This document shows, piece after piece, positions 1 through 37,361 of a stretch of 37,361 bases of DNA (position 1 is the first letter of the stretch; the number at the start of each line of letters is the position of its first letter). A program made the position numbers and the translations under genes. The notes beneath the pieces are model-generated. The model made no database searches and had not been told where the DNA came from. It was given only the letters and a program-made list of their open reading frames with translations. The DNA comes from an uncultured Myxococcales bacterium. Its GTDB lineage: Bacteria > Myxococcota_A > Polyangia > Palsa-1104 > JAEUJZ01. The DNA lies in contig CALMML010000381.1 in assembly GCA_937868485.1 (NCBI GenBank), forward strand, positions 1 to 37,361, read 5' to 3'.

Positions 1-3000
1 TGATCCCGACGCCGAAACTGGACGATCGGACGTACGCCGATATCATCGCCGAGGCCATTCGGCTGATTCCTAGGTACTGTCCAGAGTGGACGAACCACAA
101 TCCCTCTGATCCGGGTATCACCATCTTGGAGCTCTGTTCATGGATGACAGAGCTGATTCTGTATCGACTCAACAAGGTTCCAGAGAAGAACTATCTGACC
201 TTCCTGGACATGCTTGGAATCAAGCTTCAGGCTGCACAGCCAGCCCGAGCGCTCCTGACGTTCAAGCTCGCGGAAGGAGTCGAGCGTCAGACGATTCGTC
301 GTGGTCTGCAGGTATCGACTCCGCAGGCCGATGAGGAAGATGCAGTTCTGTTCGAGACGCAGCGTGATCTGACCGTGATCAGCGCAAACCTCGATCGCTG
401 CTTTTCCTATTTCGATGAAGCGTATTCCGATAACTCTCCCTATCTGCAAGGAGAGCGTACGGAAGGATTCCTGGCGTTCGCAGGTGCCGAGCGTGTGGAT
501 CGCTTCATCTACCTGGGTGATGAGCGGCTCATCGGAGTCAATGACTCGACGGTGCTACGACTCCGTTTGACGGCTCCTGAGCATGGCGGACGCGATCTGG
601 CGCGGCTCCTGAACTGGGAATACTGGAACGGAAGACGCTGGCGCGAGCTGACGCTTTCACAGCTGGAAGTAGAGCGCGGCGAAGTCATTTTCCAAGGCGT
701 GGTCGATATGCAAAAGACCACGGTAAACGGGCTGGAAACGTACTGGATCCGAGGACGACTGGCGGAAGTTCCGCGCTCTGCTGCGGAGACAGAAGTCGAT
801 ACCGTTCGCGGAATCATCGAGGTGACGGGAGAAGGAATTCTTCCTGATCAGGCGTTTGCCAACCTGGATAACAACGTCTTTATTGCGCTGGATCTTGGCA
901 AGAACGTTCATCCGTTTGGCACAGAGCCAAAGCCAGATCACGTCCTGTATTTGGCATCGCAGGAAGCGCTCAGTCAGCTTGGTGTGCTGGTCGAGATCGA
1001 TTTTGCGCTGAGCGATCCGCAGATTGCGCCGCCTCCCAAAGCGAGTGATGACCTCATCATGTCGTGGGAGTACTTCGATGGAAAGAAGTGGCGGATCTTA
1101 GGAAAGAGCACTCCATCGGGAAAGCCGCCGCAGGGTTGGGAACAGAGCGTGCTTGGTTTTGTCGACGGAACCAACGCGTTTACCAAGGGCGGAACGGTGC
1201 GCTTCAATCGCCCTGCGGATTTGCAGCCGGGCGAAGTGACGGGCGAGCCAAACTACTGGATTCGCATCCGCATCGAGCAAGGTGACTTCGGTGTTCCGGG
1301 CGCGTACATGCTCGACAATGACAAGTGGGTTTGGCGTGATGAGCGTCCGCTGAAGCCGCCTGCGTTCAAGAGCATCGGGATTCGCTATCAAACGGATCTC
1401 GATCACATCAAATACTTCGTTTCCTATAACGACTTTCGGTATCGCGATCACTCCGAAGAGGAGAAAAACGAATACCGACCGTTCCAGCCTTTCCAGGCAA
1501 TTGCCGACGAAGGCGCAGCCGTGTATCTGGGATTCGATCAGCGTCTTCCCAATGAGACGATGAGCCTGTATTTCCAGTTCCAAGAGAGCACGGTTCTGGA
1601 ACAGGACTTCGCGCACGCAGAGCACCTGACGCAGTACTACGAAAAGCGAAAGACGATTTGGGAACCCGAGCAGCGCATCGCTTGGGAGTACTACAACGGA
1701 AGGGCTTGGGTGACGCTGGTTGTTGCGGACGGATCCAAGAACTTTACGGAGTCCGGGTTTATCGACTTTGTCGGCCCGGACGATATGGAAAAGTCGCTCA
1801 AGTTTACCGAAGACCGCTTCTGGATTCGGGCTCGACTGGAGATGGGTGGCTACATCAAGCCGCCGCGTATCCGTCGCATCCTGCAAAACACGGTCGAGGT
1901 GGCCAACGTCCGTACCGTTCGCGATGAGATCCTCGGTTCGTCGGATGGCACGCCGCTACAGAGCTATACGCTGCTACACGGACCGCTGCTCGGTGGACAG
2001 GTCATCGAGGTTCGGGAACGCGAAGAGCCGATTGCCGATGAGATCGAAGAGCTGGGCGAAAACGCGGTGCGTGTCGCCGAAGATCGCGAAGGCGGCTACA
2101 TGGTCCGCTGGAAGGAAGTCGAGAGCTTCTTCGAGTCGGTTCCCAAGTCGCGTCACTACATCATCGATCCGCTGACTCGGCAGGTGCGGTTTGGCGACGG
2201 CATTCGCGGCATGGTTCCGCCGGTCAGTCGCAACACCGTGATCGCCAATGAGTATCGCGTCGGTGGTGGCAGCAAAGGCAACGTCAATGCCTTTACGCTG
2301 ACGTCGCTGACTCGAGCGGTTCCGTACATCGAAAAGGTCTACAACGTCCTTCCTGCCGTCGGTGGAGCGGACGCGGAAACGGTCGAGCAGGCCAAAGAGC
2401 GCGCACCGCTGCAGATCAAGAGCCGCGATCGCGCGGTGACGGCGGAAGACTTCGAGACGCTGGCGATGCGATCGACGACGAGCATTGCGCGGGCCAAAGC
2501 GCTGTCGTCCGACGATCAAGCGGGTCACGTTCACTTGGTCATCATCCCGCGTGGCGACGAAAAGAACCTGGATCTGACGCGCAAGCTGGTTCCGCCGCCG
2601 GAGCTGTGTCGGTTTGTGCGCAACTACCTGGATGAGCGACGGCTGATCACGACGATCCTCGACGTGACCAAGCCGGATTATGTGGAGATCTCGCTGAAGA
2701 TCACGCTGATCCGCCGCACCGTCGGTCAGAGCGAGCGTCTGCGCACCGAGATCGAGCAGCGCCTGCGTCGATATCTGCATCCGCTCGTCGGTGGCAAAGA
2801 TGGCAAGGGCTGGCCGTTTGGTCGTCCGGTGTATCGCACCGATCTCGTCCACATGGTCGAAGACATTCCCGGCATCGAAGCGATTGAGTCGATCCAAATC
2901 TACGACGAGGATCGTCGCATCAACGTCGATAGCGTGCGGCTCAAGGACGACGAGCTGCCCCATGTCGTCAACGTCGCTGTCGTCGAGCGCGTCCGTCAGG

Positions 3001-3011
3001 AGATGATCTGA
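1..3011 (+). CDS. Baseplate J-type wedge protein of a contractile injection system (5' end cut by window)
   Basis: The reading frame is open from base 3. Bases 1-2 are TG, so they may be the end of the ATG/GTG start codon; the visible protein starts IPTPKLDDRTYADI, which is how such proteins usually begin. About 1002 residues are visible. The N-terminal part (LIPRYCPEW, NHNPSDPGIT, YRLNKVPEKNY) and a baseplate_J-like core around residues 770-900 (VGGADAET, SRDRAVTAEDFE) match the large 'putative baseplate assembly protein' family (TIGR02243 type). This family forms the baseplate wedge in eCIS particles. The middle contains three copies of a W-E-Y-x-x-G-x-x-W module near residues 205, 355 and 561. 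The stop overlaps the next start by one base (TGATG), so the two are probably translationally coupled. The family assignment is firm; the class of particle (eCIS rather than prophage) is inferred from the neighbours. Confidence 0.9.
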   Translation, partial: IPTPKLDDRTYADIIAEAIRLIPRYCPEWTNHNPSDPGITILELCSWMTELILYRLNKVPEKNYLTFLDMLGIKLQAAQPARALLTFKLAEGVERQTIRRGLQVSTPQADEEDAVLFETQRDLTVISANLDRCFSYFDEAYSDNSPYLQGERTEGFLAFAGAERVDRFIYLGDERLIGVNDSTVLRLRLTAPEHGGRDLARLLNWEYWNGRRWRELTLSQLEVERGEVIFQGVVDMQKTTVNGLETYWIRGRLAEVPRSAAETEVDTVRGIIEVTGEGILPDQAFANLDNNVFIALDLGKNVHPFGTEPKPDHVLYLASQEALSQLGVLVEIDFALSDPQIAPPPKASDDLIMSWEYFDGKKWRILGKSTPSGKPPQGWEQSVLGFVDGTNAFTKGGTVRFNRPADLQPGEVTGEPNYWIRIRIEQGDFGVPGAYMLDNDKWVWRDERPLKPPAFKSIGIRYQTDLDHIKYFVSYNDFRYRDHSEEEKNEYRPFQPFQAIADEGAAVYLGFDQRLPNETMSLYFQFQESTVLEQDFAHAEHLTQYYEKRKTIWEPEQRIAWEYYNGRAWVTLVVADGSKNFTESGFIDFVGPDDMEKSLKFTEDRFWIRARLEMGGYIKPPRIRRILQNTVEVANVRTVRDEILGSSDGTPLQSYTLLHGPLLGGQVIEVREREEPIADEIEELGENAVRVAEDREGGYMVRWKEVESFFESVPKSRHYIIDPLTRQVRFGDGIRGMVPPVSRNTVIANEYRVGGGSKGNVNAFTLTSLTRAVPYIEKVYNVLPAVGGADAETVEQAKERAPLQIKSRDRAVTAEDFETLAMRSTTSIARAKALSSDDQAGHVHLVIIPRGDEKNLDLTRKLVPPPELCRFVRNYLDERRLITTILDVTKPDYVEISLKITLIRRTVGQSERLRTEIEQRLRRYLHPLVGGKDGKGWPFGRPVYRTDLVHMVEDIPGIEAIESIQIYDEDRRINVDSVRLKDDELPHVVNVAVVERVRQEMI

Positions 3012-4753
3012 TGCTGCAAGAGCGCGAGCCGATGCAGCGTCGCCTGGTCCGCGTTCCTGACGTGGTTGGGCTGAACCTGCAGAAGGCTCTGCTACTGATT
3101 CAGCACGCTGGCCTGAAGGTCGGCGCGGTGCTGTACAAAGAAAGCTACGAGGAAAAGGACACCATCCTCGAGCAGAAGCCGCAGCGTGGGCAGATGGTCT
3201 ACGCGTCGGACGAAGTGACGCTGTGGACCTCGCGTGAGAGCTACATCAAGTGGCTGCCCGCGATCTATCAGCGATCCGATGCGACGGGACGAAACTATGT
3301 CCGCGATCTGCTGTGGGTGATTCAGCACCTGTTTGGGTCGATCGAGACGATGCTCGATACGATCCACCTGTTCTTTGACTCGTACGAGACGCCCGAGCAC
3401 TTCCTTCCGTGGCTGGCTGCCTGGTCGGCGATGATCCTGGAGCCGGACTGGCCCGTTTCGAAGAAGCGACGGCTGATCAAAAAAGCGATGGAGCTGTATC
3501 GGCTGCGCGGCACGGTGCGCGGTCTGAAGCTGTTCATTTCGCTGTTTACGGGCTTTGAGCCGCATCTGGCGGAAAACGAGTGGCCGTTTAACGGCTTCCG
3601 CATTGGTATTTCTTCGACGGTGGGCATCGACACGGTGATCCTACCGCCCGTCGACAAAGCGCACTCGTTCGTCGTGGTGATGCCGCACAAGTTCAAGGAC
3701 GTCACCAGCCAGTCGATCATCCGTCTCCATGAGATCATCGAGATGGAAAAGCCGTCGCACAGCACGTACATGCTGAAGTTCGAGGATCCTCGTCAGGCCG
3801 TCGAGGAGCGCGAGTTCTATCGCATCGGCGTGACGTCGGGCGTAAACGTCGGACAGGAAGTGGTGACGCCGCTGCCGATGGATGCAGAGACGGGCGAGCC
3901 GGACTATCCGAAAGAGCCGGTGATGCCGCCGCCGCCGCCGAATCCGTCGGTGTACGAGCTGTTCGGAACCAAGAAGCGACAGCTCCCGCCGATCGTGGGA
4001 GCGGCCAAAGCCGACAATGCTCCCGTCGAAGGTCGCGAAGTTACGTCGAGCAAGTATGGCTTCGAAGGTGCGCGTGAGTTCCGTCTCGACGACATCATGA
4101 AAGAGCTGCTGGCCCGCGCTGGGCTAGAGAATAGCGTCGATGTGTCCGTTGAAACAGGCTCGGGCACAGGCTCGGGCACTGGCGCAGACACGGGCGGAAC
4201 AAGCAGCGTGGTGCTGGAAGAGCTGGCCAAGACCGATGTGGGCCAGGCTTCGGGCGATGAAGCGCTGCTGGAGTCGTCACTGCTCGTTTCAGACGGTGGA
4301 GATGCCAAGGTCGAGACGCCCAGTGTGGCTGTGAGCGAGCCGGTAAGCGACGAGAGCGGCAAGACGCCCGTGACAGAGCCCGCGACCGCGATGACAGACG
4401 AGGAACAAGACATTCCTCGCGCGGGGCTTGGGGCCACCGTCGAAGGCGGCGTCAAAGGCCAAAAGCCCAAGGTCGATATCGACGTAAGCGTCGAGGAGAT
4501 TGGCGGCGACGAGATCGAAGAGGTCAGCGCCGACGACTGGCTGCAAGTAGCCGAAGCAGAGACGGAACAAAAGCCGCAGAGCAAGCCGCCAAGCGATCCG
4601 GTGGCCAAGGTCAGCGGCACGGCCAGCGTCGAAGGCAACGTCCAGACGGGCGGGCCTCGAGTCGAAATCGAGATCGAGAAGCGCGAAGTTCCAAGTGATG
4701 AAGGCCCCGCGCCAAGCGGCAGCGACAAGCCTTCCGACGGTTCCAAGAAATAG
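3011..4753 (+). CDS. Phage-tail (gpI/TIGR02242-like) baseplate protein with N-terminal PASTA domain
   Basis: This is a 580-residue protein. Residues about 13-73 look like a PASTA domain (VRVPDVVGLNLQKA, a hydrophobic strand, then LEQKPQRGQMV). PASTA domains normally bind peptidoglycan or beta-lactams in PknB-type kinases and PBPs. Residues about 77-200 carry the hallmark of the TIGR02242 tail domain (WLPAIYQ, FLPWLAAW, RLRGTVRGLKLFI), which in eCIS is the second wedge component beside the J protein. From about residue 290 the protein is acidic and low complexity (Gly/Ser/Thr-rich and PPPPPNP stretches). Near the C-terminus a short motif VEGxVxxxxPxVxI occurs twice. The start overlaps the preceding stop, and AGGAG lies just upstream inside the previous gene. 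A wall-binding module on a baseplate protein is unusual and may help anchor or orient the particle; that role is inference. Confidence 0.85.
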   Translation: MLQEREPMQRRLVRVPDVVGLNLQKALLLIQHAGLKVGAVLYKESYEEKDTILEQKPQRGQMVYASDEVTLWTSRESYIKWLPAIYQRSDATGRNYVRDLLWVIQHLFGSIETMLDTIHLFFDSYETPEHFLPWLAAWSAMILEPDWPVSKKRRLIKKAMELYRLRGTVRGLKLFISLFTGFEPHLAENEWPFNGFRIGISSTVGIDTVILPPVDKAHSFVVVMPHKFKDVTSQSIIRLHEIIEMEKPSHSTYMLKFEDPRQAVEEREFYRIGVTSGVNVGQEVVTPLPMDAETGEPDYPKEPVMPPPPPNPSVYELFGTKKRQLPPIVGAAKADNAPVEGREVTSSKYGFEGAREFRLDDIMKELLARAGLENSVDVSVETGSGTGSGTGADTGGTSSVVLEELAKTDVGQASGDEALLESSLLVSDGGDAKVETPSVAVSEPVSDESGKTPVTEPATAMTDEEQDIPRAGLGATVEGGVKGQKPKVDIDVSVEEIGGDEIEEVSADDWLQVAEAETEQKPQSKPPSDPVAKVSGTASVEGNVQTGGPRVEIEIEKREVPSDEGPAPSGSDKPSDGSKK

Positions 4754-4788
4754 GAAACTTCTAACCAGGGTTCCCAGCGAGGGGCACG

Positions 4789-6426
4789 ATGGCGACTGAG
4801 AGTGAGAGCAAAGTCAAGGGCTTCAAGCGGATCAACTTCTTTAAGGGCTTTCTCACCACCGAGCACGATTGGAACGATGCCGAGCGGTACCACATCGAGA
4901 AGCGCCGTCTGCACAACAAGATGATGCACGCTCCGGGCGTGGTCTTCGGTTTCAGCGGCGATCTCAAGGTGACTGCGCGTCCTCGTGGCGATCTGTCGGT
5001 CGAGATTCAGCCCGGCTACGCCGTCGACGGTCAGGGTCGAGACCTGATGCTGTGGGACGCCGAGATCAAGACGCTTGTCCTCGAAGAGTACAAGCTGCCG
5101 CAGACCATCTACATCGTGCTGCGCTACTACGAGCAAGAAACCGACTTTATCGCCTACAAAGAAAACGCGGCGTATAAGGGGCATCGGCGGATTCTCGAGG
5201 GCTGTAAGGTCGAGATCTCGCAGACTGCGCCGGACATTCGTGAAGAAGTCGAGCTTGCGCGGATTTTGCTTGACAAAAACGCAACTCGTATCCGTGACGC
5301 GCGCGATCCGAATGAGCCGAAGGCCAACGAGATCGATCTGCGCTTTGTGCCTCGCGCGGGTGTGGCGGGATCGTCGATCGATCCGGTGCTGCGGATTCGC
5401 TTGGCGCTGCTGCTCGATCGGCTGCGTCGGCTGCTGCTGGCGATGGCGCGCGACAACAAGGTGGAAACGGCGCACGACGCGCTGGCGGGCGTGATTGCGG
5501 CGCAGACGCTGCACACGGCGGACCTGCTCGACAACCGCAACGGTCACGAGATCCTGAACATGCTGGTTCAGCTTCAGGACGAGCTGACCAAGGATGTCGA
5601 GGTCAACCACCCGCAGCTTGGTCAGAAGAAAGAGTTCGGCAACTACAAAAAGAACCTGGAGATCGTCCGGGGACTGCTCGGCGAGCGTCGCAATACGCCA
5701 GAGGCGTTCGACAACATGCTCGTCTACATGGCCAAAGGTGCCGAGGAGCTTGCGCCGCTGTACGGTGGCGAAGCGACGGATTCGGGACCGCCGACGCCGG
5801 GTCCGGTGCAGACGGTTCCTTCCGACGATGGTCAGAAGGCCAAGGTCGAAGCCGCCGACAAGGACAAAAAGCCGCGTGGCAGCTACGGTCCGAACGAGAT
5901 CCCGCCCGACGACATGGAGCGGATCAAGGGCATCTCCGAGCAGGATCTGCCGATGGAGCTGGAGATCAACGGCGAGACCTGGGTCCGCATCGACATGATC
6001 AAGGTCATGGACACCGACTCGGAGAGCGCCCACGACCTGAAGATCCAAGAGGCGCGCGACTCGTACCGATCGCGTCAGCGGCTCAAGTATCCCGACGGCA
6101 AGTCGCTCGAAGACGTCGGTCGTGCGCACGTCTCGGGCTTCGTCACGTACAAGGTCAAAGGCGTCACGCCCGGCAAGCGACTGCTCATCGTCCGTCGCAT
6201 GGACTACGTCTACGGCGACTACTCGCTGGAGTTCGAGGTCGACGGCAAGAAGGCGGGCGTCTGCGAGTGTCCCGGCACCGACCGCATCAACCGCTGGCGC
6301 AACTGGCCGCACATTGTGCCCGCCGAGTTTGTGGTGCGCGCGGAGCCGAACGTGAAGCAAATCGCCGTCACAGCCGGTCGCGACATCAACATGTTCCGTT
6401 ACTGGTTCTACCAGCCGAGGCAATAA
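4789..6426 (+). CDS. Tail-associated structural protein with C-terminal beta-rich domain (eCIS accessory)
   Basis: A 545-residue protein preceded by GAGGGG eight bases before the ATG. Its first 160 residues (FFKGFLTTEHDW, AERYHIEKRRLHNK, GVVFGF, VEIQPGYAVDGQGRDL) resemble a segment I recall from proteins encoded beside eCIS and tail baseplate genes in several bacterial groups, whose exact role is not established to my knowledge. Residues about 200-275 are helical and Leu/Arg-rich. A charged linker follows. The last 105 residues (GKRLLIVRRMDY, GDYSLEFEVDGKKAG, WRNWPHIVPAEFVV) look like a beta-sandwich similar to galactose-binding or DUF2961-type folds, so it could be a receptor- or carbohydrate-binding tip, or a spoke linking baseplate to fibre. 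Position directly after two baseplate genes supports a structural role. The precise function is unknown. Confidence 0.65.
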   Translation: MATESESKVKGFKRINFFKGFLTTEHDWNDAERYHIEKRRLHNKMMHAPGVVFGFSGDLKVTARPRGDLSVEIQPGYAVDGQGRDLMLWDAEIKTLVLEEYKLPQTIYIVLRYYEQETDFIAYKENAAYKGHRRILEGCKVEISQTAPDIREEVELARILLDKNATRIRDARDPNEPKANEIDLRFVPRAGVAGSSIDPVLRIRLALLLDRLRRLLLAMARDNKVETAHDALAGVIAAQTLHTADLLDNRNGHEILNMLVQLQDELTKDVEVNHPQLGQKKEFGNYKKNLEIVRGLLGERRNTPEAFDNMLVYMAKGAEELAPLYGGEATDSGPPTPGPVQTVPSDDGQKAKVEAADKDKKPRGSYGPNEIPPDDMERIKGISEQDLPMELEINGETWVRIDMIKVMDTDSESAHDLKIQEARDSYRSRQRLKYPDGKSLEDVGRAHVSGFVTYKVKGVTPGKRLLIVRRMDYVYGDYSLEFEVDGKKAGVCECPGTDRINRWRNWPHIVPAEFVVRAEPNVKQIAVTAGRDINMFRYWFYQPRQ

Positions 6427-6443
6427 GGTAAGCTGGACAGGCC

Positions 6444-7343
6444 ATGTTTATAGACAGGCTATTAGACACAATCCTTAGGCCCTTCCGCGAGCTCTGGGGC
6501 TACTTCAGCCGAGTCCGGGGCATCCAGACGGGCATCGTGAGTGATGTTCACCGCGTGCGCAACGTCGGCGATTACGCGCGCAGTGAAGTCGGCCAGATCA
6601 AAAACATGGTCGTGGCGCCCGGCCAGTTGTTGCCGGGCTACGGGCAGGCGCAGCAAGCGGCGCAGATGCCCCACATGGCGCAGCAACAGGCGGAAAAGAA
6701 AAAGATGGGCTGGTCGTTTCCCTGGAGCAAAAAGACGTGTCCGCGCTGCCAAAATAAGCTGCAGAAGAGCTGGGATCAGTGTCCCTACTGCGGCCAGAAT
6801 CAGAACCAGCCGGTGACTGCTGGTCCCCCTGCGGCGGGTGGGGCTCCTGGGTATGGCGCGCCGGCTCCAGGCTATGGTGGAGCGCCTCCGGGTGGTGGAG
6901 CGCCAGGGTACGGTGCGCCGGGCTATGGAGCGCCTCCAGGGGCTCCGTACGGTGCGCCGATGCCATCACCGGGTGGGGCCGCCAAGACGATCGCGATGGA
7001 TGCGGCGGCGATTGATGCACCGCTGCTGGCAACCGGCGATCGGGCGGAAAACGTCGCATGGCTGGTTCCTCTCGAAGGTGCGCTGACGGGCGAGCTTTTG
7101 CAGATTCGGACCCGCGCGATCATCGGGACGGCGGATGGCTGCGAGGTCAAGCTGTTCGATGCCGCGATCTCGGGTCGTCACGCAGAGATCGTGCTGTCGC
7201 AAGGCAGTCGGTTCCGCATCAACGACCTGGGCTCGCGCAATGGCACGTACGTCAACGACAAGGCGATTGCTTCGACGGAGCTAGTCGACGGCGACAACAT
7301 CCGTCTGGGCCGTACCACCTTCCGCTTCAAGACCAAGCACTAA
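6444..7343 (+). CDS. Zinc ribbon - FHA domain protein
   Basis: A 299-residue cytoplasmic protein. Residues 1-55 are an amphipathic helical region, followed by a Gln-rich linker. A four-cysteine zinc ribbon sits at C99, C102, C113 and C116. Residues about 125-175 are a Gly/Pro/Tyr/Ala linker with repeated GYGAP. A FHA domain occupies about 205-299, with the conserved G228, SGRH (243-246) and N266-G267 of the phosphothreonine-binding surface. Just before the FHA, at residues 181-186, is KTIAMD, which resembles KTVALE at the same place in the next protein. FHA domains bind pThr peptides; in type VI secretion, FHA proteins are assembly switches. It is separated by 17 bases from the tail gene before it and 9 bases from the next gene, so it is in the same operon. 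The regulatory role in the injection system is inferred. Confidence 0.85.
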   Translation: MFIDRLLDTILRPFRELWGYFSRVRGIQTGIVSDVHRVRNVGDYARSEVGQIKNMVVAPGQLLPGYGQAQQAAQMPHMAQQQAEKKKMGWSFPWSKKTCPRCQNKLQKSWDQCPYCGQNQNQPVTAGPPAAGGAPGYGAPAPGYGGAPPGGGAPGYGAPGYGAPPGAPYGAPMPSPGGAAKTIAMDAAAIDAPLLATGDRAENVAWLVPLEGALTGELLQIRTRAIIGTADGCEVKLFDAAISGRHAEIVLSQGSRFRINDLGSRNGTYVNDKAIASTELVDGDNIRLGRTTFRFKTKH

Positions 7344-7352
7344 AGGCAGATC

Positions 7353-8843
7353 ATGCAGCGGCGATCCTTTCATCGGATGACTTCGGGTTTTTTGGCGACC
7401 AGGCTGTGGGCGTTCGCGCTTTCGACGCTCGTGGTCTTGTGTGCGCTGCTCGGGCCTGCGCCGTCGTATGCGCAGAATGCCAAGCTTCGTCTGGAGCGCT
7501 TTGGCTTCGACAAGCTTCCCGATTTGAAGGTGTACATCACCTACGTCGAGGAAGACGGCACCGTCATCGCCGGACGACAAGCGTCGGACTTCAAGCTTCA
7601 GGTGGACTCGATCGACCAGGGCGCCGGGCGCGTCATCACGTCGTTTGATCAGGCCAAAGAGCCGATCTACGTGATGGCGGTCGTACAAGTCGGTGGCGCG
7701 GTCGATGAGCGCGTGATCGCCGAGGTCAAAGGCGGTCTGCGTCGCGTCAACGATGCCGTCGGTAGCACGCCGGGCGGTCGCATGGGCATCTTGTCCTACG
7801 CCGACAAGACCAACCGCATCATCGAGTTTGGCACCAGCACCGAAGTCGACGCAGGCATTGGCAAGCTGGCGCTGGAGACGGAAGCGAGCGAGTCGCACAT
7901 GCTCGACGCGGTGCGGACGGCGATCGATCTTCTGAAGCAGCAGGAAAAGGGTCGGCGCAAGCTGATCATCCTGGTGTCCGACGGCATCGACGTAAACAAC
8001 GAGAAGAAAAACTTCACCGAAATCGGCAACCGCGCGCAGCTTGGCGGAATCGTCATCGACACCGTCGGCTACAACGCGTTTGATGCCTCGAAGCTGCGCA
8101 ACCTGCAGGAAATGACCAAGCGCTGCTACGGCACCGATCGTGTGGCGAAGGCTCCGACGGAAATTGGTCCGAAGCTCGATGGCATCGTCGACGAAGTGCA
8201 GAGGCAGTACATCGTGCAGTTTCCGCTCACGATCGTCGGTGACGACCAAGATCACCTGTTTCAGGTGACGCACGAAGCGGGCGGCAAGCCGGTCTACAGC
8301 AACACGATTCAGGAAAAGCTGCTGTCGAAGGCTCCGGTGAGCGCGGCTCCGGCTCCGAAGGAAAAGAGCAAGTGGTGGCTGTATGCGCTGATTGCGGCGG
8401 GTGTGCTCGGAGCGATTCTGATCGCGCTGAAGCTGCGCAAAAAGCCCGTCGATGCAGCACCGGCTCCGGCTCCGCAGCCTGGCAAGTCGGATGCACCAGC
8501 GCCTCGGATGAGCAACAAGACGGTGGCTCTGGAGGCCGCTGGCGACATCACGATGGGCTGGGTGATGGGCCTGACGGGCAAGTACAAGGATGTGACGTTC
8601 AAGCTCAAGGATCGCTCGGTGATTGGCACGGCGCCCGACTGCGACATTGTGATCGAGGACGGCTTTATGTCGCACCGTCACTGCGAGATCCGCAAAGTCG
8701 ATGGCGGTTTCAAGCTGGTGGACCTGGGCGCAACCAACGGCGTGGTCGTCAACGACAAGCGAGTGAAGGAACACTTCCTCGTCGACAACGACAACTTCCG
8801 GCTGGGTCGCACCGAGTTCAAGTTCAAGTCGATCTTCGGCTAG
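7353..8843 (+). CDS. Secreted vWA domain - transmembrane - cytoplasmic FHA protein
   Basis: A 496-residue protein. It has an N-terminal signal peptide (hydrophobic 17-33, PSYAQ cleavage region near 40), a von Willebrand A-type domain at about 105-285, a single membrane helix at 341-360 followed by KLRKK, a Pro/Ala linker, and a C-terminal FHA at about 402-496 (SHRH 440-443, N462-G463). The topology puts the vWA outside the cytoplasmic membrane and the FHA inside, so it could relay an external binding event to a phospho-dependent partner. The first MIDAS motif of vWA (DxSxS) is not present: the strand reads VVQVGGAV. The later Asp in LVSDG (210) is kept. Metal-dependent ligand binding may therefore be lost. 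KTVALE at 389-394 precedes the FHA as in the upstream protein. It is tightly spaced with its neighbours. Confidence 0.85.
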   Translation: MQRRSFHRMTSGFLATRLWAFALSTLVVLCALLGPAPSYAQNAKLRLERFGFDKLPDLKVYITYVEEDGTVIAGRQASDFKLQVDSIDQGAGRVITSFDQAKEPIYVMAVVQVGGAVDERVIAEVKGGLRRVNDAVGSTPGGRMGILSYADKTNRIIEFGTSTEVDAGIGKLALETEASESHMLDAVRTAIDLLKQQEKGRRKLIILVSDGIDVNNEKKNFTEIGNRAQLGGIVIDTVGYNAFDASKLRNLQEMTKRCYGTDRVAKAPTEIGPKLDGIVDEVQRQYIVQFPLTIVGDDQDHLFQVTHEAGGKPVYSNTIQEKLLSKAPVSAAPAPKEKSKWWLYALIAAGVLGAILIALKLRKKPVDAAPAPAPQPGKSDAPAPRMSNKTVALEAAGDITMGWVMGLTGKYKDVTFKLKDRSVIGTAPDCDIVIEDGFMSHRHCEIRKVDGGFKLVDLGATNGVVVNDKRVKEHFLVDNDNFRLGRTEFKFKSIFG

Positions 8844-8861
8844 CGACGGGGAGCGATCGCG

Positions 8862-9326
8862 ATGGCATCGATTGCTGCATATCTGCTGATGACCCTGTCC
8901 GGCCTGGCCGGTGGCGCGACGATGTTTCTGTCGCTGCAAGGCGCGGGCGTGCGTCCGTGTCCCAAGTGCAAAAAAGAGATGATGCCCGACTGGACGCAGT
9001 GCCTGTTTTGCAAAGCAGTGCCCGAGTTCGAGGAAGGCAAGCCCGCGCTGCTACACTTTCTGAACGGGCCGCTCGCGGAGCAGGTCGCGACGCTCGATAA
9101 GCAAGTGGTGACGATCGGCAGCGTGCCGGGCAACGATATCGTGATTGCTGATCCAAGCGTGTCTCGGAAGCACATCGGAATCCGCAGGGTCGACGGTGGC
9201 TACGAGGTCGCAGATTTTGGTTCGACCAATGGTGTGTTCGTCAACGGAGACCGCGTGCCGAAGAAGAAGCTGGCAATTGGCGACGTGCTCCGTGTGGGCA
9301 ACATCGAGATGATTTTCCGTCTGTAA
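8862..9326 (+). CDS. Membrane-anchored zinc ribbon - FHA protein
   Basis: A 154-residue protein with a GGGGAG ribosome-binding site. Residues 1-27 form a hydrophobic segment, probably an uncleaved membrane anchor. A zinc ribbon follows (C33, C36, C47, C50), then an FHA domain from about 73 to the end with G86, SRKH (101-104) and STNG (121-124), the canonical pThr-binding residues. It is a minimal membrane-tethered version of the first FHA protein in this operon. It is the third of four consecutive FHA genes, with 18 bases to the gene before. The likely role is to recruit a phosphorylated partner, perhaps from the injection system, to the membrane; this is inferred from architecture and context only. 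Confidence 0.85.
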   Translation: MASIAAYLLMTLSGLAGGATMFLSLQGAGVRPCPKCKKEMMPDWTQCLFCKAVPEFEEGKPALLHFLNGPLAEQVATLDKQVVTIGSVPGNDIVIADPSVSRKHIGIRRVDGGYEVADFGSTNGVFVNGDRVPKKKLAIGDVLRVGNIEMIFRL

Positions 9327-9356
9327 ACCGACTTTGGCTTTAGAGAAGAAGCGAAG

Positions 9357-11366
9357 ATGGCAGCGAAGCTCCTATATCGAGATGCTCAAGGCCGAGACGC
9401 CGCAGTGAACCTTCCCGAGACCGGCTCGTTTTTGGGCCGGGCGGTCGATTGCATCATCCGCACCGACGACGCAATGGTGTCGCGGAAGAACTGCAAGATC
9501 AGCTTCATCAACAGTCGCTGGTACGTCGAAGACCTGGGTTCGGCCAACGGAACCTTTATCAACGAGCGACGCATCAGCCGCGACGAGCTAAACCATGGCG
9601 ACGTGATCCGCTGTGGCTCGCTGCAGGTTCGGTTCGTCGATTCACCCGAGCAGCAGGTTCGGCAGACGATTCCTCAGTCGAGCGGTCCGAATCCGCCGCC
9701 GCCTCCGCAGCAGCCGCAGCAGCCGGCACAGCAGCCGGCGCAGCAGCCGCAGCCGCCGGTGACGGGTCCGTCGAGTCCTGCCGCGAATCCGTCGACACCA
9801 GCGGTGCCTCCGCCGATTCCGGGCAGTGCGACGCCCGCCGCGCAGAGCAGCAAGCCTGATGGCTCGTCGTCGTCGGATGCTGAAAAGCCTGCCGATGCCA
9901 AAGCCGCAGAGCCAGCCAAAGCCGGGTCGGACGATGCGGTGAAGAAGGTTCAGGACGAGGTCAACAAGCTGACCTCTGAGCTGGATGCGGCCAAGAAAGC
10001 GTCCGACGAGCTAAAGACCGAGCGCGACCAAGCCGTCACCAAGATTGAGTCGATGGAAGGCGAGGTCAAGAAGCTGCGGCAAGAAGCGGCTGCGGCCAAG
10101 TCCACCGCCGAGAAGCTGTCGCGGCAGATGCAGCAGACGGAAAAAGAGCTGCGCGAAGAGAGCCGCAACAACGAGGAGCTGCGTCAGGATCTGAAGCAGC
10201 TCAAAGAGCAGTTTGAAAAGGCGAGGACGCAGGCCGACGAGCTAAAGACGCAAGTCGAAGCCAAAGAGCGCGAGCTGGCGGCAGCCAAAGAAGACGTTCG
10301 TCGCAGCAAGCAAGCCGCCGACAACCTGACGCAGAAGCTTCAGGAAATGGTGCGCTCTCGCGACGAGCAGATGCGGGCGATCAACTCGCAGATCGGCGAC
10401 GTCGACAAGCTGCGCGACATCCTCAAAGAGCGTGAGCGGCTCATCGAGGAGCAGCGCGTCGGTCTGGTGAATCAGGAATCGCAGCTCAAAGACATTCGCA
10501 AGCGCAGCGAGGAGCTGGAGCGCGATCTGTCGGTGATTCGTGGCGAGCGTGACAACCTGCGGGATCGGCAAAATCGCGCGCAGGTTCAGGTCGAGGAGCT
10601 TCGCTCGGAGCTGGATCGCCTGCACAACATGCTGTCCAACCAGGTCGAAGGCGGCGAGCAGCTGGCGGCTCTGACGCGCGACATGGCGGCGCTGCGGGAC
10701 AACCTGAGCGATGCCAATGCCGAGATCTCGAAGCTGCACGACGAGCTGGCCAAGACGACCGTCGATCTTCAGGCGGTGTCCAAGCAGCGCGATCAGCTCG
10801 CGGAGGAGCGTCGCGGCGGCCAAGCGAAGGTTCAGGCCGCGATCGAGCAAGCCGTTCAGCAAGCTGTGACGGAGCTGCGCGCCAAGGCTGACAAAGAGAA
10901 GCAAGAGATCGTCGCTCAGCACAATGCAAAGGCGCAGGAAGTCGCGGATCTGAAGAACCAGCTTCAGGCAGTGACTCCGTCGGATGCTGTGCTGCAAGAG
11001 CTGTCGTCGACGCGCGGCGAGCGGGATCAGTATCGGTCGCGGGTCGCAGAGCTGGAAGCGATGGTTCGCGAGCTTCAGAAAGCGGCAGCGACGGCGCCTC
11101 CTCCGGCAGCGGCGGGAAATCCCGAGGCTGAGCGGATGCTGGCCGAGATGAAGGGTGTGGCGACGACCGCGTATGACGGCATCAACGACGCACTGTCGGA
11201 GCTTCGACTGTCGATCGTGATGGCGCAAGAGACGTGGAACAAGATGGAGCGCACCTACACCGACCGCGACGCCGCCCGCAAGCTGCGCGACGCGATCGAC
11301 GAGACGATGACGCGCGCCGACGAAGCAAAAGGCCACGTTCGCAGCCTGCGCAGCTTGATTGAGTAG
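9357..11366 (+). CDS. FHA domain - long coiled-coil protein
   Basis: A 669-residue protein. An N-terminal FHA domain spans residues 1-95 (G27, SRKN 42-45, SANG 62-65). A Pro/Gln/Ala-rich linker follows at about 100-185 (QQPAQQPAQQ). Residues about 190-580 are an almost unbroken coiled coil with heptads rich in Lys, Glu, Gln and Leu. A short helical tail ends the protein. The usual FHA His in SxxH is Asn here (SRKN), which may weaken structure or alter ligand choice. Such a protein can be a scaffold or a molecular tether that oligomerises and presents several FHA heads. It sits between three other FHA genes and an AAA+ ATPase, in the same operon. Cytoplasmic, as no signal or membrane helix is seen. 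Confidence 0.8.
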   Translation: MAAKLLYRDAQGRDAAVNLPETGSFLGRAVDCIIRTDDAMVSRKNCKISFINSRWYVEDLGSANGTFINERRISRDELNHGDVIRCGSLQVRFVDSPEQQVRQTIPQSSGPNPPPPPQQPQQPAQQPAQQPQPPVTGPSSPAANPSTPAVPPPIPGSATPAAQSSKPDGSSSSDAEKPADAKAAEPAKAGSDDAVKKVQDEVNKLTSELDAAKKASDELKTERDQAVTKIESMEGEVKKLRQEAAAAKSTAEKLSRQMQQTEKELREESRNNEELRQDLKQLKEQFEKARTQADELKTQVEAKERELAAAKEDVRRSKQAADNLTQKLQEMVRSRDEQMRAINSQIGDVDKLRDILKERERLIEEQRVGLVNQESQLKDIRKRSEELERDLSVIRGERDNLRDRQNRAQVQVEELRSELDRLHNMLSNQVEGGEQLAALTRDMAALRDNLSDANAEISKLHDELAKTTVDLQAVSKQRDQLAEERRGGQAKVQAAIEQAVQQAVTELRAKADKEKQEIVAQHNAKAQEVADLKNQLQAVTPSDAVLQELSSTRGERDQYRSRVAELEAMVRELQKAAATAPPPAAAGNPEAERMLAEMKGVATTAYDGINDALSELRLSIVMAQETWNKMERTYTDRDAARKLRDAIDETMTRADEAKGHVRSLRSLIE

Positions 11367-11408
11367 CGAGCCCAGCTCCCATCGCATTCCTTTTCCACAG
11401 GTGAAATC

Positions 11409-13022
11409 ATGACCCAAGAGCAAGCTGCTGTATCTCCGACGGACGGCGAAGAGCTAAATCGCAGCGAAAAAGAGATCCTGGATCTGATTCGCGCGCGCTA
11501 TTCGCTGATGTACATCGTGTCGTCGGAAGAGCAGCGTGTCGAAGAGTCGCTTCTGAAGCTGGCCCGACGGCGAGACATGAAGCTCGGATCGTGGTCGATT
11601 ACGCGCGGCTTTGTGCAAAAGTTTGGAACGCTCAAGGGTGGCGACGCCAAAGATCCGATCAAGGCGCTCGACTACATTGCGGCGGCAGAAGGTCGCTGTC
11701 TGTTTGTGCTGCGCGACTTTCATGCGTTCGTCAACGATCCGACGGTGGTTCGCAAGCTGCGCGACCTGGCGCACGATCTGCGCAAGACGCAGAAGAACAT
11801 CTTCATCCTGTCGGCGGTGACCAAGATTCCGCCGGAGCTGGAAAAAGATCTGTGCATCGTCGACTGGGATCTGCCAAATCGTCCCGAGCTGACCAAGGTT
11901 GTCGAGGGACTTTTGCATCAGCTTCCGCAAGGCTGCGAGCCGGGTCTGGCCAAAGAGCCCGAAGGTCGCGAGCAGATTGTCGATGCGGCGCTCGGACTGA
12001 CGCTGACGGAAGCGGAAAACGTGATCGCAAAGTCGATCGTCCGTCACAAGACGTTCCACTTGCCGACGATCTTGGCGGAAAAAAAGCACATCATCCGCAA
12101 GAGCGGCATCCTCGAATACTACGAGGCGGAAGAAAACCTCGACGGAATCGGTGGTCTGGAAATCCTCAAGCAGTGGCTGGTCAAGCGTCGTCACGCCTTT
12201 ACGTCGGATGCGCGCGACTTCGGGCTGCCGCTGCCGAAGGGAATCCTGCTGCTGGGTCTGCCGGGCTGCGGTAAGTCGCTGACCGCGAAAGCCGTCGGTG
12301 CGGCGTGGCAGATGCCGCTGTTGCGACTCGATGTCGGCAAGATCTTCGGTGGTCTCGTCGGTGCGTCGGAAGAAAACATGCGCAAAGCGCTCAAGACGGC
12401 GGAAGCGGTTGCGCCGTCGATCCTGTGGCTCGATGAGATCGAAAAAGGTCTGTCGGGCACGGGATCATCGAATATGTCCGACGGTGGCACGACGTCGCGT
12501 GTGTTCGGTACGTTCGTGACGTGGATGCAGGAAAAGACCTCGCCAGTGTTCGTCATTGCGACGGCAAACGACGTGCGCAGCCTGCCGCCCGAGCTTTTGC
12601 GCAAAGGTCGCTTTGATGAGATCTTCTTCGTCGATCTCCCGTCGCAGGAAGAGCGCGGCGAGATCATGAAGATCCATCTTAAGAAGAAGGGTCGCAACGC
12701 GTCGCATCTCGATATGCACAAGATCATCGACTCGATGGCCGACTTTTCAGGCAGCGAGGTCGAGCAGGTGGTCGTCTCGGCGCTGTACGAAGCCTTCGAC
12801 GCAGATCCGCACAATCGCGAGCTGACGACGGACCAGCTGTTGCACTCGGCGCGTGAGATCGTTCCGCTCGCGGTGACGATGGCCGAAAAGATTGCCGATA
12901 TGCGTGAGTGGGCTCGGACGCGCGCGCGTACTGCGTCGCTGCCGCAGGCTCAGTCGCAGCCGCGACGAACCAAAGATCGCTTTGCTGTCCCGACGGAACC
13001 CGGTGGTCGGATTGAGCTGTAG
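11409..13022 (+). CDS. Ycf46-like AAA+ ATPase
   Basis: A 537-residue protein. The N-terminal 200 residues (YSLMYIVSSEE, FVLRDFHAFV, IFILSAVTKIPPELEKD) form the degenerate RecA-like domain typical of the Ycf46 family. The C-terminal AAA+ module has Walker A GLPGCGKS (283-290), Walker B with D342-E343 (LWLDEIEKG), a sensor segment VIATAND, and an arginine-finger region LLRKGRFDE. ATP hydrolysis is therefore expected. Ycf46 proteins occur in cyanobacteria, plastids and many other bacteria and are poorly characterised. Here it is directly followed by a Ycf35-like and a DUF2997 gene, a trio I recall being neighbours elsewhere. eCIS loci usually carry an AAA+ ATPase of a different (CDC48-like) type, so this one could play the equivalent particle-remodelling role; this is inference. 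Confidence 0.85.
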   Translation: MTQEQAAVSPTDGEELNRSEKEILDLIRARYSLMYIVSSEEQRVEESLLKLARRRDMKLGSWSITRGFVQKFGTLKGGDAKDPIKALDYIAAAEGRCLFVLRDFHAFVNDPTVVRKLRDLAHDLRKTQKNIFILSAVTKIPPELEKDLCIVDWDLPNRPELTKVVEGLLHQLPQGCEPGLAKEPEGREQIVDAALGLTLTEAENVIAKSIVRHKTFHLPTILAEKKHIIRKSGILEYYEAEENLDGIGGLEILKQWLVKRRHAFTSDARDFGLPLPKGILLLGLPGCGKSLTAKAVGAAWQMPLLRLDVGKIFGGLVGASEENMRKALKTAEAVAPSILWLDEIEKGLSGTGSSNMSDGGTTSRVFGTFVTWMQEKTSPVFVIATANDVRSLPPELLRKGRFDEIFFVDLPSQEERGEIMKIHLKKKGRNASHLDMHKIIDSMADFSGSEVEQVVVSALYEAFDADPHNRELTTDQLLHSAREIVPLAVTMAEKIADMREWARTRARTASLPQAQSQPRRTKDRFAVPTEPGGRIEL

Positions 13023-13037
13023 TTCGAGAGGAAGCCG

Positions 13038-13433
13038 ATGAGTCACTTTACGACGGTCGCGACGAAGATTAACAACATCCAGTGCCTGCTCAAGGCGCTC
13101 GACAAGCTCAAGCTCAAGTACACGCACGCCGAGCAAGGGGTCGAAGTCCGAGGCTGGCGCGGTCAAAAGAGCACGGCTGAAGTGTCGATCAACATGGGTC
13201 GCTACGACATCGGCGTCGTCAAGAACGAAGACGGCACCTATGGTCTGCAAGCCGACTGGTGGGGAATCGAAACCACCGTCGGAAAGACCGAGCAAGAAGT
13301 CGTCGACGAGATCAACCGCGAGTATGCGTATCAGACCGTGGTCGTCGCGTGCGAAGAGCAGGGCTACCGAATCGAAGAGCAGAATGTCTCCGAGGACGGT
13401 ACGATCAAGCTTTCGGTATCAAAGTGGGGCTAG
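13038..13433 (+). CDS. DUF1257 (Ycf35-like) protein
   Basis: A 131-residue soluble protein beginning MSHFTTVATKI, with the DUF1257 pattern: a short N-terminal strand, ALDKLKL, a central strand-rich part (VSINMGRYDIGVV, YGLQADWWG) and the final helix-strand segment. It lies 15 bases behind the Ycf46-like ATPase, with GAGAGGAA as ribosome-binding site. Family members are known from plastid genomes (ycf35), cyanobacteria and scattered bacteria. Their function is not established. The tight linkage suggests that it is a partner or substrate adaptor of the ATPase. Confidence 0.85.
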   Translation: MSHFTTVATKINNIQCLLKALDKLKLKYTHAEQGVEVRGWRGQKSTAEVSINMGRYDIGVVKNEDGTYGLQADWWGIETTVGKTEQEVVDEINREYAYQTVVVACEEQGYRIEEQNVSEDGTIKLSVSKWG

Positions 13434-13466
13434 GCCCAGGCCAGTTCGTGCCACAAGGAGTTCACC

Positions 13467-13673
13467 ATGGCGCAGCGTAAAGAGCTTGAAATCACCATTT
13501 CTCCGTCGGGAGAGGTGTCGGTCCAGGTCAAGTGCATTCCCGGTCAGTCGTGCGTCGAGGAAACCAAGTTTCTCGAGGAAGCGCTCGGCAACCAAGTGAC
13601 CGATCGTCAGCTTACGTCGGACTACTACCAGCAGGGCAACACCAGCAGCGGAGACGTCTACAACCGAGGCTAA
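13467..13673 (+). CDS. DUF2997 small protein
   Basis: A 68-residue protein with a strong ribosome-binding site (AAGGAG, seven bases before ATG). The sequence ELEITISPSGEVSVQVKCI, GQSCVEETKFLEEALG, DYYQQ follows the DUF2997 pattern: two beta strands, a Gly-x-x-Cys turn, a helix ending LEEALG and a short tail. It is the last gene of the + strand operon and follows the Ycf35-like gene by 33 bases. Function is unknown. Its size and constant neighbours suggest a small subunit or tag-like partner for the AAA+ ATPase and DUF1257 protein (inference). Confidence 0.8.
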   Translation: MAQRKELEITISPSGEVSVQVKCIPGQSCVEETKFLEEALGNQVTDRQLTSDYYQQGNTSSGDVYNRG

Positions 13674-13751
13674 GGCGCTCGGCGGATCGCTCGCTCTCGC
13701 TACATTCTCGTCGCTGGCTTCGCTCCCTTTTGTCCGACTTCACATCATCTG

Positions 13752-14753
13752 TCATCGCGCGGCTTGCGTCTTCGTCACGGCTCGTCGGCGATCGATCATC
13801 GCTTTGACGGCTTGAAACAGCTCCTCGGTCGTCGCCAGCGCTTCTTGCCGACTACGCGGCGCGGTCTGAAGGGCTGCACCGATGTGACGCAGCGCTTGCT
13901 GGGCTCGGCCTCGTCGCAGCGCAAACATCGCCCACGAAAGGTGCTGCGCGCAGCCGGTCAGACGCACTTCGTTGGGCAGTGAAAACGGCGCGGGAATCGG
14001 AATCCCTCGTCGCTGATACGCTTCTTTCACCACATCCAGCTTGAGCCGCGACTGGGTGTCGGAAAACTGCACGCAGGTGCTGGTGAAGTGCTGACGAAAC
14101 GACAACAGCACGTCGGGAAGGTTGGCCAGCCGTCCCTGTTCCGCCAAGCGCAGAAACAGATCGAGATCTTCCACCTTGTTGTACTGAGTCCGATATCCCC
14201 CGATCGCGAGCACCGCTTGTCGACGCATCATCGCCGCCGGATGAACCAGCGCCCAGCCGTAGCCCGACAGAAGCTGCGCGTCGATGTCTTCGTGAGACAG
14301 CGCTTGCGTCGGTTCTTTGATGGGATCGCCGAGCGGATCGATGACCAAGATCGCCGAGCCGACAGCGACGCACGCGGGATGCTGTGCCAGATAGGCCGCT
14401 TGCTTGTGGAGTCGGTCCGGCCACGCGATGTCGTCGGCATCCATCCGCGCCACCAGATCCGCCCGCGCCAGGGCCAGCGCTTCATTGAGCGCTCCGACGA
14501 TGCCAGTGTTGGGACGGCGAACCAGACGAATGCGCGCATCTTGCCGGGCCAGCTCGGTCAGCAGCTCACCTGAACCATCCGTCGAGCCGTCGTCGATCAC
14601 AATCAGCTCAAAGTCGCGTAGCGTCTGCGAAAGGATGCTGCGCACCGCCTGTTCGACATAGTCCGCCGCGTTGTAGACGGGCAGCAGCACCGAAACAAGC
14701 GGCGGCTTTGGCTTACTCTCGACGGAGCTGTGACGGTTCTGGCTAGTGTCCAA
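13752..14753 (-). CDS. Family 2 glycosyltransferase
   Basis: A 333-residue protein. The GT-A fold is clear: VSVLLPVYNAADYVEQAV at the start, IDDGSTDGS for nucleotide binding, RPNTGIVGALN, and MDADD as the metal-binding DxD motif, then EDLDLFLRLAE as the acceptor-side acidic motif. I choose a TTG start at 14753 because GAGGGAG lies seven bases before it and because longer reading would overlap the upstream gene deeply with no typical sequence. This start overlaps the upstream stop by 11 bases. No membrane helix is seen, so it acts on the cytoplasmic side, transferring a sugar to a polysaccharide, lipid or protein acceptor that cannot be named from sequence. It is the last of four - strand genes. 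Confidence 0.85.
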   Translation of the reverse strand: MDTSQNRHSSVESKPKPPLVSVLLPVYNAADYVEQAVRSILSQTLRDFELIVIDDGSTDGSGELLTELARQDARIRLVRRPNTGIVGALNEALALARADLVARMDADDIAWPDRLHKQAAYLAQHPACVAVGSAILVIDPLGDPIKEPTQALSHEDIDAQLLSGYGWALVHPAAMMRRQAVLAIGGYRTQYNKVEDLDLFLRLAEQGRLANLPDVLLSFRQHFTSTCVQFSDTQSRLKLDVVKEAYQRRGIPIPAPFSLPNEVRLTGCAQHLSWAMFALRRGRAQQALRHIGAALQTAPRSRQEALATTEELFQAVKAMIDRRRAVTKTQAAR

Positions 14754-16950
14754 TGGCTGACTCCCTCGACGAGGCTTTCGCAAACACGCGCTTGGACAGC
14801 TTGACCCCGCGCTGAAACAGCATCCGCGCCGTCTCATACAGCCGAGGATGCCGTCGCAGCTCGTGCTCTAGCTTCAGAAGCTCTGACAGCACTTGCACCA
14901 TGTTCGGCGACAGCGTCGCCGTCGACTGATCCGCGAACAAGCTCTTCGCAAGCAGCAGCGCCGGCCACAGCTCTTTCGGCGTCGCTGTCTGATACGGTCG
15001 CAGTCGATCCGTCAGGCGCTGCGCGACGCTGGACGCATCTTTTCGTTCACGCAGCGCTGGCCAGCCAATCGTCAGCACCGACGGAATGACCAGCAGCTGT
15101 TCGTTGCCCAGCACCAGCTTCGTGAGCAGGGTCTGTTCATCGTCGCGGCTGACATCATCCAGCAGAAACCGCAGCGCATCCCGTCGAATCAGCAGATCGG
15201 GACCGCCAAAACAGGGACGGAACAGCCCCGCAGCGACGCAGGCTCCGACTGGAACCATGCGCGCGGTCTTCTGCGCTGCTTCAGCTGGCCCTTCTTGTTC
15301 GTCGTGAAGCCAGGTAAATGCCGTCGCTGCGCTGTGGGAAGCTGCGGTGCGCATCGTCGCCACGGACTCTTCGCCTGCGAGCGTGGTGCTGACCAAGAGC
15401 AGATATTCACCCGTCGCTGACTCCGCTGCCCAGCGCATTGCCGTCGCTTGGGTCAGGGTCGGCTGCGCCAGCACCCGCCAGCTTGTCGACGCTTCACCGA
15501 GTGTGGACTGAAGCAGCGTTCGTGCCTGTGTCTCGTCGAGCCCACGCACCGCCAGCAGGCAATCGGACGGCTGCTCGGTCTGCACCGCAATCGACGCAAG
15601 CTGACGACGCAGCGACGCTTGTGGATCGTCCATCAGCGCCAGCAGACACAGGCTCAGCTTCGGACGCTGGCTTGGTGGTGTTTTTCGTCGCAGACATGGC
15701 TGTGATCGATGCCAGGAAAGCCACGCTTGCTCGTTTTGGTGTACGTCGATGCGCGGACGACAGCGACGGATTCCCTCGGCGAGCGTCTGCTTCAGTCGCT
15801 GGGCCAGCGCATCCGGCTGGGGCGCAAACAGCACTGCATCGTGATCTTCGTCGGCAATCAGATCGGGAATTCCTCCGATCCGCGTCGCTACAAACGGGAT
15901 TCCCGAGTGAAGACACTCCAGCACTGTATACGGCGAGTTGTCCGCCAGCGACGCCATCAGCGCCACTCGTCCCGGCTCACGCAGATAGGTGAGCGCTTCG
16001 ACGTAGCTCTTATCGGTCAGGCACTGATGCGCGCAGTTCCACTTGGTGCTGCGACGGAAAATGTATTCACTGCTGGCCATTCCATCGACGCTGCTGTCTT
16101 TGCCAAGGAACGTCAGCGTGAGGCCGCGCTGCACTTCGACGGGAAGCTGATCGATCGCGTCGCAGACCAGCACCAGCCCTTTGCGCGGCTCCAGTCGTCC
16201 GAAAAACACCACTTCGCGAACCGGCTCGATCCCATCGATGTATGGACTCAGTCCAAATGGCAGCGGTGGCAACAGGTTCTGCTGAACGTACGCTTGCGAC
16301 GGAAGCTCCCAGCCTTCGGACAACAGCCAGCGCAGCATGTACTGACTTGGACTGACTACAACATCACACAGCTTGACCGACTGACGTTCCAGAAAATCCA
16401 TCTCGATTTCCCACAGCGCCGACAGCGACTCGTGGTTTTGCAGCTTGTGCCACAGCATCGGGCTGTGCGTCGTCACACACAGCGTCGTCTGAGCAAAGGC
16501 CAGACCGGCTTGCTTGGCCAGACACGAGTAATAGCCGCGTCCGTGCCACTCGTGAAAGTGGATCACATCGAAGTGCTGGCGACGGAGCCAGTCAAACACT
16601 TCATACGAGCGAAACAGATGATCTCCGTCGACATAAGGCTGTGTGATCGTCGGAAGCGGAACCAGCTTGATGCCGCGCGATCCGTAGTCCGATATCCAGT
16701 GCGTAAAGCTGTGTCGTTCGCTGTAGGCACCGGCGGAAAATAGGATGGTGACGTCGAAGCCCGCGCGCCCGAGCGTCTCGGCCAGCGCCGTGTTGGCGGT
16801 TCCAATTCCGCCATTTTGAATCGGTCCGACGAGGTCATCGGTGACGATGCAGACGCGGGTTGCGCTCGATTGCGCTTCGTTCGTCAGTGGCAGCGGAGCA
16901 AAGGTGGGTTCCGACGGTGTGTCACTCGCCATGTGCTGCGCAGGTAACAC
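14743..16950 (-). CDS. GT4 glycosyltransferase fused to a degenerate GT2-like domain
   Basis: A 735-residue protein. Residues about 30-430 are a GT-B fold family 4 transferase: GGIGTANTALAETL near the N-terminus, HFHEWHGRGYY, VVFFGRLEPRKG starting the second Rossmann domain, and VLECLHSGIPFVATRIGG containing the E-x7-type donor-binding region. From about residue 445 a second part begins (KLSLCLLALMDD, SIAVQTEQPSDCL) that looks like a GT2 transferase, but the DxD position reads LLLVSTTLA, so it probably is not catalytic. A helical tail follows. ATG at 16950 or at 16932 may be the start. It lies 57 bases after the DUF362 gene and overlaps the GT2 gene. A role in surface polysaccharide or O-antigen-like assembly is likely; donor and acceptor are unknown. 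Confidence 0.85.
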   Translation of the reverse strand: MLPAQHMASDTPSEPTFAPLPLTNEAQSSATRVCIVTDDLVGPIQNGGIGTANTALAETLGRAGFDVTILFSAGAYSERHSFTHWISDYGSRGIKLVPLPTITQPYVDGDHLFRSYEVFDWLRRQHFDVIHFHEWHGRGYYSCLAKQAGLAFAQTTLCVTTHSPMLWHKLQNHESLSALWEIEMDFLERQSVKLCDVVVSPSQYMLRWLLSEGWELPSQAYVQQNLLPPLPFGLSPYIDGIEPVREVVFFGRLEPRKGLVLVCDAIDQLPVEVQRGLTLTFLGKDSSVDGMASSEYIFRRSTKWNCAHQCLTDKSYVEALTYLREPGRVALMASLADNSPYTVLECLHSGIPFVATRIGGIPDLIADEDHDAVLFAPQPDALAQRLKQTLAEGIRRCRPRIDVHQNEQAWLSWHRSQPCLRRKTPPSQRPKLSLCLLALMDDPQASLRRQLASIAVQTEQPSDCLLAVRGLDETQARTLLQSTLGEASTSWRVLAQPTLTQATAMRWAAESATGEYLLLVSTTLAGEESVATMRTAASHSAATAFTWLHDEQEGPAEAAQKTARMVPVGACVAAGLFRPCFGGPDLLIRRDALRFLLDDVSRDDEQTLLTKLVLGNEQLLVIPSVLTIGWPALRERKDASSVAQRLTDRLRPYQTATPKELWPALLLAKSLFADQSTATLSPNMVQVLSELLKLEHELRRHPRLYETARMLFQRGVKLSKRVFAKASSRESAIGH
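14761..14767 (-). promoter_or_regulatory. Ribosome-binding site deciding a TTG start
   Basis: On the - strand this reads GAGGGAG, followed by seven bases and then TTG at 14753. It supports the short start of the GT2 glycosyltransferase inside the end of the upstream gene. Confidence 0.55.
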
Positions 16951-17007
16951 ACAACGCGCGAGCGACTCAAGGGTCTGCGTCGGATGCAGCGCGCGCTTGT
17001 CTCGTCG

Positions 17008-18528
17008 TCAGCGCGATAACTTTTCGTCGGAAGAAACGTCGGGCGCAGCCTGTCCGCGAGAGCACGCTCCCGGACGCTGATACGGAACGCCGCGCAGCCG
17101 TGAGAACGCTTGGTTCGCTCGCCACGCCAGGTAGTTTTTCTGAAACGGTACCGCGTGTTCGGGATCCAGATACGGATTGCGGATGTCCGATAGTGCGACG
17201 ACGGCAAGCACTTGCTCACAGACACTGACCGGACAGCCTTGCAGACGGATGTGCGTCGCGCCGTCGTTCCACAGCATGTTCATCGACACCGACGCCATCT
17301 TGGCGAAGATGTCGTCGTGGCTGGCCTTGTACGGATCGCGCTTTCGTCCGTCTTGGTACACGTTTTTGATCTGCACCAGCTCGCCGTGTAACGGACCTTC
17401 CCACTCGGCGCAGTCACCGATGAAGATGACTTTTTCGCCGGGCAGCGCCGGAATCGGGCCTTGGTAGGCGCCGAACACGACGTGAAGCCGAGGCATTTTT
17501 TTGTCGCACAGCTCGTCGTACAGGCGCAGCACCTCGATGGCTTCTTGCATCGCGCCAGGACAGCCGCCCCAGCAGTAGTCGCTGTGCTCGGGCTCCGGCG
17601 GAGGGCCGGCGTACGCGGTGATTCGGCTGCCTTCAAAGTACTTTTCGATGCGGATGAGACCGACTTGAAAGCCGCTCGCGCGTCGCTTGGCCTCATCGAG
17701 CGTCACATCGCCGATGATGCGAATGTTGGCCAGATCCGTGGTGCCAAAGCCGCGATCTTCCGCCATCCGCAGGTGATCGACGCTGCGCGGGCTCAGGGAC
17801 ACAATGTTGCAGCACACCGCGTCGAGCGCGAGCTGACTGTCCGACATGATCAGCATCCCGAGCGGAAACGGCTTCGGCGTCAGCATCCGACCTTCGCCAC
17901 CGATGATCGCGTCGATGGCACAGAACGACGGCTGCACGATGTACTGCAGGTCCGCGATCTTGTCGTTTAGCCGATGGTCGTGGTCAATCAGTCGATGGCG
18001 GTCGTCCTGAATGCCGATGTAGTTTTTCAAGCAGAACGTCACCGTCGTCCACGGGTGCGCTTTGAACTTCGGCAGGTTGATAAAAAAGTCAGCTTTGGCG
18101 ATGGGCTCAGGCGTAAAGACGTAGTCGCGAAGTCGTCCTTCGTGGCTGTAGCGGATCTCGACTTGGGGAACCTCGTCGAACAGGTAGCGCTTTACGCCGG
18201 TTCGTTCGATCATGTCGTCGAAGCCGGACTCGGAAAACGCGGCGCGTGAAGGAATCGTGATGCCGCAGCGCTCACCGACGGCGATTTCGGACACGCTGTC
18301 GTCGGAAATTTCCTGTAGCGCGCGAATCAGACCTTCGGCGACTTCGGGACGGGTGTGCGCGTGGGGAAACAGTGGGCCCGCAGCGACGAGGTTCGGCTTG
18401 ATCAGCGTGCGACCCGTGGGACGAAGCCCAAGCGTCGCCAGTCCTTCGCGGAACAGCTGCTGAATGCGGTCGATGTCGTAGTCGGGGCAGTGACGGATGA
18501 TAACGGTCGGCTGCTTGGGTATCCGCAT
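17008..18528 (-). CDS. DUF362 domain protein
   Basis: A 506-residue protein. The DUF362 features are visible: TLIKPNLVAAGP near residue 40, GERCGITIPSR, FFINLPKFKAH, CLKNYIGIQDD, and DAIIGGEGR with LDAVCCNIV further on. DUF362 proteins are often found with iron-sulfur domains, but no 4Fe-4S CxxCxxCxxxC cluster is seen here. A few Cys motifs (CWGGCPG, QGCPVSVC) in the C-terminal half could bind metal. Function is not known. It sits 37 bases downstream of the GNAT gene and upstream of two glycosyltransferases. This may be a small operon for modification of an outer-surface molecule, but nothing in the protein itself shows that. Confidence 0.8.
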   Translation of the reverse strand: MRIPKQPTVIIRHCPDYDIDRIQQLFREGLATLGLRPTGRTLIKPNLVAAGPLFPHAHTRPEVAEGLIRALQEISDDSVSEIAVGERCGITIPSRAAFSESGFDDMIERTGVKRYLFDEVPQVEIRYSHEGRLRDYVFTPEPIAKADFFINLPKFKAHPWTTVTFCLKNYIGIQDDRHRLIDHDHRLNDKIADLQYIVQPSFCAIDAIIGGEGRMLTPKPFPLGMLIMSDSQLALDAVCCNIVSLSPRSVDHLRMAEDRGFGTTDLANIRIIGDVTLDEAKRRASGFQVGLIRIEKYFEGSRITAYAGPPPEPEHSDYCWGGCPGAMQEAIEVLRLYDELCDKKMPRLHVVFGAYQGPIPALPGEKVIFIGDCAEWEGPLHGELVQIKNVYQDGRKRDPYKASHDDIFAKMASVSMNMLWNDGATHIRLQGCPVSVCEQVLAVVALSDIRNPYLDPEHAVPFQKNYLAWRANQAFSRLRGVPYQRPGACSRGQAAPDVSSDEKLSR

Positions 18529-18565
18529 GGCCGGATCATTGCCAGAAAGCCTGCGCGCAGCAAAT

Positions 18566-19552
18566 TCACAGCCAGTGATGGCGCTGAATGTCGCTGTGAT
18601 CCGCTAGGTTCACGTCGCTGGCGAGCGGCAAGATCATCGGTACATCGTCCGCCGGGCTCCGCTGTCCACCAGGCAGGAGCGTACTTTGTGCGCCGCTTTC
18701 CCACAGCTCGACGGTCGGGAGCCCGTGCTGATGCGCCACCGACTGTGCTGCCGCGATGACTTCGGTCACGTCTTGTCCAGGCTCGGGCGACGACAAAAGA
18801 AGCACGCGGAGCCGATTGGCGTCTTGGGGCAGATCCAGCTGCCACAGGATCACCGCGTTGCCACTTCGTGCGCCCACCACGTCGGGATACGAGCGTCCAA
18901 GCTGCTGCGCATAGAAGCGTCCGCGACTGATGTGCCAGTCTAGCTGTTCTTCCGTCGGTGGAATGTGTAGTGGGCTGTGCTGTTGGGGGGGCAAGTTGGC
19001 GATCGTCTGCGCCATGTCTGACGCATGGATGAGCTGGGCGCGATGTGGCATGGGCTGCGCAAGATATCGTCGAACCTGCAGCGGGCGCGTTACATAGCCG
19101 AGCTTGGCGTACAGCGTCGGACCGATCTCGCTCATCAGGTAAACGAGCGCTGCGCCTTCGTCGAAAAACTGACGATGCAGACGACGCAGCAGCTCCGCCG
19201 CGTAGCCATGACCGCGCTGGGCTTCGTCGACGAACACGCTGGCAATGCCATAGCCAAAGCCTCGATCCGAGCGTCCTGGAACAGCAACGGGAACACGATA
19301 GCTCTCGCAGCTTGCCAAGATGGTGTCATCGTCGCCAAGTAGCGCATAGACGGTGAGCCCGCGTGAAAACGGTCGGGTCTTCAAAACGCGCTCTCGGCGA
19401 AGGTATTCGGCGACGGAGAGATCCTTGGCCCAAGCCTGCGCGGTGCGACGGTCGATGCGCTCTAGCTCGGCGGGAACCACGCACTCGCCACTGGAAATGG
19501 GCAAATTTCGGCACGGATGTTGAACAAGCCGCATGCCGGTGACATCTACCAT
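18566..19552 (-). CDS. GNAT-family N-acetyltransferase
   Basis: A 328-residue protein from the ATG at 19552; ATG at 19534 is an alternative. I reject a longer reading up to 19660, since it would enter the lon promoter region and adds no family-like sequence. The acetyl-CoA-binding motif A is visible (IASVFVDEAQRGHGYAAELL, of the form R-G-x-G-x-A), preceded by a strand with ILASCESYRVPV. The arrangement of REx-x-L, the GNAT core and a long C-terminal half recalls the fungal LYC1 lysine acetyltransferase type; that finer call is tentative. It is the first of four - strand genes and is divergent to lon. No clear ribosome-binding site is seen before either ATG. Confidence 0.75.
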   Translation of the reverse strand: MVDVTGMRLVQHPCRNLPISSGECVVPAELERIDRRTAQAWAKDLSVAEYLRRERVLKTRPFSRGLTVYALLGDDDTILASCESYRVPVAVPGRSDRGFGYGIASVFVDEAQRGHGYAAELLRRLHRQFFDEGAALVYLMSEIGPTLYAKLGYVTRPLQVRRYLAQPMPHRAQLIHASDMAQTIANLPPQQHSPLHIPPTEEQLDWHISRGRFYAQQLGRSYPDVVGARSGNAVILWQLDLPQDANRLRVLLLSSPEPGQDVTEVIAAAQSVAHQHGLPTVELWESGAQSTLLPGGQRSPADDVPMILPLASDVNLADHSDIQRHHWL

Positions 19553-19571
19553 GCAGAAAAAGTGCCGGGTA

Positions 19572-19599
19572 TTGCGTGGAGAAATCCAAGCACTATCAT
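19572..19599 (+). promoter_or_regulatory. Candidate promoter of lon
   Basis: TTGCGT (19572-19577), a 16-base spacer and TATCAT (19594-19599) form a housekeeping-type -35/-10 pair. A leader of about 100 bases would follow to the lon ATG. No clear heat-shock consensus is seen. Prediction from sequence only. Confidence 0.35.
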
Positions 19600-19692
19600 A
19601 GGCCGCATTGATCCAAAGGTTTGTGCCGACGATAGGGCAGGGTGCCCGACCAGTGCGCAATGGTTTGTCGTCGGTTCGCTAGGTTTTTTGTG

Positions 19693-19698
19693 AAGGAG
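19693..19698 (+). promoter_or_regulatory. Ribosome-binding site of lon
   Basis: AAGGAG, seven bases before the ATG at 19706. It fixes the start of the Lon protein. Confidence 0.75.
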
Positions 19699-19705
19699 CG
19701 ATTCG

Positions 19706-22129
<2,424 letters not shown>

Positions 22130-22156
22130 CTCCGCTCCCATTCTTTGCTTACGCTG

Positions 22157-23161
22157 CTACGCCGCCTGATGCTGATCGGGCGAGCGGGGCCTACTGTCAC
22201 GCAGAAGCTGAAGGGCTTCGTCGAGAAGCTTGCGTGGCAGCGCCGCTTGCTTGCGCGGCGTGTGGGTCGATTCCAGCTTCCATGCGGCAGTCGGAAGCAT
22301 CCGTGGCGCAGGCTGTCCCGTCAGAATCACCGTCGACAATAGCCCAGCCTGACGCAGCATCCGCGACGAGACTTGTTGCAGGCTCTCGGTGGCTTGCCAA
22401 GACTCCGGGGAAGGCAGCAGCGGCCTGGCTGCTCCGTCGAGCGCACTGCGTGACCAGGCATTGGTTTGTTCAACCAGCTGTGTAAAGGTCTCGTCGCTGG
22501 GCGCGCTCGCGAGCATCAGCGGCTTGTCTCCGCACAGCGCCGAAACCAGACGCTGTTCCCACATCGACGCAGCGCAGCCAGCCAGTCGGACTTGAGCTCC
22601 CCGACGGCAGGCTTCACGAACCAGCAAGTCCACCGTCGCGTCGAGCAGTAGGTATGCGACGCGCTGACCCGTGACTGCGCTCTGCCAGCGCTCGCTCGAC
22701 AGCATCGTGTTCGGTAGCTCTGCGAGCACCATGCGCAGCTCGTGGCTCAGCCTGGCCATATCGGCCTTTTCGCTGCCGCTCAGCGCCGCTTTCCATCGCG
22801 CCACATAGCGCGTGCCTGCTCCCAGTCGACTGATCTTGGGCCACGCTTGACCTCGTTCCGTGACGGACAAGGCCAGGCGCAAGAGCTTGGACAGCGCGGT
22901 CAGCTCGCGGCTTTCGGCAAGCGCTGGCTCCGACGCTGGGTCCGCCAGGATTGGGAGTACATCGATGAGCTCGACCATCACGCCGCTGGCGCTGCGATAC
23001 GCCAGCTCGGTGCCGGGAAGCAGCATGCGAGCCTGCGTCGATAAGCCTTGCGCTTTGATGCGCTGAAGCAGGGCGTTGTGCTGCATGCCGGAGCTGCTTT
23101 CGCTCGCGGAATCAGCGATGAAAAGGGCACGGGAGGCTGGCACAAATGCGATCGAGTTCAT
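22157..23161 (-). CDS. Unrecognised protein, 334 residues
   Basis: I do not recognise a family. The ATG at 23161 (MNSIAFVPASRALFIADS) is preferred; a longer frame to 23311 would run into the divergent SprT-like gene. The protein is soluble, with no signal peptide or membrane helix, and is rich in Leu, Ala, Arg and Ser. A segment of VMVELIDVLPI and a helix-rich middle (TALSKLLRLALSV, RLSHELRMVLAELP) are visible. The last 50 residues are basic. Codon use matches the neighbours, and the antisense frames give no better protein. It is convergent with lon (27-base gap) and divergent from the SprT-like gene. Confidence 0.6.
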   Translation of the reverse strand: MNSIAFVPASRALFIADSASESSSGMQHNALLQRIKAQGLSTQARMLLPGTELAYRSASGVMVELIDVLPILADPASEPALAESRELTALSKLLRLALSVTERGQAWPKISRLGAGTRYVARWKAALSGSEKADMARLSHELRMVLAELPNTMLSSERWQSAVTGQRVAYLLLDATVDLLVREACRRGAQVRLAGCAASMWEQRLVSALCGDKPLMLASAPSDETFTQLVEQTNAWSRSALDGAARPLLPSPESWQATESLQQVSSRMLRQAGLLSTVILTGQPAPRMLPTAAWKLESTHTPRKQAALPRKLLDEALQLLRDSRPRSPDQHQAA

Positions 23162-23270
23162 GGAAAAGACCCTATGTTTGGGGTCTGACAGCGGTCGCGA
23201 ATCGATCTGCACATTCCGTGATTCAGCGACGTGACAAGGGCCTTTGGGTGTGTCAAAAACGCAGCCCACA

Positions 23271-24404
23271 ATGAGCGCGGAACTTCCCAACATGAGCGCA
23301 GAGCCAGGCAAGACCGGATCGCTTTCAGCGCAGCTTCATGCAGCGACGGTGCGAGAGCTCTTGCGCTCGTGGCATCACTTCAATGCGACGCTGTTTCGAC
23401 GGGCGCTGAACCCTCCGCAGCTGGGATTGTCACCGTCGGGATCGAAGCTGGGAATGTGGCTTCCTGCGACGCGAGCGCTGCTCTTGTCGGAATCGCTGGT
23501 GATGACCAAGCCGTGGGGCGTTGTGCTGGAAGTGCTCAAGCACGAGATGGCGCATCAGTACGTTCACGAAATTCTTGGGCGCAGCGACGAAAGTGCGCAT
23601 GGTCCGGCGTTTCAGGCTGTCTGTGCGCGGATGGGCATCGATGCCAGTGCGGCGGGGCTACCAAGCTCGACGGATAGTGAGGAAGAGCCCGTCGATGGAG
23701 ATCGCGCCCGGCAGCTGCGGAAGATTGCTCGGCTGCTGTCGCTGGCGGAAAGTCAGAACATCCACGAAGCAGAGAGCGCCATGCAGGAGGCGCAGCGACT
23801 GCTTTTGAAGTACAACCTGGAAGTTCCGACGACGGATGGTCGGCGCTATTCGTTTCGGCACCTGGGGCAGCCTCGGGGTCGCGTCGATGAGCACTTGCGG
23901 CTGGTGGCGGTGGTGCTCGGTCGCTTCTTCTTCGTCGAGACGATCTGGGTATCGAGCTTCGAGCCGCTGACGGGGCGTCAAGGCAGCGTGCTGGAAGTCG
24001 TCGGTCGCAGCGAAAACCTGGAGATGTCCGCCTACGTGTACGACTTCTTGCTTCACTCGGCGGAGCGGCTGTGGCTGGAACACAAGCGTCAGCATCGTCT
24101 GACGAGCAATCGAGAGCGACGGACGTTCCTTTCGGGGGTGATGCTGGGCTTTGCGGACAAGCTGGCGCAGCAGCAAAAAGGGCAGGCGCAGCAAGGTCTG
24201 GTGTGGGTGGCCGACGCAGAGCTGAGCAAGTATCTGCGCAATCGGCACCCGAACATACGACGTGTGTATAGCCAAGGTCAGCCTCGGAGCGAGACGCGTG
24301 CAGCGGGCAAGCAAGCGGGCGAAAAGCTGGTGCTACACAGGCCGATTGCGGGTCGACCTGCAACAGCGGGCGCGCCGAAGCTGCTAGGTCCGCGCAGACC
24401 CTAG
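23271..24404 (+). CDS. SprT-like metallopeptidase-fold / DUF2786 protein
   Basis: A 377-residue protein from ATG 23271; ATG 23292 is also possible, and an upstream TTG at 23244 is less likely. The N-terminal half is SprT-like: the zinc site HEMAH (91-95) and a third ligand, probably H110 in SAHGPAF. Residues about 149-182 match DUF2786 (RKIARLLSLAES, AMQEAQRLLLKYNL), followed by the region usually attached to it. The combination of a zincin-like domain with DUF2786 is known in bacteria and phages, but the role is not. In eukaryotes, SprT-type (Spartan) proteases cut DNA-protein crosslinks; a similar repair role here would be speculation. The C-terminus is basic (Arg/Lys/Gly). Confidence 0.8.
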   Translation: MSAELPNMSAEPGKTGSLSAQLHAATVRELLRSWHHFNATLFRRALNPPQLGLSPSGSKLGMWLPATRALLLSESLVMTKPWGVVLEVLKHEMAHQYVHEILGRSDESAHGPAFQAVCARMGIDASAAGLPSSTDSEEEPVDGDRARQLRKIARLLSLAESQNIHEAESAMQEAQRLLLKYNLEVPTTDGRRYSFRHLGQPRGRVDEHLRLVAVVLGRFFFVETIWVSSFEPLTGRQGSVLEVVGRSENLEMSAYVYDFLLHSAERLWLEHKRQHRLTSNRERRTFLSGVMLGFADKLAQQQKGQAQQGLVWVADAELSKYLRNRHPNIRRVYSQGQPRSETRAAGKQAGEKLVLHRPIAGRPATAGAPKLLGPRRP

Positions 24405-24512
24405 AATCTGTAGTTGTCGACGCTGTGGAAGCTGTATTTTCTCTTCGTTCTCACGTCGCGTGGCATAATCAAAGCGCAGCACTGTGCCCAGCTTGCTGAC
24501 GACGGCTTCGTG

Positions 24513-25646
24513 ATGAGCAAAGAACCTGTTTCACCTGAAAACTTGGCCAACCTGCGGCGAACGCTGCCGGGATTGGGCGTTGGCGACGGTCAGCCGGTTC
24601 CGCTTCAGGAAGTCTCGGCGGCGGACGTTCAAAGTGTGCTGGATCTGGCGAACCAAGCGGGTCCGTCGGGGCCGGTTCGTGCGCCGTCGATTCCTCCGGT
24701 GATCGAACCGAGCGTTCGTGCGTCGAATCCTGCGCTGGCGGCGATGCGGTCGGCGAGCAATCCCGCGATTCCGATGCTTCGGCAAACGGGAAATCCTGGA
24801 ATGTCGATGCTTCGGCAAACGGGAAATCCGGCGATGCCGCTGGGGCGTCAGACGAGCAATCCGTCGATGCCGATGCTGCGGGGCGCGAGCAATCCTGCGA
24901 TGCCGATGCTGCGGACGACGGGAACATCGGATCCGTCACTGGGTCGATCCGCGTCGGAGCTGAGCATTCCATCGCAGCCAGCGCAGCCGAATCGGTTGCC
25001 GCTGCTGATTGTTGGCATTGGGGCGCTCGGGATCGCGATCGGCGTGGTGGCGTGGCTGTATCCAAGCCAGCCGATGGAAACCAAGAAGCCTCGGTCGGCG
25101 ACCAAGACGGCGACTCGATCGGTGGTTCGCGACGAAGGTCCGCAAGTGGCGGTGCCGGTTCATACGGTGGCCGGTGAAAGTCCTGTCGGTGCAAACAAAG
25201 CGGCGACGGAAAAAGCGACTGTGGCAGAGCCTTCGGTTCGTCCGGTGGTCAAGAAGCCGGCAGAGCCAGCGGTGGCCACGAACTCGAAGCCAGCGACGAC
25301 ACCGAGTCCCGAAAAGCAGGTGGCAAAGAAGGTGGATCCGAAGCCAGCGAAGGTGGCGGCACTCGACTATTCGCCGGTGGCTTCGCTGACCCCACAGATT
25401 TTGCGACAGCACATGACCGTCGCTGAGCCCAAGTGGCAAGGCTGTCCCAAAGATGGTAGCGGCAAGAACTTGAGCATTGGAATTGTCGTCGCTCCGTCGG
25501 GATCGGTTGTGAAAGCGGATGTCATGGGTCCGTCGGCCAGCACCGAAACGGCTCGCTGTGTGACGGACAAGATTCGCAACATGCGCTTTCCGGCCTACGC
25601 GGAAGGCGGGCCAAAGACGTTCTTCTGGAGCTACCTGGTTCCGTAG
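24513..25646 (+). CDS. Single-TM protein with 11-residue repeats and TonB-like C-terminal domain
   Basis: A 377-residue protein from ATG 24513; a TTG at 24414 would add 33 residues unlike the rest. Residues about 1-60 are a soluble N-terminal part (NLANLRRTLPGLGVG). Residues 72-137 are six tandem 11-residue repeats of type NPxMPMLRQTG. A membrane helix lies near 165-188 (LLIVGIGALGIAIGVVAWLY), followed by a Lys/Pro/Ala-rich linker that could span periplasm. The last 80 residues (IGIVVAPSGSVVKADV, CVTDKIRNMRFP) resemble the TonB/AgmX-type C-terminal domain used in energy coupling or gliding-related proteins of myxobacteria. It may link the cytoplasm to the outer membrane; this is inference. 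It lies 188 bases upstream of the interrupted kinase gene, in the same direction. Confidence 0.7.
   Translation: MSKEPVSPENLANLRRTLPGLGVGDGQPVPLQEVSAADVQSVLDLANQAGPSGPVRAPSIPPVIEPSVRASNPALAAMRSASNPAIPMLRQTGNPGMSMLRQTGNPAMPLGRQTSNPSMPMLRGASNPAMPMLRTTGTSDPSLGRSASELSIPSQPAQPNRLPLLIVGIGALGIAIGVVAWLYPSQPMETKKPRSATKTATRSVVRDEGPQVAVPVHTVAGESPVGANKAATEKATVAEPSVRPVVKKPAEPAVATNSKPATTPSPEKQVAKKVDPKPAKVAALDYSPVASLTPQILRQHMTVAEPKWQGCPKDGSGKNLSIGIVVAPSGSVVKADVMGPSASTETARCVTDKIRNMRFPAYAEGGPKTFFWSYLVP
24726..24923 (+). repeat. Six 33-bp coding repeats (11-residue NPxMPMLRQTG type)
   Basis: Six consecutive in-frame units, each beginning with Asn-Pro and containing a Met/Leu-Arg core. The first unit (NPALAAMRSAS) is the most divergent. 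They form a cytoplasmic Pro/Met-rich stalk before the membrane helix. The repeats are degenerate at DNA level, so they are old or under protein-level selection. Confidence 0.85.
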
Positions 25647-25834
25647 CTGCGCGTCAGAGTCTGCGGTTTGCTCTCGCGCGGGGACGTGGGACTTGGCGTG
25701 TCGGACCGGATGAATAACGGGCTGTTTTAGGCGCTCTGCGTGCCGTGATACGATGAAAAACGGCGCCAATGGATCGTGCTAGCTCCGTCGGTACGATGGG
25801 AAGTTAAGCGCGTGAGGTTCGCCAAGAAATACCA

Positions 25835-26473
25835 GTGCCCGTCGTGAATCCGCAGCCGAGCCCGGCCAAGTATTGCGCATCGTGCCGAGGGATTTTTCCC
25901 GTAGAGGCCACGGTGTGCGAGCGCGACGGCTCGCCGCTGGAACAGGTCGAGCAAGTGCTGGCCGGACGATATGTCCTCAAGAGCGTGATCGGCTCGGGCA
26001 ACATGGGCACGGTGTACCGAGCGACGCAGCTGCCGATGGGACGCGACGTCGCGGTGAAGCTGATGCACAGCGATCTGGTTCGCAATCCAGATCTGGTCGA
26101 GCGCTTCGAGCGAGAAGCGCAAGCCGCAGCGACGGTGGATCATCCCAACGCGATCACGGTGTTTGATAGCGGACGGACCAGCGACGGACAGGTTTACATC
26201 TCGATGGAGCTGCTCGAAGGAGAGAGCCTGTCGGCGATGATCGATCGCGAAATTCAGATTCCTCCCGAGCGCGCGCTGGAGCTGTGGATTCCCGTCGTAA
26301 AAGCCATGGTCGTCGCCCACCGCAAGGGCGTGATCCACCGTGACCTCAAGCCGGATTTGATCTGGGCCGTCGGGGCGTGCGCGCTGCTTTCCCTGGGCAC
26401 TCGGGGGCTTTGGGGGAATGCGGTGGTCAGTGCGACAGGCACAGCGCAAGCAGCGGTGCGCACAGGACGTTGA
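25835..26473 (+). pseudogene. 5' part of an interrupted zinc-ribbon Ser/Thr protein kinase
   Basis: GTG start at 25835, 174 native codons to 26356. It has a small N-terminal zinc-ribbon (C14, C17, C28, D31) and then the N-lobe and half of the C-lobe of a Hanks-type kinase: glycine loop IGSGNMG (52-58), ATP-anchoring K75 in VAVK, E94, and the catalytic loop start HRDLKPD (168-174, Asp170 catalytic). After D174 the frame enters inserted DNA and adds 39 foreign codons before a stop at 26473. The missing remainder (beginning NIFVARR) lies from 30172. Rejoined at the 7-mer AGCCGGA the two parts give a 651-residue kinase with no frameshift. As it stands, the product lacks DFG and the activation segment and is not expected to be active, unless the insert is excised. 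Confidence 0.85.
26349..26355 (+). repeat. Left junction 7-mer AGCCGGA
   Basis: This is the left copy of the direct repeat that bounds the insert. It belongs to the kinase codons for K-P-D of HRDLKPD. The identical 7-mer is at 28257-28263 (between units) and 30165-30171 (right joint). The match ends exactly at seven bases on both sides. It could be a target-site duplication, a microhomology used in recombination, or a site-specific recombination core. Confidence 0.85.
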
Positions 26474-27125
26474 GGACGCCCATCATGACCATGACGAGGG
26501 CTGCGACGGCACCTTCGGTCTGGCCTAGCTCATAGGCTTTGGCTGTGCCCACGCCGTGTGCGCCTGCGCCAAACAAGGCTCCGCGCGCAAGGGACGAATG
26601 AATCGGCATCGCTTGGATGAGACGCTGTCCAATCACCGAGCCGAGCACGCCCGTCAGGATGACGAACAGTGCGGCCAGCTCGGGCTCTCCGCCGATGCGT
26701 CCTGCGATTTCCATGGCAAACGGCGTGCTGGTCGAGCGTGGCAAAAGGCTCAGGCGAATCGAGCCATCTATCCCGAGCAGGGTTGCCAGCCACCAGCTGG
26801 TGACGATCGAGGTGAGGCTGGCGGCGACGCTCCCAATCAAGATGACGGGACCGTGGGCTCGCAGCAGGGCTCTCTGACGGTGGATCGGTGCGGCAAAGGC
26901 TACGGTCGTCGGTCCCAGCAGCGCAACCAGCCAGCCGGTGCAGGCGGCGTACTGGCGATACGGCGTTCCCGTCGTCACAACCAGCAGCAGCAGCAGCGCC
27001 GGGGCGACCAGCAGCGGCGTGGTCCAGATGTGACGCCACACCGCGTGAATGCGTCGAGCTGCCGCAAAACAAGCCACGGTTGCTACGGACCAGCCGACGA
27101 CGGACAGAACGGATGGACTGTTCAC
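26427..27125 (-). CDS. lrgB: LrgB family membrane protein (copy 1)
   Basis: A 232-residue protein. The GTG start at 27125 overlaps the lrgA stop by four bases (GTGA). A longer reading to 27767 would run antisense-like through lrgA in another frame and is rejected. It is a multi-pass membrane protein with typical LrgB segments: LLGPTTVAFAAPIHRQ, RSTSTPFAMEIAGRIGG, and FGAGAHGVGTAKAYELGQ, the latter being the family's conserved loop. LrgAB/CidAB proteins are linked to murein hydrolase control, programmed cell lysis and export of pyruvate or glycolate-type small acids. It lies in the duplicated insert, on the strand opposite to the interrupted kinase. Confidence 0.88.
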   Translation of the reverse strand: MNSPSVLSVVGWSVATVACFAAARRIHAVWRHIWTTPLLVAPALLLLLVVTTGTPYRQYAACTGWLVALLGPTTVAFAAPIHRQRALLRAHGPVILIGSVAASLTSIVTSWWLATLLGIDGSIRLSLLPRSTSTPFAMEIAGRIGGEPELAALFVILTGVLGSVIGQRLIQAMPIHSSLARGALFGAGAHGVGTAKAYELGQTEGAVAALVMVMMGVLNVLCAPLLALCLSH

Positions 27126-27517
27126 CGCGTGACTCTCCGTCGCACACCCAGTTCGATGACCAGCCCGGTCACTGCCATCACCGCCAGCGTACTGCCGACG
27201 AGCACGACCAGCAATTTCAGGATCATCATCCCGCCAAGCTCTGGGTGATCGATCACGGCCAGCGTCGTAGGCACAAAGAACAGCAGCATCAGGTGCAGCA
27301 GCCAGTCGGCTCCGCGACGAATCGACAGCGGCGACAGCCCGCGTGAAAACAGCAGCACCAGCGTGATAAGCAGCCCGAGCACGCCTCCCGAGATCGGCAG
27401 GCCGGTCTTCTTGGCGATGAGCGCTCCAACGCTCCAGAGCAGTCCAAGCAGCGCGATTTGCAGCGGACGACTTCCGCGCAGTCTGCGACGCAATCGGACG
27501 GACCAGCGATTCCACAT
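27122..27517 (-). CDS. lrgA: CidA/LrgA family membrane protein (copy 1)
   Basis: A 131-residue protein with about four membrane helices. The family pattern is visible: IALLGLLWSVGALIAKKTGLPISGGVLGLL, then LLHLMLLFFVPTTLAVI, then a final helix VLVGSTLAVMAVTGLVIEL. CidA/LrgA proteins are small holin-like membrane proteins that act with LrgB. The gene comes first, with lrgB overlapping it by four bases, as is usual for lrgAB operons. No convincing ribosome-binding site is visible upstream of the ATG. It diverges from the 168-aa gene across about 135 bases. Confidence 0.85.
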   Translation of the reverse strand: MWNRWSVRLRRRLRGSRPLQIALLGLLWSVGALIAKKTGLPISGGVLGLLITLVLLFSRGLSPLSIRRGADWLLHLMLLFFVPTTLAVIDHPELGGMMILKLLVVLVGSTLAVMAVTGLVIELGVRRRVTR

Positions 27518-27624
27518 GATGAGGAGACTCTAGCGCGCCTTTGGGCTGGCTCGGTGGCGGTCTCGCAGTCGATCGATCTGCTTCCGTCGCCAAACGCAAG
27601 CGATCGCACGTCGTAGTCGCCGCT

Positions 27625-27633
27625 TGATATACT
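27625..27633 (+). promoter_or_regulatory. Extended -10 promoter of the 168-aa gene (copy 1)
   Basis: TGATATACT is an extended -10 element (TGn followed by TATACT). The -35 region is weak (TCGCAC). A start near 27640 would leave a leader of about 13 bases, containing the GGGCGGGGG ribosome-binding site of the gene at 27653. The element is repeated identically in copy 2. Confidence 0.5.
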
Positions 27634-27652
27634 GCAAAGTTGGGCGGGGGCG

Positions 27653-28159
27653 ATGAAGCTAGAGGTTCTGGAGCGGTCGCAGAGTCAGTGCATCGGCAGC
27701 TACGGCAACGTCTGCATCGCGGTGCGCTGGGAGTTTTTGGTCGAGTCCGATACGGCGGCCATCGCACGGGCGCTCGACCGGATGAAAGCCAGCTCGACCG
27801 ACGGAACTTCGGCTTTTTTGCAAGTGAATCGCTTTGTGCCAGCGGCGGGCGGCGCGATGGGAATCGATGACGGTGCGCAAGCGGCGACGGTGAACCTGAT
27901 TCGGACGTACGGTCCCTCGCAGCGGGCGCTGGTGTTCTGTGTGCCGGATCAGCCGTTTTTGATGGCGTCGCTGCGCAGCATGTTTTCCCGCATGGTGCTT
28001 GCGACCAAGATTCGCCTGGATCTGCGGGTGACGACCAGCCTGCCGGAAGCCGTGAGCTTGGTCTGTAAGTCGCTCGCGGGCAGCAGTGGCGAACGGATCC
28101 AGCCGTCGGCGCTGCTGTCGGCGGTGGACGAGCTAGAGCAAAAGCGGCCCGGTCGCTAG
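27653..28159 (+). CDS. Uncharacterised 168-residue protein (copy 1)
   Basis: Preceded by a G-rich ribosome-binding site directly before the ATG. The protein starts with a strand-rich segment (CIGSYGNVCIAVRWEFL), has alternating helices and strands (AIARALDRMKAS, FLQVNRFVPAA, ATVNLIRTYG, LVFCVPDQPFLMASLRSMFSRM) and a C-terminal helical part. It recalls a group of small alpha/beta, SpoIIAA/STAS-like proteins common in myxobacterial genomes, but this is only an impression. No signal peptide or membrane helix. It diverges from lrgAB and is carried in the same duplicated unit, so it may regulate or work with them. Function unknown. Confidence 0.75.
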   Translation: MKLEVLERSQSQCIGSYGNVCIAVRWEFLVESDTAAIARALDRMKASSTDGTSAFLQVNRFVPAAGGAMGIDDGAQAATVNLIRTYGPSQRALVFCVPDQPFLMASLRSMFSRMVLATKIRLDLRVTTSLPEAVSLVCKSLAGSSGERIQPSALLSAVDELEQKRPGR

Positions 28160-28256
28160 CGCTCGCTGCCGATCCGACATGGACGGTTCCCGCGTACTTC
28201 CCAGCGTGCGCGTGGGCAGAGCCTGTTGGCGACGGAAAACGATCCGAGAAACTGTC

Positions 28257-28263
28257 AGCCGGA
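28257..28263 (+). repeat. Middle junction 7-mer AGCCGGA
   Basis: The copy between unit 1 and unit 2. It is followed by TTTGATC, as at the left joint, and preceded by ACTGTC, as at the right joint. This shows that both outer joints recur in one internal joint. Confidence 0.85.
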
Positions 28264-28334
28264 TTTGATCTGGGCCGTCGGGGCGTGCGTGCTGCTTTCC
28301 CTGGGCACTCGGGGGCTTTGGGGGAATGCGGTGG

Positions 28335-29033
28335 TCAGTGCGACAGGCACAGCGCAAGCAGCGGTGCGCACAGGACGTTGAGGACGCCCATCATGACCAT
28401 GACGAGGGCTGCGACGGCACCTTCGGTCTGGCCTAGCTCATAGGCTTTGGCTGTGCCCACGCCGTGTGCGCCTGCGCCAAACAAGGCTCCGCGCGCAAGG
28501 GACGAATGAATCGGCATCGCTTGGATGAGACGCTGTCCAATCACCGAGCCGAGCACGCCCGTCAGGATGACGAACAGTGCGGCCAGCTCGGGCTCTCCGC
28601 CGATGCGTCCTGCGATTTCCATGGCAAACGGCGTGCTGGTCGAGCGTGGCAAAAGGCTCAGGCGAATCGAGCCATCTATCCCGAGCAGGGTTGCCAGCCA
28701 CCAGCTGGTGACGATCGAGGTGAGGCTGGCGGCGACGCTCCCAATCAAGATGACGGGACCGTGGGCTCGCAGCAGGGCTCTCTGACGGTGGATCGGTGCG
28801 GCAAAGGCTACGGTCGTCGGTCCCAGCAGCGCAACCAGCCAGCCGGTGCAGGCGGCGTACTGGCGATACGGCGTTCCCGTCGTCACAACCAGCAGCAGCA
28901 GCAGCGCCGGGGCGACCAGCAGCGGCGTGGTCCAGATGTGACGCCACACCGCGTGAATGCGTCGAGCTGCCGCAAAACAAGCCACGGTTGCTACGGACCA
29001 GCCGACGACGGACAGAACGGATGGACTGTTCAC
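28335..29033 (-). CDS. lrgB: LrgB family membrane protein (copy 2)
   Basis: Exact duplicate of the lrgB 1908 bases to the left, with the same GTG start and four-base overlap with lrgA. No base difference was seen inside the gene, so both copies encode the same 232-residue protein. Duplication may raise dosage, or may be very recent. Confidence 0.88.
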   Translation of the reverse strand: MNSPSVLSVVGWSVATVACFAAARRIHAVWRHIWTTPLLVAPALLLLLVVTTGTPYRQYAACTGWLVALLGPTTVAFAAPIHRQRALLRAHGPVILIGSVAASLTSIVTSWWLATLLGIDGSIRLSLLPRSTSTPFAMEIAGRIGGEPELAALFVILTGVLGSVIGQRLIQAMPIHSSLARGALFGAGAHGVGTAKAYELGQTEGAVAALVMVMMGVLNVLCAPLLALCLSH

Positions 29034-29425
29034 CGCGTGACTCTCCGTCGCACACCCAGTTCGATGACCAGCCCGGTCACTGCCATCACCGCCAGCGTAC
29101 TGCCGACGAGCACGACCAGCAATTTCAGGATCATCATCCCGCCAAGCTCTGGGTGATCGATCACGGCCAGCGTCGTAGGCACAAAGAACAGCAGCATCAG
29201 GTGCAGCAGCCAGTCGGCTCCGCGACGAATCGACAGCGGCGACAGCCCGCGTGAAAACAGCAGCACCAGCGTGATAAGCAGCCCGAGCACGCCTCCCGAG
29301 ATCGGCAGGCCGGTCTTCTTGGCGATGAGCGCTCCAACGCTCCAGAGCAGTCCAAGCAGCGCGATTTGCAGCGGACGACTTCCGCGCAGTCTGCGACGCA
29401 ATCGGACGGACCAGCGATTCCACAT
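29030..29425 (-). CDS. lrgA: CidA/LrgA family membrane protein (copy 2)
   Basis: Exact duplicate of the first lrgA, 131 residues with about four membrane helices. It is followed by lrgB copy 2 with a four-base overlap. Confidence 0.85.
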   Translation of the reverse strand: MWNRWSVRLRRRLRGSRPLQIALLGLLWSVGALIAKKTGLPISGGVLGLLITLVLLFSRGLSPLSIRRGADWLLHLMLLFFVPTTLAVIDHPELGGMMILKLLVVLVGSTLAVMAVTGLVIELGVRRRVTR

Positions 29426-29532
29426 GATGAGGAGACTCTAGCGCGCCTTTGGGCTGGCTCGGTGGCGGTCTCGCAGTCGATCGATCTGCTTCCGTCGCCA
29501 AACGCAAGCGATCGCACGTCGTAGTCGCCGCT

Positions 29533-29541
29533 TGATATACT
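29533..29541 (+). promoter_or_regulatory. Extended -10 promoter of the 168-aa gene (copy 2)
   Basis: TGATATACT, identical to the element in unit 1, the same distance before the second copy of the gene. Transcription from here would read rightwards into the 3' part of the broken kinase gene, since no clear terminator follows the 168-aa gene. Confidence 0.5.
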
Positions 29542-29560
29542 GCAAAGTTGGGCGGGGGCG

Positions 29561-30067
29561 ATGAAGCTAGAGGTTCTGGAGCGGTCGCAGAGTCAGTGCA
29601 TCGGCAGCTACGGCAACGTCTGCATCGCGGTGCGCTGGGAGTTTTTGGTCGAGTCCGATACGGCGGCCATCGCACGGGCGCTCGACCGGATGAAAGCCAG
29701 CTCGACCGACGGAACTTCGGCTTTTTTGCAAGTGAATCGCTTTGTGCCAGCGGCGGGCGGCGCGATGGGAATCGATGACGGTGCGCAAGCGGCGACGGTG
29801 AACCTGATTCGGACGTACGGTCCCTCGCAGCGGGCGCTGGTGTTCTGTGTGCCGGATCAGCCGTTTTTGATGGCGTCGCTGCGCAGCATGTTTTCCCGCA
29901 TGGTGCTTGCGACCAAGATTCGCCTGGATCTGCGGGTGACGACCAGCCTGCCGGAAGCCGTGAGCTTGGTCTGTAAGTCGCTCGCGGGCAGCAGTGGCGA
30001 ACGGATCCAGCCGTCGGCGCTGCTGTCGGCGGTGGACGAGCTAGAGCAAAAGCGGCCCGGTCGCTAG
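29561..30067 (+). CDS. Uncharacterised 168-residue protein (copy 2)
   Basis: Identical to the gene at 27653. It ends 104 bases before the kinase sequence resumes. Because it points in the same direction, it may drive transcription of the kinase 3' part. Confidence 0.75.
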   Translation: MKLEVLERSQSQCIGSYGNVCIAVRWEFLVESDTAAIARALDRMKASSTDGTSAFLQVNRFVPAAGGAMGIDDGAQAATVNLIRTYGPSQRALVFCVPDQPFLMASLRSMFSRMVLATKIRLDLRVTTSLPEAVSLVCKSLAGSSGERIQPSALLSAVDELEQKRPGR

Positions 30068-30164
30068 CGCTCGCTGCCGATCCGACATGGACGGTTCCCG
30101 CGTACTTCCCAGCGTGCGCGTGGGCAGAGCCTGTTGGCGACGGAAAACGATCCGAGAAACTGTC

Positions 30165-30171
30165 AGCCGGA
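30165..30171 (+). repeat. Right junction 7-mer AGCCGGA
   Basis: The right copy, preceded by ACTGTC (unit end) and followed by CAACATC, which resumes the kinase codons for N-I of the catalytic loop. Confidence 0.85.
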
Positions 30172-31606
30172 CAACATCTTCGTGGCGCGACGGCTGAGCG
30201 ACGATGGCACGGTGGAAGAGGTCGTGAAGGTGCTCGACTTCGGGATCGCCAAGCTGCTGCAAGGTGGGCGGCGAGCGAGTCAAACCGTCGTCGGTGCGCG
30301 CATCGGAACGGCGATGTATATGTCGCCCGAACAGCTCGAAGGTCGAGAAGCGAGCCCGCGATCGGATGTCTATGCGCTCGGACTGGTGCTCATCGAGATC
30401 CTGACGGGACGGCTGCCGTGGGGCAAGACCGGGACGGAGACGGATCAAGCTGCGACGATGCTGCGGCTTATCAATCCGCCCAAGCGCCTGCGTGAGATGT
30501 GCGCCGGTCAGGTGTTTTCGCTGGAACTCCAGAAGCTGCTCGACGAGCTTCTGGCGTTTGAACCGTCGCTGCGACCGGCAGACGCAGGGGAGCTGATCCG
30601 TCGTCTGGGACTGGTGCCTGAAGCCGCACCGCTGGCGCAGCGAAGCTCACGACGGACGGAAGGCAGTCAGATGTTTGAAGCTGCCTATCTGAAGACAAAG
30701 CTGCCGTCGGATAGCCCTGCGGATACACCGCTTTCGGGGACAGAGCTACCGGCGGCGCGCAAAGGGCGAGGCCATCAAGATACGCCGACGCCCTATTTGG
30801 CTCCGGTTGCGACGGTGGTGACCAGTGGCCGACCAGCTGAGCTGCTGGATGGTCAGACGCCGCCCGACGGGCGAGAGCTGGCTGGTGTTCCGACGGTGGT
30901 GACTGCCAGTCGCCCGGATATGCCGCGCTTTTCTCAGTCGGTGCGCAACCATCATCCGCCGCTTGACGCAGAGACGCCGCCTGCGGGACGCGATCTGCCT
31001 TCGGTCCCGACGGTGGTGACACCTGCGGCGAACCTAAACTCGCTGGCGACTACGCTGCCAACAGGGATGAGCTTCGTCGGAAACAAGCAGGAACCGACGA
31101 CGCAGCCGCTTCCGCTTGCGCAGCTTCCGAGTGCGGCAGACAGCAACACGCTGCGACGGATTGTCTTTCGCGACCCGGCATTTCGGCGGGCGCTGCTGAA
31201 TCATCCGAAAGCTCGGCTGGGGCTCGTGTGCGTCGGTGCGCTGTGTGTGGGACTGATCTTGTGGTTGATTGTGCGGCCCAGTGGACCACAGTCGAAGCCG
31301 ACGTTTGTGCGCTCCGATGCGATTGCGAGTGACAAGCGTCCCGTCGATGTGAAGACGCCGCCGGTGAAGCCTCCCGTGGTGACACCGACGGAATATCCGC
31401 TGACCGTCGCGTTTTCGCGGAAGCGTCATCCGCGCGTGCAGATTCAGTGCGGACCGAGCATCTGCCAAAGCAACTGTCAGCTTGCGCCCGGAGAGGTCTG
31501 CGTCGCGCGGCTCATGGGCTTTAAGCCTCGTCAGTACAGCTACGATGAGCTGAAACCGCTTGCGCAGGCCGGACACGTCGAGGTCGAAGTTCGTCTGAAT
31601 CGCTAA
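30172..31606 (+). pseudogene. 3' part of the interrupted Ser/Thr protein kinase
   Basis: Kinase codons resume here with NIFVARR; the open frame extends left to a TTG at 30134 in inserted DNA. It holds DFG (196-198 of the rejoined protein), the activation segment, YMSPEQ (APE motif), SDVYALG and the rest of the C-lobe. A long linker follows with repeated phrases of type TPPxGRxLxxVPTVVT, then a membrane helix near residues 523-541 (LGLVCVGALCVGLILWLIV), and an extracytoplasmic tail with five Cys that may be a PEGA-like or small binding domain. Alone it lacks the ATP-binding N-lobe and catalytic Asp, so it cannot be an active kinase. No other lesion is seen, which argues that the interruption is recent or reversible. 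Confidence 0.85.
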
Positions 31607-31672
31607 GCCCGGCTGCGATCGTTGTCGCTTCCCGGCGCTGGGTTGATTAGGCTCCGCGAGACCTGTTTGGTT

Positions 31673-31680
31673 GGAAGGAG
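31673..31680 (+). promoter_or_regulatory. Ribosome-binding site deciding a GTG start
   Basis: GGAAGGAG followed by seven bases and GTG at 31688. It supports that start over the in-frame TTG at 31622. Confidence 0.65.
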
Positions 31681-31687
31681 CCTGCTC

Positions 31688-33109
31688 GTGTCGCGCTCGC
31701 AAGCTACGTTGGTTCCACCTCGCTCGCTCGATGCCGTCGAGCACTCGCGTCCTGGCGACGAAGTCAGCACGTCTACGCTGCAGTGGCAGGCTCCGCCGGA
31801 AAAGCTGGCGCTGCGTCCTGGCTATACCGTCGGAAAGCGACTGGGCGCGGGTGGATCGGCGGAAGTCTTCGAGGCAGAGCTTCGTCGACCACCGCTTCCG
31901 CCCCAGCGCGTTGCCCTGAAGCGACTGCTGCCGGGACTGCGGGCCGATCCGATGCAGCAGCGAAAGCTTCGACGAGAAGCGCAGATCGGAGCCACGCTCT
32001 TGCACGACAACATCGTCAGCACGCTCGAGCTTATCGATCTGGGCGACGAAGTGGCGCTGGCAATGGAGCTGGTCGACGGACTGCCCGGTCAGCGTCTGCT
32101 GGCTCTGTTGACCGAGCATGGCTTTCGGCTGCGGCCTCCGCTCGTCGGACACATTCTGCACGGCGTGTTTTCGGCGCTGCACTATCTGCAGAGCCTGAAG
32201 CCGGGACAGCGACCGCTGGTGCACGCCGATCTGAGCCTGGAAAACGTGATGCTGGCGCGAGATGGTCGCGTCCGTCTGATCGACTTTGGCTTGTCGACGG
32301 AAGATGGTGGCTCCCCTGAGTCTGAAGACAGCGACGATGCACTGACCGCGCTGCATGAAGTGGGTGGCAAGCCGTCGTATGCGCCGCCGGAAGGAATGCC
32401 TCGGGTTCCGACGGTGGTCGGCGATCTGTACGCGGCAGGTGTCTGCGCGTGGGAGCTTCTTTCGGGACGACGATTTCCGGTGCTACCGAAAGGAACGGGC
32501 AAGCGCGAGCTGGGGAGCGTGGTTGCGTTTGCAGCGAGTGGACAGCCTGCGCAGGTGTGGTTGCTGCTTCGAGACTGTCTGGCGCTGGCTCCGAGTGAGC
32601 GCTTGCAGAGTGCGGAGCAAGGTCTGTCCGTTTGTGCGCGCCTGCGTGAAGGACATCCGACGGAAGCTGCGCTGGCCAAGCTGGTTCGCTCGCTGCAACT
32701 CGCGGGATCGGACTGGCTGCCTCCTGACGCGCTGCTTCCCTTTCTTCATCGCTTTGATCCCACGATGGATCTGGCGGATCGACTGCGTCAGTCCTTTGCG
32801 GCCCAGCAGGTGGAAGTGTTCGCGCACGCTGCTGGTGACGTGATGGAACCGTCGCTGATGAGCGATCCGATTCCTCATGCAGCGTCGCAGTTTGTGCAGC
32901 AAGCACGCGTCGGCCAAGGTCGCAGCCGTCCGTCCGATGATGTGCTGCTGGCGGCGCTTGATGAGGGATTTGCAACGAGTGCAGACGGTCTGCTCTGTCT
33001 GCGCGCGCGCGTGGCTGGACAGCGAGATCTCGTTGTGGTCCTCGACCCCGGACCGGGCTGTGGCTACTCTGCAACGGCGTCCGCACTGCTCCGCAGCATC
33101 CTTCAGTAG
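31688..33109 (+). CDS. Ser/Thr protein kinase-fold protein with unusual catalytic loop
   Basis: A 473-residue protein. The kinase core is clear: glycine loop LGAGGSA (52-58), K78 in VALK, an REAQ helix for the paired Glu, catalytic loop HADLSLEN (179-186, Asp181), DFG (199-201), and a YAPPEG segment at the APE position. The usual HRD Arg is Ala, so activation-loop phosphorylation is probably not needed; such 'HxD' kinases can be constitutively active. The last 170 residues are helical with no recognised domain, and no membrane helix is seen, so it is cytoplasmic. It starts 81 bases after the interrupted kinase gene and may be co-transcribed with it. Substrate unknown. The phospho-binding FHA proteins of the injection operon are possible downstream readers, but this link is speculation. 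Confidence 0.8.
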   Translation: MSRSQATLVPPRSLDAVEHSRPGDEVSTSTLQWQAPPEKLALRPGYTVGKRLGAGGSAEVFEAELRRPPLPPQRVALKRLLPGLRADPMQQRKLRREAQIGATLLHDNIVSTLELIDLGDEVALAMELVDGLPGQRLLALLTEHGFRLRPPLVGHILHGVFSALHYLQSLKPGQRPLVHADLSLENVMLARDGRVRLIDFGLSTEDGGSPESEDSDDALTALHEVGGKPSYAPPEGMPRVPTVVGDLYAAGVCAWELLSGRRFPVLPKGTGKRELGSVVAFAASGQPAQVWLLLRDCLALAPSERLQSAEQGLSVCARLREGHPTEAALAKLVRSLQLAGSDWLPPDALLPFLHRFDPTMDLADRLRQSFAAQQVEVFAHAAGDVMEPSLMSDPIPHAASQFVQQARVGQGRSRPSDDVLLAALDEGFATSADGLLCLRARVAGQRDLVVVLDPGPGCGYSATASALLRSILQ

Positions 33110-33120
33110 TCCATCGGAAT

Positions 33121-33175
33121 CGGTTAGGAATCGGTTAGGAATCGGTTAGGAATCGAATAGGAATCGGTTAGGAAT
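33121..33175. repeat. Five tandem 11-bp repeats (CGGTTAGGAAT)
   Basis: Units at 33121, 33132, 33143, 33154 and 33165; the fourth differs (CGAATAGGAAT). A partial CGGAAT precedes and CGACG follows. They fill the gap between two convergent genes (kinase-fold and FGE-like). No hairpin is formed. The array could change length by slippage; it may have no function. Confidence 0.9.
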
Positions 33176-33181
33176 CGACGC

Positions 33182-34030
33182 CTATGGCGACGCAGATGCG
33201 CAACAGCGAAATCCGGTCGAGTAGTCATGATAGCTCTTGGCATGCGCGGTGGTTTTATACAAACAGCCGCTGCCGTTAAGCTTGGCGTCAACGAAGAATC
33301 CGCCTTTGAAGACACCGTTTCCTGATGCACTGGTTGCATCGATCCACTCATGTAGGTTGCCGTGTAGATCGAAGACTCCGTAGTCGCTCTTGCACTGCGG
33401 AAAGCTGCCGCCTGCAGCGAGTGTGCTGGGCTGATTGACACAGCACGGACTGTTCATGTTCGCGTAGGTAAAGACGCCGCTGCCGGAGCCAAAGCAGTCG
33501 TTGACCGGGTTTGTGGCGCGACCTTCGTTGCAGGCTCCCTTCTGATAGGTGGTGCCGTACGGATAGGTGTTCTTCGCCGTTCCTTGGCAAGCAGAGAGCC
33601 ACTCTGTTTCCGTGCAGAGCCGCTTTCCCGAACGCTTGCAGGCATCGCTGGCCTGCACCGCGCTGATGTAGGCTTGTGGTTTCTGTCCGGGGCGAATCAC
33701 CGCGCGAACGGTCTGTCCATCGACGGGGCGATCAAACGGCCAGGGCTCTTCTCCGCCGGTTGGGAGAATACGCATTGTCGAGGATTCATATTGATCGATG
33801 CAGAACGCTCCGCTCGATTCAGGAATCAGGATCATGTGCTGCGGACAGCGTGAATGCGTCGCGAGGTCTTCAATCAGCAGATCAGCCGGAGTCCAGGTGG
33901 ACGCATCGGGATCCGCTGTGGGGGCTGTGTCCGCGATCGCTGGGCCTGCATCCATTTGGGCAGATTCTTCGACGGTACAGCCAGTGACTGGCAGCAGCCA
34001 AGACAGCAGCAAAATCAACGGGATGCGCAT
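33182..34030 (-). CDS. Formylglycine-generating-enzyme-like (SUMF1-fold) lipoprotein
   Basis: A 282-residue protein from ATG 34030; ATG 34042 adds four residues. A lipoprotein signal (LLSWLLPVTGC, lipidated Cys18) anchors it to a membrane. The rest is an FGE-sulfatase domain: a start with CPQHMILIPES, CIDQYE, AVQASDACKRSGKRLCTETEW, YPYG, YGVFDLHGNLHEW, and ending GFRCCAS. In true FGEs two cysteines five residues apart, in the form CxxxxC, do the catalysis; here the corresponding stretch reads CLYKTT, so the second Cys is absent. It is therefore probably not a sulfatase-activating enzyme but one of the many surface FGE-fold proteins found in myxobacteria, perhaps ligand-binding. Role unknown. 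Confidence 0.8.
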   Translation of the reverse strand: MRIPLILLLSWLLPVTGCTVEESAQMDAGPAIADTAPTADPDASTWTPADLLIEDLATHSRCPQHMILIPESSGAFCIDQYESSTMRILPTGGEEPWPFDRPVDGQTVRAVIRPGQKPQAYISAVQASDACKRSGKRLCTETEWLSACQGTAKNTYPYGTTYQKGACNEGRATNPVNDCFGSGSGVFTYANMNSPCCVNQPSTLAAGGSFPQCKSDYGVFDLHGNLHEWIDATSASGNGVFKGGFFVDAKLNGSGCLYKTTAHAKSYHDYSTGFRCCASASP

Positions 34031-34058
34031 GTCGCGGACCATAGCGCACAAAGCGCTG

Positions 34059-34087
34059 TTGCGAGAACGTGACAGATCGTCTGTAAT
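34059..34087 (+). promoter_or_regulatory. Predicted promoter of the small secreted Cys-rich protein gene
   Basis: TTGCGA (34059-34064), a 17-base spacer, and TGTAAT (34082-34087) form a good housekeeping promoter. A start near 34094 leaves a leader of about 20 bases with GGAGG before ATG 34115. Confidence 0.5.
34072..34084. promoter_or_regulatory. Palindrome overlapping the -10 region (possible operator)
   Basis: ACAGATCGTCTGT is a perfect 5-3-5 palindrome. It overlaps the spacer and the first bases of the predicted -10 element, which is where a repressor would bind. A chance palindrome of this size is not rare. Confidence 0.35.
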
Positions 34088-34114
34088 TTTGCGCAACAAC
34101 GTGCGGAGGCTCCG

Positions 34115-34459
34115 ATGAAGAAGCTGTTGGTGCTGATGATCCTGGGTGGCGTGGGGGTTGCGTATGCTGGGTATTACGTCGCGCCCGACAAGATGCCGCT
34201 GGTGATTCATCCCGAAAACCGCGCCTGTTCGCGCATGGCGAGCCTGTGTGAAGAGCGGAGCCAGAAAGAGTGCGTGGAGTTTTTCGGTGAGCTGCGCAAA
34301 GCATCGGGAGATGAGTCCATCCGCAAGCCGATCCGCTGTGTGATGGATGCGCAGAGCTGTGGGGAAGCAGCGGGCTGTATGGCTGGTGGCGGCGTCAATG
34401 CCGTGTTCAAGATGGGCGAGCAGTTCCTCAAAGGACTGAACAAGTCCGTCGGTGACTAG
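34115..34459 (+). CDS. Small secreted cysteine-rich protein
   Basis: A 114-residue protein with GGAGG before the ATG. It has a signal sequence (MKKLLVLMILGGVGVAYAG) and a mature part with six cysteines in the order NRAC, SLC, KEC, IRC, QSC, AGC, probably forming disulfides after export. The C-terminus is helical and lacks charge clusters. No known family is recognised; small six-Cys secreted proteins of this kind are common in large myxobacterial genomes. It diverges from the FGE-like lipoprotein with 84 bases between them and is convergent with the aminotransferase. Function unknown. Confidence 0.7.
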   Translation: MKKLLVLMILGGVGVAYAGYYVAPDKMPLVIHPENRACSRMASLCEERSQKECVEFFGELRKASGDESIRKPIRCVMDAQSCGEAAGCMAGGGVNAVFKMGEQFLKGLNKSVGD

Positions 34460-34487
34460 CCAGTCCTTCATTCCTTCGCGCTGCCAA

Positions 34488-35621
34488 TCATCCTGACGGG
34501 GTCTGCGCTTCCTTGGCGGCCAGCGAGATGGCAGACAGTCCTTCACGCAGATCCTGCAAGCTCGGCCAGCCGTAGCCGATTCGTAGATAGCGACGCTCCA
34601 TTTCAAACCAGTGACCGGGACCGACAAACGTCTTGTACTTGTCGTTTAGGATTCGATAAAAGCGCTCGATGTCGACGGGACAGTCGGATCGGAAGCGAGG
34701 GAAACAGACCACGCCTCCTTCAGGTTTGACCCATTCCAGATCGTGCTGATGCTGCATCCAATCGGACAGCGCCGTGAAGTTTTGCTTCATGCTGGCGAAG
34801 ATCGCAGGGGCTCGCTTGGCTCTCTGTTGCAAAAAACGCAGCGCGATTTCTTCGTCGACCACAGAGTTACAGATGAAGATCTGTTCCTTGGCTGCCAGCA
34901 GCGATTCCATCAGCTTGGGATTGCGACAGATGAGCCAGCCGATGCGAATTCCCGGAAGTCCCCAGGTCTTGGACAGACTGGAAACAGACAGCACTGGCGT
35001 GGCCGATGAGGAAGCCGAAACAAGAGACGCAGCGACGGGAAGTGGTCCAGCAAAGGACATCTCGCGATAGGTCTCATCGACCAAGAGCGTGACTCCCTTT
35101 CGCGTGCACAGATCGATGATCTGACGTAGCTCAGACTCACTCAGCATGCTTCCGGTTGGATTGTGCGGAACCGTCAGGCTGACCAGCTTGGTGCTCGGAT
35201 GAAGCTGCGCTTCAATCTGGGCCAGACTCGGACGGAATCCCTCTTCAAAGCGGAGTGTCAGAAAGTCGATCTCTGCACCGATGGCGCGCGGTGTCTCAAT
35301 GTTGGTCGCATAGTTTGGCCGTTCCACCAAGATGCGATCGCCAGCGCGCAGCAGCGTGGTCGCAATCACGAACAGTGCCGACGCTGCGCCCGCCGTGATC
35401 AGGACTTCATCGGGATGAACGCCACTGTCGGCTGCGACAAGCTCTCGCAGCGCACGGTTGCCTTGGTGATCGCCGTAACAGAGCACCAGCTTGCGCAGAT
35501 CAAGATCCAGATCAGCGAGCTGTGCATCGGTAAAGGAGCTCTCTGTGAGGTTGTATTTGACGTTTTCGTAGCCCATCTGCTCGGGGGATTCGATCTCGAT
35601 GGGCATGCGGACATACTTCAT
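34488..35621 (-). CDS. PLP-dependent class I/II aminotransferase
   Basis: A 377-residue protein of fold type I, starting at ATG 35621 with AGGAG seven bases before. That ribosome-binding site overlaps the stop of the upstream sulfatase gene, which suggests coupled translation. A longer frame to 35870 is antisense-like and rejected. Motifs: ITAGAASALF (cofactor phosphate region), VPHNPTGSMLS (Asn of PLP ring), LLVDETYREM (Asp), and SSLSKTWGLPGIRIGW with the Schiff-base Lys. The substrate carboxylate Arg is probably in YLRIGYG. It transfers amino groups between an amino acid and a keto acid; the exact substrate is not clear. It looks like the small aspartate-/aromatic-type or capreomycidine-type groups. 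Confidence 0.85.
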   Translation of the reverse strand: MKYVRMPIEIESPEQMGYENVKYNLTESSFTDAQLADLDLDLRKLVLCYGDHQGNRALRELVAADSGVHPDEVLITAGAASALFVIATTLLRAGDRILVERPNYATNIETPRAIGAEIDFLTLRFEEGFRPSLAQIEAQLHPSTKLVSLTVPHNPTGSMLSESELRQIIDLCTRKGVTLLVDETYREMSFAGPLPVAASLVSASSSATPVLSVSSLSKTWGLPGIRIGWLICRNPKLMESLLAAKEQIFICNSVVDEEIALRFLQQRAKRAPAIFASMKQNFTALSDWMQHQHDLEWVKPEGGVVCFPRFRSDCPVDIERFYRILNDKYKTFVGPGHWFEMERRYLRIGYGWPSLQDLREGLSAISLAAKEAQTPSG

Positions 35622-35631
35622 GGTGGGACTC

Positions 35632-37361
35632 CTAAGGATGCGTGGACGCTGCGGCCAGTGCAGACAGAACTGCGGGCTCTTGTTCCCTGCGAAGGGCTTC
35701 CGCAAACAAGTGATCCACCGACGGACCACCCAGCTGTCGAAGTGCCGCAGCGGCTTGTACGCGAACGTGTACGTATGGATCGGACAGAAGGATGTTTCCG
35801 AGCGCGTCGGTTGCGCGCCTATCACCCAGCTGACCCAGTGCAGCGACGACATCGACACGGCTACGGACACTCTGTAGCTGATGAATCAGCGGTCCCAGCG
35901 CGCGTGGACTGTGGCTTTCCCCGAGCAATCGCAGAAGAGGACGCACTTGATCCGGATCGTCCATCGCCATCGCCGCATCGAGCACCAGCAAGGCATCACG
36001 CACCGCAGTATCGTGGGCTTTGCTGTCATCGTAGGCGGAGACAAAGCGAGTCAGGGCTGCTGACAGTCGCTGAGCGGGCAGGGCTTTTTCGTCGGAAAGT
36101 AGCTCCTGCACAAGCTGCTCTGCGGTCGCATGCTTGGTTCCCAAGCGCAGCAGCAAGATCGCGGCCCAGCGCTGCTGTTCCTTCTGTTTGGCTTCCGTAG
36201 GAATCTGTGACATCACCCCGACCAGCGCCTTGCCAGCTTGCTCGCGCAGCTCGATCGGAATGCGGGTGAGGGGATCGGTTTCTCCTCGGTGAATCGGAAC
36301 CGACTGGCTCAGAATCTGCGCCGCAAGCTGCGTCGCTTCCTGCTGAATCACCGCTTCGGCGCTCGGCATGCTGATGAGCGGAAACAGATCCGACAGCGCG
36401 CTGCGATCTCCCAAGCGAGCCCGCGACAAAATCTGTTCCATCTGTCCGGTCAGAGAGCGCTCTGTACTGCCACTTCCTTGCGCCGCTTGCTCGTACGTTC
36501 GGGCTTCTTGCAAAAGGCTCAGGAGTCTTCCTCGTAGCTCATTTGCCCGTCGAGGATCCTGATCCACCAGGTTCTTTTTTTCTGCCGGATCTTGCTTCAG
36601 ATCAAAGACCTGACAGCTGTCATCACCGAGATCACAGATCAGCTTGTGATCTCCGTACACGATCATCTTGCGCCTTCCGATCTCGCTCCAGATCGCGCGC
36701 TGTGGAAGCGTGGTTTGTTCGGACAAAAGCCACGGTGCCAAGTTCTGTCCACGCATCTCGATCGCTGGCTCAATGTTTAGGAGTCCCAGCAGCGTCGGTG
36801 CGACATCAATCAGTCCGACCGCTTGGGAATACTCTCTGGGACCGCGCAAGATCTTCTGTTTCGCGGTGTCGACCAGGAACAGCGGAACGCGCGCTTGTTC
36901 ATCAAACAGACTGGTTCCGTGATAGCGGCCTCCGTGCTCTCCGAACTCTTCTCCGTGATCGGCAGCAAAGACCAGGAGCGCGCCCTGTCCCTTCTGCGCA
37001 AGATAGCCCGTGAGTCGCGCAATCTGCTGATCAACAAAGTGGATTTCTCCGTCGTAGCGCTCGCGATCAGGACGATGTTTGTCCGGGCCTCCGGGGTGTT
37101 CATCGTACGGCTCGTGCGGTTCCAGATAGTGAATCCACGCAAAGACATGCTCGGGTTTTTCTGTTTCCAGAAAGTCGATCACCTGCTGTGTTCTTCGCTC
37201 TCCCGCAAGGTATTCCACCTTCACGTATTCAAAGCCGTAGGAAGACTCCTCCAGGGCTTGCAGACGCTCATGTTCGACGAAAAATACCGACGGAGGATAG
37301 AACGCTGCGGTCTTGTAGCGATAGCTGCGCAAGATGAGCGGAAGCGTCTTGTGACTGCCCG
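35632..37361 (-). CDS. Sulfatase / alkaline-phosphatase-superfamily protein with C-terminal HEAT-type repeats (5' end cut by window)
   Basis: The frame is open to the right edge (GSHKTLPLIL, SYRYKTAAFY), so start and the formylglycine Cys/Ser motif are outside the window. Visible parts of the sulfatase fold: FAWIHYLEPHEPY, the metal-binding AADHGEEFGEHG, LIDVAPTLLGLL, and FDLKQDPAEKKNL, typical of the C-terminal sulfatase region. About 300 further residues follow, in which the last 130 look like HEAT/PBS-lyase repeats (ALGPLIHQL, VVAALGQLGDRRATDAL, VRVQAAAALRQLG). It hydrolyses sulfate or phosphate esters, probably outside the cytoplasm or in the membrane; signal not visible. The aminotransferase gene follows 10 bases after its stop, so the two are likely co-transcribed. 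Confidence 0.85.
   Translation of the reverse strand, partial: GSHKTLPLILRSYRYKTAAFYPPSVFFVEHERLQALEESSYGFEYVKVEYLAGERRTQQVIDFLETEKPEHVFAWIHYLEPHEPYDEHPGGPDKHRPDRERYDGEIHFVDQQIARLTGYLAQKGQGALLVFAADHGEEFGEHGGRYHGTSLFDEQARVPLFLVDTAKQKILRGPREYSQAVGLIDVAPTLLGLLNIEPAIEMRGQNLAPWLLSEQTTLPQRAIWSEIGRRKMIVYGDHKLICDLGDDSCQVFDLKQDPAEKKNLVDQDPRRANELRGRLLSLLQEARTYEQAAQGSGSTERSLTGQMEQILSRARLGDRSALSDLFPLISMPSAEAVIQQEATQLAAQILSQSVPIHRGETDPLTRIPIELREQAGKALVGVMSQIPTEAKQKEQQRWAAILLLRLGTKHATAEQLVQELLSDEKALPAQRLSAALTRFVSAYDDSKAHDTAVRDALLVLDAAMAMDDPDQVRPLLRLLGESHSPRALGPLIHQLQSVRSRVDVVAALGQLGDRRATDALGNILLSDPYVHVRVQAAAALRQLGGPSVDHLFAEALRREQEPAVLSALAAASTHP

What the first reader, a model, noticed from the sequence alone, without database searches (positions are those of the whole stretch)
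6444..11366. Four consecutive FHA proteins in a contractile-injection operon
Four differently built FHA proteins (zinc ribbon-FHA, vWA-TM-FHA, TM-zinc ribbon-FHA, FHA-coiled coil) lie directly between tail baseplate genes and an AAA+ ATPase. In type VI secretion a kinase-phosphatase-FHA pathway (PpkA/PppA/Fha1) triggers assembly. A comparable but multi-FHA, partly trans-membrane system for an eCIS-like particle would be new to my knowledge. One protein can sense outside (vWA) and signal inside (FHA).
Basis: partly seen in the sequence, partly recalled or inferred. Interest (0 to 1): 0.82.

Follow-up and report, generated by a model that had tools for sequence, protein, structure and literature searches.

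The report
FHA membrane platform of injection machine
In many myxobacteria-related genomes, the genes for a phage-tail-like injection machine are followed by a conserved set of membrane and adaptor proteins with FHA domains plus a chloroplast-type ATPase pair, which probably hold the machine at the cell membrane and run its assembly.

Summary
In detail: four FHA genes (6444-11366) lie between eCIS baseplate genes and an AAA+ gene in one tight operon. Comparative data show two modules, merged here. Module A is baseplate plus zinc-ribbon-FHA and vWA-TM-FHA genes; 44 of 57 loci with enough downstream DNA have FHA genes at that place. Module B is FHA-coiled-coil, AAA (Ycf46-like by recall) and DUF1257/Ycf35; DUF1257 and this eCIS co-occur in 67 of 377 Myxococcota genomes (6 eCIS only, 7 DUF1257 only), even where unlinked. 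FHA1-3 have lost the phosphate-binding Arg (1 of 129 domains keeps it) and the vWA its metal site; FHA4 keeps the Arg (24 of 24, and 16 of 16 when separate). A plain copy of PpkA/PppA/Fha is therefore unlikely. Best model: FHA1-3 form a PrgH-like inner-membrane docking platform; FHA4-AAA-DUF1257 is a phospho-reading ATPase unit. In this genus no sheath/tube gene was found within about 15 kb upstream; they lie on other contigs. Function is inferred, not shown. New variant of a known kind.

The parts
3..3011 (+). baseplate J-type assembly protein (TIGR02243), 5' end cut by the contig start
   Evidence: TIGR02243 4.6e-106, Baseplate_J 5.6e-23
3011..4753 (+). gpI/TIGR02242 tail protein with N-terminal PASTA domain
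   Evidence: Tail_P2_I 9.1e-13, PASTA 3.4e-10; PASTA also in 3 of 3 homologues tested from other gene-order classes
4789..6426 (+). CIS13-like contractile injection system protein
   Evidence: NF053767 1.6e-13, below its curated cut-off; relatives in 106 of 377 Myxococcota genomes at E<=1e-3
6444..7343 (+). FHA1: zinc-ribbon-like CxxC pairs, Gly/Pro-rich linker, FHA; no TM segment
   Evidence: FHA 1.2e-16; GT in place of GR, 0 of 52 orthologues with Arg
7353..8843 (+). FHA2: N-terminal hydrophobic segment, beta-sandwich + vWA (predicted periplasmic), TM about 341-361, cytoplasmic FHA
   Evidence: FHA 1.7e-15, VWA 3.1e-07; AlphaFold2 model pLDDT 84.7; TM before FHA in 54 of 54
8862..9326 (+). 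FHA3: N-terminal TM, zinc-ribbon-like CxxC pairs, FHA
   Evidence: FHA 1.3e-17; TM within 100 residues in 21 of 23 and CxxC pairs in 21 of 23 orthologues
9357..11366 (+). FHA4: N-terminal FHA, proline-rich linker, long coiled coil
   Evidence: FHA 1.1e-16; Arg kept in 24 of 24 orthologues and 16 of 16 separate copies
11409..13022 (+). AAA+ ATPase with N-terminal extension (Ycf46-like: recalled, not tested)
   Evidence: AAA 7.8e-31; adjacent to DUF1257 in 68 of 74 genomes
13038..13433 (+). DUF1257 (Ycf35 family) protein
   Evidence: PF06868 1.5e-22; control search rings only in Synechococcus elongatus of 14 genomes; named ycf35 in PMC4284462

Best explanation
The operon encodes the baseplate of an eCIS-type contractile machine together with a two-part FHA apparatus. 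(1) FHA1-3 are an inner-membrane docking platform. FHA2 (periplasmic vWA, TM, cytoplasmic FHA) and FHA3 (TM, zinc ribbon, FHA) place degenerate FHA domains on the cytoplasmic face, and soluble FHA1 bridges them to the baseplate. They act as structural protein-binding domains, as the FHA domain of the T3SS ring protein PrgH does, so that the machine is held at the envelope instead of, or before, release. (2) FHA4, the AAA ATPase and DUF1257 are a separate, co-inherited unit. FHA4's intact phosphothreonine site reads a kinase signal and its coiled coil recruits the AAA-DUF1257 enzyme, which assembles, recycles or disassembles the machine, the role usually given to the eCIS core AAA protein or to ClpV. 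Shown: gene order, domain content, loss or retention of the binding residues, co-occurrence. Inferred: membrane topology, docking to the baseplate, the ATPase's substrate, any role of phosphorylation.
For: FHA genes directly follow the CIS13-like gene in 44 of 57 loci with at least 3.5 kb of downstream DNA (20 with two, 7 with three, 16 with four, 1 with one), mostly uncultured Myxococcota. In families f8, f35, f23 and f45 the cluster also holds sheath genes, with tube genes detected in most. FHA2 has a TM before its FHA in 54 of 54 and a hydrophobic N-terminus in 47 of 54. The GR Arg is absent in 52 of 52 FHA1, 53 of 54 FHA2 and 23 of 23 FHA3, but present in 24 of 24 FHA4 and 16 of 16 separate FHA4. 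Control: 32 of 38 alignable other FHA domains of this genome keep it (40 of the 50 others fetched). Arg70 of Rad53 is a phosphothreonine contact (PMC5549992, passages). PrgH precedent: pThr residues poorly conserved, mutants secrete normally, domain deletion blocks assembly (PMC3635987, passages). Module B: an FHA ORF precedes AAA-DUF1257 in 16 of 17 separate loci fetched, the miss cut by a contig end; DUF1257 and a strong CIS13-like gene share 67 genomes, 6 CIS-only, 7 DUF1257-only, 297 neither. T6SS link: vWA homologues beside TssK and in a Hcp/TssF/TssG cluster of G333.
Against: 13 of the 57 loci have no FHA gene there, so FHA1-3 are not needed for the machine in every lineage. No interaction between an FHA protein and a baseplate protein was tested. 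The vWA region has relatives away from tail genes, including a vWA-TM protein without FHA elsewhere in this genome (L210). Ser, His and Asn of the FHA site are kept in FHA1-3, so some weak or altered phosphopeptide binding is possible. The CIS/DUF1257 association is not corrected for shared ancestry. In this genus sheath/tube genes are on other contigs, so that they serve this baseplate is inferred.
Confidence: 0.5

Rival explanations
1. A T6SS-like threonine phosphorylation pathway: FHA2 senses an envelope signal through its vWA domain, a kinase marks a baseplate or FHA protein, and pThr-FHA contacts trigger assembly or firing.
For: PpkA combines a kinase with an extracellular vWA and acts through Fha1 (PMC3224232, passages). 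vWA homologues lie in T6SS clusters. Ser/Thr kinase genes lie behind the FHA pair in f35 (L105, L107). FHA4 has an intact site.
Against: FHA1-3 lack the Arg, the vWA lacks DxSxS, and no kinase or phosphatase gene lies in the window operon; kinase-domain genes are at 30134-33109.
Confidence: 0.27
2. An ArnA/ArnB-like regulatory pair: zinc-finger-FHA plus vWA proteins control synthesis of the machine rather than its docking.
For: The FHA2 model's best solved match is the ArnAB complex (8s05; Foldseek 5.5e-13; Z 24.3, rmsd 1.8, 177 residues). ArnA is zinc finger-FHA and its partner ArnB a vWA protein (PMC6509490, passages).
Against: Z is only about 1 above unrelated vWA domains. ArnA keeps the Arg and ArnB an intact MIDAS; FHA1/FHA2 do not. 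FHA2 is membrane-bound with vWA and FHA predicted on opposite sides.
Confidence: 0.1
3. The FHA genes are unrelated passengers in FHA-rich genomes.
For: The genome has 54 FHA domains.
Against: The position right after the CIS13-like gene is conserved in 44 of 57 loci over many families; module B co-occurs with the machine even when it lies elsewhere.
Confidence: 0.03

Closest known systems
Extracellular contractile injection systems (eCIS)
   Same: TIGR02243 J, TIGR02242 gpI, gp25, GPD hub, CIS_tube, gp19 tube and sheath families are present in the genome or in orthologous clusters; an AAA ATPase accompanies them.
   Different: FHA membrane proteins and a DUF1257 partner for the ATPase. FHA is absent from the main texts of the catalogues and review searched by word (PMC8213781, PMC12923769, PMC10598620).
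T6SS threonine phosphorylation pathway (PpkA/PppA/Fha1)
   Same: FHA protein and extracellular vWA domain linked to a contractile machine.
   Different: vWA fused to FHA, not to the kinase; FHA1-3 without the pThr Arg; no kinase-phosphatase pair in the operon.
T3SS inner ring protein PrgH/YscD/MxiG
   Same: Single-pass membrane protein with a cytoplasmic FHA whose pThr residues are poorly conserved; all four FHA proteins also match Pfam Yop-YscD_cpl above its cut-off.
   Different: Periplasmic part is vWA with a beta-sandwich rather than ring-building domains (recalled for PrgH); no other T3SS gene was seen in the operon.
Thylakoid-anchored CIS of Anabaena (tCIS)
   Same: CIS held at a membrane (the hypothesis here).
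   Different: There, extensions of tail fibre (Cis13, with a TM domain) and baseplate do the anchoring (PMC8894136, abstract and passages). The window CIS13-like protein shows no TM segment; separate FHA proteins carry it.
ArnA-ArnB of Sulfolobus
   Same: Zinc finger-FHA protein paired with a vWA protein.
   Different: Intact pThr and MIDAS sites, soluble, regulates the archaellum.

Membership tests
eCIS | J-type and gpI baseplate proteins | tested here: met
   TIGR02243, TIGR02242
eCIS | sheath, tube and hub genes in the same cluster | tested here: inconclusive
   Not upstream within the stretch read in G263; present on other contigs of this genome; contiguous in orthologous clusters of other families
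eCIS | AAA ATPase | tested here: met
   AAA at 11409-13022; whether it is the orthologue of Afp15 was not tested
eCIS | free extracellular particle | not testable with these tools
   needs electron microscopy
T6SS TPP pathway | kinase-phosphatase pair with the FHA gene | tested here: not met
   none among the genes between 3 and 13433
T6SS TPP pathway | FHA with intact pThr site | tested here: inconclusive
   met only by FHA4; FHA1-3 lack Arg
PrgH/YscD family | single TM plus degenerate cytoplasmic FHA | tested here: met
   FHA2, FHA3
PrgH/YscD family | periplasmic ring-building domains | tested here: not met
   FHA2 model has beta-sandwich and vWA there
ArnA/ArnB | intact pThr site and MIDAS | tested here: not met
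vWA domain | vWA fold | tested here: met
   Pfam VWA 3.1e-07; model matches vWA chains, Z above 20
DUF1257/Ycf35 | PF06868 above its gathering score | tested here: met
   80.2 bits against 22.2
Ycf46 | homology to cyanobacterial/plastid Ycf46 | not tested
   recalled resemblance only; no Ycf46 model appeared in the libraries scanned

The most novel reading that the evidence does not exclude
A large clade of Myxococcota turned an eCIS into an envelope-anchored injection machine by a route independent of T6SS (TssJLM) and of the Anabaena tCIS: a vWA/FHA membrane complex built of FHA domains that no longer read phosphate, coupled to a canonical phospho-reader and a chloroplast-conserved Ycf46/Ycf35 ATPase pair of unknown function, which would thereby get its first functional context in bacteria.
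Probability: 0.33. Interest if true: 0.87.

Novelty: new variant of a known kind. Interest (0 to 1): 0.68.

Why it matters
It would show how a phage-tail machine thought to be released can be held and controlled at the membrane without T6SS parts. It would also give a test bed for DUF1257/Ycf35 and its AAA partner; DUF1257 occurs in cyanobacteria and red algal plastids and, to my knowledge, has no known function. The split between phosphate-blind membrane FHA domains and one intact reader makes a direct, falsifiable prediction for mutants.

Tried and rejected
Rejected: chance clustering of FHA genes (conserved order); a plain PpkA/PppA/Fha copy (no kinase pair, Arg lost); ArnAB identity (sites differ; Z barely above other vWA).

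Led nowhere: the DUF1257 model (pLDDT 89.7) has no clear solved relative: no Foldseek match with E<=0.001, best Z 6.8, rmsd 2.8, 74 residues with the Chk1 KA1 domain, below the level the tool calls trustworthy. NCBIfam gave no CIS family name for four structural-locus proteins of this genome and a relative (L035 15719, 19256, 15286; L043 650). The winged-helix tandem AAA protein behind DUF1257 in L077 and L079-L082 (Pfam run on L080 and L082) was considered as the true eCIS ATPase; not resolved.

Choices made after seeing data: the 'strong' CIS13 threshold E<=1e-20 (73 of the 106 matching genomes) was set on reading. Of the 33 weaker-hit genomes only G038 has a (weak) DUF1257 match, counted among the 7 DUF1257-only. 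23 of the 80 loci with under 3.5 kb downstream were dropped from the FHA count. Ten of the 50 non-operon FHA places of this genome were not fetched, and 2 of the 40 fetched had no letter in the Arg column. Gene calls are first-start ORFs chosen by script, so N-termini and TM counts are approximate. FHA groups were assigned by order and domain position; L079's third gene was grouped with FHA2.

Papers: literature searches were. The statement that FHA proteins of eCIS are not in print rests (held library only) and the word searches. PMC3635987, PMC5940233, PMC4284462, PMC3224232, PMC8213781, PMC10598620, PMC12923769, PMC6509490, PMC5549992 were seen as passages, PMC8894136 as outline with abstract and passages; others only as search listings.
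Full report
What is there. The window is one whole contig of a 6.36 Mb Myxococcota assembly of 514 contigs (phylum from the record titles of close relatives). Bases 3-13433 hold nine same-strand genes, the seven from the CIS13-like gene on separated by 9-42 nt: J (TIGR02243), gpI with PASTA (TIGR02242), a CIS13-like gene, four FHA genes, an AAA ATPase and DUF1257. The four FHA domains score E 1e-15 to 1e-17. The contig begins inside J. In the same-genus genome G263 the preceding gene is gp25, and before that no tail gene was found in about 15 kb. Sheath, tube, CIS_tube and hub genes of this genome are on contigs C214 and C484, with another sheath-tube pair on C104. The machine's genes are therefore split over loci in this genus.

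Comparative anatomy. The CIS13-like protein has relatives in 106 of 377 Myxococcota genomes at E<=1e-3. An alignment of 14 of them brought 80 loci from named genome contigs, nearly all Myxococcota MAGs. Of the 57 with at least 3.5 kb downstream, 44 have FHA genes within that distance: 1 with one, 20 with two, 7 with three, 16 with four; 13 have none. Of the 43 with at least 7.5 kb, 17 have four or five FHA genes and all 17 continue into the AAA gene (DUF1257 also seen in 16); 16 have two, 1 has one, 9 have none. In several families (G286, G107, G212, G067, G092, G204) the same cluster carries sheath genes upstream, with tube genes detected in most. In the two-gene class the second protein has TM before its FHA, and in f35 a vWA trace and a zinc-ribbon trace as well, so FHA2 and FHA3 of the window may be a split or duplicated form of it (inference).

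A second module. DUF1257 was searched in the same 377 genomes: 74 match. 67 of the 73 genomes with a strong CIS13-like gene have it; 6 do not; 7 have DUF1257 without a strong CIS13-like gene. By family the sets are 17 and 18, differing in one (leaving out the weak G038). DUF1257 lies within 3.5 kb of the AAA gene in 68 of 74. Where the pair is away from the baseplate genes, 16 of 17 fetched loci have an FHA ORF directly before the AAA, the exception being cut by a contig end. This includes L203 from the family f42, whose baseplate loci show no FHA (L066-L068). FHA4-AAA-DUF1257 is thus a unit of its own that accompanies the machine, and in the window's class it is fused behind the baseplate-FHA unit. 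Shared ancestry was not corrected for. DUF1257 is Ycf35 (PMC4284462, passage), and some of these loci also have DUF2997 (L200), its neighbour in cyanobacteria. That the AAA is Ycf46-like is recalled and not tested.

Binding sites. In FHA domains Arg70, Ser85 and Asn107 of Rad53 contact the phosphothreonine peptide, Gly69 and His88 support the site (PMC5549992, passages). In the aligned domains of the 80 loci Arg is kept in 0 of 52 FHA1, 1 of 54 FHA2, 0 of 23 FHA3 and 24 of 24 FHA4; Ser is kept in all, His and Asn in nearly all, except that 7 of 24 FHA4 have Asn for His, as the window's does. The 16 separate FHA4 all keep Arg. As control, 32 of 38 alignable other FHA domains of this genome keep it. 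The vWA DxSxS metal motif is absent in all 54 aligned FHA2-type rows, window included. The loss is thus group-specific and old, not random decay of one gene.

Structure. The FHA2 model (40-row alignment, pLDDT 84.7, pTM 0.62) shows a beta-sandwich, a vWA domain, a TM helix at 341-360, a disordered linker and an FHA domain. Best solved match is the ArnAB complex (Foldseek 5.5e-13; Z 24.3, rmsd 1.8, 177 residues), about one Z unit above Rpn10 and other vWA chains. ArnA is a zinc finger-FHA protein and ArnB a vWA protein (PMC6509490, passages), so FHA1-FHA2 repeats that pairing of parts, but with both binding sites altered. Topology (vWA outside, FHA inside) is inferred from the hydrophobic segments and the positive residues after the TM. 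The DUF1257 model gave no clear match.

Link to T6SS. The vWA region has homologues beside TssK and in a Hcp-TssF-TssG cluster in G333, one of them a vWA-TM-FHA protein (L212). In G328 a vWA-FHA protein is followed by an amidase-domain protein like the one in the G333 T6SS cluster (L216, L215). Not all are linked to machines: 12 of 64 listed places are on the contig of the CIS13-like match, and this genome has a vWA-TM protein without FHA at C232.

Mechanism. I favour a membrane docking platform of phosphate-blind FHA proteins plus a phospho-reading ATPase unit. The precedent is PrgH, whose cytoplasmic FHA has poorly conserved phosphate residues, tolerates their mutation, yet is needed for assembly (PMC3635987, passages). 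The Anabaena tCIS shows that a CIS can be held at a membrane, there by a TM domain in Cis13 and baseplate extensions (PMC8894136, abstract and passages); the window's CIS13-like protein has no TM segment. The PASTA domain in gpI, present in all three further homologues tested, hints at contact with peptidoglycan, of the producer or the target; this is inference. The rival, a T6SS-like threonine phosphorylation switch, keeps weight because FHA4 is intact and because f35 clusters carry a Ser/Thr kinase gene behind the FHA pair.

Novelty. The particle family is known. FHA proteins with eCIS were not found in the held library nor, as words, in the main texts of three eCIS papers and the tCIS paper. 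I call it a new variant of a known kind.

Noticed in passing
window 26383-30171: An exact 1.88 kb stretch occurs twice, 1908 bases apart (446-aa and 168-aa ORFs duplicated with no difference): recent tandem duplication or assembly artefact.
   Followed up: partly
window 30134-33109: Two neighbouring genes with protein-kinase domains, the first with only the C-terminal half matched, 17 kb behind the FHA operon.
   Followed up: no
window 3011-4753: PASTA domain at the N-terminus of the gpI baseplate protein, also in three homologues tested from other gene-order classes: a possible peptidoglycan contact in a contractile baseplate.
   Followed up: partly
L105 14473-20905, L107 14040-20376: In family f35 the FHA pair is followed by a PEGA-TPR membrane protein, a large ORF (thrombospondin type 3 repeats and regulator propeller in L105; the L107 ORF was not searched) and a Ser/Thr kinase.
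   Followed up: partly
L080 18430-20580, L082 9026-11272: Winged-helix plus tandem AAA protein right after DUF1257 in the order next to the window's family; a candidate second ATPase of the system.
   Followed up: partly
L200 7204-7419: DUF2997 gene behind DUF1257; the same two genes are neighbours of a ferredoxin gene in cyanobacteria.
   Followed up: no
L133: A contig titled Klebsiella pneumoniae MAG carries the Myxococcota-type cluster with two FHA genes; the title is probably wrong.
   Followed up: no
L036 1308-3503: This genome has another sheath-tube pair (contig C104) besides those on C214/C484; which baseplate it uses is unknown.
   Followed up: no

Follow-up and report, generated by a model that had tools for sequence, protein, structure and literature searches.

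The sigK skin element and the nifD and fdxN heterocyst elements each interrupt a gene in frame, at a short direct repeat, and the gene can be exactly restored. Integrative elements as a rule enter a genome at one site or a few, and they frequently leave the target gene intact or rebuild it. The locus described here, from an uncultured Myxococcales bacterium, is a Ser/Thr kinase gene (kinase A) interrupted within the codons of its catalytic loop. The window, that is, the whole stretch of 37,361 nucleotides that was analysed, is the entire contig C381 of an assembly (G000) of 514 contigs and 6.36 Mb. The target is a motif common to a family of more than 100 genes, so that there are many landing places, and the genes hit are split. 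In this way, mobile DNA appears to use the best conserved part of a large kinase family as a landing site.

The split kinase and its insert

Kinase A reads ...GVIHRDLKPD up to position 26355, where it gives way to unrelated DNA, and kinase codons are found again from 30165. When the flanks are joined at the 7-mer AGCCGGA, the result is 1,956 nt, that is, 651 codons and a stop, with no frameshift or internal stop. The original prediction, which placed the cut between KPD and NIFV and expected exact removal at this 7-mer to give back a full kinase of 651 residues, is thus borne out. It had also described an insert of 3.8 kb; an insertion is indeed present, although not as a single insert, being made of two head-to-tail units of 1,908 bp which differ at one base (C at 26382, T at 28290). 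The features of the locus are the following:

25835 to 26355, + strand: Ser/Thr kinase A, N-terminal part to HRDLKPD (PF00069 profile positions 1-127; orthologues)
26349 to 26355, + strand: left 7-bp core AGCCGGA (K-P-D codons)
26349 to 28256, + strand: cassette copy 1, 1,908 bp from core to core
26427 to 27125, - strand: lrgB-like gene, copy 1, GTG start, overlapping the lrgA stop (PF04172, E 1.9e-66; TIGR00659 below its cut-off)
27122 to 27517, - strand: lrgA-like gene, copy 1 (PF03788, E 1.2e-18)
27653 to 28159, + strand: 168-aa gene, copy 1 (a 74% identical protein lies beside the cut of a different kinase, B, in the relative G002)
28185 to 28204, + strand: right-end motif GGTTCCCGCGTACTTCCCAG, copy 1, 72 bp before the middle core
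28257 to 28263, + strand: middle core AGCCGGA, unit-to-unit junction, attP-like
28257 to 30164, + strand: cassette copy 2, with the T at 28290
28335 to 29033, - strand: lrgB-like gene, copy 2
29030 to 29425, - strand: lrgA-like gene, copy 2
29561 to 30067, + strand: 168-aa gene, copy 2
30093 to 30112, + strand: right-end motif, copy 2
30165 to 30171, + strand: right 7-bp core AGCCGGA
30165 to 31606, + strand: kinase A, C-terminal part, KPDN to stop

Immediately downstream of the split gene, at 31823-32608, there is a second kinase domain, which is complete.

A 7-bp repeat is found somewhere in two 50-bp stretches in about 17% of random pairs. Since such a match is not rare by its length, the argument rests on the register of the core with the kinase codons and on recurrence. 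The register, the third copy of AGCCGGA between the units (its occurrences start at 26349, 28257 and 30165) and the recurrence at the same codons elsewhere are beyond chance.

The gene content of each unit is limited to lrgA, lrgB and the 168-aa gene, and no integrase was found inside or adjoining the cassette. Neither a transposase gene nor an Rfam match at E up to 1, looked for as a sign of intron RNA, was found in the insert. The 168-aa protein had no match in Pfam, NCBIfam, PHROG or PADLOC, and the quality of its structure as predicted from two sequences is insufficient for any use (mean pLDDT 45). The G000 assembly holds no other full copy or second locus of the unit; a search of 38 relatives gave the 168-aa gene of G002 as the sole match, and lrgB was not found in any of the 18 other genomes searched.

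There is somewhat less than an even chance that the tandem pair is a product of assembly, in which an integrated cassette and a free circle, or a longer tandem, were represented by a loop unrolled once. Contig ends overlap by 55 bp, as for a short-read graph with k of about 55, and with such a k a 1.9-kb repeat would be assembled alike from one cassette and a circle, from a dimer or from a longer tandem. The one-base difference near the left end is consistent with either a true tandem or an artefact. This possibility touches the copy number alone: it leaves the insertion itself standing and is compatible with a cassette moved by an integrase. If the tandem is an artefact, the middle junction would itself be evidence of a circle; in any case, the AGCCGGA there is a recombinant site lying outside the kinase, as site-specific recombination predicts.

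Recurrent cuts at the kinase loop

A Pfam kinase scan of G000 gave 160 kinase-domain matches, halves included. In 21 of them the N-lobe ends at profile positions 122-134, and in six the C-lobe starts at positions 120-126, which correspond to the HRDLKPxN loop; some of these lobes stop where a contig ends, which in at least one case (C156) truncates an intact gene. When only N-halves with non-kinase DNA directly past the junction were counted, at least 13 kinases were split at the motif. The genomes used for comparison are metagenome assemblies, of which G002 and G007 are covered by the genome-wide count of splits. G002 has about as many split kinases as G000; in G007, a relative from another family that has 159 kinase matches and lacks integrases of the family discussed below, no split was found among the 150 matches listed.

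Among inserts with both halves on one contig, the shortest measures about 0.43 kb (L127) and the longest 16.6 kb (L113). The cargo is of several kinds: sulfate-assimilation genes with a CLC channel, LysR, NRPS-like genes, an MFS transporter, TauD and HmuY, as well as ABC-F-like, P450-like and esterase-like genes, the last three assigned by sequence reading only. In one case (L187:583-8491, contig C509 of G000) a kinase is split by 7.9 kb with two NRPS-like genes and an MFS transporter and no integrase; an AMP-binding domain was found in the one of the two NRPS-like genes that was scanned. Short (about 0.4 kb) or repeat-rich inserts with no clear gene are also seen at the K-P-D core (L127:936-1369; L112 with L189; L182), and are possibly MITE-like remnants. 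The cutting of one motif in many kinases by different elements points to mobile elements with a common attachment site.

The ends of the elements were compared by means of a 20-bp right-end motif learned from 15 other inserts, with the window excluded. This training set is not fully independent, because it includes the homologous right end that accompanies the 168-aa gene in G002; its unrelated members nevertheless show the same pattern. The two best matches in the window, at 28185 and 30093 (20.8 bits each, the next reaching 13.3 among more than 74,000 positions), are the right ends of the two units. With a stricter pattern, 18 occurrences were counted over 2.86 Mb of scanned strands, mostly about 70 bp before a kinase core, and integrase-bearing elements are among those with the motif ahead of the core. 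The left-end motif of other inserts, GGGGAAG at about 60 bp from the core, has a weak match in the cassette, the best score in its left end ranking 374 of 74,696 positions. Most inserts of the tyrosine type are flanked by direct repeats of 7-13 bp in the kinase register.

The integrases concerned belong to the family of the enzyme encoded on contig C98 of G002, with 8, 16, 12 and 12 homologues in G000, G001, G002 and G003, respectively. They contain a PF00589 domain, and the family varies little or not at all in its catalytic residues (R, K, HxxR, H and Y). In at least 10 of the 40 integrase loci read, a kinase is cut at the motif close to the integrase or to the element end (L067, L068, L073 with C55, L077, L079, L080, L082, L095, L100 and L104). 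Relatives of the integrase in viral contigs are few and distant, none of them lying beside a kinase half. The earlier statement that no recombinase is resident holds for the inside of the insert. Elsewhere the genome encodes eight integrases of the relevant family; with these, the puzzle of the missing enzyme is likely answered in trans.

A second type of element, which joins at the HRD codons, was seen in L111 and L113; L117 and L123 have related left ends. These four loci have the left-end sequence TTACGTAATTTCTA... in common, and the junctions share about two bases only. Serine recombinases with PF00239 and PF07508 domains are present in L113 (16260-17375) and in L111 of G002 (13145-14308).

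The original prediction had called for a comparison with the orthologous kinase of relatives. The gene is uninterrupted in G001 and intact in one of two forms in G002, both genomes being congeneric relatives; in the latter, the contig with the C-terminal half (C39) is preceded by two alternative contigs, each overlapping it by 141 bp. One of them (C42) holds the kinase N-half and gives the intact form; the other (C98) brings a different element to the same kinase codons, one that holds defence-like genes and a tyrosine integrase. This C98 element (L030:6805-12988) carries a DUF1016/YhcG nuclease, a HerA ATPase and an AAA/OLD-like ATPase, and has the aspect of a mobile defence-like island at a kinase. 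In G002, the homologue of the 168-aa gene is found some 100 bp ahead of the C-half of kinase B, with a right-end sequence as in the window, while the N-half of that kinase is on a separate contig, cut after HR. Comparison of orthologues thus places the cassette in kinase A of G000, with that kinase free in G001, and a related cassette in kinase B of G002, the loop of which is intact in both G000 and G001. In the same kinase B (L111 and L010), a left junction of the serine-recombinase type and a right junction of the tyrosine type are at least 19 kb apart, and elements seem to accumulate within this one split gene.

Proposed integration in trans and alternative explanations

The insert is, with good probability, a non-autonomous cassette integrated in trans by a tyrosine integrase whose attB is the DNA of the kinase catalytic loop. 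The cassette (lrgA, lrgB and the 168-aa gene) would enter kinase A by conservative site-specific recombination, catalysed by an integrase of the C98 family encoded elsewhere in G000. In this reaction, the 7-bp core AGCCGGA of a circular cassette would be joined to the same 7 bp as they occur among the K-P-D codons, the intact cassette core being represented by the AGCCGGA of the unit-to-unit junction. The loop is proposed as a multi-copy attB, at which many kinases would have received elements, because the many kinases of G000 share closely similar DNA there. Insertion would inactivate the kinase, whereas its exact restoration would follow from excision at the core. Two features by which tyrosine-integrase elements are recognised were found, namely an identical short core at both cassette ends, in register with the interrupted attB, and an arm-type right-end sequence common to the cassette and to integrase-bearing elements. 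Since the cassette has no integrase, it is classed as a non-autonomous member of this group only. The weak left-end match and the absence of an integrase from the cassette and its immediate surroundings speak against this explanation.

A broader proposal, less likely than not, is that two unrelated recombinase superfamilies have converged, in one family of Myxococcota, on a multi-copy attB made up of the loop codons of Hanks-type kinases. Cassettes devoid of integrase might then be shuffled in trans among kinase loci, and the active kinase repertoire of the population might be continuously reassorted by insertion and excision.

Among the competing explanations of the insertion, the one that survives best, although improbable, is a regulated on/off switch, in which timed excision, developmental or stochastic, would restore an active sensor kinase as in the skin and heterocyst elements. 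The exact restorability of kinase A speaks for it, as does the condition of the gene: the expectation of little other damage in the two halves agrees with a dN to the G001 orthologue of 0.184, both for the cut gene of G000 and for the intact G002 form. The lack of any surplus amino-acid change would fit a recent insertion or a part-time function. Moreover, the assembly graph of G002 contains the orthologue in both an intact and a cut form, and in G000 two N-halves have an intact continuation despite a fork at the motif. The first of these (C387) stops at CACAGAG; with an overlap of 55 bp, C352 extends it into an intact kinase, and the same fork pattern is seen for C12 and C362. C389, which holds an integrase element, runs on into the C-half C55, for which a further predecessor must exist. 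Such forks indicate more than one arrangement of some kinases in the sampled population and would fit excision, strain differences or ongoing insertion; strain mixtures explain them equally well. Against a switch, the insert lacks a dedicated recombinase and some other split kinases have changed codons at the junction (L067). The orthologues carry different inserts in G000 and G002 and none in G001; hence there is no conserved pair of kinase and element, and a dedicated switch is rated unlikely. The idea of an excisable switch made for one kinase is not supported as it was put forward, the same motif being cut in many kinases by different elements.

Transposition by a DDE transposase with a preference for the motif, leaving a 7-bp target duplication, is less probable still: it would account for the 7-bp direct repeats that flank the insert, but not for the lack of a transposase gene, the variation of the repeats of related inserts (7 to 13 bp), the same 7 bp at the middle junction, or the integrases carried by inserts with the same right end. 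A chimera of assembly, with kinase halves misjoined to other DNA at a conserved k-mer, hardly deserves credence, for although no stretch is repeated more often among the kinases than the loop DNA and many contigs end there, the 7 bp common at the window junctions are far below any usual k, cuts recur in several assemblies made independently (that of G002 by MEGAHIT at k141, with an overlap of 141 bp at the fork), the inserts have a common right-end motif, and the listed kinase matches of G007 are free of splits.

Relation to known systems

The cassette integrated in trans can be set against four kinds of described elements; no account of kinase loops as attB was found in the literature searched, which comprised open-licence full texts only. 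Integron gene cassettes are likewise small, free of a recombinase and arranged in tandem with a short site between copies, and they are moved in trans, as is probable here. They differ in their sites and enzymes: single-strand folding of the window cassette ends gave no hairpin signal, with no attC-like hairpin on the bottom strand (fold z-scores 0.5, 1.0, 0.2 and -0.1), the integrases score far below the cut-off of the XerA/integron-integrase model NF040815 (48.7 and 46.5 bits, cut-off 220), and there is no array behind an intI gene.

With the skin, nifD and fdxN elements, the locus shares the in-frame interruption at a short repeat and the exact restorability. Unlike them, the insert is without its own recombinase, and element and gene are not paired in a conserved manner. 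Large serine recombinase elements (Ccr, XisF-like) resemble the second type found here in their PF00239 and PF07508 recombinases; that type, however, targets the kinase HRD codons, and is not the type of the window insert.

Tyrosine-integrase genomic islands and integrative mobilizable elements whose attB lies in a protein-coding gene also have a PF00589 integrase, a short identical core, a gene split in frame and defence-type cargo. In the present case many inserts have no integrase, the elements do not rebuild the gene that they enter and, the target motif being common to a large paralogous family, many sites are occupied per genome. The system offers a test of whether site-specific recombination remodels the signalling repertoires of kinase-rich bacteria, together with a set of integrases with unusual and predictable protein-coding targets.
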